Source: a virus
Length of the DNA stretch: 52,066 bases
Strand: one strand, 5' to 3'
IMG/VR virus record: IMGVR_UViG_3300047408_000188
Location: 1 to 52,066 of that record
Position numbers and translations under genes: made by a program. Of the stretch, positions 1 through 52,066 are shown piece by piece (position 1 is the first letter of the stretch; every line of letters starts with the position of its first letter). Under the pieces are notes generated by a model. The model was not told the origin of the DNA, did no database searches, and saw only the letters and a program-made list of their open reading frames with translations.

Positions 1-127
1 AAGATCAGCGAGGAGAACGGCCGGACCAAGAGCTTCGACTTCCTCCAGTTGGCCGGTGTCCGTCGCGGGCTCACGGCCATCGGTCTCATGCCCATCCTCG
101 ACTCGGCCAGGCGCGGCGAGTCGGTCG
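1..127. repeat. terminal direct repeat marking a circular contig (left copy)
   Basis: Bases 1-127 are identical to 51940-52066. An exact odd-length overlap is what a de Bruijn assembler leaves at the ends of a circular molecule. It could also be a true short terminal redundancy. The coding frame is continuous across the join, which favours a circular or circularly permuted genome of about 51,939 bp. Confidence 0.95.
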
Positions 128-705
128 GCAAGGCTGAGGATGCCTCTGTCATGGCCGTGGTGCGTGCTTTGACGCATCCGGCGCACGGACCCGGCGTGTC
201 GTTCCTTGAGACGGCTGCTACGGGAGAGAACTACTTCGGCAAGAAGATTGCCGCAACGGCCGGGGAGGGGGAGTCTCAAAGGCTGGAGAACGTCAAGGCC
301 GCGCTCAAGACGGCCAACCCGGCCATCTCAGCCTACCTCGGCGCTGATGCTCCAGACCGGGAAGTGCCAGCCAATGAGAAGTGGGCGAAGGCAGCCGGCG
401 GGTTCGGCTTCAAGTACAGCGGCCCCTCGAAGCCCCCGGAAGTCAACCGGCTCTACGAGGCCCTTCATGCCGTGGACGCTAAGTATCAAGAGGAGCGGAA
501 GGCCAAGGCCCGTGTCGGCGAGAAGCTCAAGGAGCCGTGGGAACTGCGAGCGCTGCATGATCGGGCCACTCGGATCGGCAAGTTGGAGCGGCGCTTCAAT
601 CACCCGGAGACGACGGCTTCGGAGCGGGACGAGATTCGTCAGCGTCAAGCGGAGTTGGCGCGGTCGTTCTTTGCGGCTCGTCGGGAAAGGGCGGCGGCAC
701 AATAG
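1..705 (+). CDS. C-terminal part of the giant internal virion-type protein (continues from 46927-52066)
   Basis: This frame is open from base 1 and ends with TAG at 703-705. It is in phase with the frame that starts at 46927, because base 1 equals base 51940. The joined gene would be 5,718 nt and encode 1,905 residues, with base 1 falling at about residue 1672. The part seen here is largely alpha-helical, with a hydrophobic stretch near its beginning and a Lys/Arg/Glu-rich, probably coiled tail. An apparent TTG start at 49 is not needed. The last 110 nt overlap the end of a minus-strand gene (596-880) tail to tail. Confidence 0.9.
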   Translation, partial: KISEENGRTKSFDFLQLAGVRRGLTAIGLMPILDSARRGESVGKAEDASVMAVVRALTHPAHGPGVSFLETAATGENYFGKKIAATAGEGESQRLENVKAALKTANPAISAYLGADAPDREVPANEKWAKAAGGFGFKYSGPSKPPEVNRLYEALHAVDAKYQEERKAKARVGEKLKEPWELRALHDRATRIGKLERRFNHPETTASERDEIRQRQAELARSFFAARRERAAAQ

Positions 706-880
706 GCCCCCACCACCAGCGGCCCTCGAAGATGTTCAAGTCCACGACCTGGTCCATGTACAAGGCCAAGAGCTTGTCTGGCTGTCCATAGCGGAATGGG
801 GCTACGGGAATCGGCCAGAACTCCCCTTGGAGCCAGTACCAGCCACGTTCTTTCGGCAGTCCTTTCGTCCAGGTCGGCAT
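596..880 (-). CDS. small WTK...GWYW-family phage protein
   Basis: 94 residues, last gene of the minus-strand early operon. ATG at 880 follows a GAGGAG ribosome site. The N-terminus WTKGLPKERGWYW and the later GRWWWGPIVPP match the pattern of the next gene (891-1097) and of 42088-42303, so these are three diverged paralogues in one phage. The arrangement (Trp-Thr-Lys, Pro, Gly-x-Tyr-Trp, then Gly-x-Trp-x-Gly-Pro) resembles the small DUF551-like phage proteins, whose function is unknown. The Pro-rich C-terminal 35 residues are encoded antisense to the end of the giant virion gene and may be a recent read-through extension. Confidence 0.7.
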   Translation of the reverse strand: MPTWTKGLPKERGWYWLQGEFWPIPVAPFRYGQPDKLLALYMDQVVDLNIFEGRWWWGPIVPPPFPDEPQRTTAPTPLDADESRPAPKPSSPGD

Positions 881-890
881 GACTTGCTCC

Positions 891-1097
891 TCACTGAGGC
901 GGCTCAATAGGTCCGCACCACTCGCCGCCCCGCATCCTCGGTGGGCAAACAAAATCACTCTTCGTTGAGAAGGACAGCAAGGCGCGGCCTTCTTCCGCCA
1001 GACGCAGAACGCCTGCTGGTCCGACATGACCATCTCGCCACCAGTAGTAGCCCGGCACGGTCGGCGGCTCCTTGGTCCACTTCAACGGCTCGCTCAT
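891..1097 (-). CDS. small WTKEPP...YYWW-family phage protein
   Basis: 68 residues. ATG at 1097 is chosen over the upstream ATG at 1130 because a GGGAGGGG site sits just before it. Motifs: WTKEPPTVPGYYWW at the start and GGEWCGPIEPP at the end. It is a paralogue of 596-880 (10 nt downstream) and of 42088-42303. The compact Trp-rich, single-domain make-up suggests a small beta-fold. No catalytic motif is visible and the function is unknown. Confidence 0.75.
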   Translation of the reverse strand: MSEPLKWTKEPPTVPGYYWWRDGHVGPAGVLRLAEEGRALLSFSTKSDFVCPPRMRGGEWCGPIEPPQ

Positions 1098-1126
1098 CGG
1101 TTCCCCTCCCAAGGTTCTTTCCTGAG

Positions 1127-1315
1127 TCACTGCCGCTCTTTCAGTTCTAACGCCCGGTGGCAGGCGTCGTCACATGCCTCGTCGCTCCACGGCATCTTGG
1201 CGAGCTTGTTCATGTCGTAGGGGCCGGCGTCCAAGAGGAACCGGACGATGGCGTTGGCCTTGAACCGTGGCGTCCCGTTGTCCAACTCGACCGGCTGCAT
1301 CGGATGTCGGCTCAC
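1127..1315 (-). CDS. hypothetical phage protein (GTPRFKANAIVRFLLD motif)
   Basis: 62 residues from a GTG at 1315 preceded by AAGGAGAA. A longer ATG frame from 1399 overlaps the previous gene and lacks a good ribosome site. The core GTPRFKANAIVRFLLD followed by DMNKLA is a pattern I recognise from small conserved phage proteins of unknown function. It is cytoplasmic with no membrane segment. It lies in the same operon, 29 nt after the zinc-finger gene. Confidence 0.75.
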   Translation of the reverse strand: MSRHPMQPVELDNGTPRFKANAIVRFLLDAGPYDMNKLAKMPWSDEACDDACHRALELKERQ

Positions 1316-1344
1316 AGTGTTCTCCTTCCAAAGTGCATTGGAGT

Positions 1345-1599
1345 CTACGCCGGTCCACGCATCCACTGCATCGCCTTCACCCCGTTGGCGAACGTCCACT
1401 CGTAACTGTTCGAGTAGTAGTCAGAGCCGTCCAGGGCCATCTTGAGGCTCTTGTTGCCCTTGAGCGGCTTCGCCAGTCCGTGAACCGTGGTCAGATGCTC
1501 AACCATCGCGGCATTGCTGTCGAACTCCGGTTTAGCCTCGCACGTATTGCACTGCCAGGCGATTTGGTGTTCCAGCTTCTCTTTGGCTTTCTTGGTCAT
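1345..1599 (-). CDS. C2H2-like zinc-finger protein
   Basis: 84 residues. ATG at 1599 is preceded by GGAGAC. The N-terminus is basic (KKAKEKLEH). Residues about 16-42 hold a C-x2-C-x14-H-x4-H arrangement (CNTC ... VEHLTTVHG), typical of a single C2H2-type finger. The C-terminal half is aromatic-rich (DYYSNSYEWTF) and its nature is unknown. It may bind nucleic acid or be a protein-interaction adaptor. No paralogue was seen in the window. Confidence 0.75.
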   Translation of the reverse strand: MTKKAKEKLEHQIAWQCNTCEAKPEFDSNAAMVEHLTTVHGLAKPLKGNKSLKMALDGSDYYSNSYEWTFANGVKAMQWMRGPA

Positions 1600-1619
1600 T
1601 GGAGTCTCCTCGGGCTGTC

Positions 1620-1853
1620 TCACGGGAGCCGTTCCAGATGCCGCATGGTCAATTCAAAGTCAATGGCCTGCCGAAGTCCATCCTCCAAGTAGGAGGCTCT
1701 GAGGACCCATCGAAGGTAGTCCTCGGGAATATCGGCGAAGCGCTTGCCCTTGTACTTTCCAAAGGGCATGGCAAGCGGAAACTTCTTCACCGCTGGCTTG
1801 CCCTTGTGCGAGTCAAGCCGTCGCTTCTCGCGCTGCCATTCATCTAGCGGCAT
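1620..1853 (-). CDS. DUF3820-like small protein
   Basis: 77 residues from ATG at 1853, preceded by GAGGAGAT. The C-terminal two thirds carry MPFGKYKGKRFADIPEDYL..W, the signature of the DUF3820 / 'exodeoxyribonuclease X-like C-terminal' small proteins often found in phages. The family fold is small and its function is not established. A longer upstream extension to 2042 is low-complexity and is not supported by a ribosome site. Confidence 0.75.
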   Translation of the reverse strand: MPLDEWQREKRRLDSHKGKPAVKKFPLAMPFGKYKGKRFADIPEDYLRWVLRASYLEDGLRQAIDFELTMRHLERLP

Positions 1854-2092
1854 ACCTATCTCCTCGCTGGTTCGTTGTCCCGTTCCCGCTGCGCTCCACG
1901 GGCACTGCGCGCACCCCCTCTTACTCCCCCATGAAGCCATACCGGACAGGTTGACGGCCTCGGTTGTCTCGGCCGCCACATTCTTCTCACTATCGGCCGC
2001 TGGTCGAGCCGGCCTGTCCAGTCGTTGCCCGTTGTACGCCACGGGCCTCTTGCCTCGGCGGTGCCCAATCTGGGGCTATGTCACAGGAAGGC

Positions 2093-2120
2093 TTGAGTTT
2101 CGGCGAATTGCCGCTACAAT
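2093..2120 (+). promoter_or_regulatory. sigma70-like promoter (TTGAGT-16-TACAAT) with palindromic spacer
   Basis: TTGAGT at 2093-2098 and TACAAT at 2115-2120 are separated by 16 bp. The spacer holds CGGCGAATTGCCG (2101-2113), an imperfect palindrome placed where a repressor would block RNA polymerase. The promoter points against the surrounding operon and is followed after about 60 nt by an intrinsic terminator. Confidence 0.6.
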
Positions 2121-2126
2121 GTGTTT

Positions 2127-2189
2127 ACCTCAGCCTTGCCTGTGGACCTTGAGCCGCGTGTTCCTCGCCGGATACACGCGGCTCTTTTC
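2127..2189 (+). ncRNA. candidate small RNA, about 63 nt
   Basis: Predicted to start about 7 nt after the TACAAT box and to end in the T-run at 2185-2188. No start codon with a ribosome site lies inside it. Its 3' half is an 11-bp stem (2151-2161 with 2174-2184), loop 12 nt, then TTTT. It is transcribed opposite to the early operon mRNA and could act as an antisense or trans regulator. Promoter plus terminator with nothing codable between is the evidence; expression is unproven. Confidence 0.5.
2151..2188 (+). terminator. intrinsic terminator
   Basis: GAGCCGCGTGT (2151-2161) pairs perfectly with 2174-2184 and is followed by TTTTC. It is active only in the plus direction because the minus side lacks a T-run. 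Confidence 0.65.
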
Positions 2190-2200
2190 ATTGCTCTGTT

Positions 2201-2392
2201 CTAACCCAGCCTCTTCCGCCTTACAAGCCTCCTTGCCGCTAAAAGCGTCTCATACTCCTCTTCCGCCGTCAGCTCCAGCCGGGCCGCTCGATCCGCGTCC
2301 GAGCGGCTCTTGGCCATTGCAATGACTTCTTCGGGCGTTCGCCAGCCGCCGCCAGGGGGCGGGATTCGTTGGTTCGGGTCGGGAAAGTACAT
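2201..2392 (-). CDS. hypothetical small protein
   Basis: 63 residues from ATG at 2392, with a weak GGAAAGG about 10 nt upstream. The N-terminus is Pro/Gly-rich (PDPNQRIPPPGGGWRTPEEV) and the rest is a charged helix (ARLELTAEEEYETLLAARR). No family recognised. Composition and placement in the operon support a real gene, but 116 nt of non-coding DNA precede it and the start is uncertain. Confidence 0.55.
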   Translation of the reverse strand: MYFPDPNQRIPPPGGGWRTPEEVIAMAKSRSDADRAARLELTAEEEYETLLAARRLVRRKRLG

Positions 2393-2508
2393 CGGGTGAA
2401 CCTTTCCGGTTGAGGCTCGTCTATTCTGTAGGCCGTGCGTGCCCCACAGGAGCCGAGCTTACAAACTTGCCATGTTTCAAAAAGCTTCTCCGACTTGCAT
2501 GCCGGCCT

Positions 2509-2754
2509 TCACTTTTTCGACAGTCCTACCTCTCCGTGCCACGCCTCGGCCCGAATCCCTTCTTTCCCCTCACGGACGGGGCGTGGCCCGCATAAATCGC
2601 TCGACTCGTCATGGCCAAGCTCCCGGATGTGGATTCCCTTCGCGGCGTTGGGGAAGTGATGGGCTAAGACTTCTGCGGCCAGGCCAGCGCCGAGTTGTGT
2701 GCAGAAGTCGCATTGATGCTGCTGGCCGAGCTGAGTCCAGGTAAGGCGGTACAT
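2509..2754 (-). CDS. hypothetical protein with CDFC motif
   Basis: 81 residues. ATG at 2754 follows the stop of the nuclease gene by 3 nt, with GAGGAGTG as ribosome site, so it is translationally coupled. It contains CDFC near residue 15 and a His-rich middle (AHHFPNAAKGIHIRELGHDE), which could bind a metal. No recognised family. Confidence 0.65.
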   Translation of the reverse strand: MYRLTWTQLGQQHQCDFCTQLGAGLAAEVLAHHFPNAAKGIHIRELGHDESSDLCGPRPVREGKEGIRAEAWHGEVGLSKK

Positions 2755-2757
2755 CGG

Positions 2758-3174
2758 TCACTCCTCCGCGTTCAAAGCCCGCTTGATGACGGCGAACGCC
2801 TCGCCGCTCTCGAACTGCTCCGGCGTGAACTCCAAGACGACGTAGCCCATAAGCTGCGCTTCGTTCCTGCGCTGCATGTCGTCAATCTGCGTCTGCCCAC
2901 GGCTGTGGTGTCCGTTGGTCCAGACGCCGCCGATCTGCTCGACGCCGACGTGTGCCTCGAATAAGTAGTCAAACCGCCACTTGCGGCCGATGTGCTCGGC
3001 GAACGGGTACTCGTAGACCGGCGGCGGCAGTCCGTGGGCCGCACAGAGAGCCTCGAAGGCGTCGTGCTTGGCATCTTTCTTGGCAGCCTGCCGTCGCTTG
3101 ATGGCCCTGATCGTCTTCCGTTCCTTGGGAATCTCGATGCCCCAGACGTCGAAGTCGCGTTTGGTGAATCGCAT
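2758..3174 (-). CDS. VSR/DUF559-type endonuclease-like protein
   Basis: 138 residues from ATG at 3174 (GGAGTG upstream); a TTG one codon earlier is not needed. The core WRFDYLF (D69), then VEQIGGVW (E79, Q80), GHHSRGQTQIDD and NEAQLMGYVVLEFTPEQ follows the D...E-x-x restriction-endonuclease-like fold seen in very-short-patch-repair and phage Holliday-junction or homing-type nucleases. In this phage it sits with recombination genes, so a role in processing recombination or packaging intermediates is plausible. Nicking of host DNA is an alternative. Confidence 0.8.
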   Translation of the reverse strand: MRFTKRDFDVWGIEIPKERKTIRAIKRRQAAKKDAKHDAFEALCAAHGLPPPVYEYPFAEHIGRKWRFDYLFEAHVGVEQIGGVWTNGHHSRGQTQIDDMQRRNEAQLMGYVVLEFTPEQFESGEAFAVIKRALNAEE

Positions 3175-3192
3175 CAATGCACTCCTTCACAA

Positions 3193-3408
3193 TTACCCGA
3201 CCGATTCCGCCTTCACATACGGACGCCGCTGCACTTCCCGCAGCGTCATGCCGTGGTGCGAGAGGGCTGACCGGAACCGCTCGAATTCCTCGTGCGTGAA
3301 GTCCATTTCCAGCCTCCGAATGGCTAGCCCGCGGAACAAGTCGAACATGGCTGGGGAGAAATCCCAGGTTTCGTCCGGCCACGGGACGAATGTGTAGGTG
3401 TACTTCAC
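3193..3408 (-). CDS. hypothetical protein
   Basis: 71 residues starting at GTG 3408, 3 nt after the stop of the previous gene; GAGGAG lies about 12 nt upstream, within the coding end of that gene. The sequence is aromatic-rich at the start (KYTYTFVPWPDETWDF) followed by helices (FTHEEFERFRSALSHHGM). No metal motif or membrane segment. Function unknown. Confidence 0.65.
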   Translation of the reverse strand: MKYTYTFVPWPDETWDFSPAMFDLFRGLAIRRLEMDFTHEEFERFRSALSHHGMTLREVQRRPYVKAESVG

Positions 3409-3411
3409 GGC

Positions 3412-3645
3412 TCAATGCACTCCTCGCATGGGCCTGCCGGCGGGCTTCTCCGGCGGGGGTTCCTCCTTGGGCAGCAGTTCGCGGCAGAGGGTGTTGATGA
3501 CATCGGTTACAGTGCGAATGCCAACGCCTCGCGCCCCAGTGGCAGTTCGCTCAGTAACGATAACGAGACCGACACCGGCCTCGCCGTTGTCGCCTGTGAA
3601 CAGGGCCATCGCCGCCCGCTCGATGTCTGCCTTGGTGAGTGTCAC
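3412..3645 (-). CDS. hypothetical protein
   Basis: 77 residues from GTG at 3645, preceded by AAGGAGAA and overlapping the stop of the 46-residue membrane protein gene by 4 nt. The middle (ADIERAAMALFTGDNGEAGVGLVIVTER) looks like an alpha/beta unit. The C-terminus is Pro/Glu-rich (KEEPPPEKPAG). Not recognised. Confidence 0.65.
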   Translation of the reverse strand: MTLTKADIERAAMALFTGDNGEAGVGLVIVTERTATGARGVGIRTVTDVINTLCRELLPKEEPPPEKPAGRPMRGVH

Positions 3646-3782
3646 GGCTTCTCCTTTCCCGGCTTCCAGTCCTTCTTCTTCCCCAGGAGCGTGTCGTACA
3701 CCACCACGGCGACGATCAGGAAGGCTCCGAGGATGAATTCGGCGAAGAGGATCAGGGCGAGGCATTCCTTGGCGGCTTGCAT
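3642..3782 (-). CDS. 46-residue single-pass membrane protein
   Basis: ATG at 3782 sits 8 nt after a strong AGGAGG. The sequence has a hydrophobic helix (residues about 8-32: ALILFAEFILGAFLIVAVVV) and a very basic tail (KKKDWKPGKEK), so by the positive-inside rule the C-terminus should be cytoplasmic. Overlaps the methyltransferase end by 31 nt and the next gene by 4 nt. A lysis-related or superinfection-exclusion role is possible; nothing specific is shown. Confidence 0.7.
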   Translation of the reverse strand: MQAAKECLALILFAEFILGAFLIVAVVVYDTLLGKKKDWKPGKEKP

Positions 3783-4291
3783 AGAACAGCCTCCTGTTCA
3801 CAGGCGATTGCCAGGGCCAGCGATAGCGGATAGGGCACCATAGCCCGATGCTGTTTCTGCCAGCCGCTCAGATGTTCTTTCCGCTTGGAAACCACAGCCT
3901 TGAACGCTGGGAACACGCCCCAGAGGTAGTAAGGGCCGAACCTCCTGGCAGGCTCTCCAAGCCATCGCGTGGCGCCGCGGACGTTCTCCAGTATCCACCA
4001 GCGAGGCTTGCACTCCTCAACGATTCGCAGGGCAGCAATCACCAGTGACAGATCGGGCCGCCTTGGCGTCCGCTTGCGAGTCCACGGCATTGACCACCTT
4101 GAGAACTCTTGGCAGGGCGGCGAGGCCCAGAGCAGATCAGGGCTTGGCCCGGCATACGACCACTGCCGCAGGTCGGCAACGTGAGTCGGGTTCATGGACC
4201 GGACGTTATCCACCGTCACGACCTCCCAGCCACGCTGGCTCATTGCAGCGGAGGCGCCCTTGTAGCCGCAGAAAAGATCAAGCATGAGCAA
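3752..4291 (-). CDS. DNA C5-cytosine methyltransferase (compact, phage type)
   Basis: Transfers a methyl group from AdoMet to cytosine C5. Motif I DLFCGYKGAS lies at residues 5-14, the catalytic Pro-Cys in SPPCQEFS at 57-64 (nucleophile C60) and ENVRGA (motif VI) at 102-107. At 179 residues it is about half the length of Dcm/HhaI enzymes and appears to lack a distinct target-recognition domain, as in many phage versions. TTG at 4291 has the best-spaced GAGGAG; an ATG lies two codons downstream. No partner restriction enzyme is adjacent, so it most likely protects phage DNA from host restriction. Confidence 0.85.
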   Translation of the reverse strand: MLMLDLFCGYKGASAAMSQRGWEVVTVDNVRSMNPTHVADLRQWSYAGPSPDLLWASPPCQEFSRWSMPWTRKRTPRRPDLSLVIAALRIVEECKPRWWILENVRGATRWLGEPARRFGPYYLWGVFPAFKAVVSKRKEHLSGWQKQHRAMVPYPLSLALAIACEQEAVLCKPPRNASP

Positions 4292-4598
4292 CGGGCTCTC
4301 TCCTCAGCAGGCCCACAGCCCGCAGACTGGCGACGTGTTTACAGCCCTTCTCGTCGTGCCCGTCCCGCGCGTAGAGGAAGTCGGGGCACGAACACACGGG
4401 CCCATGCTCAGTGAGGGCCACGTCGTAGCTAGAATCGTCCGTCTTCGTTAGGCGCCAGGCGGGCGTGGCTTCCGGGTAGGGGTTGAGGTAGGTCAGCGCG
4501 TAGGCGTGGCTGGTCTCCTGCCCCTTGTCGTTGACGACGGTGATGGCGATCCAGAGCTTGGCCCGGCCCATAACTGGCGGTCTCGTTTTTGTCGGCAC
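4278..4598 (-). CDS. SWIM-type zinc-finger protein
   Basis: 106 residues from GTG at 4598, preceded by TGGAGG. The SWIM signature is C69-x-C71 (VCSCPDFLY) followed by C86-x-H88 (GCKHV), a zinc-binding fold used for DNA or protein binding and common in recombination-associated proteins. The upstream part is a beta-rich domain (KLWIAITVVNDKG). Its first 170 nt are shared in another frame with the HNH gene. The SWIM frame has the convincing protein signature in the overlap. Confidence 0.75.
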   Translation of the reverse strand: MPTKTRPPVMGRAKLWIAITVVNDKGQETSHAYALTYLNPYPEATPAWRLTKTDDSSYDVALTEHGPVCSCPDFLYARDGHDEKGCKHVASLRAVGLLRREPVAHA

Positions 4599-4881
4599 GT
4601 CGGAGCCTCCAGAGTTCGTTGAGGATGTCGCACTGCAAGAGTCCTTCCCTGGCGGCGACAATAGCCAGGCAGTCCTCACGGGTAGGCGGGTTGCCGTCGT
4701 GGTGCTTGGTATGGCACAGGCGGCACAGGGCGAGCAGGTTGATCCGCACGTCGAGCCGCCCGCCGCCGCCCATGTTTTTGTGCAGAATGTGGTGCGGGTC
4801 GCACTGGCGGAACCACTCGCACCACTCGCAACGCCGCAAGCCTCGGAAGTCGTTCAGGACCAGTTCGTCCTTGATCTGCAT
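4429..4881 (-). CDS. HNH endonuclease
   Basis: 150 residues. ATG at 4881 has GGAGACGCC upstream. Zinc ligands C18-x2-C21 and CRLC (about 53-56) bracket the HNH core: CDPHHILHKNMGGGG, then RINLLALCRLCHTKHHDG, so the two His, the Asn and the final His are present. A DNA-nicking or cleaving enzyme, often acting in phage packaging or as a free-standing homing nuclease. The last 50 or so residues overlap the SWIM gene out of frame and look like shadow sequence, so the domain probably ends near residue 95. Confidence 0.8.
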   Translation of the reverse strand: MQIKDELVLNDFRGLRRCEWCEWFRQCDPHHILHKNMGGGGRLDVRINLLALCRLCHTKHHDGNPPTREDCLAIVAAREGLLQCDILNELWRLRRADKNETASYGPGQALDRHHRRQRQGAGDQPRLRADLPQPLPGSHARLAPNEDGRF

Positions 4882-4890
4882 GGCGTCTCC

Positions 4891-5154
4891 TTAGTCGCGG
4901 GGGTCGATGGCGGAATGCGGCAGTTCCTTCACCGCTGAACCGCCGTACTTCTGGACGTACTTTGACAGGAACCACTGAATAACCAGTGCCTCAGTCTCGC
5001 CGTTGTCCAACTCGGCCATGATGCGGTCAATCTTGGCCATCGCCTGCAATTCCGGGTCCAGGCCCCGCGGCGTCTTGCGTGGCGCCGGTTCGGGCGGTTG
5101 GTTCCTGTCGTCGTTGTGAATCGCGTCTCGGTTAGCTTCTGCGTTCGCCTTCAC
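4891..5154 (-). CDS. hypothetical protein
   Basis: 87 residues from GTG at 5154 (AAGGAGC upstream), overlapping the stop of the preceding gene by 4 nt. The first 30 residues are polar and Pro-rich; the rest is helical (LQAMAKIDRIMAELDNGE, then ALVIQWFLSKYVQKYG). No domain recognised. It could be a small adaptor or an inhibitor-type protein. Confidence 0.65.
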   Translation of the reverse strand: MKANAEANRDAIHNDDRNQPPEPAPRKTPRGLDPELQAMAKIDRIMAELDNGETEALVIQWFLSKYVQKYGGSAVKELPHSAIDPRD

Positions 5155-5369
5155 TTTCTTGCTCCTTGGGATGGTTGTGCCGGCTTGCCATTGGCCGGCT
5201 GGGGTTGCGAGGCGTCGTACATAACGCCCAGCTTGGTTTCGATCTTCTGCCGCATCTGCCGGAGCCACACGGACAGCTCGGCCCCGTGCTTGCCACTCAT
5301 GGCGGCATCGAGGAGCCAGCCTTCGATCTCGTGCCGGAACTCCTGAATGAACTGCTCGCGGGTACGCAT
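5151..5369 (-). CDS. hypothetical helical protein
   Basis: 72 residues from ATG at 5369, with AAGGAC upstream. Mostly helical (REQFIQEFRHEIEGWLLDA, then VWLRQMRQKIETKLG), with a polar Pro/Gln tail. Coupled by a 4-nt overlap to the next gene. Function unknown. Confidence 0.65.
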   Translation of the reverse strand: MRTREQFIQEFRHEIEGWLLDAAMSGKHGAELSVWLRQMRQKIETKLGVMYDASQPQPANGKPAQPSQGARK

Positions 5370-5399
5370 CGCGGCGTCCTTGCGGGCGAAGGACTCGGC

Positions 5400-5642
5400 T
5401 CACTTCTTCTTCCGGTGCTGTTCGACCGTTGGACAAGTTGCGTGATGATCGAGGTAACGCAGGAAGGATGACACTTCCTCGAACAAGTCATCCTTGCGGT
5501 GAACATGGGCCTTGCCGTCCACGATCGAGATATTGCCCTTCGGATCGGGCTGGGCGTTGAGGATCAGGTAGTTGCCCGTCGTGGCGCTCTGAACGAAGAT
5601 GACAGCGGCACCACAGGATTTGCAGTTGGTCGGTTCAGGCAT
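5400..5642 (-). CDS. small zinc-ribbon-like phage protein
   Basis: 80 residues from ATG at 5642 with AAGGAGG upstream, overlapping the helicase stop by 8 nt. It starts PTNCKSCGAAVIFVQ, giving C-x2-C, and a His-His-x-x-Cys near the end could complete a zinc site. The pattern 'CKSCGA..I.w..T..GK..ilN' is familiar from small phage and actinobacterial proteins of unknown function. Confidence 0.7.
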   Translation of the reverse strand: MPEPTNCKSCGAAVIFVQSATTGNYLILNAQPDPKGNISIVDGKAHVHRKDDLFEEVSSFLRYLDHHATCPTVEQHRKKK

Positions 5643-7296
5643 TGGCGGGAACCTCCTTGGGTACGAGTCGATCCGCTGGTACGTCGCGGACCAGATTGAA
5701 CGTGTCAACGTCGGAGAGGGGCATCAGCGGCCAGTTCCGGTCGGGCCAGAACCCGCGGTTTTCCTGAGCGAACATGCCGAAGGCTTGGCGGAACGTGGCG
5801 CTCCACTTCTTGGACCTGGCCCGGTAGTACATCCGTTCCCAAACGGCCGGACTTGGCAGCACGATCTTTCCTGAACCGCCGCATTTCTCACAGGGAGCGT
5901 CTTTAACTTGCCCTGAACCCTTGCAGGGATAGCACGGAACCGGCAAAGACTTCGGTGCCGTGCGGCGAGGCTCGAACACGTCGCCGGTCATCTCGCGGAG
6001 GCTGCCGTCCGTGCTCACCACCGGCCGCGACCGCTTCTGGCCCGCTGGCAGTTCCCAGCCGCAGCCGCCGAACTTCTCCAGGCAGCGGGGCCCGAAAATC
6101 ACCGCTTTGCATCGCGGACACAGGCCGGGCTGCTTCGATGGGTCTTTGCGAAGGGCATCGGCCCGAAGGCCGTAGATCATGGTGTCGGTGGCGTCGAGTC
6201 GCCAGTGGCGGTCGGCGTTGAGGCTTCCGTGGCGCCACCAGTTGCCGCCGTGGTCTTGGACCGTAACGGATTGTAGACCAGGATAACTTCTGAGCAGTCG
6301 TCCGCCTGACTGTAGAAAAGTTCCGACGGAACCAAAGATTGTGGCAAAGATGCAATGAGCCAACCAAGGGCAATCAATGCCCTCTCGGAGCACGAATCTA
6401 TTCGTGAGAACGGGTATACTGCCATCTTTCGATCCCTCCAAAACGTCCTTCCGGGCTTCCCGGTCACTCTTGTAGAACTTACCGTCGATCCAGATGTCCT
6501 GCCCGTCAATGTGGGCCGAGCGAACGCCGCGCTTCGTGAACTGCTCCGCGAACCAGATGCTTTCCCCAACCCCCGGCGCGAACAGGATCGTCGGATTGTG
6601 CTCGGGGTTCAAGCGCTCGAACCACTCCCAGACGCGGCCCCAGATCGAGGGCGTCATGATCGCTTTGCGGGCTTGGTTCTCGCTCAGGTCTTTTCCTTCT
6701 TGGACTTTGAGGGCTCGAAGGGTGCGAACGGCCGGTTCATCAGGTCCAAAGTGTCTTGCAGCAACGAGAGCGCCGCAGTCTCGAAGACTTGTTGTTGTTC
6801 CCGCGACCACCAGTGCGGCATATAGACCCGCAAGACCAATAGGGGTTGCAGTGTAGCCAACGATCGCAGCCTCTCGGCTGTGATGGGCTTCGAGGATTGC
6901 GGCGGCTGTGTCTCCGATTTGGACATGAGCTTCATCCACCAAAACAAGGTCTGCGTTGTGTAGGTCCCACGTCTTCTTCTTCATCGACCGCGAGTGCTCG
7001 GTCTGGATCGAGCTGACCTGAAACGGATGGTCCCGCTCGTCCTCGTAGCCGGCCGCCCGAACGCCGTGGTACAGACCAGCGTCGAGAAAGACGTTGCTGG
7101 TCTGATCGAGGAGCATCCGGCGGTTGGTGTAGAGCACGACGCGCAACCGTCGGTCCAAGTAGTCCTTGGCCAGCATGGTCATCATTCGCGTCTTGCCGCC
7201 CCCGGTGGGCGAAGTGACACACAGACGGCGCTCGCCGCGGGCGATGGCGGCGAGCGTCTCGTTGTGTCCGCTCAGTTGGTGCGGCCAGGGGTCCAT
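5635..7296 (-). CDS. SF2 DEAH-type DNA/RNA helicase with C-terminal zinc fingers
   Basis: 553 residues. ATG at 7296 follows GAGGAGTAGGG; the upstream extension is rejected. Motif I SPTGGGKT (29-36), motif II DEAH (121-124), motif III TATP (149-152) and motif VI QSGGRLLR (329-336) define an UvsW/RecG-like superfamily 2 motor using ATP. The tail carries a Cys cluster (C393, C396, C405, C412) and then two C-x2-C-x-G-x-G units (455-462 and 469-476) like the DnaJ zinc finger, unusual in a helicase. With Erf and YqaJ upstream it probably drives branch migration or replication restart. Confidence 0.9.
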   Translation of the reverse strand: MDPWPHQLSGHNETLAAIARGERRLCVTSPTGGGKTRMMTMLAKDYLDRRLRVVLYTNRRMLLDQTSNVFLDAGLYHGVRAAGYEDERDHPFQVSSIQTEHSRSMKKKTWDLHNADLVLVDEAHVQIGDTAAAILEAHHSREAAIVGYTATPIGLAGLYAALVVAGTTTSLRDCGALVAARHFGPDEPAVRTLRALKVQEGKDLSENQARKAIMTPSIWGRVWEWFERLNPEHNPTILFAPGVGESIWFAEQFTKRGVRSAHIDGQDIWIDGKFYKSDREARKDVLEGSKDGSIPVLTNRFVLREGIDCPWLAHCIFATIFGSVGTFLQSGGRLLRSYPGLQSVTVQDHGGNWWRHGSLNADRHWRLDATDTMIYGLRADALRKDPSKQPGLCPRCKAVIFGPRCLEKFGGCGWELPAGQKRSRPVVSTDGSLREMTGDVFEPRRTAPKSLPVPCYPCKGSGQVKDAPCEKCGGSGKIVLPSPAVWERMYYRARSKKWSATFRQAFGMFAQENRGFWPDRNWPLMPLSDVDTFNLVRDVPADRLVPKEVPANA

Positions 7297-7298
7297 CC

Positions 7299-7610
7299 CT
7301 ACTCCTCGGATTCGCCGTTCGTCTCGGGTTCGGGCTTCTTCTTGCACTTCACATTCGACTTCGAGAGCACAACGACGATCAGCCCGTCCGGCGTCTCGTA
7401 GCGGTCAAGTCCTTGCTCCTTCATCTTCTCCAGCAGGTTGATCTTCGCGTCGTCCTCTTCCTTGGTGAGCCGCTGGCGCTCCAGCATGGCCGAGTAATAG
7501 GTGTCGGCGGCGTCATCAATGGCTTTGATGCGCGGCGGCTCCATACCGTCAAGGAACTGCTGCTTGGGGCGCTTCTCGCGAGTCTTCCGGGCTTTCTTGG
7601 TCGCGGTCAT
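7299..7610 (-). CDS. conserved phage protein of unknown function
   Basis: 103 residues. ATG at 7610 is coupled by a 4-nt overlap to the DUF3102 gene, with AAGGAG upstream. Basic N-terminus (TATKKARKTREKRPKQ), a helix (YYSAMLERQRLTKEEDDAK), then LDRYETPDGLIVVVLSK. I recognise this helix-plus-'YETPDGL' layout from small proteins beside phage recombinases, but no function is known. Confidence 0.75.
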   Translation of the reverse strand: MTATKKARKTREKRPKQQFLDGMEPPRIKAIDDAADTYYSAMLERQRLTKEEDDAKINLLEKMKEQGLDRYETPDGLIVVVLSKSNVKCKKKPEPETNGESEE

Positions 7611-8473
7611 ACGGTCTCCTTGTTACGGGCGTTTTTGGAAAGTTCCTTTTGCCACTGCTCTGCTTCCTTTTCGCACTCCTTGATCTTTCGAGTGATTCCC
7701 AGGTATTGGGGGCTCGGGATGATGATGTCGCCCTCCGAGGATCGGTGGGAGTCTCGCGTCATGCCGTACTGACGCGCCAAGTTGCCCAGTTCGTGTTCCG
7801 CCCTTCCAAGATGCTCGTTGAAGGCGCTGCGGTTGAAGACGGGGATAGGCGAGCCGTTCTTCGGGCCTGTCTGTCTTGGCCGGACGTTTCCCGTGTCGTC
7901 GCCTGCCTCACGGCTCGGTATGCCAGCAAAGTCTTCCTCGGTTCTGGTGATGGCGGCTAAGACGTGCATTCCTTCGATCAGTTTGGCGTTGAGGGCATGT
8001 TGCATGGCTTCATCCATCGCCTCAATGCGCGGGATTAGTCGCGGCGTGAAGTCCTGCACTCGGCAGCGAAGCTCGGGGATGAGCTTGTCGTGATAGCCGT
8101 TCTGGACTGGCACCGGAGCGGGCGTTTCGGTCGGCTCCCAGCGTGTTTCTTCCTCTTCCGGATCGTTGTCGCGGTTGCCGTTGATGACTTGCCACTGTTG
8201 TTCCAAATCGGTCGTAACGACCGTTTTGGCTAGTCGCATGTAACGGCGAGCCTGCTCGGCACTGAATTTGATGTTGTCCTTCATCCAAGCGGTCCAGTTT
8301 CCGTGGCCGACTTCCGCCTTGGCCAAGAGCAGCTGCTTGCCAGAGTGGCGGTAGTGCTCGGCCCCCTTTCTCTTGCAATCATCGCCGGCTTTGGTGGCCG
8401 CGTTGATTTCGGCCGCGAGGGCTTTCAGATCGACGGCTGAGCGGACAATGGCGGGCGGATTGGCTGGCTTCAT
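7607..8473 (-). CDS. DUF3102-like protein
   Basis: 288 residues from ATG at 8473 with GGAGGG upstream. Residues about 12-85 contain GKQLLLAKAEVGHGNWTAWM followed by FSAEQARRYMRLAKT, the DUF3102 pattern found in phage and plasmid proteins and thought to bind DNA. The remainder is polar and helical, ending in a coiled segment (ITRKIKECEKEAEQWQKELSK). The mRNA leader ahead of it has its own promoter and a terminator-like structure, so this gene and those downstream seem separately controlled. Confidence 0.75.
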   Translation of the reverse strand: MKPANPPAIVRSAVDLKALAAEINAATKAGDDCKRKGAEHYRHSGKQLLLAKAEVGHGNWTAWMKDNIKFSAEQARRYMRLAKTVVTTDLEQQWQVINGNRDNDPEEEETRWEPTETPAPVPVQNGYHDKLIPELRCRVQDFTPRLIPRIEAMDEAMQHALNAKLIEGMHVLAAITRTEEDFAGIPSREAGDDTGNVRPRQTGPKNGSPIPVFNRSAFNEHLGRAEHELGNLARQYGMTRDSHRSSEGDIIIPSPQYLGITRKIKECEKEAEQWQKELSKNARNKETV

Positions 8474-8607
8474 GGTCCCTCCATGAAAAGACGCGCCGCC
8501 GCCCGGTTGGTCCCACTGCTCGGACAGGAATTGCCCGGTGCGGCGGCGTGTTTCGGTTGTTCTCTTCTCTGGTAGTCCCGAGCAGTGGGACTGCAAGGGA
8601 GAGACTA
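8474..8607 (-). promoter_or_regulatory. candidate attenuator/structured leader upstream of the DUF3102 gene
   Basis: Read on the minus strand, four segments come in the order B' (8591-8578), A' (8551-8540), B (8523-8510), A (8502-8491). A'/A form a 9-bp GC stem extended by CCGG/CCGG after a bulge, followed by CTTTTC (8490-8485): an intrinsic terminator just ahead of the GGAGGG ribosome site. B lies in that terminator's loop and is perfectly complementary over 14 bp to B'. B' can instead form a local GTCCC/GGGAC hairpin. The layout fits a switch between antiterminated and terminated forms. Confidence 0.5.
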
Positions 8608-8630
8608 GCTGAGATGGGAGCGGCCGTCAA
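8602..8630 (-). promoter_or_regulatory. sigma70-like promoter within the early operon
   Basis: On the minus strand TTGACG (8630-8625) and TAGTCT (8607-8602) are separated by 17 bp. The -35 is 5/6 to consensus and the -10 is weak (3/6). It would start transcription near 8595, at the beginning of the structured leader. Confidence 0.4.
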
Positions 8631-8857
8631 GCAGAAGGCGGTTCCTTGGCCTGGACGAGCATGGCATCGGCGTACTTAAACGCCCATCGCGAAGCCTTCT
8701 TTTCGTCGGCGAGGTTCGTGTCGTCGCCGGCGCATGAGGCGAGGATGCCTTGCAGTGCCATCCCCGCGTACCACTCACGCATCGACATGCCTTCGTCGCG
8801 CATGTCCTCATTCAGCGTCCACGGAAAAGCCGGATCGTTGCCGTTCTGGTGTCTCAT
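8627..8857 (-). CDS. conserved small phage protein (GMSMREWYAG motif)
   Basis: 76 residues. ATG at 8857 follows AAGGAGAAGCAGC and overlaps the exonuclease stop by 4 nt. The motif EGMSMREWYAGMALQGILAS followed by AFKYADAMLVQ is common in small proteins next to phage recombination or replication genes. The function is unknown. Confidence 0.8.
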   Translation of the reverse strand: MRHQNGNDPAFPWTLNEDMRDEGMSMREWYAGMALQGILASCAGDDTNLADEKKASRWAFKYADAMLVQAKEPPSA

Positions 8858-9501
8858 GCTGCTTCTCCTTTAGGGCGAATCTTCTGCAAAAGGGTCTGGT
8901 AACGCTCCCAGAACGCATCGAGGGCCTCGGCGAGCCGCTTGGTGTAGTCGTCGGGAATGACGTTCACCGCGAAGTGCGGAAGGCCGGGGCAATAGCTAAC
9001 GAAGTCCCACCACTCAAACGGCAGGGTCGGGTCGATGATGGCGAGGGCCAGTGGGCCGTGAACTTGGGTCTTGTACTCGGCGGGCAGAACGCCGTCGAGC
9101 TTGTAGCGAACCTGGGTCTTTCCCTGCGGGCATTTCAGTTCCAAGCCGCCATTCGTGCCGATCAGCCCATCAGGAGAGAACCCAAAGCGCCCATCGTCTG
9201 TGGTGCAGAACCCCACCTGCTGCACGTCGCAATCCGTCTCCAGTTCGTACCAGCGTCGGGCCTCGGCCTCGGTGTTCTTCCCATGCTCCATCGCGCGGTT
9301 GGTGGGCTTGCCGCCGAAGAGTTCGGCCATCGAGCCGGGGTAGTGCAGCTCCGCGATCAGGTCGCAGATTAGGTCGTCGGCTTGGGCGCTGAGTTTCATC
9401 GTCTTGGCGGTCAAGATGCGGTCGAAGCGACTGGCGGTGGGGACGCCTCGGTGCAGTTCGCACCACTGCTCGCCGCCCTGTTCGCAATTGAAGGTCTTCA
9501 T
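8854..9501 (-). CDS. YqaJ/lambda-Exo-type exonuclease
   Basis: 215 residues, ATG at 9501 with AAGGAG upstream. Motifs: GVPTASRFDRILT (19-31), the acidic EHGKNTEAEAR helix (72-82), GFSPDGLIG (107-115, catalytic D111) and GGLELKCP (118-125, E121 and K123). This is the lambda-exonuclease/YqaJ fold, which resects double-stranded ends 5' to 3' to leave ssDNA for an annealing protein. The annealing partner (Erf-type) is two genes upstream in the same operon, making a Red-like two-component recombination system. Confidence 0.9.
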   Translation of the reverse strand: MKTFNCEQGGEQWCELHRGVPTASRFDRILTAKTMKLSAQADDLICDLIAELHYPGSMAELFGGKPTNRAMEHGKNTEAEARRWYELETDCDVQQVGFCTTDDGRFGFSPDGLIGTNGGLELKCPQGKTQVRYKLDGVLPAEYKTQVHGPLALAIIDPTLPFEWWDFVSYCPGLPHFAVNVIPDDYTKRLAEALDAFWERYQTLLQKIRPKGEAA

Positions 9502-9938
9502 GATGGCGTCTCCTTATTCAACCGTATCGCTATCTCACCACTGCCAGGGCAAGGTCCGCTCCCGCAGTCATGCTGCGGAGTCTCTGTTACGCCGTGGCCG
9601 AAGACGAATTTCTTGTCGCAATATGGACAGGCGAAAGTCGGCATCTTTGCCAACTCAGACAAAGATCGTTGACGTTGCTCTTCCAACTTGGCGCTGGCAT
9701 CCCCTGGCCGGTCTCCTAGGAGGTTGATGGATTCGGCGATGCCGAGACGGTGCCAGACGCCAAGTTTCGGAAGATGCACGTCCGGGTTTTTCTCGAACTG
9801 TCGGCAGCGCTCCACGAGCTTCGGGACGTGGGTTTGTCCCCAGTGCCGGATGGTTCCACACCGCGGACACAGGAAAAGCTTTTCGTCTTCCATGACTCCC
9901 AGGCATTCCATCGTGTGATCGCACGTTGGACAACTCAT
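9498..9938 (-). CDS. double zinc-ribbon protein
   Basis: 146 residues, ATG at 9938 behind GGGGAGGGG, with 4-nt overlaps on both sides. The N-terminal ribbon is CPTC ... CPRCG (residues 3-6 and 24-28) and the C-terminal one is CPYC ... H-x-C, with further Cys in DCGSGPCPGSG. The linker is helical. Sits between the annealing protein and exonuclease genes, so a role in loading or coordinating recombination proteins is plausible but unproven. Confidence 0.75.
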   Translation of the reverse strand: MSCPTCDHTMECLGVMEDEKLFLCPRCGTIRHWGQTHVPKLVERCRQFEKNPDVHLPKLGVWHRLGIAESINLLGDRPGDASAKLEEQRQRSLSELAKMPTFACPYCDKKFVFGHGVTETPQHDCGSGPCPGSGEIAIRLNKETPS

Positions 9939-10702
9939 GCTGCCCCTCCCTTCGCCGGCTCCCGGCGCTTCCTGGCGAGGTAGGAGACGGCCTCAACGAA
10001 TTGCTTCTGAGACAACTGATCGAGCGTTTCGACTTGGCACCAGGCGTAGAACTTCTTGAGGTTAACCGGGCGGCCAAGGCGTTCCAGTTCATCAAAGGCT
10101 TCGTTGAGGACCTGGATTTGCTCGGGCGTGATCGAAGACTGGCCGTTGCCGTCCTTGTCTGCCCCCTGGATCGGGATGTTGAAGTACAGGCGGAGCATAT
10201 CCCTCTGGCAGTACGAGCCGCTGCTGACGGTGCCCTGGAGCGGGTTCATGCTGGAGCCGCCCTTGGCCCCAACGCCATCCCGGGCGTACTCGCCGTGCCG
10301 CGTGTCAACATGGCCGTCCCGGTGACGGACGGTCATGACGAAATGCACGTTGCCCTCGGTCCAAGGCTTGTCCTGGCTGAAACTGACCGAGAACCCGTGC
10401 TTCGTGTACACGGGCTTGGCGACGGAGACCACGGCGGCCAGTTCCGCGTACATCTTCTTGGTGTGGTCGTTCTCCAGGTTCTTGATGACGGCCGGCATCT
10501 CAGCCTGGGCGTCGTTGAGCGCGATGTTGAAGGCTTCAAGGGCTCGCCGGTCGGCGAGGTGTTCGGCCAGCTCGATGAGCTTGCCCAGCTTGTCGGGGTC
10601 GTAGCCCTTATCCAAAGCCTTGTCGATCATCACGATCTCCGGCTTGGACGGCGGGGCGAACATGGTGGGCGGTTGCGGCTGTTCTTCAAAGGTGGCGGTC
10701 AA
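9935..10702 (-). CDS. erf: Erf-family single-strand annealing protein
   Basis: 255 residues from TTG at 10702, preceded by AAGGAGACAGC; longer starts lack a ribosome site. Residues about 60-190 carry the ERF pattern: HTKKMYAELAAVVSVAKPVYTKHGFSVSF, then TVRHRDGHVDT, and further on SSGSYCQRDMLRLYFNI. P22 Erf-type proteins form rings on ssDNA and anneal complementary strands, promoting genome circularisation and recombination-dependent replication. The C-terminal third is a separate helical domain. Works with the YqaJ-type exonuclease downstream. Confidence 0.88.
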   Translation of the reverse strand: MTATFEEQPQPPTMFAPPSKPEIVMIDKALDKGYDPDKLGKLIELAEHLADRRALEAFNIALNDAQAEMPAVIKNLENDHTKKMYAELAAVVSVAKPVYTKHGFSVSFSQDKPWTEGNVHFVMTVRHRDGHVDTRHGEYARDGVGAKGGSSMNPLQGTVSSGSYCQRDMLRLYFNIPIQGADKDGNGQSSITPEQIQVLNEAFDELERLGRPVNLKKFYAWCQVETLDQLSQKQFVEAVSYLARKRREPAKGGAA

Positions 10703-10835
10703 AGCTGTCTCCTTGAAAGTTGCCGCTGACGTTGCCGGCTCGTCAGCAGCGGTATAACTCCTGCCGGGGAGTCCCGAACCCGTCGGGCCGGTTGCCTTGA
10801 GCCGGCAAACTGCCTGCCTGTTAGGGTCGGTAGGC
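10703..10835 (-). promoter_or_regulatory. structured leader before the Erf gene
   Basis: 133 nt with no gene. On the minus strand it contains GCCGGCTC and GAGCCGGC arms about 60 nt apart, an internal CCCGA/TCGGG hairpin, and a hairpin with TGACG/CGTCA and flanking CCGC/GCGG arms ending about 15 nt before AAGGAG. It may modulate Erf translation. No T-run is present. Confidence 0.35.
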
Positions 10836-11207
10836 TTAGACACCGGATTTGGCCAGAAGCGGTTCGTCACAGCTCCAGGTCTGCTCCTCGACCTCAACCG
10901 TCTCCTCGCCGTCTTGAATCATCTTGGGCCGGGTGACGGTCTTCTTGGTGATCTCCAGCTTGCAGACCTGCTCGCGCCGAATGTTGAACTCCAGATCGAC
11001 GCCCCCGCCGAATTGCTTGCGGAGCCAGAAGTAATCACCGCTCCAGTGTTTCGTGACAGGGCCATGCTCCCTGGCGATTGCGGCAAGCTCCTCTTTGTCC
11101 GAAACAAAGAGGTTGAAGTTGGGATTCGGAAGGTAGAACTTTGGGTTCTGTTCCAAGAAGTCAGCCAAAGCCCGAAGGCCAGCAACAACTTCGGCTGTGT
11201 TCACCAT
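10836..11207 (-). CDS. hypothetical protein, first gene of the early operon
   Basis: 123 residues from ATG at 11207 with GGGAGACG upstream. The start (EVVAGLRALADFLEQNPKF) followed by NLFVSDKEELAAIAREHG, FWLRKQFGG and INIRR-type VCKLEI strands resembles small proteins of actinobacteria and their phages that have no assigned function. It is the first gene after the divergent control region shared with the integrase. Confidence 0.7.
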   Translation of the reverse strand: MVNTAEVVAGLRALADFLEQNPKFYLPNPNFNLFVSDKEELAAIAREHGPVTKHWSGDYFWLRKQFGGGVDLEFNIRREQVCKLEITKKTVTRPKMIQDGEETVEVEEQTWSCDEPLLAKSGV

Positions 11208-11232
11208 TGCTGCGTCTCCCTGTGAAAAGAAT

Positions 11233-11260
11233 TTGACACTTCGTAACTCGGAGTTAGACT
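11233..11260 (+). promoter_or_regulatory. integrase promoter with internal operator
   Basis: TTGACA (11233-11238, perfect -35) is followed 16 bp later by TAGACT (11255-11260, 4/6). Between and overlapping them lies the palindrome TAACTCGGAGTTA (11244-11256). That placement is typical of a repressor or autoregulatory operator. Confidence 0.5.
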
Positions 11261-11264
11261 GTAT

Positions 11265-11301
11265 CTCGCTGGGCGCCGGCAACGAGCCGGCGCCCAGCGA
11301 G
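11265..11301. repeat. 16-bp perfect inverted repeat (strong hairpin/cruciform)
   Basis: 11265-11280 is the exact reverse complement of 11286-11301, with loop AACGA. It lies between the integrase promoter and its ribosome site, in the divergent region, so in integrase mRNA it would form a very stable 5' hairpin. No T-run follows on either side, so a simple terminator role is unlikely. An int expression control or protein-binding site is more plausible. Confidence 0.7.
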
Positions 11302-11337
11302 TGAAGCCTCCATGCGGGTAGCACCACTGGAGGCACA

Positions 11338-12279
11338 ATGCCCAGCAACCCATCTCACGTCCCAATCGCTGCCATGAAAGTCAACGAAGTCTGCGCGCTT
11401 TACCTGCGCCACTGCGAGGTAGAGGGCACCCATTGTCCCGCGGCCCGTGAAGATCGGCTCCGCACCCTTGCGATGTTCGTCAAAGTCCACGGAGAGCGCA
11501 CCATCGCCGAGTGCCGACCGTTCCACCTGGCCGACTTCATCGAGAACAACCCGCGTTGGAAAAGCACCGCCACAAGGCGGGCGAAATGTAACGAAGTCCG
11601 GGCCTGCTTCGAGTGGGCCCACCGTGGCGAGAGAATCGAACGCAACCCCTTCAAGAGCGTGCGCTACGCCGAGGCAGAACGCCGGCCCGACATGCCGGAC
11701 GACACCCTCGACCGCATCGCCCAGCTCAGCAACAAGCCCTTTGAGCGGGTCGTGCGGTTCCTGCGCCTGACCGGGGCCCGTCTGGGCGAACTGTGTGAGG
11801 CGGTCTGGAAGGACGTTGACCTGGAGCGCGGCATCTGGATCATCCCGAAGCACAAGACGCGGAAATACACCGGCAAGGCCAAGGTGATTGCACTGGTGCC
11901 TGAGGCGGTTGCTCTGCTTCGGGTTATGACACCAACAGGTGCAGGTGGCGTCTGCGCAGGTGTCGTGCTCGCCCCAACTGCAAGCAAAGCTGAAACGCTG
12001 TTCCTGAACACCCGCGGCCGTCCCTGGAACCGACGCACCCTGGGCCAGCAGCTCCGCAGGATGAAGCAGCGGCACGGCATCGACACCAAGGCGAGCCTGC
12101 ACGGCATCCGGCACAGGTTCGGGACGTGTGCCGTGGCGAACAAGGCCCCGATTAAGCTCATCTCGATGCAGTTGGGGCACTCGACAGTTCAAGTCACCGA
12201 GCGGTACTACTGCGACCTGACGAACGAATTGGACGCCATCAGGGATGCGGCTCGGCTGGCGTTGCCGAAGGTGGGATAA
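11338..12279 (+). CDS. int: tyrosine integrase
   Basis: 313 residues; ATG at 11338 behind CTGGAGG. An N-terminal SAM-like core-binding domain (about 12-105) precedes the catalytic domain. The active-site set is complete: R148 (TGARLGE), K in the beta-hairpin HKTRKYTGKAK (about 172-182), H255-x-x-R258 (LHGIRHRF), H281 (QLGHS) and Y290/Y291 (TERYY). It catalyses site-specific recombination between attP and a host attB. Length and layout are those of phage/ICE integrases lacking a large arm-binding domain. A tRNA-Val gene lies 600 bp downstream. Confidence 0.93.
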   Translation: MPSNPSHVPIAAMKVNEVCALYLRHCEVEGTHCPAAREDRLRTLAMFVKVHGERTIAECRPFHLADFIENNPRWKSTATRRAKCNEVRACFEWAHRGERIERNPFKSVRYAEAERRPDMPDDTLDRIAQLSNKPFERVVRFLRLTGARLGELCEAVWKDVDLERGIWIIPKHKTRKYTGKAKVIALVPEAVALLRVMTPTGAGGVCAGVVLAPTASKAETLFLNTRGRPWNRRTLGQQLRRMKQRHGIDTKASLHGIRHRFGTCAVANKAPIKLISMQLGHSTVQVTERYYCDLTNELDAIRDAARLALPKVG

Positions 12280-12287
12280 GCAAAAGG

Positions 12288-12379
12288 GCGAGCCGGCCGG
12301 TGTTTCATGGCTAAGCACACGTTTTGGGATGTGAACAGCGTTGCAGGTTCTCCCTGCACACCATGCCGACCGGCTCGCC
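12288..12379. repeat. 10-bp inverted repeat downstream of integrase
   Basis: GGCGAGCCGG (12288-12297) and CCGGCTCGCC (12370-12379) are exact inverted copies 72 bp apart. A second small hairpin follows (CCACCC 12390-12395 with GGGTGG 12401-12406). They sit between the ends of two convergent genes. A termination or attachment-site role is possible; there is no T-run. Confidence 0.4.
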
Positions 12380-12409
12380 GCGTTGCTTTCCACCCGCGAA
12401 GGGTGGGGT

Positions 12410-12595
12410 TCACTGCTTCGCGATCGCTTCTGCAACCGCGATTGCTTGCAGTATTTCGTCTGGTGCAAGTTGCATGTCGTACTCTTGGGTTCGTAGATCG
12501 TCAGCCAGTTGAGCCGCCGCTGGCTTCCTTGGCACGCCATGACATTTCCACTGAACCGAAAGCTCGCTCTCAACCCAGGCAATTGCATCGAACAT
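12410..12595 (-). CDS. hypothetical small protein
   Basis: 61 residues from ATG at 12595, with only a weak GGATGGAAG upstream. The sequence is balanced and amphipathic (DAIAWVESELSVQW, then APDEILQAIAVAEAIAK), which favours a real gene, but no family is recognised and the codon support is modest. Convergent with the integrase. Confidence 0.45.
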   Translation of the reverse strand: MFDAIAWVESELSVQWKCHGVPRKPAAAQLADDLRTQEYDMQLAPDEILQAIAVAEAIAKQ

Positions 12596-12881
12596 AAGAC
12601 TTCCATCCTGAGTGTTTGGGAATCAAATGCCGGTCTCTCCCGGCTGTCACCCCTGCTTGCTACCCCGCGGCACCTGCCGCCGCTTGGCGTATCGGCTTGT
12701 GACTGAGCTGGACTCAGGGCCGAGTTAGCCTTGCTGGTGGTCTTACGGTGGAGGTCGTCGGGATACCCTGCCGCGACTATGGACCCATCGAAGGCCCCGG
12801 CAGGGCTGCTCTCGTTGTGTTCTTTGCTGCTTGTGAGGTTTGCAGCGGAATGAGTGTCGCGCTCACACGGTGGAACGCAGG

Positions 12882-12954
12882 GGTCCGTTAGCGCAGTTGG
12901 TAGCGCACCTGGATCACACCCAGGGGGTCGCAGGTTCGAGCCCTGCACGGACCA
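12882..12954 (+). tRNA. tRNA-Val (anticodon CAC)
   Basis: Full cloverleaf: acceptor GGTCCGT (12882-12888) with ACGGACC (12947-12953); D stem GCGC/GCGC (12891-12894, 12903-12906); anticodon stem CCTGG/CCAGG around loop ATCACAC (12913-12919), giving CAC at 12915-12917; T stem GCAGG/CCTGC with TTCGAGC loop; discriminator A at 12954. CCA is not encoded. Reads GUG codons, frequent in this GC-rich genome. Its closeness to the integrase also makes it a candidate attP-linked tRNA. Confidence 0.95.
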
Positions 12955-12981
12955 GTCGGCTTGTTGATCGTTCTTCATGGA

Positions 12982-13632
12982 TCACTCGGCAATGAGCTTG
13001 GCCAAAATCTTCTTGTCGCGGAACGGGTTGCCGAACATCTTGCGGAGGTGTTTGGCTTGGGCGTCCCTGGCTGCGGCCCAGGCTGCGGCCCTGGCTGCGG
13101 CCCAGGCTGCGTCCCTGGCTGCGTCCCAGGCTGCGTCCCAGGCTGCGTCCCTGGCTGCGTCCCAGGCTGCGTCCCTGGCTGCGTCCCTGGCTGCGTCCCT
13201 GGCTGCGTCCCTGGCTGCGGCCCTGGCTGCGGCCCAGGCTGCGGCCCTGGCTGCGGCCCAGGCTGCGTCCCTGGCTGCGGCCCTGGCTGCGGCCCAGGCT
13301 GCGTCAAGTTCGTCCTGCGTGGCGTTCCCCTCCGCGAAGCGCTCCGCCACCTCGACGGCTTTGCGGCTTCGCTCGTCCGTGAGCAGGTCCCAGACTTTGC
13401 GACCATCTTGTAGCGGCGTTTCGCGGACACACCAGCAGGCGAAGCGTCGAGCTTGCTGGTCGGTCCAGAGTCCGGCTTCGTCCAATGCCCAGATCATCCA
13501 TTCTGGATTCTCGCAGGCGAGCCATGCGGCCGAGGGCGTCTTGAATTGGCTCGCCCACTCGCGGCCTTCCTCGCAGGCGTCGAGCTTTTCGAGCAGTCGG
13601 CTAATCAGAGGCTTCGGTTTCGTCGTCGGCAT
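12982..13632 (-). CDS. repeat protein with [RW][DA]AA tetrads
   Basis: 216 residues; ATG at 13632 behind GAGGG. The N-terminal about 110 residues are ordinary (ISRLLEKLDACEEGREWASQ, LWTDQQARRFACWCVRETP), resembling phage proteins sometimes labelled putative immunity protein. Then 20 tandem four-residue units of the form Arg/Trp-Asp/Ala-Ala-Ala, and a basic C-terminus (KHLRKMFGNPFRDKK). The repeat should form one long amphipathic helix. It has its own near-consensus promoter (13663-13692). Function unknown; an independently expressed accessory gene is plausible. Confidence 0.8.
   Translation of the reverse strand: MPTTKPKPLISRLLEKLDACEEGREWASQFKTPSAAWLACENPEWMIWALDEAGLWTDQQARRFACWCVRETPLQDGRKVWDLLTDERSRKAVEVAERFAEGNATQDELDAAWAAARAAARDAAWAAARAAAWAAARAAARDAARDAARDAARDAAWDAARDAAWDAAWDAARDAAWAAARAAAWAAARDAQAKHLRKMFGNPFRDKKILAKLIAE
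13061..13304. repeat. 12-bp tandem repeat, about 20 copies
   Basis: Plus-strand unit GGCTGCGKCCCW, K being G/T and W being A/T. Only these two positions vary; all other bases, including third codon positions, are constant. On the minus strand each unit encodes [R/W][D/A]AA inside the gene 12982-13632. Confidence 0.95.
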
Positions 13633-13662
13633 GAATGCAACCCTCATTAGGTGACGCGAGCA

Positions 13663-13692
13663 AGTGTAGGCTGGCGTCATGCGTTTTGTCAA
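13663..13692 (-). promoter_or_regulatory. strong sigma70-like promoter for the repeat-protein gene
   Basis: Minus strand TTGACA (13692-13687, perfect) and TACACT (13668-13663, 4/6) with 18-bp spacing, about 30 bp before the ATG at 13632. The -10 resembles the TACAAT box at 2115. Confidence 0.6.
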
Positions 13693-13711
13693 TCTTGGTG
13701 CCACACGTTTC

Positions 13712-13740
13712 TTGACGGCGTTCCGCAAGGCGGTTATTCT
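13712..13740 (+). promoter_or_regulatory. promoter for the small DNA-binding protein gene
   Basis: TTGACG (13712-13717) and TATTCT (13735-13740) with 17-bp spacing, divergent from the promoter at 13663-13692. Transcription would begin close to ATG 13744, so that start would be nearly leaderless. This favours the TTG at 13780, which has its own ribosome site. Confidence 0.45.
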
Positions 13741-13743
13741 CCT

Positions 13744-13977
13744 ATGGGTACGTCATTCAACGAGAACGGGAGAAAACCCTTGACGGTGCGAATTGTGGTC
13801 CGGGCTGCTGCCGAATTGAAAGACCTCGCCGGCCTGGAGGCTGACAAGGCGAACATTCCGCTTTCCGAGTGGATCGTGCGGGTTGTGGCCAAGCAGATCG
13901 GCCGCCGCGACCTGGCCGAAGTGCCCCGCAAGAAACTCGGCCGTCCCCGCAAATCCACGCATAACGGCACTTCCTGA
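13744..13977 (+). CDS. ribbon-helix-helix-like DNA-binding protein with AT-hook-like tail
   Basis: 77 residues from ATG 13744, or 65 from TTG 13780, which has GGGAG about 7 nt upstream. The segment LTVRIVVRAAAELKDL, then ADKANIPLSEWIVRVVAKQIG fits the beta-alpha-alpha RHH fold of Arc/ParG-like repressors. It ends with KKLGRPRK, an AT-hook-like tract. Divergent from the repeat-protein gene, with promoters in between. It is the best repressor candidate in the window for the palindromic operators, because no CI-like HTH repressor was found. Confidence 0.65.
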   Translation: MGTSFNENGRKPLTVRIVVRAAAELKDLAGLEADKANIPLSEWIVRVVAKQIGRRDLAEVPRKKLGRPRKSTHNGTS

Positions 13978-14012
13978 CCTACACTTCCTCCGGCCCACTA
14001 ACCGGAGGCAAC

Positions 14013-14138
14013 ATGCACCGCTCACCCTATGAAGCTCTGGCTCGCGGCGTCACGATAGGCGGCACCGCTCTTGTGTTGGCGTTTCTCCGCTGGCTGACGG
14101 CCCGAGGGGCGCCGGAGAACCGGGGCGAAGGGGAATAG
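14013..14138 (+). CDS. 41-residue small membrane-type protein
   Basis: ATG at 14013 follows GGAGGCAAC. Residues about 9-27 (LARGVTIGGTALVLAFLRWL) form a moderately hydrophobic helix; the tail is polar. It lies 35 nt after the DNA-binding protein gene and is probably co-transcribed with it. No function recognised. Confidence 0.6.
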   Translation: MHRSPYEALARGVTIGGTALVLAFLRWLTARGAPENRGEGE

Positions 14139-14142
14139 GGGT

Positions 14143-14171
14143 GCCCGCGTGTGCTGGGCACACACGCGGGC
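14143..14171. terminator. hairpin between convergent genes
   Basis: GCCCGCGTGTG (14143-14153) pairs perfectly with 14161-14171, loop of 7. It separates the ends of a plus gene (14138) and a minus gene (14187). No T-run follows, so termination is plausible from position and stability only. Confidence 0.45.
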
Positions 14172-14186
14172 CGGCTGGGGAGCCGT

Positions 14187-14489
14187 TTAGTAAGGGATCT
14201 CAACGAAGCGGTCGCCGCGCTTGAGGGTCGGCCCCAGCCCCGTGTACACGATCTCGGTAAACCCGTAGGGCTTCACCAGATCGGCAATCTGCTTGGTCAA
14301 GTCGTCCACGATGGCACCCCAGCGCTGAGCGTTGAAGTTCTTGTCCGAGGCATTCGGATAGGACGGATGCGGGTCGCCGTTGCAGTAATGCGTGTTGGCG
14401 TCGCCGGCCCGCTTGGCGAAGCTCACCAGTTGGCGAACCTTGGCTAACGGCATCTTCCAATCTTCCGCGAATCGCTCCTGAGCTGTCAT
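14187..14489 (-). CDS. hypothetical protein
   Basis: 100 residues from ATG at 14489; the leader has CGCCCAGGGGAG just upstream, a motif shared with neighbouring genes. Features FAEDWKMPLAKVRQLVSFAKR, a polar middle (THYCNGDPHPSYPNASDKN) and WGAIVDDLTKQIADLVKPYGF then EIVYTGLGPTLKRGDRFVEI. Cytoplasmic alpha/beta protein; no family recognised. Last gene of the small-gene array. Confidence 0.65.
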   Translation of the reverse strand: MTAQERFAEDWKMPLAKVRQLVSFAKRAGDANTHYCNGDPHPSYPNASDKNFNAQRWGAIVDDLTKQIADLVKPYGFTEIVYTGLGPTLKRGDRFVEIPY

Positions 14490-14548
14490 TGCTGTGCTCC
14501 CCTGGGCGAAAACCCCCGTCCGCTCTTTATCCCGGCTGTGACGACGGG

Positions 14549-14614
14549 CAAATGAACCGCGCGGCTCATTTGGCGAGGTTAAGGGCGGGGCGGGACTCGC
14601 GACGGTCCCGCCCC
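14549..14614 (-). repeat. two hairpins in the intergenic region of the small-gene array
   Basis: 14549-14572 is a 24-bp palindrome with one imperfect pair (G-U on the minus RNA). 14587-14596 pairs with 14605-14614 (GGGGCGGGAC/GTCCCGCCCC). Both would form in mRNA between two small genes and could act as processing or stability elements. Confidence 0.6.
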
Positions 14615-14656
14615 TGGGAGGGAGCCGCTTGGGGAATGGCGGTGCCCTCGACCTAA

Positions 14657-14854
14657 TCACCGATGATGCTCCTGAATCGAGTTGTAGCGCTCCTTGGCGG
14701 CCTCCCGATCCGCGTCGGCTCGAATCACGGCGGTTAACGCTTCTGTGTCGTAATCGAGCACGTCGCCGCCCTCGTTGCGGTAATACAGTTCATTGTCGGT
14801 TGTCGTGAGGTACGGAGCCGTGAACCGCCTCACATGGACCTTGCGACCTTCCAT
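14657..14854 (-). CDS. hypothetical small protein
   Basis: 65 residues from ATG at 14854 with AAAGGGAGG upstream; leader motif TTTCGCCCAGGGG. Basic start (EGRKVHVRRFTAPYLT) then acidic/aromatic (DNELYYRNEGGDVLDYD) and a charged helix. Unknown function. Confidence 0.65.
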   Translation of the reverse strand: MEGRKVHVRRFTAPYLTTTDNELYYRNEGGDVLDYDTEALTAVIRADADREAAKERYNSIQEHHR

Positions 14855-14882
14855 AACAGCCTCCCTTTCCCCTGGGCGAAAG

Positions 14883-15071
14883 TTACTCGAACATGCTGGG
14901 CGTCTGGGTGTCGATCCGCAGCTTACGCGGCTGCGCCTTCTCCGAGCTGCCCACGTCGGCCCAGAGCAAGCCCTGCTCCGGCGTCGGCATCTCTTCACAG
15001 CCCGGAAGCGGCCTGGGCGAATAGGCCGCCTCCGAGCTGTCACCGGGCGAATCGTCGTAGGTTGCTTTCAT
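14883..15071 (-). CDS. hypothetical small protein
   Basis: 62 residues from ATG at 15071 with GGAGGGC upstream. Acidic and Pro-rich (YDDSPGDSSEAAYSPRPLPG), ending SMFE. Low predicted structure. It may be an intrinsically disordered regulator or inhibitor; no similarity recognised. Confidence 0.55.
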   Translation of the reverse strand: MKATYDDSPGDSSEAAYSPRPLPGCEEMPTPEQGLLWADVGSSEKAQPRKLRIDTQTPSMFE

Positions 15072-15123
15072 GTTGCCCTCCATGTCATAGGGCGCGGCGT
15101 CAAATGGCCTCGCCGTCGCGGCT

Positions 15124-15333
15124 TTACTCCCGCGCTCTGAGTGAGCCCTTGCGGGCCGGCGAGGTTGTGCCAGGGGGCGGACATTCCATTGTCTGCGAGT
15201 CGTGCGCGCTGTGGTGCCAGTGACACCATCGGCAGTATTCGCGCTGAAATCCGCTCGGATCGGGCTCAAAGTGCCAGGTCTGCGGCGTGCAACACGCAAG
15301 CCAGTCTTCATGGGCGGCTTCGGCGTCACTCAT
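15124..15333 (-). CDS. Cys/His-rich small protein
   Basis: 69 residues from ATG at 15333 with GGGGAG upstream. Cys/His spacing ACC...WHFEPD...YCRWCHWHHSAHDS...MECPP suggests at least one zinc site. Leader carries TATCGCCCGAGGGGAG. No family recognised. Confidence 0.65.
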   Translation of the reverse strand: MSDAEAAHEDWLACCTPQTWHFEPDPSGFQREYCRWCHWHHSAHDSQTMECPPPGTTSPARKGSLRARE

Positions 15334-15434
15334 CGGCTTCTCCCCTCGGGCGATACTCTCCCCAACCGCGTCAAATGCGAGCGGTCCAAGCCGCCCCCAC
15401 CGTCCGGGCTCGACGGGAGGGGCAGCGCGGGCCG

Positions 15435-15626
15435 CTAGCGGCTGCGTGCTCTCTCTGCACAGAGCATGAGAAAGCAATCGTGGCAGTACATCCAACCGGC
15501 CTCGGGCTCGGTCTCCAGTTCATCGGGCAGCGACCACAGGCCAACGGGGTCTTTGTGGCATCGGTCGCAATCGCCGTGCGCGTCCGGCCGTTGGTTCAGC
15601 CAATCCAGGCATTCCCTAAGCTTCAT
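15435..15626 (-). CDS. small zinc-ribbon-like protein
   Basis: 63 residues from ATG at 15626 with GGGGAGG upstream. C-x2-C-H (CDRCHKDP) and YCHDC form a four-Cys zinc site of treble-clef or ribbon type. A short basic tail follows (CAERARSR). Its role is unknown. Confidence 0.7.
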   Translation of the reverse strand: MKLRECLDWLNQRPDAHGDCDRCHKDPVGLWSLPDELETEPEAGWMYCHDCFLMLCAERARSR

Positions 15627-15640
15627 CGGTCTTGCCTCCC

Positions 15641-15856
15641 CTAAGCCGCGTTTGCCGCGCCCGGAAGCACACGCTCCCAGAAGGGCGCCGGCACACGCAG
15701 TTTGATCTTGATTCGGTAGTCCGGCGCCGGGAACTCAGCCCGGAGAATCGCCGCCATGTCCGCCGCCTGCCTGGGCGTGTGAGCCTCGAACGGGGCGCCT
15801 CGATAGGCGCCCGTGCGAGTCAGGATGATGCAGACTTCGTAGGTGGGTGCGATCAC
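15641..15856 (-). CDS. hypothetical small protein
   Basis: 71 residues from GTG at 15856 with GGAGG upstream, overlapping the preceding gene by 4 nt. Beta-alpha-beta-like (APTYEVCIILTRTGAY, TPRQAADMAAILRAEF, YRIKIKLRVP). Not recognised. Confidence 0.65.
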   Translation of the reverse strand: MIAPTYEVCIILTRTGAYRGAPFEAHTPRQAADMAAILRAEFPAPDYRIKIKLRVPAPFWERVLPGAANAA

Positions 15857-16068
15857 TTGTGATCCTCCAGCGTCATCAAGTGGGCGTTGCCGTGGTCACT
15901 GATGAACCAGACGTTCGGCCAATAGCCGGTCTGTTCCATGTGTCCGCGCAGCCGCTTGGCGATGCTGCGGCCCTCGGGAACCGTGACCGCGAGCTTGCCG
16001 GACTGGTAGAAGTGAACGTGGTCCGTGGTCGTGTAGTCGTCTTCCTCGGGTTCGTCGAAACTGTCCAT
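15853..16068 (-). CDS. hypothetical small protein
   Basis: 71 residues from ATG at 16068 with GGGGAGGGG upstream. Acidic N-terminus (DSFDEPEEDDYTTTD), then YQSGKLAVTVPEGRSIAKRL and WPNVWFISDHGNAHLMT. Looks like a small alpha/beta domain. Leader contains the TATCGCCCGA motif. Confidence 0.65.
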   Translation of the reverse strand: MDSFDEPEEDDYTTTDHVHFYQSGKLAVTVPEGRSIAKRLRGHMEQTGYWPNVWFISDHGNAHLMTLEDHK

Positions 16069-16169
16069 AATCCCCTCCCCTGTTGATCGGGCGATACCTA
16101 ACCGCTCTCCGTCAAGCGGCTCTTTCCGCCCCATCTGCCCAGGACAGGCAGACAGGGCAGGGAGGGCCG

Positions 16170-16388
16170 CTAGTCCAGATTCGCAACCTGCTTCAATGCC
16201 CGGAAATGGCTCAAGAGCTGGCCATCCGTCAGTGAGCCGCGCCAATCGGCACCGTGCGGACCAACAGGCCGGAAACCGCCATTCGACAGCCAGTGCACGA
16301 GCGCATCCGCATACTCGGCAACGGCTTCGCGGTCCATCTCTTCGTACATAGCGCTGTCCAGCGCTTCCAATGCTGCAACCGGGTCCAT
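16170..16388 (-). CDS. hypothetical helical protein
   Basis: 72 residues from ATG at 16388 with GGGGAGGGGGAG upstream. Helical (VAALEALDSAMYEEMDREAV, ADALVHWLSNGGF, LLSHFRALKQVA). Followed by two hairpins in the intergenic region. No recognised family. Confidence 0.65.
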   Translation of the reverse strand: MDPVAALEALDSAMYEEMDREAVAEYADALVHWLSNGGFRPVGPHGADWRGSLTDGQLLSHFRALKQVANLD

Positions 16389-16477
16389 GACTCCCCCTCC
16401 CCTACGGTGACAGGCCAGACTATCCGGCCCTTGCCGGCGCCCTCGTGCTTGGCACACGAGACCGCCAGGAAGGGCCG

Positions 16478-16720
16478 TTAGGCTTGCACGATGGTCCAAG
16501 TGGCATCGTCCGCCCCTAAGTCGATACCGGACTCGTCGTCCTCACTGCCGTCATCCGTAGCATCAAGCTCCACGAATGCCGTAGAGCCATCCACCGACCG
16601 ATGCACCATCACCCCGCCGAACACGACATACTCAGTCCCCGTGCCAATCACCACGTCGGCATCGCAGCCCAGCTCGTGCTCGGCTTGCTCCAGGCGCTGT
16701 ATCAGGTCGCGGATACGCAT
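16478..16720 (-). CDS. hypothetical protein, first gene of the small-gene array
   Basis: 80 residues from ATG at 16720 with GGGAGGG upstream. RIRDLIQRLEQAEHELGCDADVVIG resembles the N-terminus of small proteins with a 'TVxELIxxLxxxPxDxxV' helix-strand unit; the tail is very acidic (DATDDGSEDDESGID). Transcribed from the operator-rich region 16721-17056. Confidence 0.65.
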   Translation of the reverse strand: MRIRDLIQRLEQAEHELGCDADVVIGTGTEYVVFGGVMVHRSVDGSTAFVELDATDDGSEDDESGIDLGADDATWTIVQA

Positions 16721-16945
16721 GGCCAACCCTCCCAACACGTTACGTCACTATGCCCCGACGCCATGTCGAAGCTCTCACCCTAGCCGATGGCGTCAAACGC
16801 CCCAGTTTCTCTCCGCGGGCGGGCGTGTGCGCGCGATCCGCCAGGACTGAGCCAGACCCCCGGGGGTGTCGGGCGGGTCCCATGGGGACTTAACCCCATT
16901 CCGAAAGCAAGCCTGGTTCCATATTGCCTTTACGTCGATCTTAAA

Positions 16946-16975
16946 ATGTAAAGTCGCTTTCCATTTGAACGTCAA
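16946..16975 (-). promoter_or_regulatory. leftward promoter of the small-gene array
   Basis: Minus strand TTGACG (16975-16970) followed by TTTACA or TTACAT (16952-16946) with 17-18 bp spacing. The -35 is covered by two palindromes and the -10 by a CTTTAC...GTAAAG pair (16928-16954), so repression is likely. Confidence 0.45.
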
Positions 16976-16998
16976 ATCGGACACCGTGTCCGATTTGA
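16963..16998. promoter_or_regulatory. operator cluster of overlapping palindromes
   Basis: 16963-16977 is ATTTGAACGTCAAAT (6-bp arms, 3-bp centre). 16972-16998 is a 27-bp palindrome with 13-bp perfect arms around a single C. They share TCAAAT, so the half-site appears three times in alternating orientation, the pattern expected for cooperative binding of a small dimeric repressor. Confidence 0.6.
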
Positions 16999-17056
16999 GC
17001 CAGACCGTCCCGTGCTGCCCTTGGCGGAACCATGCTGGGGGGCGTAGGATGCGATC

Positions 17057-17491
17057 ATGATCGAGCCGGCAGTGATACCGCCAGATACGCCGCCAATCGA
17101 ACCACCAGATGAGCCGCGAGCCTTATTTGGGGGGAAACGTCATTCTGGTCTGCATCCGCACCAGGAGAGGGGTCCGGACGGCAAGATACGGGTTAAACCA
17201 TTGTCATACGCGGTGCCGGACGGCGATCCTTGGGAGCCGCCGGTGCTGAGGGCGATGAAGCTGGTCATGAGCCGGTCGGCGGCCGAGGACGAGACGGAGT
17301 ATGAGCGTTCCTGCCGGCGGTGGAAGGGGGAGGACGAGGCCGAGTTTATGATGAAGCTGGGCGAACTCGAGAAGGCGGCGCTGGTGGTGAAGCAGAAGGC
17401 GGACGAGACGGATCAGCAGACGCAGCCGGGGACGGAGGCGGCGGTGGGGTGTGCGAAGGAATGGCTGGCGAGGCACGGGGAGAAGTCATGA
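17057..17491 (+). CDS. hypothetical protein preceding terminase (possible small terminase)
   Basis: 144 residues, ATG at 17057 with AGGAT upstream. The first 60 residues are Pro-rich and disordered (PPDTPPIEPPDEP); the rest is helical (YERSCRRWKGEDEAEFMMKL, ALVVKQKADETDQQ). No HTH is obvious. As first gene of the late operon directly before TerL, it occupies the small-terminase position, but that is inference from location only. Confidence 0.6.
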   Translation: MIEPAVIPPDTPPIEPPDEPRALFGGKRHSGLHPHQERGPDGKIRVKPLSYAVPDGDPWEPPVLRAMKLVMSRSAAEDETEYERSCRRWKGEDEAEFMMKLGELEKAALVVKQKADETDQQTQPGTEAAVGCAKEWLARHGEKS

Positions 17492-17673
17492 AGGAGAAGG
17501 CGTTACTGGTGCCGCTCAAAGGCAGGCGAGATGCTTTTGAGTACGTGCCGCTGGAGCGGATGACGCAGGAGCGGCTGGAGCGGGCAATACGGGAGGCGGT
17601 CGAAGCGGAACGCAAGAGGCACGCATGTTCGGACACGCCGACTGGCACAAGCAAGTCCCCCGCGACCCGGTGA
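17488..17673 (+). CDS. hypothetical small protein
   Basis: 61 residues from ATG at 17488 (GGGGAGAAG upstream), overlapping the previous stop by 4 nt and the terminase start by 49 nt. One charged helix (ERMTQERLERAIREAVEAERK). Function unknown. Confidence 0.6.
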   Translation: MKEKALLVPLKGRRDAFEYVPLERMTQERLERAIREAVEAERKRHACSDTPTGTSKSPATR

Positions 17674-19454
17674 AGAACGTCCGCTTCCGGCTCCAGCTTT
17701 ACGAGGACGCCCGCGACAATCGGGAGTTACAGTGCGGCATCCGCGAGTTCTGCCGGCAGGACATTCTCTTCTACACGAACGCTTTCATCTGGCAGATCAA
17801 CCCCCGGAAGGTGGAACAGGAGCTTGGGCCCTTTATCACGTGGGGCTTTCAGGAAGACGCCATTCTGCGGACCTTGCACCGGCTTTACGACGAGCGCCGG
17901 GACGCCTTGTGGGAGAAGTCGCGGGAGATGGGCGCGACGTGGATGGCGCTCATCATCAAGGACTGGCTGTGTCGGTTTCACGACTGGAAGAAGGCTCTGG
18001 CGATCAGTCACACGGCGGACGCGGTGGATCGGCCGGGCGATCCTGACAGTCTTTTCTGGAAAGTGAGCTTCATCAATGAGCGATTACCCGACTGGCTTAG
18101 CAAGGGCTTTCGGCATCGCAAGCTTAGCTTCTCTTATGATGCTACGCGCAGCGCTTTCCAGGGAGCCGCTACTACTGAGCGTGCTGGAGTTGGTGGCCGC
18201 GCTACTTCTCTTCTTCTTGATGAGTTCTCTAAACAGGGAGCTGATCGAGAAATCTACGGTCAGACCAAGGACACCGGCCCCCGGCTCATCATCGGCACGC
18301 ACTACGGCATCGAGGGGCAGTTCTACGACCTGACCCGCCGGGAGGATATGTTCAAGATCCAGCTGCACTGGACGCAGCATCCCGACAAGAAGATAGGCTT
18401 ATACCGCTCAGGAGTGGGCAAGCATGGCTACGAGATCATCGACACCGCCTATCAGTTTCCAGATGATTACCAATTTGTCCGAGACGGAAGCCCACTTGGC
18501 GGACCTTATCCGGGCTTACGATCCCCCTGGTACGACCTGGAGTGTATCGACCGTGCTGACTCCCGACAGGTGGCAATGCACCTGGACATCAATCCCCAAG
18601 GGAGCAAGTCTCAGGCTTTCGATCCAGCTTACATCCGAATGCTCATTGAACGAGACGGCCGCGAGCCCTACTGGCAAGGCGACATAATCTACGACCAGGA
18701 CACCGCCCAGCCAATCGCGCTCTTGCCGAGACCCAAGGGCTTTCTGCTCCTCTGGATGATCTTTGATCGGAACGAACGCCCGCCGCAGACGCAGTACGTG
18801 GCGGGTGCGGACATCGCCAAGGGCACGGGGGCCACGCCTTCCTGTTTTACCATCGTGGACGTAAGCACCGGCGAGAAGGTCTTGGAATACGCCAACCCCT
18901 TCATCAAACCCGAGGAGTTCGCACATCTTGCCGTGGCGCTCTGCCGACTCTTCAAGAACGAGTACGGCGAGGGGGCCTTGTTTGCATGGGAGATGCAGGG
19001 GCCTGGGCTGGAGTTCGGCCAGAAGGTGGTCGAACTGGGCTACCGGAACATCCACTGCCGGACCAACGAGTTCCAGATGGGCGCCGTGCAGTCGGACACG
19101 CCGGGCTGGTATCCTTCGCCCAAGAATATGACGCTCCTGATTGACGAGTACCGGACGGCGCTGCACAAGGGCCAGTTCACCAACCACTCGATCCCGGCGC
19201 TGGAGCAGACGCTGGAGTTCATCGTGTTGCCTTCTGGTGCCACAGAGCACGGCGGCGTGCGGTCCACAAACGATCCCACGGGCGCCCGCGAGAATCACGG
19301 CGATAGGGTGATTGCCGATGGGCTGGCTTGGAAGATGGCCAAGACGTTTGGTACAGTGTCAGCGAAGAAGAAAGAGGCGGAGGAGTTGTCGGTGAACAGT
19401 CTCGGCTGGCGGCGCAAGATGGCCGAGATGACGGAGAAGCGGAGGGAGTGGTAG
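17625..19454 (+). CDS. terL: terminase large subunit
   Basis: 609 residues, ATG at 17625. The ATPase domain has a variant Walker A, SREMGATW (99-106), and Walker B SLLLDE (195-200). The RNase H-like nuclease domain has D396 (GADIAKG), E456 (AWEMQG) and D560 (NHGDRVIADGLAWK). It translocates DNA into the prohead and cuts the concatemer. The Arg-x-x-Gly-x-Thr form of Walker A is usual in phage terminases. The nuclease set is complete, so the protein should be functional. Confidence 0.93.
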   Translation: MFGHADWHKQVPRDPVKNVRFRLQLYEDARDNRELQCGIREFCRQDILFYTNAFIWQINPRKVEQELGPFITWGFQEDAILRTLHRLYDERRDALWEKSREMGATWMALIIKDWLCRFHDWKKALAISHTADAVDRPGDPDSLFWKVSFINERLPDWLSKGFRHRKLSFSYDATRSAFQGAATTERAGVGGRATSLLLDEFSKQGADREIYGQTKDTGPRLIIGTHYGIEGQFYDLTRREDMFKIQLHWTQHPDKKIGLYRSGVGKHGYEIIDTAYQFPDDYQFVRDGSPLGGPYPGLRSPWYDLECIDRADSRQVAMHLDINPQGSKSQAFDPAYIRMLIERDGREPYWQGDIIYDQDTAQPIALLPRPKGFLLLWMIFDRNERPPQTQYVAGADIAKGTGATPSCFTIVDVSTGEKVLEYANPFIKPEEFAHLAVALCRLFKNEYGEGALFAWEMQGPGLEFGQKVVELGYRNIHCRTNEFQMGAVQSDTPGWYPSPKNMTLLIDEYRTALHKGQFTNHSIPALEQTLEFIVLPSGATEHGGVRSTNDPTGARENHGDRVIADGLAWKMAKTFGTVSAKKKEAEELSVNSLGWRRKMAEMTEKRREW

Positions 19455-19712
19455 ATGTCAGCGGAACCGATCAAGGACCAGCGCATCCGCGTCTTGGTGG
19501 ACCTGAACACTGACGGCAGTGTTTCCGTTCACAATTACGATTGGGTTCAGCAGTGGTGCTTGTTGCACCACAAGGGCCTTGACATCACCTTGACGGACTT
19601 CTCCGAGCAGGCTGCCTTCCCGTACTGGAAGACCGAGACTTTGAATTACTCGGCGGATGAGCCGGTGACTGTTGAGCAACCCCCGCGGGAACCCGAGTCC
19701 AAAGGAGCGTGA
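19455..19712 (+). CDS. hypothetical protein
   Basis: 85 residues; ATG directly follows the terL stop, with GGAGTGG upstream. Beta-rich start (RIRVLVDLNTDGSVSVHNYDW) and acidic tail. It is probably translated with TerL. No known domain. Confidence 0.65.
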   Translation: MSAEPIKDQRIRVLVDLNTDGSVSVHNYDWVQQWCLLHHKGLDITLTDFSEQAAFPYWKTETLNYSADEPVTVEQPPREPESKGA

Positions 19713-19715
19713 CAA

Positions 19716-19813
19716 GGCCGCTCACGGGCCGCGGATGCGAAGCCGCAAGGCTGTAAGTAACCGACTCGCCCGAGGCACCGGGAAACCGGAGATGGCGGTA
19801 CGGCAGAGCGGTT
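19716..19813 (+). ncRNA. candidate multi-branched structured RNA upstream of portal
   Basis: A closing stem (19716-19723 with 19806-19813; six Watson-Crick pairs plus two G-U) encloses three hairpins: AGCC-GCAA-GGCT (19741-19752), CTC-GCCC-GAG (19765-19774) and CCGG-GAAA-CCGG (19778-19789). Two of the loops are GNRA tetraloops, common in functional RNAs. It lies in the about 200-nt gap between 19712 and the likely portal start. A cis-regulatory leader or a packaging-related RNA are both possible. Confidence 0.5.
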
Positions 19814-19888
19814 ATTGAGCGACACCTGCCAAGGGCAAAGTGGTGTGACCATTGCGGGCTACTGGGAGAGGCCAGGCCCGCTCCTTGA

Positions 19889-19906
19889 TTCCCGTGGAGC
19901 CGGGAA
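19889..19906 (+). repeat. 18-nt stem-loop repeat, copy 1
   Basis: TTCCCGTGGAGCCGGGAA, a 6-bp stem with a 6-nt loop holding GGAG. An identical copy lies at 28578-28595. Both lie just upstream of a non-ATG start codon of a late gene (portal TTG 19914; scaffold GTG 28608), which suggests a shared translation leader. Confidence 0.6.
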
Positions 19907-19913
19907 GGGCCGT

Positions 19914-21746
19914 TTGGCCAAGAAACATGCCTATGACGACTGGCCCCGGCTGTGCCAGGCCATCAAGCGCTCTCGGCTGATGATGCGGCGTTTCCGCGAG
20001 GAGCGCCGGGAGATGGTCCGTCAGTACGTGGGCAATCACTGGTCGGAAGAGGGCACGCCCGAACGAGTGCCCCTGAACCTCCTCAGCCTGTACGTCTCCG
20101 TGGTCGGTCGGAACCTGATCGCCAAGAACCCGCGGGTGATGCTCAGTACCTTCGAGCGCAAGCAGAAGGCGACCGTCGCCGCCATGATGGACTGGTGCAA
20201 CCGTGAAATCGAGCGAATGCGACTGGCTGAAACACTGCAACGTATTGTTCTCGATGGCCTTTTTTCTATCGGTATCGCCAAAGTTGCACTGGCTTCCCCT
20301 TCGGATAGCGCAGCATTCGCTTGGAATCTCCGTGCGGGTGAGCCCTTTATCAAGCGCGTGGACCTGGACGATTTCGTGTATGACGTTCACTCCCGCGCCT
20401 TTGAAGAATGGGGTTACGTCGGCCATCGTTACCGCGTTCCCCTGGCCGTCGTGAAGGAAGACAAGCACTTCTCCCGCGGTCGCAAGGACCTCACCGCCTC
20501 CAACGACCAGCTCTACAACGCCGAGGGCGACGAGCGCATCTCCGTGCTGGGCCGGGGCGTCTATGCTTCGTACACCGAGGAATACGAAGACTATGTAGAC
20601 CTGTGGGAAATCTACCTTCCCCGTCACCGTCTGGTGGTCACGCTGGCCGACTCCGATCTTGGCGGGCCGGCGGAAGTCATGCACAACGGCTCCCAGCCTG
20701 AACCCTTGCGGGTGCAAGGCTGGCTCGGGCCCGACTCCGGCCCGTACAAGACGCTGGGCTACGGCGTCGTCCCTGGCAATGCCATGCCCAAGGGACCGAT
20801 TCAAGACTTGATGGACAATCACGAAGCTTGCAACAACATCATGCGCAAACTGGTGGCTGCCAGCATGCGCATCAAGGAATTGCTCCTGGTAGCCGGCGGG
20901 GCGATGGAAGACGGCTCACGGGTGCAGACGGCCAACGACGGGGAAATCCTCCGGGTGGACAATCCAGAGCGGATGGCTCAGGTTGTCATGGGCGGCAACG
21001 CGGTGCAGCAACTCGAACAAGTGACGACGTTCCTGCGCGACCTGTTCTCTTGGCAGGCCGGCAACCTCGACATCATGGGCGGCCTCTCTCCGCAGTCGAA
21101 GACAGCCCATCAGGACGCGATGCTCAACGAGAACTCCAGCCGGCAGATGGCGGACATGCAGGACCGCACCGTGACGTTCACTTCGGATGTCATCAAGAGC
21201 TGGCTCTGGTACGAATGGAACCATCCGCACAAGGTTCACACGGGCGAGTATTCGCCGCAGGGCAGCCCCGATGTGGCCGTGAAGCGGGAGATTCATCCTG
21301 CGGGTGCCAGAGCGCCCTTGAGGCGGGAGGGGCGCTTCGAGGACCTCGGCATCCGCGTTGACCCCTACTCGCTCCAGCACAACACGCCGCAGACGCGCCT
21401 GGCCTCCATGATGCAGCTTCTGACCCAGCTTTACTTGCCGATGGCTCCGATTGCCCAGCAGCAGGGCGTGGGCCTGGACCTCAATGCGTGCTTCAAGAAG
21501 TTCGGCGAGTACATGGACCAGCCGGACCTGGACGAAATCCTCACGGTGCAGGAGCCGCCGCAAGACCCCGGCGGCGGCGCGACGGAGCAACCGGGGATGC
21601 CGCAGAACACCACGCGGAACTATGTGCGGGAGAACCGGCCGGGTAGAACGAGACAGGGCAACGACCTTAACATGATGAGTGCCCTGGCGGGCGTGAATCC
21701 GGGTGGGGCACCGAAGAACGGCAAACCCCAAGGGCTGGCACAATGA
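19914..21746 (+). CDS. portal protein
   Basis: 610 residues from TTG at 19914 (GGGAAGGG upstream); the frame is open back to 19815. Forms the dodecameric ring through which DNA enters and leaves the head. The N-terminal helix (KRSRLMMRRFREERREMVRQYVG), the long helix region (LMDNHEACNNIMRKLVAASMRIKELLL) and the C-terminal tail (GGLSPQSKTAHQDAML, later a Gly/Pro/Gln-rich end) are typical of large podovirus-type portals encoded after TerL. The start is uncertain because a structured RNA and a repeated stem-loop precede it. Confidence 0.88.
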   Translation: MAKKHAYDDWPRLCQAIKRSRLMMRRFREERREMVRQYVGNHWSEEGTPERVPLNLLSLYVSVVGRNLIAKNPRVMLSTFERKQKATVAAMMDWCNREIERMRLAETLQRIVLDGLFSIGIAKVALASPSDSAAFAWNLRAGEPFIKRVDLDDFVYDVHSRAFEEWGYVGHRYRVPLAVVKEDKHFSRGRKDLTASNDQLYNAEGDERISVLGRGVYASYTEEYEDYVDLWEIYLPRHRLVVTLADSDLGGPAEVMHNGSQPEPLRVQGWLGPDSGPYKTLGYGVVPGNAMPKGPIQDLMDNHEACNNIMRKLVAASMRIKELLLVAGGAMEDGSRVQTANDGEILRVDNPERMAQVVMGGNAVQQLEQVTTFLRDLFSWQAGNLDIMGGLSPQSKTAHQDAMLNENSSRQMADMQDRTVTFTSDVIKSWLWYEWNHPHKVHTGEYSPQGSPDVAVKREIHPAGARAPLRREGRFEDLGIRVDPYSLQHNTPQTRLASMMQLLTQLYLPMAPIAQQQGVGLDLNACFKKFGEYMDQPDLDEILTVQEPPQDPGGGATEQPGMPQNTTRNYVRENRPGRTRQGNDLNMMSALAGVNPGGAPKNGKPQGLAQ

Positions 21747-21955
21747 ACTCCTCTCGCAAGCACCAGCAATTCGACGCGGCCGGTATGTGTTTGTGCGGCT
21801 GCGGCCTGACGCGGCTTGAGGACACGATGCGCCGTTACAGGCTCACAGCGTTCATCAACAATCATGTCCCCGACGACGGCACCAAGGTAGACACAACCGG
21901 CAACGACGGGGACATGATTAGCTTGGACAACCAGCCTTACGAGAACAACCGATGA
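21743..21955 (+). CDS. hypothetical protein with Cys-rich N-terminus
   Basis: 70 residues, ATG at 21743 overlapping the portal stop by 4 nt. CLCGCGL near residue 16 looks like a metal site; the C-terminus is acidic and polar. Start of the accessory block between portal and scaffold. No recognised function. Confidence 0.65.
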   Translation: MNSSRKHQQFDAAGMCLCGCGLTRLEDTMRRYRLTAFINNHVPDDGTKVDTTGNDGDMISLDNQPYENNR

Positions 21956-22299
21956 AGCGCTGCAAGACCTGTCACTTCCTTCCGTGCCGCTGTGAGGACC
22001 TCGCCGCCGCGTACACCCTGCCCTCCTGCCTGCCCTCCTGCTGGCCGATGAAGTCGGAGGCTCTGGCCGTCCATCCCAAGCAGATCGGCGCCGCCGTCGA
22101 GGACGCCCGGAAGAAGGGCGTGTCGGTGGACTTCACCAAGGACGGCCGCGTGATCTTCCGCGACAGGAACCACCGGGCCGAGTATCTCAGGGCTTACGGC
22201 TACTTCGACCGGGACGCGGGCTATGGCGATCCGTCGCCGGGCAGTTTCCGAGGGGACCGGCCTGACGAGCGGAAGCCGGACTATTACGACGGGGAGTGA
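21952..22299 (+). CDS. conserved phage protein with Cys cluster
   Basis: 115 residues, ATG at 21952 overlapping the previous stop by 4 nt. Begins KRCKTCHFLPCRCED (C-x2-C, then C-x-C). The central part EALAVHPKQIGAAVEDARKKGVSVDF then GRVIFRDRNHRAEYLRAYG followed by FFDRD-like FDRDAGYGD is a module I recognise from small phage structural-region proteins. Function not known. Confidence 0.75.
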   Translation: MKRCKTCHFLPCRCEDLAAAYTLPSCLPSCWPMKSEALAVHPKQIGAAVEDARKKGVSVDFTKDGRVIFRDRNHRAEYLRAYGYFDRDAGYGDPSPGSFRGDRPDERKPDYYDGE

Positions 22300-22303
22300 G
22301 TGA

Positions 22304-22753
22304 ATGAATCCATTGTCGCAGTGGCTCGTGTTGTGTTTGATGCTGGTTCTGGTCATCTCGAACATCGCCAATCAGGCCGCGAACTCGACCCTGACGGCGA
22401 TTGCGGCTGCCGTGACCGCCGTGGCGATTACCGGCGGCATGGTCTGCCAGATCATCTTGCAAGTCATGGCACGGGTTGAGGCCAAGAAGGTCTCCGACAA
22501 GCAGGCCAAGGAAGTGAAGGAAGTGAAGAACGCTCTGGCCGAGTCGGATTCGGTGGTCGGGTTGAAACTGGACACGATCCACAAGTTGGTCAACAAGGAC
22601 ATGCACGTTGCGCTGGCCACGATTGCCCGGCTGGAACGGCGTGAGGCTGACCGGACGGGAAAGAACGAGGACATTGCCAAGGCTGTCAATGCCGAGGCGA
22701 TGTTGGCAAGGCACGACGCCAACCAAGTAGAAGCTGACAAGGGGAAACCATGA
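22304..22753 (+). CDS. membrane protein, holin-like
   Basis: 149 residues, ATG at 22304 behind a GGAGTGAG. Two transmembrane helices lie close together (residues about 6-24 LVLCLMLVLVISNIANQA and 31-52 IAAAVTAVAITGGMVCQII), followed by a long charged cytoplasmic coiled coil (AKKVSDKQAKEVKEVKNALA). A two-helix hairpin with a charged tail next to another tiny membrane protein is typical of holin pairs. Other envelope roles are possible. Confidence 0.6.
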   Translation: MNPLSQWLVLCLMLVLVISNIANQAANSTLTAIAAAVTAVAITGGMVCQIILQVMARVEAKKVSDKQAKEVKEVKNALAESDSVVGLKLDTIHKLVNKDMHVALATIARLERREADRTGKNEDIAKAVNAEAMLARHDANQVEADKGKP

Positions 22754-22917
22754 GCGCTGGCAACTGGTTCTGGATCATCTATATCATCATCGGCCTCCTC
22801 GGAGCCGGCTGGGGATTCACCAATGCCCCGGATCGGCGTTACATCGGCGGCGGTTTTGTTGTCTATGTGCTCATCGGTCTGTTAGGTTGGGGAGTGTTCG
22901 GCCCGCCGCTCAAGTGA
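22750..22917 (+). CDS. 55-residue two-helix membrane protein, holin-like
   Basis: ATG at 22750 overlaps the previous stop (ATGA). Two hydrophobic helices (WFWIIYIIIGLLGAGWGF and GGFVVYVLIGLLGWGVFG) joined by a short polar turn. Size and topology suit a small (anti)holin working with the preceding gene. No sequence family recognised. Confidence 0.65.
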   Translation: MSAGNWFWIIYIIIGLLGAGWGFTNAPDRRYIGGGFVVYVLIGLLGWGVFGPPLK

Positions 22918-22923
22918 GGCCCC

Positions 22924-23586
22924 ATGCACCGTTTCCTCTCCGCGGTCCTGCTCCTTGTCGCTTCTCTGCCCGCCCTAGCCGATGTCGTTGCCAAGCCCGG
23001 CGAGTTAGTTGTCATCGAAGCCCCGGTCAAGGGCGACGTGGCCTGGCTGTACGACGCTCGCGACTTCGACGCCAAGCACTCCTTCACCGTCAACGGCAAA
23101 CTGATCCTCACGACCGCCAAGCCGGGCGTGTACTCAGTCTCCTACGTGGCCTGGGACGAGAAGAAGATTGGCCAGATTCTGGTCACGTTCAGCGGGACGC
23201 CGGTTCCGCCCGTTCCGCCTGATCCGCCGCCTGATCCACCACCGCCCGTCGATGCGCTGACCGCCTCGCTCCAAGCCGCCTGGAAGACCGAGACTCAACG
23301 TGACCCCCAAGCCTCAGCGTTCATCGCTGCTGCTTGTCGGCAGGCCGCTCAGGTCACGGTTCCGGCGGTGACGACCTGGGACCAATTACTGGCGACGTTG
23401 AGCAAGGTGATTACCGACAAGATCGGGCCCGCAACCACAACCCTGCCCAATGTTCGGCAGGCGATCCGCGTGTACTTGAACTCCGTGTTCCCCAAAGCGC
23501 CGGGAACGCCAATGGACGCTGCCGGCCGCGTACTCGCCGTGGAACACCTGAACAAACTTGCCGCCGCCCTGGAGACGCTCAAGTGA
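22924..23586 (+). CDS. secreted protein: beta domain, Pro-rich linker, helical domain
   Basis: 220 residues, ATG at 22924. Sec signal peptide (HRFLSAVLLLVASLPALA, cleavage after ALA about residue 19). A beta-sandwich-like domain (VIEAPVKGDVAWLYDARDF ... KPGVYSVSYVAWD) leads to a PVPPDPPPDPPPPV linker and a helical C-terminal domain. This architecture is, to my knowledge, most familiar from planctomycetes and their phages. Probably acts outside the inner membrane; whether in lysis or host modification is unknown. Confidence 0.75.
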   Translation: MHRFLSAVLLLVASLPALADVVAKPGELVVIEAPVKGDVAWLYDARDFDAKHSFTVNGKLILTTAKPGVYSVSYVAWDEKKIGQILVTFSGTPVPPVPPDPPPDPPPPVDALTASLQAAWKTETQRDPQASAFIAAACRQAAQVTVPAVTTWDQLLATLSKVITDKIGPATTTLPNVRQAIRVYLNSVFPKAPGTPMDAAGRVLAVEHLNKLAAALETLK

Positions 23587-24551
23587 AGAAGAAAACACCG
23601 CTCCTGGGATTCATCGAACTGGAGAAGCGGACCCCCCGACAACTCGACGCCCACATGCGGGCGCTGGCCACGATGCGACCGCTCGCACAACAGGCCCTGC
23701 CGGTCCCCGAGCTGGCCAAAGGGGAGCGGGTCTGCCTCTACGATAGCTGGAGCAACCCGGCCGTGGCTTCCGACGTGGGCTTTGTCTTCCCGAGGTTCCA
23801 CCAACTTACAGGTTCGTGCGTCGGCGCGGGTGGAGGGCAAGCGCTATTCACACTGATTGCCGTCCAGCGACTGCTCGCCGTTAATCCAACGAAAGCGTTC
23901 ATTCCCTTCTGGCCATTCGATTACGGACGTTGCCGGTACAATGAAGGAGACCGAGGCCAGGGCGAGGGAGCGATGGGCAGTTCCTTCGCGGAAACCATCG
24001 TCAGAGAAGGCGTCATCAGTGCGAGCGAGCCAGGTCTTCCGGTCTTCAAGAACCAAGACGGGTTGGTGCTGACGAATGCCCTGGAGATGGCCTGGAGCGA
24101 CGGGGCGTCCTCGACAGTAACGAAGTACATGGACGCGGCCCGCATCCATCTAGTCGGCGCGGCGGCAACGTGCAAGACTCCTCAGGACATCAAGGCGGGA
24201 ATCCTCAATGGCTACCCATCAAGCTTCGCGTGCAACAACTACATCGGCAAGGCTTCCATCGTGGGCAGCGGAAGCGATGCTTGCCTCGTGGGCCGCTGGG
24301 ATGGTAGTGGCGGGCATCAGCAATCAATACACGCTTTCTGGGAGCATCCAAACCTTGGACCGCTCTACTTTGCGCTAAACAACTGGGCCGGCAACACGTA
24401 CACCAAAGACCCGGCGGGCGGGCCGATCTGCGGCTGCTGGGTCAAGGAAGCCGACGTGACGGCGGCGATGCGGCTCAGCAGTGAAGTCTTTGCGTACTCT
24501 AACCTGAACTGGTTCCCAGCCCAGCCTGCCGTGCTGGACTGGATTCTTTAA
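23583..24551 (+). CDS. papain-like (C1-type) cysteine peptidase
   Basis: 322 residues from GTG at 23583, overlapping the previous stop by 4 nt. The papain-fold active site is visible: Q74 and C79 in HQLTGSCVG, H250 in SIHAFW and N266 in NNWAG. No signal peptide. In family C1 the Cys/His pair cleaves peptide bonds. No canonical lysozyme, amidase or capsid protease (S14, S78, U35) was seen elsewhere, so this could be the lytic enzyme, a head-maturation protease or an anti-host factor. Location between portal and scaffold is compatible with maturation. Confidence 0.75.
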   Translation: MKKKTPLLGFIELEKRTPRQLDAHMRALATMRPLAQQALPVPELAKGERVCLYDSWSNPAVASDVGFVFPRFHQLTGSCVGAGGGQALFTLIAVQRLLAVNPTKAFIPFWPFDYGRCRYNEGDRGQGEGAMGSSFAETIVREGVISASEPGLPVFKNQDGLVLTNALEMAWSDGASSTVTKYMDAARIHLVGAAATCKTPQDIKAGILNGYPSSFACNNYIGKASIVGSGSDACLVGRWDGSGGHQQSIHAFWEHPNLGPLYFALNNWAGNTYTKDPAGGPICGCWVKEADVTAAMRLSSEVFAYSNLNWFPAQPAVLDWIL

Positions 24552-24560
24552 GGAGCAACG

Positions 24561-24881
24561 ATGTCGCGCACGTCCATTCTCAACGAAAAGGCTGCACAGG
24601 TGGGCGAGCATCTGACGAGCGCCCAGTACAGTTTCGATCCCGCCTCGATCATCGCCATCATCACGGCGATCATGCAACTGTTCGCCGGCTGCAAGCAATC
24701 GCCGGCACAGGTGGCCAGGCGCGCCAAGAGTCCTCGCTTCCTCGATCGGGTTCGGCTGCGGGGCCTGCTCCGCAAGGAAGCCGCGTCCGCCGATCACGAA
24801 GCGCTGGAGGCGGCACTGCTCGACGCCGGGCAGGACTTGAAGCCGGCCGAAGTCAAAGCCATGTACGAAGAAATCGCCTAA
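24561..24881 (+). CDS. hypothetical protein
   Basis: 106 residues, ATG at 24561 after AAGGAG. A hydrophobic segment (FDPASIIAIITAIMQLFAGC, about 25-44) is followed by a basic, helical C-terminus (RRAKSPRFLDRVRLRGLLRKE). It may be membrane associated. It belongs to the accessory block with the peptidase and secreted proteins. Confidence 0.65.
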   Translation: MSRTSILNEKAAQVGEHLTSAQYSFDPASIIAIITAIMQLFAGCKQSPAQVARRAKSPRFLDRVRLRGLLRKEAASADHEALEAALLDAGQDLKPAEVKAMYEEIA

Positions 24882-24894
24882 CGGGAGGTTTGCC

Positions 24895-25233
24895 ATGTCG
24901 CATCTTGCAGGTCTCTACGCCTATCCGCCCGATGCCGTGAAGGCGTCCAAAGTCGTGCTGTCCTACCTGACGGGCGGGCTAGTCGATGGAACGCCCGTGG
25001 ACAACCTGGACGCGCTCAAGGCTGCCTGGGCAGTCCAGGGTTATGCCATGTCGTTCATCCCCGACCCAGCCGGGGCGAACCTTCAACTGGCGGCGGCGCC
25101 GATGACTCAGGACAGGATGGTCGAGTATCTCCGCGAACTGTCCACCCACCACGCCAAGGCGGGCTTTAGCCTGCCCTGGAACCAGCTGCTGGCCCTGGCG
25201 CTCCAGATCATCACGAACATCCTGAACAAGTAA
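24895..25233 (+). CDS. hypothetical protein
   Basis: 112 residues, ATG at 24895 with GGGAGG upstream. Mostly helical with a hydrophobic C-terminal end (LPWNQLLALALQIITNILNK), similar in layout to the preceding protein and possibly a partner at the membrane. Not recognised. Confidence 0.65.
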   Translation: MSHLAGLYAYPPDAVKASKVVLSYLTGGLVDGTPVDNLDALKAAWAVQGYAMSFIPDPAGANLQLAAAPMTQDRMVEYLRELSTHHAKAGFSLPWNQLLALALQIITNILNK

Positions 25234-25243
25234 GGAGTCCACC

Positions 25244-25777
25244 ATGCGATCTCTTCTGTGCCTCGCCCTCTTGCTTCTACCCGGCCTGGCCCGAGCCGGC
25301 GATTACGACGAGGAAGCACGCCAGGCCCTGCTCGCCGCCATGAAGCAGACCGAGCGTCCTTTGTGCGAACGAGCGGCTGTGACGGAGACGCCGGGCACTA
25401 CCGGCGTTCCCTTTCCGGCAGAGTCCAAGCCCTCCTATCGTGCTCCGGTACGTGACCCCTTTGCCGACGACAATCGTATGGTTGCCCGGCCCCGCTTGGA
25501 CGACGTTAACAGTCCGCTCGTACAGCTCAAGCCAGCCCGTGGCGCGACGGTCCTTCATCCGGCGAGTTCGTCAGCGATGGCGGCTACTGCTTGGTCTGTC
25601 CCCGCTAACATGAGCCATCAGGCGCCGGCCATGATGATGCGCTCGGCACCGATGAGCGCTGGGGCGTGTGGCTCCTCGGGAGCGGGCGCCGGCGGTTGTG
25701 GCTCCGCGTCGGGCGGCGGCAAAGCGATGGGGCGGATGAGGGGCGGCATGGCTCGCACGGCTGGCCGAGGCGGCTGA
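25244..25777 (+). CDS. secreted Cys/Gly/Met-rich protein
   Basis: 177 residues, ATG at 25244 behind AAGGAG. Signal peptide RSLLCLALLLLPGLARA (cleavage near residue 19). The mature part is low-complexity, with Pro/Ser linkers, a Met-rich patch (APAMMMRSAPM) and a CGSSGAGAGGCG tail ending in RG repeats. Might bind metal or haem as partner of the next gene, or be an envelope-targeted accessory protein. Function unknown. Confidence 0.7.
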   Translation: MRSLLCLALLLLPGLARAGDYDEEARQALLAAMKQTERPLCERAAVTETPGTTGVPFPAESKPSYRAPVRDPFADDNRMVARPRLDDVNSPLVQLKPARGATVLHPASSSAMAATAWSVPANMSHQAPAMMMRSAPMSAGACGSSGAGAGGCGSASGGGKAMGRMRGGMARTAGRGG

Positions 25778-25812
25778 TAAGGCTCCTCACCAGTCTCCAG
25801 TTGGGGACGATC

Positions 25813-26862
25813 ATGTTTCTGGCACTGCTTCTCTTCGTTGCCGCTGATCTGCGACTTATGGTGTCCGCCAGTGAGGAACAGGCGGCGGCAACGATGCTCC
25901 CCTCGACCAACGACGCAAAGCTCAAGTCGATCCTCGCTCTGCCGTTGACGTTCTACACCGACAAGGAAATTCCCAAGTGCTACCAGCACGCCGGGGGCGT
26001 TCACGACCCGCGCTATAACATCAGCGGGGGCAAGGTCAACGGGAGCGAAACGCTGGGCAACGCCAACCTGGAGTTCCCTTGGTCGAGTCCGGCCGGGATG
26101 CACCGCTGCGACAACGCCCGCAAGTTGCGATTCGTTCACTTCCCCGATCAAATCCAGTGGTGGGTGACGGACGTTAAGAATCTGCCCGTACCGCCGACCA
26201 ATGAGAAGTTCATCGAGTGGTCCTATCCCGAGGGCACCGTCTTCGGAGAGATTCTGGCGATCAAGGACGGCGACACGTCCATCACGTTTGAACTCCGCAC
26301 GTGGTCGAAGGTCAGTGGCAGATGGTCTGCTGCGGCCTACCGTCCATTCCTGACACGTGCGGAGTTCTCTGACTGGCTCAAAGGGGAAGGCTACGACCTC
26401 GGCTCGCCAACGCTCAGCTACCGAGCCTTGCGGAACGAGCATCCCTTCACGATCTTCGACCGGCAGGCGTGGTACGACGAGCTTCCGGCCCTGCCGCGCG
26501 ACGTGGCCCTCAAGGCCCTCCGGCAACCATTCAAGCGGGCCAACGATAAAGCGTGGATCGAGTCGCAGGGCTTCAAGGGCCACGCCCCGACCACCACCGA
26601 GGCCCTGTCCATCGTGCCGCGCTTCTACGACGCAGCCTTGATCCCGGTCAACACGACAAGCTGCATCGCCTGCCACAAGGGCGTCGGGCATCATGCCAGC
26701 GAGTTTCAGGAGCGGCGGCAGTGGTACGGCCGGGTGAGGGGCTCGGACAACATCTTCTCGTTCCACATCTTCGAGCCAAGCTGTATCAGCGGGGACGGGT
26801 TCAACAAGCCGATCGTCTTCCGCCGTGAACTGGCCGGTCTGCTCAAGCGCTGGAGGCAGTAG
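25813..26862 (+). CDS. exported c-type haem-binding (CXXCH) protein
   Basis: 349 residues from ATG at 25813 (GGGGA upstream). The N-terminus FLALLLFVAADLRLMVSAS is a signal peptide. One haem-c attachment motif, CIACHKGVGHH, lies at residues 284-294 (coded at 26662-26694); export plus host cytochrome maturation would be needed to attach haem. The rest is an uncharacterised beta-rich domain (FPDQIQWWVTDVKNL ... EWSYPEGTVFGEILAI). A c-type cytochrome-like gene is very unusual in a phage and may be a host-derived auxiliary gene. Redox or electron-transfer function is inferred from the motif alone. Confidence 0.7.
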   Translation: MFLALLLFVAADLRLMVSASEEQAAATMLPSTNDAKLKSILALPLTFYTDKEIPKCYQHAGGVHDPRYNISGGKVNGSETLGNANLEFPWSSPAGMHRCDNARKLRFVHFPDQIQWWVTDVKNLPVPPTNEKFIEWSYPEGTVFGEILAIKDGDTSITFELRTWSKVSGRWSAAAYRPFLTRAEFSDWLKGEGYDLGSPTLSYRALRNEHPFTIFDRQAWYDELPALPRDVALKALRQPFKRANDKAWIESQGFKGHAPTTTEALSIVPRFYDAALIPVNTTSCIACHKGVGHHASEFQERRQWYGRVRGSDNIFSFHIFEPSCISGDGFNKPIVFRRELAGLLKRWRQ

Positions 26863-26864
26863 CG

Positions 26865-27131
26865 ATGACGGACAAAGATTTCAACGGGCTGATGCGTCAA
26901 CTGGGGATGCACCAACGCCGCAAGGTGGTTCGGTCCCTGATGACCGGCAACGACGCCCAGTGCTTCACGACTCAGCAGTACGCCGAGGCTTATCACCGAA
27001 TCTGCCATCGGAACCGACCGGAAGGCCGCGAGTGGTGGATTAAGTACCTCACCGAACTCACCCCGATGCACTTGAAGTCGGTCGGCATGGTCGAAGTAAG
27101 TCCGAACGTATGGGGGCCAGATGCGCCTTGA
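26865..27131 (+). CDS. hypothetical protein
   Basis: 88 residues, ATG at 26865, two nt after the haem-protein stop. Helical (FNGLMRQLGMHQRRKVVRSLM) with several Trp/His (HRICHRNRPEGREWWIKYL). It could be cytoplasmic. Overlaps the next gene by 11 nt. Confidence 0.65.
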   Translation: MTDKDFNGLMRQLGMHQRRKVVRSLMTGNDAQCFTTQQYAEAYHRICHRNRPEGREWWIKYLTELTPMHLKSVGMVEVSPNVWGPDAP

Positions 27132-27513
27132 TGTGTTCCATAGCATCAGTGCGGGCGGCTGGTCCACCATCGCGCTCTGCATGGCTTTCTGGTTCGCCGG
27201 ATGGATCGTGAACGAAATGAGCAAGCGCACCCCGAAGAAGAAAACTGGTACAATGCCCTGCACAGGAGTCGTCGTTGTGGACAAACTAACGCTATCGAGT
27301 CAATCGCCCACTTTGCTGCTCGATGTCCTTGAACTCTTGCAAGGGCTTGGCTTTCAACTTCTGAGCGTCACCTACAAGCACGGCCCGCCTCTGGTGTTCT
27401 CGGCCGAAGTAAGCGGCAAGGTGGGCATGACGGAAGACGACGTGAAGGCTGTGGTTGAAAAGCTGAACAAGCAAGCCGCTCGCCTGGCGGGAATCAGTAA
27501 ACAACCTGAGTAG
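27121..27513 (+). CDS. single-pass membrane protein with cytoplasmic domain
   Basis: 130 residues, ATG at 27121. A transmembrane helix (GGWSTIALCMAFWFAGWIV, about 12-30) is followed by a basic stop-transfer (KRTPKKK) and an alpha/beta domain (LLLDVLELLQGLGFQLLSVTYKHG ... DVKAVVEKLNKQAARLAG). An internal GTG start at about 27277 with ACAGGAG could also produce the soluble part alone. Unknown function. Confidence 0.65.
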   Translation: MRLDVFHSISAGGWSTIALCMAFWFAGWIVNEMSKRTPKKKTGTMPCTGVVVVDKLTLSSQSPTLLLDVLELLQGLGFQLLSVTYKHGPPLVFSAEVSGKVGMTEDDVKAVVEKLNKQAARLAGISKQPE

Positions 27514-27542
27514 ACCGTTTCTCTCTTGAAAGGATGTGACGC

Positions 27543-27788
27543 ATGGCAGTTCCTCAAGCTTTGACTGACGCCTTGGCCAAGGTGGACACGGAGACGAACA
27601 ACCTCGCCGCCGTGGTGACGGACCTACGCAGCAAGATCGGCGTGGGCATGACGCAGACCGACGTGGACGCCGTGGACGCAACGCTCGATGCGATTTCGAC
27701 GCGGCTTAGCGGCATCGCCGCCGATCCGACCAACCCGATCCCCGCTGGACCGGGACCGCAAATGTCGAAGGCCAAGAAGAAGCCATAG
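27543..27788 (+). CDS. conserved small phage protein
   Basis: 81 residues, ATG at 27543 with AAAGGATG upstream. A helical coiled-coil-like start (ALTDALAKVDTETNNLAAVV), then Gly/Pro-rich C-terminus ending KAKKKP. The 'AxxKVDxETNxLAxxV' pattern occurs in small phage structural-region proteins of unknown role. Last gene before a strong terminator. Confidence 0.7.
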   Translation: MAVPQALTDALAKVDTETNNLAAVVTDLRSKIGVGMTQTDVDAVDATLDAISTRLSGIAADPTNPIPAGPGPQMSKAKKKP

Positions 27789-27828
27789 TGCAGCGTCGTG
27801 CGACCTCCGTATCCGCATGACGAGGGGC

Positions 27829-27872
27829 ACCCAAGCGTTGTCGAGTAACGCCGGCAGCGCTTGGGTTTTTTT
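27829..27872 (+). terminator. intrinsic terminator
   Basis: ACCCAAGCG (27829-27837) pairs with 27858-27866, followed by a run of seven T (27866-27872). A strong rho-independent terminator closing the terminase-portal-accessory unit. Confidence 0.85.
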
Positions 27873-27885
27873 CAGGGAGTGAGCC

Positions 27886-28275
27886 GTGGCCAACGAAGTG
27901 ACGATCAGTGCAACGCTGGACTACGAAGACGCAGAAGGAACTGAGGATTCTCTACAAGTTCTGCTGCGGACGCTCACTTCGACCGGCAAGCAGATCATGC
28001 ACCACAAGCAAGTCATCGGCATCACCGAGGAAGCCATCGTCCTCGGGGAAGTCACGTCGATAGGCATGGCGCTCTTCGTCAACCGCGACGTGACAAACTT
28101 CGTGGAATTACGGGTCTCAACCGGCGGGGCCAAGTTCGCCAAACTCCATCCCGACACCAACGGGGACGGCAAGGGCGGCATCGCTTTGCTGTACATGGGC
28201 AGTGGTGCTCAGGTGCCGTTTGCGATCTCGGACACCGCAGCTTGCAAGATCGAATACTTCCTCGTCATGCAGTAG
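27886..28275 (+). CDS. hypothetical beta-rich protein (decoration-type)
   Basis: 129 residues from GTG at 27886 with AGGGAG upstream. Beta-rich (VTISATLDYEDAEGTED, VLGEVTSIGMALFVNRD, VELRVSTGG ... KIEYFLVMQ). Resembles small phage virion proteins that sit on capsids or tails; not specifically recognised. Lies after a terminator and before the scaffold promoter. Confidence 0.65.
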   Translation: MANEVTISATLDYEDAEGTEDSLQVLLRTLTSTGKQIMHHKQVIGITEEAIVLGEVTSIGMALFVNRDVTNFVELRVSTGGAKFAKLHPDTNGDGKGGIALLYMGSGAQVPFAISDTAACKIEYFLVMQ

Positions 28276-28281
28276 AAGACA

Positions 28282-28506
28282 ATGGACCTGTGCGACGTTG
28301 GCCGAAACATTCCTGCACGTCGGCCTGGCTGCGGAACAGGCGAGACTTGTCCGTCACCGGCCATCCATTTAATCGTCTCGCCGATCAGCACAATCAAACT
28401 CTGCGACGATCATTTTCAGGTGGCATTGTCCTTGGGGCTGGTCAAGGAGCCGAACATCGGCCAAGAAGAATACGACCGGCGCGAACGAATGCAGTTCAAA
28501 GGCTAG
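28282..28506 (+). CDS. small Cys-containing protein
   Basis: 74 residues, ATG at 28282 with a weak AGAAG upstream. CDVG, RPGCGTGETCPSP and KLCDDHF give a four-Cys zinc-site pattern; the C-terminus is charged. No family recognised. Confidence 0.6.
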   Translation: MDLCDVGRNIPARRPGCGTGETCPSPAIHLIVSPISTIKLCDDHFQVALSLGLVKEPNIGQEEYDRRERMQFKG

Positions 28507-28539
28507 AGCCTAATCGCCACTTAACTTCGCAATAGCCCC

Positions 28540-28569
28540 TTGCAATATGTCTACCGCTCTCCGTAAGAT
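28540..28569 (+). promoter_or_regulatory. promoter of the scaffold-capsid operon
   Basis: TTGCAA (28540-28545) and TAAGAT (28564-28569) with 18-bp spacing in the 100-nt gap before the scaffold gene. Together with the terminator upstream it makes the capsid genes a separate transcription unit. Confidence 0.5.
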
Positions 28570-28577
28570 AGGCGCGC

Positions 28578-28595
28578 TTCCCGTGGAGCCGGGAA
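28578..28595 (+). repeat. 18-nt stem-loop repeat, copy 2
   Basis: Identical to 19889-19906 (TTCCCGTGGAGCCGGGAA). Here it lies 13 nt before the GTG start of the scaffold gene. Confidence 0.6.
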
Positions 28596-28607
28596 AGTTT
28601 AAGCGCC

Positions 28608-29549
28608 GTGGCCGAACAACCCGATCCTGCACAAAGTCTACTCGAAGCCTACGATATTGAGCCGGAAGGTCCGTCCGTGGCGGGCGCTCCCGAGGGCGAG
28701 GCGGAAAGTGGCACCCCGCCTCGCCCTACCCCGCCGAAAGACCCGGAGACCGGCCGCTTCGTCAAAGCCGTCGAAAGCGGCGAAGAATTTCCCGAGCGAC
28801 CCGCCCCCAAGAAGGGCATCGTCCGCTTGGCCAAGCGCCTCGGCCTCAGCGAAGAAGACATCTCGACCGCCGACAATCTTGAAGAACTGGTCGCACACCT
28901 GACGGAACAGCGGCTGGCGACCGATCACCTGAGCGACCTGGGACGCCAGCCGGCGAGTCAAAGCGGAGAGCCTGGGACATCCGCTGAGACAATCACCTCG
29001 CCGGCTGACGACCTGGGCCTCGGTGAAGATCAATTCGATGAAGCACTTGTCGGTGCCTTCAAGAAACTTCAGACGCGGATTCAACAGCTCGAAGCCCGGC
29101 AGACCCGCGCCGAAGGCTTCATGGCGCAGACACAGGCCATCAAGGCGCACCAGCAAATCGACATCGCCTTCGAGAAGCATGAGGGCCTCTTCGGCAAGGG
29201 CGCCGGTTCCGAGATGGACAAGGACTCTCCCGAGTTCAAGCGGCGTGTGGCCGTCCTGCGTGAAGCCGAGAGTTACGACAAGCGCCTCCCCATCGCCCAG
29301 CGCATCAACAAGGCCGTGAAGACTCTGTATCCCTCCCAGCCGGCCGAAGCCGAGCCCGCCGAACCCAAGCAGCAGCGCAATGGCATCCCCTGGCAAGAGG
29401 CGGGCCTGGCCGTCCCCACCAGTCGCGCGGCGTCTCCCGAGAAGCCCAGCGTGCGCAAAGCTGAGCGGAGCGTAGCAGCGTGGAAGCAAGCCAACTCGCA
29501 GCAGCACGGCGCGACGCAAGATGAGGCGGACGAAGACTTCCTTCCGTGA
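28608..29549 (+). CDS. scaffolding protein
   Basis: 313 residues from GTG at 28608. Acidic, Pro/Glu-rich N-terminus, a central coiled coil (FKKLQTRIQQLEARQTRAEGF, about 150-175) and a basic C-terminus (KPSVRKAERSVAAWKQ) before an acidic tip. This composition, length and placement directly before the major capsid gene are those of phage scaffolds, which template capsid assembly and then leave or are degraded. No protease domain is fused. Confidence 0.8.
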   Translation: MAEQPDPAQSLLEAYDIEPEGPSVAGAPEGEAESGTPPRPTPPKDPETGRFVKAVESGEEFPERPAPKKGIVRLAKRLGLSEEDISTADNLEELVAHLTEQRLATDHLSDLGRQPASQSGEPGTSAETITSPADDLGLGEDQFDEALVGAFKKLQTRIQQLEARQTRAEGFMAQTQAIKAHQQIDIAFEKHEGLFGKGAGSEMDKDSPEFKRRVAVLREAESYDKRLPIAQRINKAVKTLYPSQPAEAEPAEPKQQRNGIPWQEAGLAVPTSRAASPEKPSVRKAERSVAAWKQANSQQHGATQDEADEDFLP

Positions 29550-29574
29550 TCCCTGGAGCTTGAAGGATTAAGCG

Positions 29575-30627
29575 ATGGCAACTCCGAACGTCCTGACCGC
29601 CCCACAACTGGGCGATCTGGTGCAGACGACGCTCAAGGACTTGGGCCGTCCCAAGTTCACGGAGATCGCCTCGTCGCTCCAGCGACACACGGCGATGTCG
29701 AACCTGCTGCGGAAGAACCGCGTGCAGCTCGACTCCGGTACTGCGGTCCAGTGGGACGTGAAGGTGCTGCTGTCCCACAGTGCCGCCAACGTCGGCCTGG
29801 GCGCCAGTGACAACGTGTCCATCGAAGACACGATGACGCAAGCCTCGGCCGACTGGCGGAACTCGACGGCCAGCTACGCGATCATCGGCCAAGAGATCGA
29901 CATGAACGACAACCCCTCGCGGATTGTCGATCTCATCAAGTCCAGGCGCATCGACGCCCTGATTGCGATGGCCGAACTGATGGAGGCCAACTGGTGGGGG
30001 CCCCCGGTCGCGCTGACCGACAACCTCACCCCTTGGGGCGTGAATACCTGGGTTGTGAAGTCCACCACACAGGGCTTCAACGGCACGGTGCCCTCGGGCT
30101 ACACGACAATAGGCTTAAATCCCACGACGTACCCGAATTGGGCCAATTGGACCGATGGCTACACAGCGGTCGCGCGGGACGATCTGGTGCGGAAGTTGAG
30201 GAAGGCGGCGACGTTCACCGACTTCCAGCCGCCGGTCGATGGCATCCCAACCTTCAACACGGGAGACGACTACCAGTTTTACTCGAACTATCAGGTGATC
30301 GGCCCGCTCGAAGAGATTCTGGAAAGCCAGAACGACAACCTCGGCAACGACATCGCCAAGTACGACGGGAACGTGCATTTCCGCCGGGCACCGATCATGT
30401 GGGTTCCCAAGCTGGAGGCGGACACGACCGGGCCGGTCTATGGGCTCAACATGGGTTGGTTCAAGACTTACATCCTCAAGAACTGGTGGCTGCGTGAGAC
30501 GCATGTGCCGATCTATCCGGGGTCGCACACAATGTCGGCGCACTTCGTTGACTGCACATACCAGCCGATAACCAAGAACAGGCGCTGCCATTTTGTCCTC
30601 TGTACGGCTGCAACATACCCGAGTTAG
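29575..30627 (+). CDS. major capsid protein
   Basis: 350 residues, ATG at 29575 behind AAGGA. Opening ATPNVLTAPQLGDLVQTTLKDLG, then QWDVKVLLSHSAANVG, IGQEIDMNDNP, NWWGPP and the late WWLRETHVPIYPG are typical of an HK97-fold family of podovirus-like coat proteins. It directly follows the scaffold gene. It should form the icosahedral shell. No N-terminal delta-domain is apparent, which agrees with a separate scaffold. Confidence 0.85.
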   Translation: MATPNVLTAPQLGDLVQTTLKDLGRPKFTEIASSLQRHTAMSNLLRKNRVQLDSGTAVQWDVKVLLSHSAANVGLGASDNVSIEDTMTQASADWRNSTASYAIIGQEIDMNDNPSRIVDLIKSRRIDALIAMAELMEANWWGPPVALTDNLTPWGVNTWVVKSTTQGFNGTVPSGYTTIGLNPTTYPNWANWTDGYTAVARDDLVRKLRKAATFTDFQPPVDGIPTFNTGDDYQFYSNYQVIGPLEEILESQNDNLGNDIAKYDGNVHFRRAPIMWVPKLEADTTGPVYGLNMGWFKTYILKNWWLRETHVPIYPGSHTMSAHFVDCTYQPITKNRRCHFVLCTAATYPS

Positions 30628-30638
30628 TTGGAGCAAGC

Positions 30639-31049
30639 ATGGACCCGCGTACCTTCGGCAACCCGACTGGCGACTACCTCCAGAAGCAGGAGAAGTTGTC
30701 TCCGCTCATGAAGGCGAAGCAGAAGTCGGCAGTAGGGATCAAGGTGAACGCCTGCCCGTTCGGTTGTGAGAACGACGACCTGGACGACAACGGCTACTGC
30801 CGGCATCTGGTCGGCTTCACGGTGCCGGGCGACAAGAACACCATGTACCCGCGCAAGCCGATCATGGTCCAGACGAGCATCGCAGTCATCAACGGCAAGC
30901 GCGTATCCAAGAGTGCCGAGGACAGCGAATACATCGGCGTCCGCAACAAGCCGGAGCCGGTCCTGAAAACCGACCGATTGGTGCTCATCACGGTCTGTCA
31001 CCGGGTTTACCGGGACGTGGACGCCGTAAAGACCGCCAAGGCGGGTTAA
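30639..31049 (+). CDS. hypothetical structural-region protein
   Basis: 136 residues, ATG at 30639 behind GGAGC. CPFGCENDDLDDNGYCRHLVGF suggests a C-x3-C...C-x-H zinc knuckle; a beta-rich C-terminal half follows (VLKTDRLVLITVCHRVY). Found between coat and decoration-type proteins. Unknown role. Confidence 0.7.
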   Translation: MDPRTFGNPTGDYLQKQEKLSPLMKAKQKSAVGIKVNACPFGCENDDLDDNGYCRHLVGFTVPGDKNTMYPRKPIMVQTSIAVINGKRVSKSAEDSEYIGVRNKPEPVLKTDRLVLITVCHRVYRDVDAVKTAKAG

Positions 31050-31059
31050 GGAGTGAGAC

Positions 31060-32013
31060 ATGGCCGTCAATCAGATTGACTATTCTCCGAACATCGCTGG
31101 CGAAGGCACGACTCCCTTCCGCGGACCTTCCAAGGTCATCTGGAAGGACTGCCCCGTGCTGGAGATTCTGGAAGACCCGTCGAAGGGCATGTACTTCTTC
31201 GATGACTTCATCATGGTCGGCTCGGCGATCACAACGTCGGCCTACAAGAACTCGATCGGCCAGTGGGCCACGTACACGGACGCCACGGCCGGCGGTTCGC
31301 AATCGGACGGCGCCAAGGAAGGCGGCGTGCTCGTCATCGGGGCGGACGGGGACAACGAAGAAGTCACGATGTTTTCCCAGACGGGCGCTTTCCGGCTGGT
31401 GACGACTACGACCCTGGCGCTCAACCGTAAGCTGTGGTTTGAATGCCGCATTGCCCGCTCCACCGTGACAGCGACCAAGGGCGACATCTTCGTGGGCCTG
31501 GCGCTGCCGGCCCTGACCTCGAACATCCCCGCGTCGGCCCAGATCATCAGCGCGACCGACAACACGCTCAACACGACATCACTGCTCGGCTTCCACTTGA
31601 AGGGCAACGGCCCCACGGAAGCCAACTTTGCCTTCTGCCTGTCGGGCGGCACGGTGAACTACCCCACCGGCATGACAACGCTGATGAACTCCTGCACGGC
31701 CGCCGTGAACACTGCGGCGGCGTTCCACAAGTTCGGCTTCCTCTTCGACCCGGACGGGCTGCCCTCGATTATCAGTTCAGCGACCGCCCGGCAGACGGCG
31801 GGCAACGTGCGCAAGAAGCTCATCCGCGTGTTCGTGGACGGGCTGGAGTGTGCGACGTTCCTGTCGAGCGATGACGTGGCCAACGCGACGGCGACCCAGG
31901 CGTTCCCGACGAGCTTCATGTCGCCGACGATCTCGATCATGAACCAGACCGGCTCGACGCCGGACACGTTGTCGATCGACTGGATTCGTGTGTGTCAGCT
32001 CGCGAACACGTAG
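31060..32013 (+). CDS. jelly-roll-like virion protein (probable capsid decoration)
   Basis: 317 residues, ATG at 31060 behind AAGGAG. After a short N-terminus it is almost entirely beta strands with alternating hydrophobic residues (MYFFDDFIMVGS, RKLWFECRIARSTV, FHKFGFLFDPDG, KKLIRVFVDGLE, TLSIDWIRVCQ), the layout of concanavalin-like jelly rolls used as head decoration or fibres. Similar beta proteins occur at 35099 and 40997. Confidence 0.7.
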   Translation: MAVNQIDYSPNIAGEGTTPFRGPSKVIWKDCPVLEILEDPSKGMYFFDDFIMVGSAITTSAYKNSIGQWATYTDATAGGSQSDGAKEGGVLVIGADGDNEEVTMFSQTGAFRLVTTTTLALNRKLWFECRIARSTVTATKGDIFVGLALPALTSNIPASAQIISATDNTLNTTSLLGFHLKGNGPTEANFAFCLSGGTVNYPTGMTTLMNSCTAAVNTAAAFHKFGFLFDPDGLPSIISSATARQTAGNVRKKLIRVFVDGLECATFLSSDDVANATATQAFPTSFMSPTISIMNQTGSTPDTLSIDWIRVCQLANT

Positions 32014-32022
32014 GAGTGAGTC

Positions 32023-32454
32023 ATGTCGTACAAGACCGTGCTGGGACCGACGCTCTATCAGGCGCAGCCGACGAAGGACGTGCCGTCGCCGGTGTTGCAG
32101 GCGGCCCTCGTGGTGAAGGTCGATCCGATCACGCTGCTGGTCTTCGATGACAAGGGCGCCTTGGAACTGCGCGAAGGCTGCGTGCTGAACGCTACCGATC
32201 CAGTGCGCTACACCTGGACCGAACCGGAGAAGCCGGCGAAGGCCGAGAAGACCGAACCGACCGACAAGCCGAAGAAGGTCGGGAAGCCGGACCAGGATGA
32301 GCCGGACGAGGAGAAGGAGCCGGAGGGAGACTTGCATGAGTACACCGTCGCCGAGCTTCATGATCTGGCAAACGCAGAGGAGATCAACCTGCACGGTGCG
32401 TCCACCAAGGATGAGATCGTGAAGGCGATCAAGAAGGCACGCAAGGCCAAGTGA
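32023..32454 (+). CDS. small protein with HeH/SAP-like C-terminus
   Basis: 143 residues, ATG at 32023 behind GGAGTG. A beta N-terminal half (LVVKVDPITLLVFDDKG), a Lys/Glu/Pro linker and a C-terminal helix-extended-helix unit (EYTVAELHDLANAEEINLHG, STKDEIVKAIKKARKAK) like the HeH/SAP/Rho-N fold that binds nucleic acid. Such proteins are common between capsid and neck genes. Confidence 0.75.
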   Translation: MSYKTVLGPTLYQAQPTKDVPSPVLQAALVVKVDPITLLVFDDKGALELREGCVLNATDPVRYTWTEPEKPAKAEKTEPTDKPKKVGKPDQDEPDEEKEPEGDLHEYTVAELHDLANAEEINLHGASTKDEIVKAIKKARKAK

Positions 32455-32514
32455 AGACCCCGGCAATAAGCCGCTGTACGGGCCACGGACGGCCCCCTGT
32501 TAGGGGGCTGCCTC
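32455..32514 (+). promoter_or_regulatory. structured leader sequestering a ribosome site
   Basis: Hairpins CGGC-AATAA-GCCG (32461-32473), GGCC/GGCC and GCCCCC/GGGGGC (32492-32497 with 32503-32508). The last includes the G-rich ribosome site 6 nt before ATG 32515. The segment GCCGCT..ACGGGCC.CGGA (from about 32470) resembles the start of the structured RNA at 19717. Confidence 0.4.
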
Positions 32515-32670
32515 ATGCCAGCCAAGATGGAAAAGGCCCTGAAACGAGAAGCCAGGAAGCGCGGCTACTCGGGTAAGCGAGCCGGAGCCTTTGTGTACGG
32601 CACCATGCGGAAGACCGGCTGGGTGCCCTCAACTCAGAAGCGAAAGAAGAAAGGAAGGACCAAGCGATGA
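32515..32670 (+). CDS. 51-residue basic phage protein
   Basis: ATG at 32515. Sequence MEKALKREARKRGYSGKRAG, then YGTMRKTGWVPS and a KRKKKGRTKR tail is a well-known tiny phage protein type ('ALKREARKKG...YGTLRKTGWKP') found among structural genes. The strong positive charge suggests DNA or RNA contact. Confidence 0.8.
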   Translation: MPAKMEKALKREARKRGYSGKRAGAFVYGTMRKTGWVPSTQKRKKKGRTKR

Positions 32671-32846
32671 AGAAGGGTATCCGCCGCCACGCCAAGAACG
32701 TCACCAAGGGCGGCAAAGACAAGATGAAGAAGTCCAAGGTCATCAACCAGAGCTACTCGGTCGGCATGGGCTTGGGCTCGGGGTACGGCGCGCCTTCGAC
32801 TTACAAGGGCGGCATCCCCAAGGGCAACACCTGCAAGAGTGACTGA
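32667..32846 (+). CDS. 59-residue basic, Gly-rich protein
   Basis: ATG at 32667 overlaps the previous stop (ATGA); AAGGAAGG upstream. Basic N-terminus (KKGIRRHAKNVTKGGKDKMKK), then Gly/Ser/Tyr-rich (VGMGLGSGYGAPSTYKGG). Probably DNA-binding or packaged. No family recognised. Confidence 0.65.
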   Translation: MKKGIRRHAKNVTKGGKDKMKKSKVINQSYSVGMGLGSGYGAPSTYKGGIPKGNTCKSD

Positions 32847-33637
32847 TGGAATCGACGCTGGGCGTACAACTTGAAGACCTCCAGAAAGCCGTGGGCTTCT
32901 TCCTCGGCTATGGGACAAACTCTGCCAAGTGGAACGCCAAGCAGACCGAGGGCATCGCCGAGTCGGTCAAGAGTGGTGTGCGGCAGTTCTACTACCCACC
33001 GAAGCTCGAAGGGGACCAGACCGCTTACGATTGGTCGTTCCTCAAGCCCGTCTCCGTCATGACGCTGGCCGTGGGCGAGAAACTCCAGAGACTGCCCGAC
33101 GATTACGGCGGGCTGGAGGGCCAGGTCACGCTCTCCTCCGATGCCGAAATTAACTGGTGGCCGCTCAACGTCTGCGGCGTGGCCTCGGTCTATGCCAAGG
33201 AATCGGTCTCGCCTACGACGACGGGGCGTCCCTGCATGGTCTGCGTGGAGCCGCTCAAGGACACGACTTCTCGGCGGGGCCAGAGGTTCCAGTTGCACTT
33301 CTGGCCGACGACGGACACCGAGTACACGGTGAAGTTTCAGTATTACTTGAACCCCGACGCCCTCGACGGCACACGGCCCTTCTGCTACGGCGGCGCCCAG
33401 CACGCGGAGACCATACAAGCAAGCTGCATCGCTGCGGCCGAGTTGTACCGCGATGACGCCAGGCGGGAACGCTGGCAATACTTCATGGAGCGGCTGGCGG
33501 CCTCGGTGCATATCGACCGCCGCAACAAGCCGCAGAACCTCGGCTACAACCGGGATCAGTCCGACATGCGGAACCGGTGGGACGGCCGGCGCTGGATCGA
33601 CGGGCAATCCATCACCGTGAACGGAGTCACGTACTGA
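32846..33637 (+). CDS. probable head-tail connector (neck) protein
   Basis: 263 residues; ATG overlaps the previous stop as TGATG. ESVKSGVRQFYYPP ... YDWSFLKP followed by a beta domain (GQVTLSSDAEINWWPLN) and HAETIQASCIAAAELYRDD is the pattern of phage proteins placed between capsid and tail genes (gp4/tail-tubular-A-like). Would dock under the portal and anchor the short tail. Confidence 0.65.
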   Translation: MESTLGVQLEDLQKAVGFFLGYGTNSAKWNAKQTEGIAESVKSGVRQFYYPPKLEGDQTAYDWSFLKPVSVMTLAVGEKLQRLPDDYGGLEGQVTLSSDAEINWWPLNVCGVASVYAKESVSPTTTGRPCMVCVEPLKDTTSRRGQRFQLHFWPTTDTEYTVKFQYYLNPDALDGTRPFCYGGAQHAETIQASCIAAAELYRDDARRERWQYFMERLAASVHIDRRNKPQNLGYNRDQSDMRNRWDGRRWIDGQSITVNGVTY

Positions 33638-34230
33638 TGAGCCAGCAAGTCAGCTTGGTCGCTGAAAGCCATCCGCTCAAGAAGGCTCTGCTCCAGAACG
33701 CGCAGGACGAGGTTCCCTTCCGCTACAAGCGGGTGCAGCAGCGGACCCCTGATAGTGCCATCGACCCGATTACGCTGGCTCCGGCAACGACGGGAGTCCA
33801 CACGGGCGGGCAGGGCGGGCTGGTGGCCCCTTACCGCGTGTTCCTCATGCCCTACTGCGAGGGACCGCCGGGCTCGCTGTTCTGGACGCGGCTTTGGGGC
33901 TGGCGGCCGACCGTGGACACCAACCCGTCCAACGCCCTTTGGATTCCGGTACTACTCTGCCAGCTCGCCTGTGTGAGCGGCATGTTTCCGGGGCCGAGGG
34001 GCGATGACGTCGGCCCGCCTGGAAACCTGTACCTGACGGACATGGAGAACCTGTGCAGCCAGCTCTGGGTAGTCACAGGGAGCCTCGGCAGCGGTGAGAT
34101 GCTGGGCGGTGGTTACAGCGCGGCGGCGGCCCTGTGCGACCTGCGCGGCTGCCGGTTGTTTGAACTGGAATTCCAGCGGCGGACTGGGGACACGATCACG
34201 ATGAACTGCTTGTACGCAAGAGCATCGTAA
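33637..34230 (+). CDS. hypothetical neck/tail-region protein
   Basis: 197 residues from ATG at 33637 (TGATG overlap). Contains FRYKRVQQRTPD, VFLMPYCEGPPGSLFWTRLWG and several Cys. Beta-rich with Gly loops. Not recognised; position suggests a virion component next to the connector. Confidence 0.65.
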   Translation: MSQQVSLVAESHPLKKALLQNAQDEVPFRYKRVQQRTPDSAIDPITLAPATTGVHTGGQGGLVAPYRVFLMPYCEGPPGSLFWTRLWGWRPTVDTNPSNALWIPVLLCQLACVSGMFPGPRGDDVGPPGNLYLTDMENLCSQLWVVTGSLGSGEMLGGGYSAAAALCDLRGCRLFELEFQRRTGDTITMNCLYARAS

Positions 34231-34240
34231 GGAGACGGAC

Positions 34241-34834
34241 ATGGCTTTCGGCTTGCACTTCACGGATACCTGGGCGGGCAGGGTGTTCAGTCAGGCGAAC
34301 ACACCTTTGGGCCTGGCCATCCCCATCTACACGGCCACGACCGTCACGGGTGGTCTGCCGATCCTGAACCCCGCCGGTTCGGGCGTCAACCTGGAACTTA
34401 TCAATTACGACATCCAGTGGGCCTCGGGCACGGCCGCGATTGCCGCGGTGGGATTGATGGTCGGCTTCTGCTCAGGCATCGGCACGGCCACGGGCTGCTC
34501 AGCCCTTGCCGCCACGATTCCGCAGAATTGCAACTTCGCTCTGCAAGGCGGGTCGAAGGTAATGTCGTCCAACGGCGGCGTCACCACGGTCACGGCGGGC
34601 ACGGCCACGGCGCCGGTCAACGGCGTGGCGGGCGCTGGCTGGGTGCGAAACCTTGCGTCGATCAATCTGGAGAACTCGACCACGACTCCGCTGGGCACGG
34701 GCTCTACGAGCTACTGGTTCAACGGGACGGCGCTGGTGCCGCCGGGGATGATCTGCTACATCGCCGCCACGCTCGCCTCGGTGGCCCTGTACGCGACGGG
34801 TGTTTGCTGGAAAGAGATTCCGATCACGAGGTAA
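34241..34834 (+). CDS. hypothetical beta-rich virion protein
   Basis: 197 residues, ATG at 34241 behind AAGGAG. GLHFTDTWAGRVFSQANTPLG leads to hydrophobic beta strands rich in Ala/Gly/Thr. It ends KEIPITR. Possibly a capsid decoration or tail component. Low complexity but no membrane topology. Confidence 0.6.
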   Translation: MAFGLHFTDTWAGRVFSQANTPLGLAIPIYTATTVTGGLPILNPAGSGVNLELINYDIQWASGTAAIAAVGLMVGFCSGIGTATGCSALAATIPQNCNFALQGGSKVMSSNGGVTTVTAGTATAPVNGVAGAGWVRNLASINLENSTTTPLGTGSTSYWFNGTALVPPGMICYIAATLASVALYATGVCWKEIPITR

Positions 34835-34837
34835 GTC

Positions 34838-35086
34838 ATGGCCGACACACGACTGGATATTTCTCCGGCAGTAGACCGCCTGATGTTCGTGGCCGGTTAC
34901 GGGCACCTGATGGGCATTCCCACGCGGCCGGGCGAAACCTCGACGGCGACGACGGGCGTTCCGACCAACGCCGTTGCAGGCTTTGCCAAGGGTGCGATCT
35001 TCCACAACTTCAAGGGTTCGTTGGGAACGCTCCTGTACGTCAACACGGGCACCAACACGTCGGCGACGTGGATCAACATTATCTGA
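34838..35086 (+). CDS. small virion-type protein (LLYVNTGTNTSATW motif)
   Basis: 82 residues, ATG at 34838, 3 nt after the previous stop. The C-terminal FHNFKGSLGTLLYVNTGTNT, then SATWINII is a common motif of small phage beta proteins encoded near capsid decoration genes. Function unknown. Confidence 0.7.
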   Translation: MADTRLDISPAVDRLMFVAGYGHLMGIPTRPGETSTATTGVPTNAVAGFAKGAIFHNFKGSLGTLLYVNTGTNTSATWINII

Positions 35087-35098
35087 TCGGAGTCGAGC

Positions 35099-35644
35099 AT
35101 GGCTCTCGGTATGTACCAGACGCTGGTGTCCGCACAGGGCTTCTTGCCGCTCCGTTTGCCGGACTGGCTGCTGGTGGCCTCCAACGACGTGCCGGCCATC
35201 GCCATCGCCTCGGGCAACGGCGGCAAGCTGGGCGTGGACACCTCGCCGAAGCTCAAGCGTGTCTCCACGTCCACCGACAAGGCCCTGAGAATCGAGTGGG
35301 CGTCGTCAACGTCCATCGAAATCTTCCAGCAGGTTTTCTACCCGCCGGACATGGACGTGACGGCGGCGTACACGATCAACTTCCGCATCGCCAAGGACAC
35401 GAACACCGATGCGACCTGCACGTTCACCGTGGGCTGCTTCGAGGGCATCGGCGACACCGACCGCGGCGGGGCGACGGCCGTGCTTGGAGCCTCGGCGGTG
35501 ACGAGCTACAGCCGCTCGATCACGCCAACGACGGCGCATCCGATGTTCGCCGTGTTCACCCTGACGCCGGGCACGCACACGACGGACACGATCTACATGT
35601 ATGAGGCGTACATCCTCTACCAGAAGAAGCTTCTCTCCAGTTGA
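35099..35644 (+). CDS. beta-sandwich virion protein
   Basis: 181 residues, ATG at 35099 behind GGAG. Strand-rich (LRIEWASSTSIEIFQQVFYPP, AYTINFRIAKDTNTD, HPMFAVFTLTPGTHTTD), similar in layout to 31060-32013 and 40997-41602. A decoration or appendage protein is likely. Confidence 0.65.
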   Translation: MALGMYQTLVSAQGFLPLRLPDWLLVASNDVPAIAIASGNGGKLGVDTSPKLKRVSTSTDKALRIEWASSTSIEIFQQVFYPPDMDVTAAYTINFRIAKDTNTDATCTFTVGCFEGIGDTDRGGATAVLGASAVTSYSRSITPTTAHPMFAVFTLTPGTHTTDTIYMYEAYILYQKKLLSS

Positions 35645-35660
35645 TCCCCAAGGAGCCATC

Positions 35661-35969
35661 ATGAGCGACGAACCCGTGCGAGCCCAGATTGGCGGCCGGC
35701 CCGATCAGGACGCCAAGAAACTACCCACCATCCTCGTCGGCTGGGATGAAGCGAACCAGAAGGTGGTCTTGCAGTTCGTGTCGAGCCAGTTCAAGGAGTT
35801 CCCGTTCCTCAAGGCCGTCTTGCAGATGGCGGTGGGGGAAGTCGATCAAGCCTGGGAGCAAATGAAGATCATGGCCACGATGGAAGGGATGCGGGCGGTA
35901 CAGCACCAGGCTGTGGCGGCACAGGCGAACGAACAGAACATTCGGCGGCAACTTCAAAAGGGATCGTGA
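35661..35969 (+). CDS. hypothetical protein
   Basis: 102 residues, ATG at 35661 behind AAGGAG. Segments PTILVGWDEANQKVVLQFVS and a helical C-terminus (MKIMATMEGMRAVQHQAVAAQ). May be a small virion or assembly factor. Followed by two hairpins including a terminator. Confidence 0.65.
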   Translation: MSDEPVRAQIGGRPDQDAKKLPTILVGWDEANQKVVLQFVSSQFKEFPFLKAVLQMAVGEVDQAWEQMKIMATMEGMRAVQHQAVAAQANEQNIRRQLQKGS

Positions 35970-36030
35970 GGGAGTCCTGAGGCGTCCGTTTTATTCGGCT
36001 CCACCGGGATCGCGGACGCTTATCGGGAGT

Positions 36031-36067
36031 GAGCCGCCGGGATGCGCCCCGGCGGCTCTTGTTGTTT
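36031..36067 (+). terminator. intrinsic terminator
   Basis: GAGCCGCCGGG (36031-36041) pairs with 36048-36058, followed by TTGTTGTTT. A weaker GCGTCCG/CGGACGC hairpin (35982-35988 with 36013-36019) precedes it. Splits capsid/neck genes from tail genes. Confidence 0.75.
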
Positions 36068-36083
36068 GAGGAGGACAGACCTG

Positions 36084-36254
36084 ATGACGAACGAGCCAGA
36101 TGATTCCTTGGGGCATTTCCCGCAGGCCGTACTCAACTACGGAGAGTATCTGGTGGCTTATTCCGGCTGGGTCGAATCCGACGTTGCCCGGCTGCACGGC
36201 CAGGCCGAGGCCACGCCTGCGGCCGAACAGACCAAGACGTTGCCAGACCTGTGA
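36084..36254 (+). CDS. 56-residue hypothetical protein
   Basis: ATG at 36084 behind GAGGAGGAC. Helical (HFPQAVLNYGEYLVAYSGWVE) with an acidic tail. Lies between the terminator and the duplicated tail genes. Function unknown. Confidence 0.6.
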   Translation: MTNEPDDSLGHFPQAVLNYGEYLVAYSGWVESDVARLHGQAEATPAAEQTKTLPDL

Positions 36255-36263
36255 GAGGGGACC

Positions 36264-37481
36264 ATGCCGGACAAGGAAACCTTCACCGATATGAGCTTCC
36301 CCGAGCAGGGGCTGGACCTCAGCCACGGCTTTGGGATGCAGATGCCAGGCACGACGCCCGTTGGTAACAACGTGCGGACCTACGATCCGGGGCAGGACCG
36401 GGCCCGAGGCGGGTCACGAGCCGGGCTGGTGAAGTTCACGGGGCGGCTCCCGACGAACGGGCTGGTGCAACACCTGAACATCGTGGTGGACGTGAGCCCC
36501 GAGGCCCTCTTGGACGACTTCGACAGTACGGCCGATTTTGGCGAAGGGGGCTCGTCGTCGGGCGAGGAGTTTGACGGCTCGCTCGATGAAAGCTCGCCCG
36601 GCCCCGAGGACATCTGGGGCAACGACATTGAGTACGAGACCGACCAGAACGGGCATCGCACGCGCCGTATCATCCGCATCACTCGTCGGCAGTCCCGCGT
36701 CCCCAGGCGATACATTCGCCACGGCGGCACGGGACGCCAGCCGAACAAGAACACGCGGAACCATACGCCGCCCAAGCAGACCAAACAGCATCCGCCGCTG
36801 GTCATTCACTTCGTGCAGGTCACGACCCAGACGGACGATGACAACAGCAACACCCTTCCAGCGCCCATGCCGCAGAACGTGACGGCTGGCAATCTGTTGG
36901 TAGCGGTGATTAGCTCGGGGGCGCGTGGCGAAGTCGGCCCGATCAGTTTCTCGCTCTCCGACTCCCAGGGAAACGCCTGGCACCAGATTGGTAGTTACGT
37001 CCGTCATGCCGCGTCGGACCCGATCCTTGACCGGGCAACGGGTCTCTCGATCTGGTACACGATTGCCGGTTCCTCCGATCAATGCACTCTTACCTGGACG
37101 CCAAGCCCCGCCTTGGGGCCTGCGCCCAACTCGGGGGACAAAGGTTCGGCCGCACTGGAGTTCATGGAATTCGACACCGTGAAGCCGACGCCACTTGATG
37201 GCACCCAGAGCAACACGGGGAACATACAAATCGGCGGCACCACGATTAGCACCGGATCGGTTCCTGTGTCGGGGGCAGGGCGGTTGGTAGTAGCGGCCTT
37301 CGCATCCGAGGGGCAAGCCGTTCTGGGCTTGGATTACACCGCTCCCGCGGACTTCACGGCACTGACCTACTCGATGTACAAGATCGGCTTGTCGGCCGCG
37401 AGGGCGGTGGTAGCCGACGTGCAGGTGGGCATCGACAACTGGTGCGGCATGGGGGCTTCCTTCAAACCGAAGACGAAGTAA
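36264..37481 (+). CDS. tail-region protein: nozzle-type N-terminal domain plus beta-sandwich
   Basis: 405 residues, ATG at 36264 behind GGGGACC. The first about 60 residues (FPEQGLDLSHGFGMQMPGTT, VRTYDPGQDRARGGSRAGLV) match the next gene's product. Then come an acidic linker, a basic Arg-rich patch (RTRRIIRITRRQSRVPRRY) and a C-terminal beta-sandwich (TAGNLLVAVISSGARGE ... LSIWYTIAGSSDQCTLTW). Looks like a paralogue of the tail protein N-terminus that gained a binding domain, possibly an adhesin or appendage. Confidence 0.7.
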   Translation: MPDKETFTDMSFPEQGLDLSHGFGMQMPGTTPVGNNVRTYDPGQDRARGGSRAGLVKFTGRLPTNGLVQHLNIVVDVSPEALLDDFDSTADFGEGGSSSGEEFDGSLDESSPGPEDIWGNDIEYETDQNGHRTRRIIRITRRQSRVPRRYIRHGGTGRQPNKNTRNHTPPKQTKQHPPLVIHFVQVTTQTDDDNSNTLPAPMPQNVTAGNLLVAVISSGARGEVGPISFSLSDSQGNAWHQIGSYVRHAASDPILDRATGLSIWYTIAGSSDQCTLTWTPSPALGPAPNSGDKGSAALEFMEFDTVKPTPLDGTQSNTGNIQIGGTTISTGSVPVSGAGRLVVAAFASEGQAVLGLDYTAPADFTALTYSMYKIGLSAARAVVADVQVGIDNWCGMGASFKPKTK

Positions 37482-37762
37482 TGCCTGACAAAGAAGGCTT
37501 CTCTGATCTCCACTTCCCAGCGGCCGGGCTGGACCTGTCCGACGCCTTCTCGACCCAGAAGCCTCGTCAGTTGCCGGACGGGCAGTATTACCGCTCGACG
37601 CCGATTGCCCAGAACGTGCGGGCCTATGACCCAGTGACGGATCGGCTGCGCGGGGCCAGTCGGCCGGGATTGGCGAAGTACCTGCCGGCAGCGGTTGTGG
37701 AGGCGTGGATCGTGCAGGAGTTGGCCGTCATTGTCACCGTGGCCCCGGAGGCTCAGGCATGA
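37481..37762 (+). CDS. N-terminal segment of the nozzle-type tail protein (split gene)
   Basis: 93 residues; ATG 37481 overlaps the previous stop by 1 nt. FPAAGLDLSDAFSTQ, then AQNVRAYDPVTDRLRGASRP and GLAKYLP repeat the N-terminus of the 36264 product. In related phages, as I recall, this module is fused to the beta-propeller protein encoded by the next gene. Here they are separate reading frames joined by an ATGA overlap, so either a natural split or a frameshift. Confidence 0.7.
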   Translation: MPDKEGFSDLHFPAAGLDLSDAFSTQKPRQLPDGQYYRSTPIAQNVRAYDPVTDRLRGASRPGLAKYLPAAVVEAWIVQELAVIVTVAPEAQA

Positions 37763-39120
37763 CGTTCCAACTGAGCCAGGCCGGGCGCGTCGTAACCCTT
37801 GTGGCTGTATCGCAGGGAAATGTGTACTACTGCTACCCCGGCGACACCACCTGGACCCTGGCCATCAACAACACCGGCAACATGCCGCCGCTGAACTTCA
37901 CCGGCATCATGTTCTCGGCCGCGAACAGTCAGAAGCTCTGGTTTGCCGATGGCGTGAACTGGATTTACTTCAACCCGTTGACCACCAGCGTAGAAACGTG
38001 GTCGGCATCGGCCGGTTCCCTGCCCGTGGACTCGCTCAACAACACGCCACGGTTGATCTGTACCTGGCGGGGCCGGACGGTACTCTCGGGCCTGATCTAC
38101 GACCCCTCGAACATATTCTTCTCGAAGACCAACGACCCGACCAACTTTGACTACTTCCCCACCGAGGTAGTGGATGGCGTCACCATCAACGCGACTTCGC
38201 CCACGCAGGCGCTGGCCTTGAACGTGGGACCGCAGGGGCTCGTGGGCGATGACATCGTGACCAGCCTCGTTCCCTACAGTGACGACATCCTGGTGATCGG
38301 CGGGGACCATTCCATTCGGATGCTGGCCGGCGATCCGATGGAGAACGGGCACATTGACCTGGTATCCGACGTGATCGGCATGGCCTGGGGGCAGGCGTGG
38401 TGCAAAGACCCCTACGGCACGCTGTACTTCGTCTCGAACAAGATGGGCATGTACACCTTGGTCCCCGGCCAGAAGCCCGTGCGGATCAGTCAGCCAGTGG
38501 AGCAAGTCCTTCAACTGGTGGACACGGGCAACACGACCATCCGTCTGATCTGGAACGACAAGTTTCAGGGCCTGCACGTCTTCCTCAGTCCTACCGATGA
38601 GCCTGCCGAATCGACACATCTGTTCTGGGAGCAGCGCAGCGGATCGTGGTTCACGGACCAGTTGGCCTCGCCCAACTTCGATCCGCTCTGCTGCTGTATC
38701 TTCGACGGCAACCTGCCGGATGATCGGACGGTACTCATTGGCTCGTGGGACGGCTTCATTCGCACGTTCAAGGCCAGTGCAGTAAACGATGACGGCTTGC
38801 CGTTTGAGAGCGACGTGGTGATTGGGCCGCTCCTGACGCAGAACCTGGACGAAATCTTGTTGAAAGACATTCAGGGCATCCTCGCGGAAACGTCGGGGGA
38901 CGTGACCTACTCGGTTTACACCGGCACGACGGCCGAATTGGCTCTGTCGAGCGAGCCTGTGGACTCGGGGACGTGGGAGGCGGGTCGGAACTCGTTGAGT
39001 ACGATCCGGGTCGCTGGCTATGCTGTGTATGTGCGGCTGACGAGTACCAATCAGTGGGCGATGGAAGCGGTTCGGGCACGCATCGCGACCGAGGGCAAGG
39101 TGAGGAGGCGCGGCACATGA
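37759..39120 (+). CDS. beta-propeller tail nozzle / DNA-stabilisation-type protein
   Basis: 453 residues from ATG at 37759, which overlaps the stop of the previous gene. SQAGRVVTLVAVSQGNVYY, KLWFADGVNWIYFNP, TWRGRTVLSGLIYDPSN, LVPYSDDILVIGGDHSIRML and AWGQAWCKDPYGTLYFVSNK recur with blade-like spacing. The family occurs in short-tailed phages where gp12 of T7 or gp10 of P22 sits, forming the tail nozzle below the connector. Probably essential for closing the head after packaging and for ejection. Confidence 0.78.
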   Translation: MTFQLSQAGRVVTLVAVSQGNVYYCYPGDTTWTLAINNTGNMPPLNFTGIMFSAANSQKLWFADGVNWIYFNPLTTSVETWSASAGSLPVDSLNNTPRLICTWRGRTVLSGLIYDPSNIFFSKTNDPTNFDYFPTEVVDGVTINATSPTQALALNVGPQGLVGDDIVTSLVPYSDDILVIGGDHSIRMLAGDPMENGHIDLVSDVIGMAWGQAWCKDPYGTLYFVSNKMGMYTLVPGQKPVRISQPVEQVLQLVDTGNTTIRLIWNDKFQGLHVFLSPTDEPAESTHLFWEQRSGSWFTDQLASPNFDPLCCCIFDGNLPDDRTVLIGSWDGFIRTFKASAVNDDGLPFESDVVIGPLLTQNLDEILLKDIQGILAETSGDVTYSVYTGTTAELALSSEPVDSGTWEAGRNSLSTIRVAGYAVYVRLTSTNQWAMEAVRARIATEGKVRRRGT

Positions 39121-39341
39121 CAGCACGGGAAAGGGCTGAGAAGGTTGCCAGGGCCTACGAAAACTGTGAATGGATTGCCGGTACTGCTTTGCCGGACGCT
39201 GTGCGCAATTTGGTAGAAGATGCCATTCTGCAAGCCGAACGCGACATGAAGGAGCGGTGTGCGAAGGTGGTTGAGCAAGAATACTTCCTTGACGGTTTTC
39301 ACCGCCAGCGATTAGCTGCGGCCATCCGCGACCTGGAGTAA
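39117..39341 (+). CDS. small helical protein
   Basis: 74 residues, ATG at 39117 (ATGA overlap). Charged helices (ARERAEKVARAYENCEW, LVEDAILQAERDMKERCAKVV, FHRQRLAAAIRDLE) like the small 'MTxxERAxxxxxxC' proteins found in many bacteria and phages. Role unknown. Confidence 0.7.
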   Translation: MTARERAEKVARAYENCEWIAGTALPDAVRNLVEDAILQAERDMKERCAKVVEQEYFLDGFHRQRLAAAIRDLE

Positions 39342-39344
39342 ACT

Positions 39345-40985
39345 ATGCCGCAGAAGGGGCTTCCCCAAGGGCCGGGACTCCAGCAGACCGGGCAAGCCGG
39401 CACGCAGCCGTTCTTGCCGCTCGGCTTCGCCCCACGCGCCGCCCAAGGGCCAAGTTCAGGAGGACCACAGATGCCGTCTTTTGGTGGAGGACTCGGAGCG
39501 CCGCAGGGCGGCGGCAACCTGGTAGGCCAAAGCGATGCCGGCATGGGCTCGTCAAGCAATGTCGGGCAGTCCCAAAGCCAGAGCCAGACGCAAATCGTGC
39601 CGGGCATGTTGGACGTTTACAACCAACTGCTCGGACTCAACAGCCAGAACTACGGCAACATCCTCGGCGCTTACGGGCAGGGCCAGTCCAACCTGACGGC
39701 GACCTTGCCTTCGATCTATCAGGGTTACGGGGACATAAAAAATGAGGTCATGGGTACGCTCGGAGTCGGGGCTGGCGCTCCTGGGGGCGAGGGACATTGG
39801 GGCGTTGCGGCGCCGGCAGCACAAGCCATTGCCCAGTCCTACGCCACCCAGCGCGGCAATACCGACCAGCAGCTCATCAACTCAGGACTCGGTAACTCTA
39901 CCATTCGTGCTGGAGCCCAGAATGCTAACGCTCTCGGGGCTGCTCAAGCTTATGGAGGGCTTGGAGCGCAGTTAGCCCAGACGGCAGCCGGCTATCAGGC
40001 TCAGCTTGGCCTTGCCGGTCAAGCCGCCCAGATGCAGGGCCTGGGGATGCAGACCGGGCTCACCCAAGCCTATCTGGGCGATCTGGCGGGCTATGGCGGC
40101 TTCGCGAACAAGGCCGGCTCGCTCACCGGCCAGTTTTCCACGGGAACGAGCCAGCAGCAGGGTTCCAGTTCTCAGCGGGGCGGCTCGGGCGGCGGCAATG
40201 GTGCGGGTCGCGGACAGAGCGGCGGCGCCCCGGCTGGACACATCCCGTTCGGCGGTGCTGCGGACAATCAGGGCCAGTCGGGACGGATCAATCAAGTGGG
40301 CCAGCCAACGGGACTCGGGGCCTCTGGGGGCACGGGCGGGATGCAGTTCGGCGGCGCGCCGGGGCAGAGCCTCACCTACGGCGGGGCGCTCCAGGCTCCC
40401 CGGCCGGGCGGGGCCGTTCAGTGGGGCGGCAACGCTCCCGCGGGCAATCCCTACGGGGGCACCACGGGCTCGGGCGGCGGCATGGGCACCACGCCCAGCG
40501 CAACCAACCCCTACGGCCTGCAAAGCGGCTGGGGGCAGGGCGGCGGCAATCCCACGGGGCTGAGCGGTTCGGCGGGCGGCGTGGCGGGAGCAAACACGGC
40601 GGGCTTTGCACCGGGTTATTTTGGCCAAGGGCAAGGCGGCGAGCAGACGACCTTTGTTGACGAGAACGGGACGACTTGGGACGCCAGCGGCACCAGCATG
40701 TGGCCGGACGGCAGCGTGTACGACTCCTCCGGCAATTACCTCGGCACGCTGGGCGACAACAGCCTCACGGGCCAAGCAGGCGGCTTGCAGGGCGGTTTCT
40801 GGCAAGACCCGAACCAGTACGTCGGGGAGGAAGTTATCAGTCAAGGCGGCTACGGCGACAGCCAGGACTACGCCAACGACTACAGCGACCTCTTCGGCTA
40901 CGGCGACACTTCCACGACCGACACGTCCGGCTATGGCTGGGACTACGGCGGCGATTACACGGACTACAGCGACATCTTCGAGTAA
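39345..40985 (+). CDS. Gly/Gln-rich internal virion-type protein
   Basis: 546 residues, ATG at 39345 behind GGAGT. Disordered Gly/Pro/Gln N-terminus, a helical core about 85-260 (LDVYNQLLGLNSQNYGNIL ... AQAIAQSYATQRGNTDQQLI ... AYLGDLAGYGGF), then a long Gly/Ser/Gln tract and a Tyr/Asp-rich tail (DYSDLFGYGD, DYTDYSDIFE). The helical core resembles internal or ejected proteins encoded after nozzle genes in podoviruses. The Tyr/Asp end could mediate self-association. Confidence 0.65.
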   Translation: MPQKGLPQGPGLQQTGQAGTQPFLPLGFAPRAAQGPSSGGPQMPSFGGGLGAPQGGGNLVGQSDAGMGSSSNVGQSQSQSQTQIVPGMLDVYNQLLGLNSQNYGNILGAYGQGQSNLTATLPSIYQGYGDIKNEVMGTLGVGAGAPGGEGHWGVAAPAAQAIAQSYATQRGNTDQQLINSGLGNSTIRAGAQNANALGAAQAYGGLGAQLAQTAAGYQAQLGLAGQAAQMQGLGMQTGLTQAYLGDLAGYGGFANKAGSLTGQFSTGTSQQQGSSSQRGGSGGGNGAGRGQSGGAPAGHIPFGGAADNQGQSGRINQVGQPTGLGASGGTGGMQFGGAPGQSLTYGGALQAPRPGGAVQWGGNAPAGNPYGGTTGSGGGMGTTPSATNPYGLQSGWGQGGGNPTGLSGSAGGVAGANTAGFAPGYFGQGQGGEQTTFVDENGTTWDASGTSMWPDGSVYDSSGNYLGTLGDNSLTGQAGGLQGGFWQDPNQYVGEEVISQGGYGDSQDYANDYSDLFGYGDTSTTDTSGYGWDYGGDYTDYSDIFE

Positions 40986-40996
40986 AGGGGACAGGA

Positions 40997-41602
40997 ATGT
41001 CGAGCCAGACTGGAACCTATTGCGAAGCGACGTTCACGAACATCGCCGACTACACGGCGCTCGCATCCTCGAATGTGGAGGCCACGCTGCTCACGCCGGT
41101 CTCGCCGGACGTGACCCGGCAGCCGACCTTTTTCCCATCTTTCTGGGCCGGCAATCAGGGCATCGGCCGCATGTTCACGATTCGAGGCGGCGGCGTGTTT
41201 TCGACCACAGCCACGCCGACGATGATCTTCCAGTTCCGCCTGAGTCCAACGGTGGGGGTGACGACACTCTCCGGTGCTTCCGTCGGCATCACGGCGGGGA
41301 TCGTCACGGCGAGCGGCATCACCAACAAGTGGTTCTGGTTTGAACTCGACATGGTGTGCCGGATCTCGGGGCAGGGTGCCAGCAAGACGACGCTCTCGGG
41401 TACGGGATTCATCCAGAGCCCCGGCGGGTTCGCCACGCCGTTCCTTTACCCGATCGAGCCGACGACGCCCGACACGGCGACCTGGACCCAGACCGTCGAT
41501 TCGTCCGTTGCCAACTACCTGAACGTGAGTCTTACGTGGTCGGCGTCCTCATCGAGCAACACTTGCCAGTTGAAGCATCTCGCGGTCATTGGTTGGAACT
41601 GA
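40997..41602 (+). CDS. beta-sandwich virion protein
   Basis: 201 residues, ATG at 40997 behind AAAGGGG. Jelly-roll-like strands (MFTIRGGGVFSTTATPTMIF, KWFWFELDMVCRISGQG, NYLNVSLTWSASSSSNTCQL). Similar in style to 35099-35644. Probably a surface appendage. Confidence 0.65.
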   Translation: MSSQTGTYCEATFTNIADYTALASSNVEATLLTPVSPDVTRQPTFFPSFWAGNQGIGRMFTIRGGGVFSTTATPTMIFQFRLSPTVGVTTLSGASVGITAGIVTASGITNKWFWFELDMVCRISGQGASKTTLSGTGFIQSPGGFATPFLYPIEPTTPDTATWTQTVDSSVANYLNVSLTWSASSSSNTCQLKHLAVIGWN

Positions 41603-41603
41603 G

Positions 41604-42047
41604 ATGGACCCACGCAAGCTCTTTGGCGGCTGGCCGGTCCCCCTCGGGCCGCTCTCGGTGCCGCAGATCGACGTGGCGGTGCCGCCGTCGCCCACGTTCA
41701 CGATGTATGCCGAGGCCCGCGCCGGCGCGCCGCTCTTTCTGCCGCCCTTCGTCCGGGGCGGGCCGCCGCACACGGCCGAGAACTTTCGCGGCCAGGCTCC
41801 TCCGGCGCCGGTGCCGACTGGCCGGACCATCCGGTCCAAGGGCTACCTGCCGCGGTGCCCGCAGCCGGGCGAGAAGGACTTCGAGCGCCGCATGGCCTCG
41901 TTCACCGAGAAACTCAGCATGATCGTCAACAGCCTGATCGGGCAGGGCATCCTGGTGCAGACGGGGCCGAGTGAGTGGACGATCGACGCCGGCGCGGCGT
42001 TGGTGATTACGACGGGCGGGGGCGGTTTGACGGGGACGTTTCCGTAG
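41604..42047 (+). CDS. hypothetical virion-region protein
   Basis: 147 residues from ATG at 41604, 1 nt after the previous stop. Pro-rich first half (GGWPVPLGPLSVPQIDVAVPP), then a helix (KDFERRMASFTEKLSMIVNSL) and a beta end (SEWTIDAGAALVITTGGGG). It could be a short connector or chaperone. Unknown. Confidence 0.6.
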   Translation: MDPRKLFGGWPVPLGPLSVPQIDVAVPPSPTFTMYAEARAGAPLFLPPFVRGGPPHTAENFRGQAPPAPVPTGRTIRSKGYLPRCPQPGEKDFERRMASFTEKLSMIVNSLIGQGILVQTGPSEWTIDAGAALVITTGGGGLTGTFP

Positions 42048-42087
42048 GGGATGATATCAGCACCCTTTGCCCTTACGGAGACGCATT

Positions 42088-42303
42088 ATGGACCTTGAAA
42101 AGCTTGAATGGACGAAAGAGCCGCCGTCAAACAAAGGCATGTACTGGTGGCGGCATATTAGCACCGGCGAACCGACGCTCTTGGCTGTCACTGGTCCAGG
42201 GCTATGTGTTCCAGTGCTGGATGATCCGTCCTTGACGAGATGCGGTGAGGAAAGCTTCCCCAAAGGCGGAGAGTGGGCCAAGGCAGAGAGGCTGCCGGAC
42301 TAG
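42088..42303 (+). CDS. small WTKEPP...YWW-family phage protein (late copy)
   Basis: 71 residues from ATG at 42088 with GGAGACGC upstream. LEWTKEPPSNKGMYWW and a late KGGEWAKAE match the two early minus-strand copies at 596-880 and 891-1097. Here the gene is in the late operon on the opposite strand, so the family is present in both programmes. Function unknown. Confidence 0.75.
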   Translation: MDLEKLEWTKEPPSNKGMYWWRHISTGEPTLLAVTGPGLCVPVLDDPSLTRCGEESFPKGGEWAKAERLPD

Positions 42304-42330
42304 CTTTAGGAATCGTTCAGGGTTGCGACT

Positions 42331-43428
42331 ATGCCGAACGCGATGAATCCGCCGCAACCACCGGGCAACAACCCTACGCCGCCGACGCTCGGAATTAGCG
42401 CAGGCGGCCAGACTCCCGGCAACCTCACGCCGCCTACCGTTGGTGTGCAGACCGGAGGAGGGATAGGTGCCGGCGTGCCCCTGCCGGTTCCTGGTCCGCT
42501 CACTCAACATCCGAGTGTCAATATCGGCTCCGGCGGCCTGCCGATGATTATGGAGCCCGAGCAGCCTCCAGTGCCGGCAATCAATCAGGGAACTGGAGTT
42601 GCCAAACCGCCTATTCTGGCAAACCCAAATTACAATCCGTACCGGCCGATCTCGGTAGCGAACTTGCCCTACATTATCGAGCCTGGCACAGAGATTACTT
42701 TGTCGCCAGGAAACGCGAATGCTGTTCTTGGTCCACCACCGGCGGGCGCAGGCAATATGGGGGTGGAAGCAAGTGGTGGCTTCGAGGGCGGCCCTCTCTC
42801 CGTCCGGCCTGGTCCGCTTTTGCCGCGACCCGCTCAAGACCCAATCCCAGTGACCACGCCCCCGCCGAGTTCTAAGCCGACCACAGTAGCCACGAGACCC
42901 GTACCCACAGAGCCAATCAGACCCGTTTCCGTGCCCACAATACGCCCCAGCATCCCAGCAAACATAGCCGCGCTCATCACCCAATATCTTGATCCACTGC
43001 TTCTCCTGGGACTTGCCCCAGAAATTGCGCTTCAAATCGCTATCGGTCTGGCTCTCGGGACGGCGCTGGAGATTATTTACGACCCGGAGGCTATTGAAGC
43101 GTCAAGGCCTGGCATGATTCCGCTGCATCCGACTTCGACGCCCCAGACACCCTATGATCCTGTCTGGCTGCAACAACTCGCCGCGCTTGCGGCTGGCGAG
43201 CCGTATCCATACTTGCCAGACAGGCCGACAGGACAGCCCTGGTGGGAAGACCCTTTATGGGACACGCCAGAGCCGGACGATCCGAACGACCCGAACGGCA
43301 TGAATCAGGACGACCCGTACTCGCAGTTCAGCAGCGGATTAGACCTGGGCGCCGACCCCTACAGCTACGCCGGGGGCAACGTCACCGTCACCGCCTCGCC
43401 CCCTGGGGCCAGCGGAGTGCCAAAGTGA
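42331..43428 (+). CDS. Pro-rich virion-region protein
   Basis: 365 residues, ATG at 42331 with a poor ribosome site. The first 200 residues are Pro/Gly/Thr-rich and disordered. Then a hydrophobic helical hairpin (about 210-250: PANIAALITQYLDPLLLLGL, APEIALQIAIGLALGTALEI) that could insert in a membrane, and an acidic/Pro C-terminus. Such a composition fits an ejected or membrane-interacting tail protein. The region is less GC-rich and has different codon use from its neighbours, hinting at recent acquisition. Confidence 0.6.
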   Translation: MPNAMNPPQPPGNNPTPPTLGISAGGQTPGNLTPPTVGVQTGGGIGAGVPLPVPGPLTQHPSVNIGSGGLPMIMEPEQPPVPAINQGTGVAKPPILANPNYNPYRPISVANLPYIIEPGTEITLSPGNANAVLGPPPAGAGNMGVEASGGFEGGPLSVRPGPLLPRPAQDPIPVTTPPPSSKPTTVATRPVPTEPIRPVSVPTIRPSIPANIAALITQYLDPLLLLGLAPEIALQIAIGLALGTALEIIYDPEAIEASRPGMIPLHPTSTPQTPYDPVWLQQLAALAAGEPYPYLPDRPTGQPWWEDPLWDTPEPDDPNDPNGMNQDDPYSQFSSGLDLGADPYSYAGGNVTVTASPPGASGVPK

Positions 43429-43438
43429 GGAGGCCGGG

Positions 43439-45073
43439 ATGGCTCGCGAGTTCCTGTACACGATCACGCTCCATAACGGGCTGACGACGGCGGTGGGGTT
43501 TGCCAACATCGCCGCCTCGGACTTGCCGGCGAACATTGCCTACACGAACGTTGCCAACGTCTTCACCGCCAATCAGACATTCTCTGGCGGGATAAGTGGG
43601 ATTACCGCGGGCGACTTGCCGGCGACGGTGGCGTATACGAACGTGGTCAACACGTTCACCGCCAGCAATGTGTTCGCGGACATTACAACGGGAGCCATCA
43701 CAGCATTAAGCATCGACTGTAGCGGCGGTGTTGCAATTAGCGGCGAAGTGACCATCGACCAGTTGGTAAGCCTCGGCGCCAACCTGCAAGTGGCCGGCAA
43801 TATCACGTCAACAGGCGGCATCTTTGTCGGCGACGCCTCCGGTCTGACCGGCATCCCAACCTCCGTCTCCAACAGCGACGGCAGCCTGACCATCTCCCCG
43901 ACCACCGGGGCCGTGGTGGCGTCGATTGCCCTGGCGCACGCCAACGTCTGGACCGGCCAGCAGACCTTCACGGCGACCAGTTCCTCAACGGTCGGTGTGA
44001 TCGTTAAAGGGGCCGCTTTCCAGAGCGTTGACCTGGTTCAGTGGAAAGACTCGACGCCGACGATCATGGCGGCGATCAACAAAGACGGCCGCGTGCTGGC
44101 GGGCGGCATCGCGGGCGAGCAGCCGCCGACCGTGCCGGGACTGGGCTTCTACAACGATCAGGACAACGGCTTCTTTCTGCGGACCACCAACACGTTCGGC
44201 TTCATGACCGCAGGAACCATCCGGGGCTACTTCAAAGCCGATGGCTCTCTGTACCTGACGAACGACCCCAACGCTGCGACGGTCACGCCGCCGGCTTCCC
44301 AGACGCTCAAGTTCTACATCCTCGACGGCATCATTTACATCAACAACACGACGGGCAGCGACGTAGACGCCGTGTCGATGCGTGGAGGAGACAATGCTGG
44401 TGATAAAAGCGGCTTCCGCTTCGTCGGCAACAGCGCCCATTCTCTGGCGCGGGTCGTCTGCGAGCAGATCACCAGCGGAGAATCGGGCACGCTGGATGTG
44501 TACACGGCTCCGTCTAATGCGACTGGTCTCGTGCTCCGCACGCGCGTTTCCGAGACGGGGCGGATGAAGTTGACCCAGGGCGGCTCGACGGGGTTCTGCA
44601 ACCTTGGTGGTGTGATCTTTAACCACTTCGCCGACGCCGGCAACGGCACCACGGTAGAAACCGATCTCGTCAGCGACACCACAGCAGCGTCCTGTTTGAA
44701 TGTCAATGGCGACAAGCTCGAAGGCGAGTACGGCGGCACCTTCGTATCCAGCGCCACGGCTACCCGTCAGATCAAGCTTTACTTCGGTGGCACGGCGATA
44801 TTCGATACCGGCACGCTGACTCTGAGCCTGTCGAGCGCCTGGACGATGTACGCCACCATCATTCGGGTAAGCGCGACCGTGGTTCGCTACATGGTATCGC
44901 TGGCCACGGAAGGGGCAGCCCTGAGTGCGTACACAGCGGTCGGGGAATTGACGGGTCTGACGCTCTCCGCGACAAATATCATGAAAGTAACCGGGCAAGC
45001 CGCTGGTGTTGGAGCGGCGAGTAATGACATCGTTCTGAAACTCAGCAGCCTGTCGTGGCATCCCGCAGCATAA
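43439..45073 (+). CDS. tail fibre protein
   Basis: 544 residues, ATG at 43439 behind GAGGAGG. N-terminal repeats of the type LPANIAYTNVANVFTANQTF, then SGLTGIPTSVSNSDGSLTIS and AHANVWTGQQTF are classical trimeric fibre shaft segments. The distal part is beta-rich with a receptor-binding-type C-terminal domain (ATRQIKLYFGGTAIFDTGTL ... YMVSLATEGAALSAYTAVGE). It probably determines host recognition. Confidence 0.82.
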   Translation: MAREFLYTITLHNGLTTAVGFANIAASDLPANIAYTNVANVFTANQTFSGGISGITAGDLPATVAYTNVVNTFTASNVFADITTGAITALSIDCSGGVAISGEVTIDQLVSLGANLQVAGNITSTGGIFVGDASGLTGIPTSVSNSDGSLTISPTTGAVVASIALAHANVWTGQQTFTATSSSTVGVIVKGAAFQSVDLVQWKDSTPTIMAAINKDGRVLAGGIAGEQPPTVPGLGFYNDQDNGFFLRTTNTFGFMTAGTIRGYFKADGSLYLTNDPNAATVTPPASQTLKFYILDGIIYINNTTGSDVDAVSMRGGDNAGDKSGFRFVGNSAHSLARVVCEQITSGESGTLDVYTAPSNATGLVLRTRVSETGRMKLTQGGSTGFCNLGGVIFNHFADAGNGTTVETDLVSDTTAASCLNVNGDKLEGEYGGTFVSSATATRQIKLYFGGTAIFDTGTLTLSLSSAWTMYATIIRVSATVVRYMVSLATEGAALSAYTAVGELTGLTLSATNIMKVTGQAAGVGAASNDIVLKLSSLSWHPAA

Positions 45074-45083
45074 GGAGCGTTCC

Positions 45084-45332
45084 GTGGCGACGATCTCCAT
45101 TACCGTGCCCAACGCCGTGCTTACCCGCGTTGTGGACGGGGTATGCGGCTCGATGGGCTATCAGGACACGATTGGCGGGGTGGCCAACCCGGAGACGCGG
45201 GCACAGTTCGCCCAACGGATGCTCAGGGAGTGGGTGAAGGCCCGCGTCAGAGCCTGGGAGACCAGCCAAGCCGAGACCTCGGCCGGCGCGACGGCGGGAG
45301 CCAACGTGGACAGTCAAATCGTCCTGACATGA
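45084..45332 (+). CDS. small conserved phage protein
   Basis: 82 residues from GTG at 45084 behind AAGGAGCG. TISITVPNAVLTRVVDGVCG then ETRAQFAQRMLREWVKARVR is a module often found just after fibre genes in phages. Helical C-terminus, no catalytic motif. Role unknown. Confidence 0.75.
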   Translation: MATISITVPNAVLTRVVDGVCGSMGYQDTIGGVANPETRAQFAQRMLREWVKARVRAWETSQAETSAGATAGANVDSQIVLT

Positions 45333-45339
45333 GGCAGTC

Positions 45340-46917
45340 ATGATCGACCCGCTCGAAATGGACCCGTCCGGCTTGGGCGATCTCCAGCAGCAGGAGCAGC
45401 AGTTCCAGCCGCCGGAGAATCCCGACCTGTTCGCGCCGGTCCAGCCGGTATCGAAGCCGTGGACGCCGCCTCTGCCCGAGCCCTTTACGCAGAGTGAGTC
45501 ACTCAGGCTTCAGCGGCTCCAGGCGGGACTCTCGCAGATCGACGCCGACGTGGCCAGCGGAGAGATTCATCCGATGCACGCGGCCGAGGCCAAGCAGCAG
45601 ATTCTGCCCGAACTCCAGCGGCTGGCCCAGAAGCAGCAATCCCAGCAACAGCAGCAGAAGCAGCAAGCTCAGCATGAAGTCATGCAGCAGAACGCTCAGG
45701 CTCTGGGGATGCAGCTCCACGACGGCAAGACGATGGCCGACACGTTTCAGGACCGGACGGCGAGTTTCACGGACCCGATCAGCGGGGAGACGGCCCACTT
45801 CTATCAGGGGCGGCATGGCGAGTGGGAACCGATTGAGTTCCCCGAGCCTGCGCAGCCAGAGGGTAAGGGCACGGCCGAGTATTACCCGCCCGGCCTCTCA
45901 ACGCCCTTGGGCGAGGCTGGCCCCGAGGCTCAGGCCGAGTCGCCGCCTCCCACACTGGAGACCAACGCCAACGGCGAACACGTCCTCACGATCACGAATG
46001 GGGCCAATCAGAGCCGGATCACCTTCGACAAGGACGGCAAGATCATCAAGCAGGAAGGGTCTGAACAGGGCATGGCCAAGGGATCGCCGGGACATCCCGA
46101 CTATGAGGACAGGAATGCCAACCTCAGCGGCGGGGCCAAGCAGTTAGTGCCTCCGCACGTCATCGGGGAGTTCCAGCGTCTGGCGGACAGGACCTACAAG
46201 GCTGACAAGCCCGATCCGAGGCAGTTCCAGAACGTACCACACGGCCAGGCACTCTTTCAGGCGGCAACGGCCAAGTGGAACCGCGACAAAAGCCAGGCTG
46301 TGGCTCACTGGACGAATGAATGGCTGCGTGACCAGAGTAAGGATAAGCACGAAACCGCGGTTACGGAGCGACTCCAGACGCGGGAAGAGCATCGCATCGC
46401 GGCTGAAGAACGAAGGCGGACGGCCGAGGCCAGCACTGAACGACAGCAGAAGACGTATCACCGCATCCTCGACTCCTTGGAAGGCGAGAAAAAGCATCTG
46501 GAAGACAAGGCCGACAAAGCCGAGACCAAGACGGAGAAGGACGCCATCTTGGGACGTATGCCGGACTGGATGAGGGATCGAGAAAAGATGGAGACTGAGG
46601 CTCACAACCGGGCCAAGCGGGAACATGAACGCTTCTGGCCCTCGACGCCCCAAACTACTCAGGCGCCCGCCCAGCCCGCGCCGGCAGCCCAACAAGGGCC
46701 GGCGCCGGCAGCGCCATCTGCTGGCCAAGCCGGCACTCCTGACGACCAGTTACGAAAGCTTGCCGGATATGTGGCCGAAGCTCAGAAGGCCCCACCGCCA
46801 AAGCCTGCTGCGCCCGGCAAGCAGCCTCGAAGCCCAATCGAGAACGTTGAAGCGGCTGTACCGTTCGGATTTCTCAAGCCGCCTGAGAACGAATTGAAAT
46901 ACTTCCCCATCGAATAG
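45340..46917 (+). CDS. Gln-rich coiled-coil internal virion-type protein
   Basis: 525 residues, ATG at 45340 with GAGGC upstream. Disordered acidic/Pro N-terminus, Q-rich coiled coil (about 85-125: ILPELQRLAQKQQSQQQQQK), a small beta domain (HVLTITNGANQSRITFDKDG), and a second long coiled coil (about 330-430). Pro/Ala linker at the C-terminus. Lies directly before the giant gene and is likely co-packaged or co-ejected with it. Confidence 0.65.
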   Translation: MIDPLEMDPSGLGDLQQQEQQFQPPENPDLFAPVQPVSKPWTPPLPEPFTQSESLRLQRLQAGLSQIDADVASGEIHPMHAAEAKQQILPELQRLAQKQQSQQQQQKQQAQHEVMQQNAQALGMQLHDGKTMADTFQDRTASFTDPISGETAHFYQGRHGEWEPIEFPEPAQPEGKGTAEYYPPGLSTPLGEAGPEAQAESPPPTLETNANGEHVLTITNGANQSRITFDKDGKIIKQEGSEQGMAKGSPGHPDYEDRNANLSGGAKQLVPPHVIGEFQRLADRTYKADKPDPRQFQNVPHGQALFQAATAKWNRDKSQAVAHWTNEWLRDQSKDKHETAVTERLQTREEHRIAAEERRRTAEASTERQQKTYHRILDSLEGEKKHLEDKADKAETKTEKDAILGRMPDWMRDREKMETEAHNRAKREHERFWPSTPQTTQAPAQPAPAAQQGPAPAAPSAGQAGTPDDQLRKLAGYVAEAQKAPPPKPAAPGKQPRSPIENVEAAVPFGFLKPPENELKYFPIE

Positions 46918-46926
46918 GACGCTCCG

Positions 46927-49900
46927 ATGGAAACCGAAGAACTCCAGCAAGAAGCTCCGGCACAACCGGAAGCGGCTCCGCAACAGGTCCAGCCACAGGG
47001 TTTGCCACCACTCGAAGAGTTTCAGAAGCAGTTCCCCGACCTCGACCCAGGACTGGTTCAGTCGCGCTACGAGCACATCACCAAACTCCAAGAGGCACGG
47101 CAGAAGTTCTCCGATATGGAGGAAACCCCCGGTGCCTTCCTTGGTCGGCGGATGATTCCCTTTGGTAGTGGGGCTGTGGCGATGGCCCGGCAGTCGGCTT
47201 ACGACCGAGCCCAGGCCAGACTGGCGAAGGGCGAACCCGACGAAGGCGACTATGAACTCATCGCCTCGCATGAACGCATCAAAGAGCAAGACTGGCAGCG
47301 CCAGCAAACCTTGACCGGGCCAGCGGAAGAATCCATCGCCTCGATCCCCGCGATGCTGGGCGAGAACTACGTCCTTGGCGGCGGTGGCTTGGCGTTTCAG
47401 GGCGTCAAACCCTTCCTGGCTTCCGTGGGCAAGCAGTTCCTTAAAGGCATGGCCATGCCCAGCCTCTGGGGGCAGCAGGCAGCCAACCGGGCCTACGAGC
47501 AAGGCGGCGGTGTTGCTGCTCCCGAGAACATTATGCCCGCCTTGGGTCAGGCTGGACTCCAGAACGTCATCCTTGGCTCATTGCATAACGTCGCCAGCGG
47601 CATCAAGAATCCAGTGACGCGGTTCGTGGGTAAGGTGGCAGCCGGGGCGCTGGAAATGCAGGGGGCCGACATCGCCTTGGGCACGCTGGACGAGTTTCTT
47701 CCCGAAGCTCTCCAGACGAAGACAGGCTACGGCCAGATCGGACACATTCTCCGTAGCGAGGGCGACGAATCGCTCAAGAAAGCTCTGACCGACGTTGTGG
47801 TACTGTCAGCCTTTGCTGCCATAAGTGGCAACCGACACGAAGCTAAGCCCCTGATGGAGCGGGTCAAGGCCACACTCGATCAGGCCAAGGAAGCCGGCTT
47901 ACCTGCCAATGAGGCAGCCGTCGTGCTCAACACCTTCCTCGAAGGCGAGAAGAAGGGCGGCCTGTGGCAAGATAGGCAACGTGCTGCGCGGGCAACGCCC
48001 ACCCCAGGCGAGCCGCCGGACGCCACACAGGCCCTTGTCCAGCAACTGGTCGGCAAGCCTGCTCAGGAACCACCTAAAACGGCCCCGCCAAGCCCCGAGG
48101 CCCAGCCTGCGGCTCAAGAGTCTGCCCTGCCGGAAGGTGTCGTCCAGGGGCCACAGGGACCGCTTCCCAAGGACGTTGCCGAGAAGATGGGGATTGGGCC
48201 GGAAAAGGGGCCGACGCCTGCCCCGGAGGGCGAGAATCCACGCGAGGCAGCCAATCGGCTCGAAAGCGACTTCCGCGAGTCCCAGAAGCGGCTGGCCAAG
48301 CAGGGTCTGTCCGCCCCGGAGATCAACAAGCGGCTCAAGGATCAGGCCAAAGAGCTTGGGCTGGCACGGGATGAGGCGTTCAAGTGGGAGGCTGCGCAGC
48401 CCAAGCCGGAACCGTCGAGCCGCGAGCAGGCCGTTCAGCCGATCCGCGAGGCTTTCGAGGCCGCGTTCGGCGAGGGCGGCACCAACAAGGCGCGGCTCAA
48501 GACCACGGTAGGGGACCGGGAACTGTCGGCCGTCATGCTCCCCGCCGAGAATGGGCCGATTGCCCATCTGGAGTTCGGGTACAAGGGCACGGCGGGGGAG
48601 AAACCGGCAGACCTGGCCAAAGCTGGCCCTAAAGCGGGTTCCCTGGAGTTCGCCCGCAAACTGGACGCCTTTGTCCGCGATCTGGGCGAGCGGGGCGTGC
48701 GGGTCTCCTACGACACCGACCCCAAGCGCGCGGCGACCTACGAGCGCGTCTTGAAGCGGGCGGGCTTCGAGCCAGACACGGCAGCAACGGAATCGGGCGA
48801 GAACCCCTACCCGACCTGGAAGAAAGCGGCCGAGAAGTCCCCCGATGCTCCCGTCGAGAAGCCGGCGGAAGCACCCCCAATCAAGTCAGAACCAACCCCT
48901 GCCGAGGCCCAGCCGAAGCCCGCCCGCCTCGATGAACTGGAGCTCGCCCATCGCACGGGCAAGCGGATCGACCCCAAGGAAGTCTTCGATGCCGCGGGCT
49001 TGGACGAGCGCGAGCGGCGCATCCTCGCCGAGATGGCGACCGGGTCCACGCAAGAGGAAGTGGCCCAGCGCGTCGGTCTGAACAGCAAGCAGCGCGTCGG
49101 CCAGATTGCCGGCGACATCGCCGAGAAGCTTGGCATGGACCGCTCCGTCTCTGACGCCATGCTGGAAGCGGTGCGCCAGGAAGCAGGCCCGGAGTTTCCC
49201 GAGGGGCGTGGTCAACGTCGCGGCCGAACCGGCAGGGCCATGTCGCCCGAGATGCAGGCCCAGCGTGGGCCAATTAGCCCTGATGAGTTAGCTGCGTCAA
49301 AACGGGGGCTGGCGCCGAAGACGCCTGCCGAGATCGGCCAGCGGAAGATCAACAAACTCACGAAGCAGTACCTCAAAGAATCTAAAGCTGGTACACTGAC
49401 GCCCCAACGAGAGGAGTGGTACAAGAATGAGCTTTCTGCAATCAGCGAAGGCGTTGCACGCCGAACTGGGCAAGGTGAACGAGAGCCCGTCGAGCCGGCA
49501 CCCATTCGACGTGAGCCCGCCCCTGGCGTACCGAGTGGCAACGAAGCTCCTGGCGTTCCGGCGCCGGAACAAGTCGTTCAAGGGCCTGCCGGCGCACGCG
49601 GGGAAGGTGAGCCTTCCCCAAGCGGCGTCAGTGAAGCCCCCGGTGACGAGTTAGCGCCCGTCCGCGAACTGGCCAGCAGTGTCCTCAAGGAAGGCAACGT
49701 CTGGCACCGCGACCGCCTGCGTGGCGTCCTCGGCGAGTTCTTCAATGAGGATCAGATCGCGGAGATGACCTCTCAGAAGCCCGGCAAGCCGGGGAAGGCA
49801 GCGCCAAAAGAAAGCGGCCGGTCGCTGGTGGGCGAGCCGGCCCAGCATCGGGCCGATCAGTGGGACCACGACCTCCGAACCGAGATCATTCGCCTCATCG

Positions 49901-52066
49901 CCCCCAAGGAGTTCAGCGATGTTCTCCAGGCAGCCAAGGCGACCGGGCTTTCACGGGACGCGGCTGAGGCTCTCCTTGCACGCGCTAACGCAGAAGCTGA
50001 AACAGCATCACGTCGCGAAGTTGAAGGCGGCCAGGCGATCCCCGAAGGAGTCGGCGGACCAGCAGGGGCTGATGTCCCCGTTGCCGGCGTCCCCTTCCGA
50101 GCCGCAGGGGCCGGGGGAGCCGGAGTCAGCCAGCCCCTCCCTGGATTCGAGCGCGGACCCGCTGGACTCGATCCAGCATCCGGCCGATTCTTTCAAGACT
50201 TCCTCCGAGGAGAGTCTGGAGCCCTGAACCCGCAAGAGGTTTGGGACAAGTTCCAGGGCTACGTCCGCTACACGGTGGACGCGCTCAACCGTATCGGCTC
50301 GGAATCCTTCCCCACCATTCACCGCTTCTCCCGCGTCGCTGGCGAGAAGGTCATGAACATGGCCGTCTCGCACGACTACGCGCGGCGAGGAGGGGAATAC
50401 TTCGCAGATCGCGTGCTGGGACCCGACGCCTCGCCGGCCTTCGAGAAGATCGCGGGCGGGACGTTGATGGAGATGCGGTTCCGCTTTGCCAAGGACGCCC
50501 ATCTCAGGCGCTCCCAGGAAGCCTCTCAAGATGCGGCCAAGGCAAGGGCGGCCGGCGACATGGCCTCAGCGGCTCGCTTCGCTCAGGAAGCCACGGACCA
50601 TCTCAAGGCCAGAAACGACATCACAGGCATTGTCGGCAAGCCCGAGAGCCCCTTCGCGACCGAGGCGGACTATCAGGCCGCTCTCAAGGACCCGAAAGTC
50701 GTGGAAGCGCTCCAGCGCTACAAGACCGAGTACGCAATCGAGAAGGAGAACATCTTCCGCGACTCCCAGGGCCTCGACGCCACCGACCCCATCAACGCCT
50801 TCACCCAGATTCAGGGGCTGCCCGTGCGGGCAATCCCTCTGGAGCGAGCCTCGACCGACATCAAGGGCGAGGGGCAGGGCAACTTGAAGAACGTCAAGCT
50901 GCGCAAGAACCCGACCAGCTACGCCGCGGGACTGGACGGCGAGAACTACGTGACCAACCTGCGCGACATCATCATGCAGGACATGGCCGACTCTTATCCG
51001 CTCGCGGCGAAGGCCGTGGCATACCGAACGCTGGAAGCCGAGGGGCACGGGCAATGGGCCCGTCCCGGCCAGCAGATCGAGGGCATGAAGGAAGTGCCGT
51101 TCACCACGCCGCCCAAGGGCACCCAGAAGGCCGAGAAGGGCGATGTGTTCTACATCTCGGAACCGCTGTACAAGGAGTTCCGCCGGGCGCTCAAGGTGGA
51201 CCAGACGGCCGATTGGGTGAAAGCCCTGGCGGCCGTGAACTACGTCCCCACCGTGGCCAGTCTGGCGAGTTCCGTGGAAGCCGTCTCCCACGGCATCAAT
51301 CTCGGCGGTTCGCTCCTGGCGCCGGGGATGCGGCTGGGGGAAGTGATTCACAACACCACCGAGCGGCTCTGGAACACGCCCGCGATGCAGAAGAAGCTTC
51401 TCGACCTGGCCAAGATGGGCGCTGTGAAGCCGGAAGGGCCAGAATCGGGACTGCTCACGCCCAAATGGCTTCAAGAAGCAGTTGGAGAGAAGGTCGGCAA
51501 GACATTGCTCAAGTATGACCCGACCCGCATTCTGGGAACGTGGCTCGATGGGTTCAGCGATGTCATGCGGGCCAGCCTGGGAGACGCTTTCGACCGGCTA
51601 GCGACCAAGCTCCACGTCCCCGACACCGAGGCGGCCAAGCGCGACTTCATCAATAGCTGGACCGGCCAGTACGAGAAGAGCGCCCAGAACGGGCTTGTCG
51701 CCTTCCTTCGAGAGTCGAAGATCGGCCCCTTCGCCACGGCGGCCAGTCAGATGACAGCCCGAGGCGTCCGCAACCTCTTCGGCGACCCCGGCGTGCACAC
51801 AACGAGCGCTGCTTCGGAAGTGCAGTTGCGGGCCGGGCAACTCGCCAAGTTCGCGGCTGTGGCGGCGATCCCCTTCGTGGCCAACTATCTGATGTGGGGC
51901 AACCCCCTGGGCGACGAGAACACGCGGATCGGAGCGCTCAAGATCAGCGAGGAGAACGGCCGGACCAAGAGCTTCGACTTCCTCCAGTTGGCCGGTGTCC
52001 GTCGCGGGCTCACGGCCATCGGTCTCATGCCCATCCTCGACTCGGCCAGGCGCGGCGAGTCGGTCG
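46927..52066 (+). CDS. giant internal virion/polyvalent-type protein (continues at 1-705)
   Basis: Open from ATG 46927 to the window end with no stop, then on through 1-705 to give 1,905 residues. Parts seen: Glu/Gln/Pro N-terminus; Gly/hydrophobic segment about 135-180; an acetyltransferase (GNAT)-like region about 523-616 ending TYERVLKRAGFEP; a sigma-region-4-like helix-turn-helix about 681-737 (GLDERERRILAEMATGST, EEVAQRVGLNSKQRVGQI); Pro/Gly linker; then a long helical C-terminal half with a hydrophobic stretch about 1640-1658. Such multi-domain giants are packaged and ejected in podoviruses, and fit the 'polyvalent protein' concept of modules delivered to the host. Confidence 0.8.
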   Translation, partial: METEELQQEAPAQPEAAPQQVQPQGLPPLEEFQKQFPDLDPGLVQSRYEHITKLQEARQKFSDMEETPGAFLGRRMIPFGSGAVAMARQSAYDRAQARLAKGEPDEGDYELIASHERIKEQDWQRQQTLTGPAEESIASIPAMLGENYVLGGGGLAFQGVKPFLASVGKQFLKGMAMPSLWGQQAANRAYEQGGGVAAPENIMPALGQAGLQNVILGSLHNVASGIKNPVTRFVGKVAAGALEMQGADIALGTLDEFLPEALQTKTGYGQIGHILRSEGDESLKKALTDVVVLSAFAAISGNRHEAKPLMERVKATLDQAKEAGLPANEAAVVLNTFLEGEKKGGLWQDRQRAARATPTPGEPPDATQALVQQLVGKPAQEPPKTAPPSPEAQPAAQESALPEGVVQGPQGPLPKDVAEKMGIGPEKGPTPAPEGENPREAANRLESDFRESQKRLAKQGLSAPEINKRLKDQAKELGLARDEAFKWEAAQPKPEPSSREQAVQPIREAFEAAFGEGGTNKARLKTTVGDRELSAVMLPAENGPIAHLEFGYKGTAGEKPADLAKAGPKAGSLEFARKLDAFVRDLGERGVRVSYDTDPKRAATYERVLKRAGFEPDTAATESGENPYPTWKKAAEKSPDAPVEKPAEAPPIKSEPTPAEAQPKPARLDELELAHRTGKRIDPKEVFDAAGLDERERRILAEMATGSTQEEVAQRVGLNSKQRVGQIAGDIAEKLGMDRSVSDAMLEAVRQEAGPEFPEGRGQRRGRTGRAMSPEMQAQRGPISPDELAASKRGLAPKTPAEIGQRKINKLTKQYLKESKAGTLTPQREEWYKNELSAISEGVARRTGQGEREPVEPAPIRREPAPGVPSGNEAPGVPAPEQVVQGPAGARGEGEPSPSGVSEAPGDELAPVRELASSVLKEGNVWHRDRLRGVLGEFFNEDQIAEMTSQKPGKPGKAAPKESGRSLVGEPAQHRADQWDHDLRTEIIRLIAPKEFSDVLQAAKATGLSRDAAEALLARANAEAETASRREVEGGQAIPEGVGGPAGADVPVAGVPFRAAGAGGAGVSQPLPGFERGPAGLDPASGRFFQDFLRGESGALNPQEVWDKFQGYVRYTVDALNRIGSESFPTIHRFSRVAGEKVMNMAVSHDYARRGGEYFADRVLGPDASPAFEKIAGGTLMEMRFRFAKDAHLRRSQEASQDAAKARAAGDMASAARFAQEATDHLKARNDITGIVGKPESPFATEADYQAALKDPKVVEALQRYKTEYAIEKENIFRDSQGLDATDPINAFTQIQGLPVRAIPLERASTDIKGEGQGNLKNVKLRKNPTSYAAGLDGENYVTNLRDIIMQDMADSYPLAAKAVAYRTLEAEGHGQWARPGQQIEGMKEVPFTTPPKGTQKAEKGDVFYISEPLYKEFRRALKVDQTADWVKALAAVNYVPTVASLASSVEAVSHGINLGGSLLAPGMRLGEVIHNTTERLWNTPAMQKKLLDLAKMGAVKPEGPESGLLTPKWLQEAVGEKVGKTLLKYDPTRILGTWLDGFSDVMRASLGDAFDRLATKLHVPDTEAAKRDFINSWTGQYEKSAQNGLVAFLRESKIGPFATAASQMTARGVRNLFGDPGVHTTSAASEVQLRAGQLAKFAAVAAIPFVANYLMWGNPLGDENTRIGALKISEENGRTKSFDFLQLAGVRRGLTAIGLMPILDSARRGESV
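51940..52066. repeat. terminal direct repeat marking a circular contig (right copy)
   Basis: Identical to 1-127; see that entry. Redundant sequence, to be removed when the genome is circularised. Confidence 0.95.

Follow-up and report, generated by a model that had tools for sequence, protein, structure and literature searches.

The window, that is, the whole stretch of 52,066 nucleotides analysed here, very probably represents the entire genome of a phage, and it carries a gene for a predicted exported protein of the haem-c type. Attachment of one haem to this protein by covalent bonds is highly probable from the sequence, and an exported redox function is likely. We lean, if only just, towards the reading that the product is a mono-haem c-type redox protein of Planctomycetota and their phages, exported to the periplasm and carried by the phages. 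The gene (haem-c gene) is a phage accessory gene: it is located in a genuine phage genome, is missing in the relatives of this phage and has homologues in host chromosomes. The gene and the sites within it are as follows.

25813..26862, plus strand: haem-c protein gene, 349 aa, translated without an internal stop
25813..25869, plus strand: predicted signal peptide MFLALLLFVAADLRLMVSA, from sequence, with a putative cleavage site
26056..26082, plus strand: conserved block GNANLEFPW, residues 82-90 of the protein, which served as a search pattern
26662..26676, plus strand: CIACH haem-c attachment motif, Cys284-Cys287-His288 (TGC ATC GCC TGC CAC), conserved in 45/45
26722..26748, plus strand: conserved block WYGRVRGSD, residues 304-312 of the protein
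26764..26766, plus strand: His318, candidate second axial haem ligand, conserved in 44/45

The 349-residue ORF with one CXXCH, described in the initial annotation, matches the sequence exactly. The signal peptide claimed there is a prediction, the N-terminus (MFLALLLFVAADLRLMVSASEEQ) being of the exported type, hydrophobic and signal-like with no basic residue in the n-region. Comparable hydrophobic N-termini are seen in most family members with a clear start, the start positions of several members being guesses. GGGGA is found 5-6 nt upstream of the ATG. The protein contains 5 Cys and 10 His residues, and any CXXCH arose in 0.18% of shuffles of its own residues.

The first and last 127 bases of the window are identical (1-127 and 51940-52066, a direct terminal repeat). 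Because this repeat is exact, the window is most likely a whole genome of 51,939 bp that was assembled as a circle. Its hosts are most likely planctomycete bacteria. The following features surround the haem-c gene.

11338-12276: phage integrase (PF00589), near the tRNA-Val(cac) gene
12882-12954: tRNA-Val(cac) gene, close to the integrase gene
17625..19454, plus strand: terminase large subunit (phrog_2, E 2.5e-8)
19815..21746, plus strand: portal / head-tail connector (phrog_332, E 6e-7)
22300..28600, plus strand: accessory insert of ~6.3 kb, between the portal-associated small gene and a scaffold-like gene, absent from L002-L004
29575..30627, plus strand: major head protein (phrog_9953, E 1.6e-5; 43-45% identity to L002-L004)

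No second copy of the ends of the tRNA-Val(cac) gene was found within the window. In the three related contigs L002-L004, genes for terminase, portal, small protein and head protein are present in the same order as in the window. The gap between small protein and head protein is about 0.9-1.1 kb in these contigs, space for the scaffold gene and little more, as against about 7.3 kb in the window. The haem-c gene is inside the 22.3-28.6 kb insert, and L002-L004 lack it. The terminal repeat, the structural genes flanking on both sides and this synteny establish that the gene is phage-encoded, as had been proposed, and host contamination is therefore rejected.

Automatic searches for relatives using the single haem-c protein gave no matches, and relatives were found by hand-made degenerate patterns from blocks guessed to be conserved. 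The pattern NxNLEFPWxxP retrieved L006, whose protein is 33% identical to that of the window across 341 aligned residues and has CMHCH where the window protein has CIACH. Ten viral contigs (IMG/VR) and 15 genome contigs were obtained with GRxRGSDxIxSFH, and a full-length relative is encoded on each of these 25 (tblastn E 1e-49 to 1e-71). With a profile-guided scan the number of viral contigs with the family rose to 19, or 20 IMG/VR contigs counting the window. Diverged members escape such pattern scans. A third pattern, NTTxCIACH, gave a single match in an unrelated frame, which was set aside as chance.

A CXXCH not conserved in homologues had been named as one outcome that would refute the haem assignment; the motif is present at the same place in all 45 aligned members, down to the lowest identity of 25%. 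Across the first 25 relatives, the WYGRVRGSD block follows it at constant spacing. Further positions with at least 90% conservation among members include E87, F88, P89, W90, W136, E146, E160, R162, W171, R309, D312 and H318, the last being absent from the L111 copy. In all, about 50 conserved positions are distributed across a beta-rich domain some 350 residues long. No model in Pfam, NCBIfam or PHROG matches the family above noise, no homologue of known function was found in these collections or in the PDB, and no paper describing the family was found in the open-access literature. By its sequences the family thus appears to be a previously unclassified one, of Planctomycetota and their phages.

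Two AlphaFold models (pLDDT 77.6 and 82.8) have a beta-rich core and the lowest confidence around the haem site. With these models Foldseek gave no PDB or BFVD match at E<=0.001, and a profile search of PDB sequences with the family gave no match. Resemblances of the models to rotavirus VP8*, urate oxidase and C2 domains were weak and were disregarded. A new haem-protein fold is possible, and the family is a candidate for one.

The family was compared with known haem proteins. None of 36 members matched a cytochrome family above the Pfam cut-off, and no Met that could serve as sixth ligand C-terminal to CXXCH is among the columns conserved in at least 90%; His318 is found instead. Membership in class I cytochromes c was rejected on these two grounds. 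Compared with class I proteins, the window protein is also far larger, beta-rich, and has its haem motif near the C-terminus. Cytochrome P460 (PF16694) resembles the family in having a single CXXCH near the C-terminus, and it occurs in some of the same genomes. The P460 fold is beta-rich. Membership in P460 was nonetheless not supported, as there was no Pfam match and the hhalign probability was 13%, in a comparison with a P460 set of only 4 sequences that aligned only around the haem motif. No P460 was among the 50 Foldseek matches listed, which were obtained with models that are weak at the haem site. NapC/NirT (PF03264; E 0.11) and TorC (TIGR02162; E 0.2) match the protein weakly and locally, over 17-18 residues at the haem motif only and far below cut-offs.

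A search for homologues in planctomycetes and other bacteria had been suggested, and homologues were found in planctomycetes: 15/15 genome matches were in Planctomycetota, a restriction that depends on one exact pattern (GRxRGSDxIxSFH). The gene was present in 1/392 genomes in a phylum-wide draw, in 4/95 in Gemmataceae (the family of a Gemmataceae MAG) and, for the order to which a Pirellulales MAG belongs, in 24/397. Its host distribution is thus patchy, with copies in a scattered minority of planctomycete chromosomes. The host copies, where checked, are among ordinary chromosomal genes; the one in L040 is within a few kb of genes for ribosomal proteins and that in L037 adjoins rlmN. Synteny of host copies is retained among close relatives only, and no partner gene conserved beside them across clades was found. 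Two copies are present in one MAG (G414), one of them chromosomal and the other in a phage-like region with DUF5131 and a pectate-lyase-like protein.

Viral contigs besides the window were assessed from their gene neighbourhoods, and hallmark phage genes were found in several. The haem gene is between a GpA terminase and a lambda-type portal in L109; a phrog_138 major head protein is near the copy on a 274-kb phage contig; and tail sheath, ribonucleotide reductase, SbcC, terminase and head protease are near it in other contigs. The phage copies range in GC from 27-65%, on contigs of up to 274 kb. The haem-c gene thus recurs in several unrelated phage lineages and is carried recurrently. No match to the family was found in INPHARED phages, a search covering 50,697 phage records, or in PLSDB plasmids. 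The earlier statement that haem-c proteins are very rare in phages holds for these isolates, with 0 matches, but not for metagenomic contigs, which number 20 including the window. The AT-rich 87-kb phage contig L096 also encodes, at 10178-11125, a DUF1559 pseudopilin whose N-terminus bears a methylation motif (PF07596, PF07963). DUF1559 is a domain typical of planctomycetes.

In a first tree of 25 sequences, a well-supported split had phage copies on either side. A larger tree required 3-4 host/phage changes; its deep branches are weakly supported and several phage branches are long, and with such trees the gene may have passed from host to phage or from phage to host. The suggestion of a host gene picked up by the phage is compatible with the planctomycete homologues.

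The genes adjoining the haem gene were compared among the phages. The relevant ones are listed below.

23583..24551, plus strand: ORF with a papain-like motif order in its sequence, QLTGSCVGAGG ... GGHQQSI ... LNNWAG (putative C1 assignment)
25244..25777, plus strand: upstream secreted low-complexity ORF, 177 aa, with no relative near other copies
26865..27131, plus strand: small ORF after the haem gene, 88 aa, GNDAQCFTTQQYAEA; a relative adjoins the haem gene in L052 (blastp E 2e-8)
L042 8811-10421, L111 8980-10362, L108 7629-8906: trypsin-like proteins directly after the haem gene

The Met/Cys-rich secreted protein at 25244-25777 had been put forward as a partner of the haem protein. Since no recurrence of it was found, that role is unsupported, and the recurring neighbours are the ORF at 26865-27131 and proteases. 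Besides the haem gene, this small ORF is the only gene common to the window and L052. The trypsin-like protease genes are directly 3' of the haem gene, and their products have a signal-like N-terminus; collagen-like Gly-Pro repeats in these proteins were matched by Pfam for L111 and seen by eye in L042 and L108. In L110 a C1 cysteine protease gene, related to PDB 3ois (E 1e-34), is directly 5' of the haem gene. The C1-like ORF at 23583-24551 had no significant Pfam or PDB match, and its homology to the L110 protease was not retained, the comparison not being significant. Two haem proteins carry additional N-terminal segments: in L006 a thioredoxin domain with WCPNC is fused (PF00085, 2e-9), and in L111 a holin-like membrane segment was seen by eye, which matched no family. 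The neighbours vary in large phages, and no recognisable protease was seen beside the gene in L053-L059, L096, L106, L107 and L113.

From the known chemistry of CXXCH proteins, export and covalent attachment of haem via the host maturation system are implied. In the preferred reading of a periplasmic redox protein, the haem-c protein would be translocated across the membrane, the host cytochrome c maturation system would attach haem at Cys284/Cys287, and His288 would be the proximal ligand. The near-invariant His318, Arg309, Asp312, Trp304 and Tyr305, which are near the motif in the sequence, may contribute either the second ligand or an active site. The protein could then pass electrons to a periplasmic or envelope substrate, or act on such a substrate. 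Phages that carry the accessory gene would supplement the same host function during infection. With about 50 spread conserved positions and the thioredoxin fusion, a redox enzyme or module is more probable than a simple carrier of electrons that diffuses freely. That no Met ligand is conserved likewise favours it over a class I carrier; we infer an enzymatic role from the conservation. Host copies outside any phage context favour a function that also benefits the cell; the recurrent proteases beside phage copies favour a role in the envelope. Within an exported redox function, metabolic or respiratory supplementation is placed somewhat ahead of envelope modification for lysis or exclusion.

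It is possible, though unlikely, that the protein serves lysis or superinfection exclusion by modifying the envelope: its haem/thiol redox chemistry and an exported protease encoded alongside it would act together on the protein-rich planctomycete envelope. The protease genes after the haem gene in L042, L108 and L111 and before it in L110, the thioredoxin fusion and the holin-like segment are in keeping with this, as is the protein sacculus with disulfide bonds described in R. baltica (PMC2754498). Against it, the large phages have no recognisable protease beside the gene, conserved chromosomal copies distant from phage genes would be odd for a lysis gene, and the holin-like reading of L111 has no family match. 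The protein-wall literature is also old, and peptidoglycan has later been reported in planctomycetes.

In an improbable alternative, the protein would be no more than an electron carrier of respiration, a cytochrome in the periplasm that sustains host respiration like other auxiliary metabolic genes. The single CXXCH would suit it, and there are viral precedents: phage contigs carry soxD with cytochrome c motifs, read as auxiliary metabolism (PMC8190135), and cbb3 oxidase subunit genes have been reported from marine viral reads (PMC3474794). The ribonucleotide reductase on one large phage here likewise indicates uptake of metabolic genes. The protein is large and beta-rich, its motif is near the C-terminus, no Met is near-invariant and no cytochrome model of Pfam matches above cut-off, all of which speaks against a carrier.

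More speculative is a new-fold mono-haem c redox enzyme that would remodel the host envelope together with exported proteases and thiol-redox domains, and that some hosts keep for their own use; this we regard as doubtful. That such remodelling would serve lysis or the exclusion of other phages, in many unrelated planctomycete phages, is equally doubtful. A non-haem CXXCH site (e.g. metal or disulfide) or host contamination is very improbable, for although further CXXCH matches occur in window frames (e.g. CKTCH in 21922-22296), the invariance of the motif and the exported-type N-terminus argue against the former, and the 127-bp terminal repeat, with structural genes on both sides of the haem gene, speaks against the latter together with synteny.

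Phage SoxD is, like the product of the window gene, a protein with a cytochrome c motif encoded on phage contigs. SoxD belongs to a known sulfur-oxidation complex and two phage SoxD lack the motifs (PMC8190135), whereas all members of the haem-c family have the motif. The SoxD and cbb3 genes are precedents for haem-protein genes in phages. Reports of phage proteins with covalent haem are rare, and these cases are of known sulfur or respiratory pathways. Borgs are reported to carry multihaem cytochromes and are thus, like the haem-c phages, extrachromosomal elements with haem-c proteins; they are archaeal elements with multihaem proteins, whereas the present family has a single haem and occurs in phages (PMC9605863). 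As with phage auxiliary metabolic genes or morons, the haem-c gene is an accessory insert in a structural region, with relatives that lack it and with host homologues. Since the motif is kept across phages of varied size and base composition and in scattered chromosomes, selection on phages for extracytoplasmic redox seems real, and it seems that hosts receive from their phages a redox protein that works outside the cytoplasm. The family offers a testable handle on the dealings of phages with planctomycete hosts; little work has been done on the phages of this group.

Three minor observations concern the surroundings of the haem gene. The small gene of the window at 26865-27131 and its relative in L052 (3939-4274), unclassified and found in phages that are otherwise unrelated, have GNDxQCFTTxQYxEA in common. 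The small protein encoded after the portal (21952-22299), conserved in L002-L004, has CKTCH and CRC in its window copy, probably a zinc-ribbon-like motif and not haem. Downstream of the haem gene cluster, one hairpin stands out.

27829..27866, plus strand: intrinsic-terminator-like hairpin, 15 pairs, then TTTTTT

The total of terminator-like sites in the window is not above that in shuffles, and the stem of this hairpin is by far the longest.
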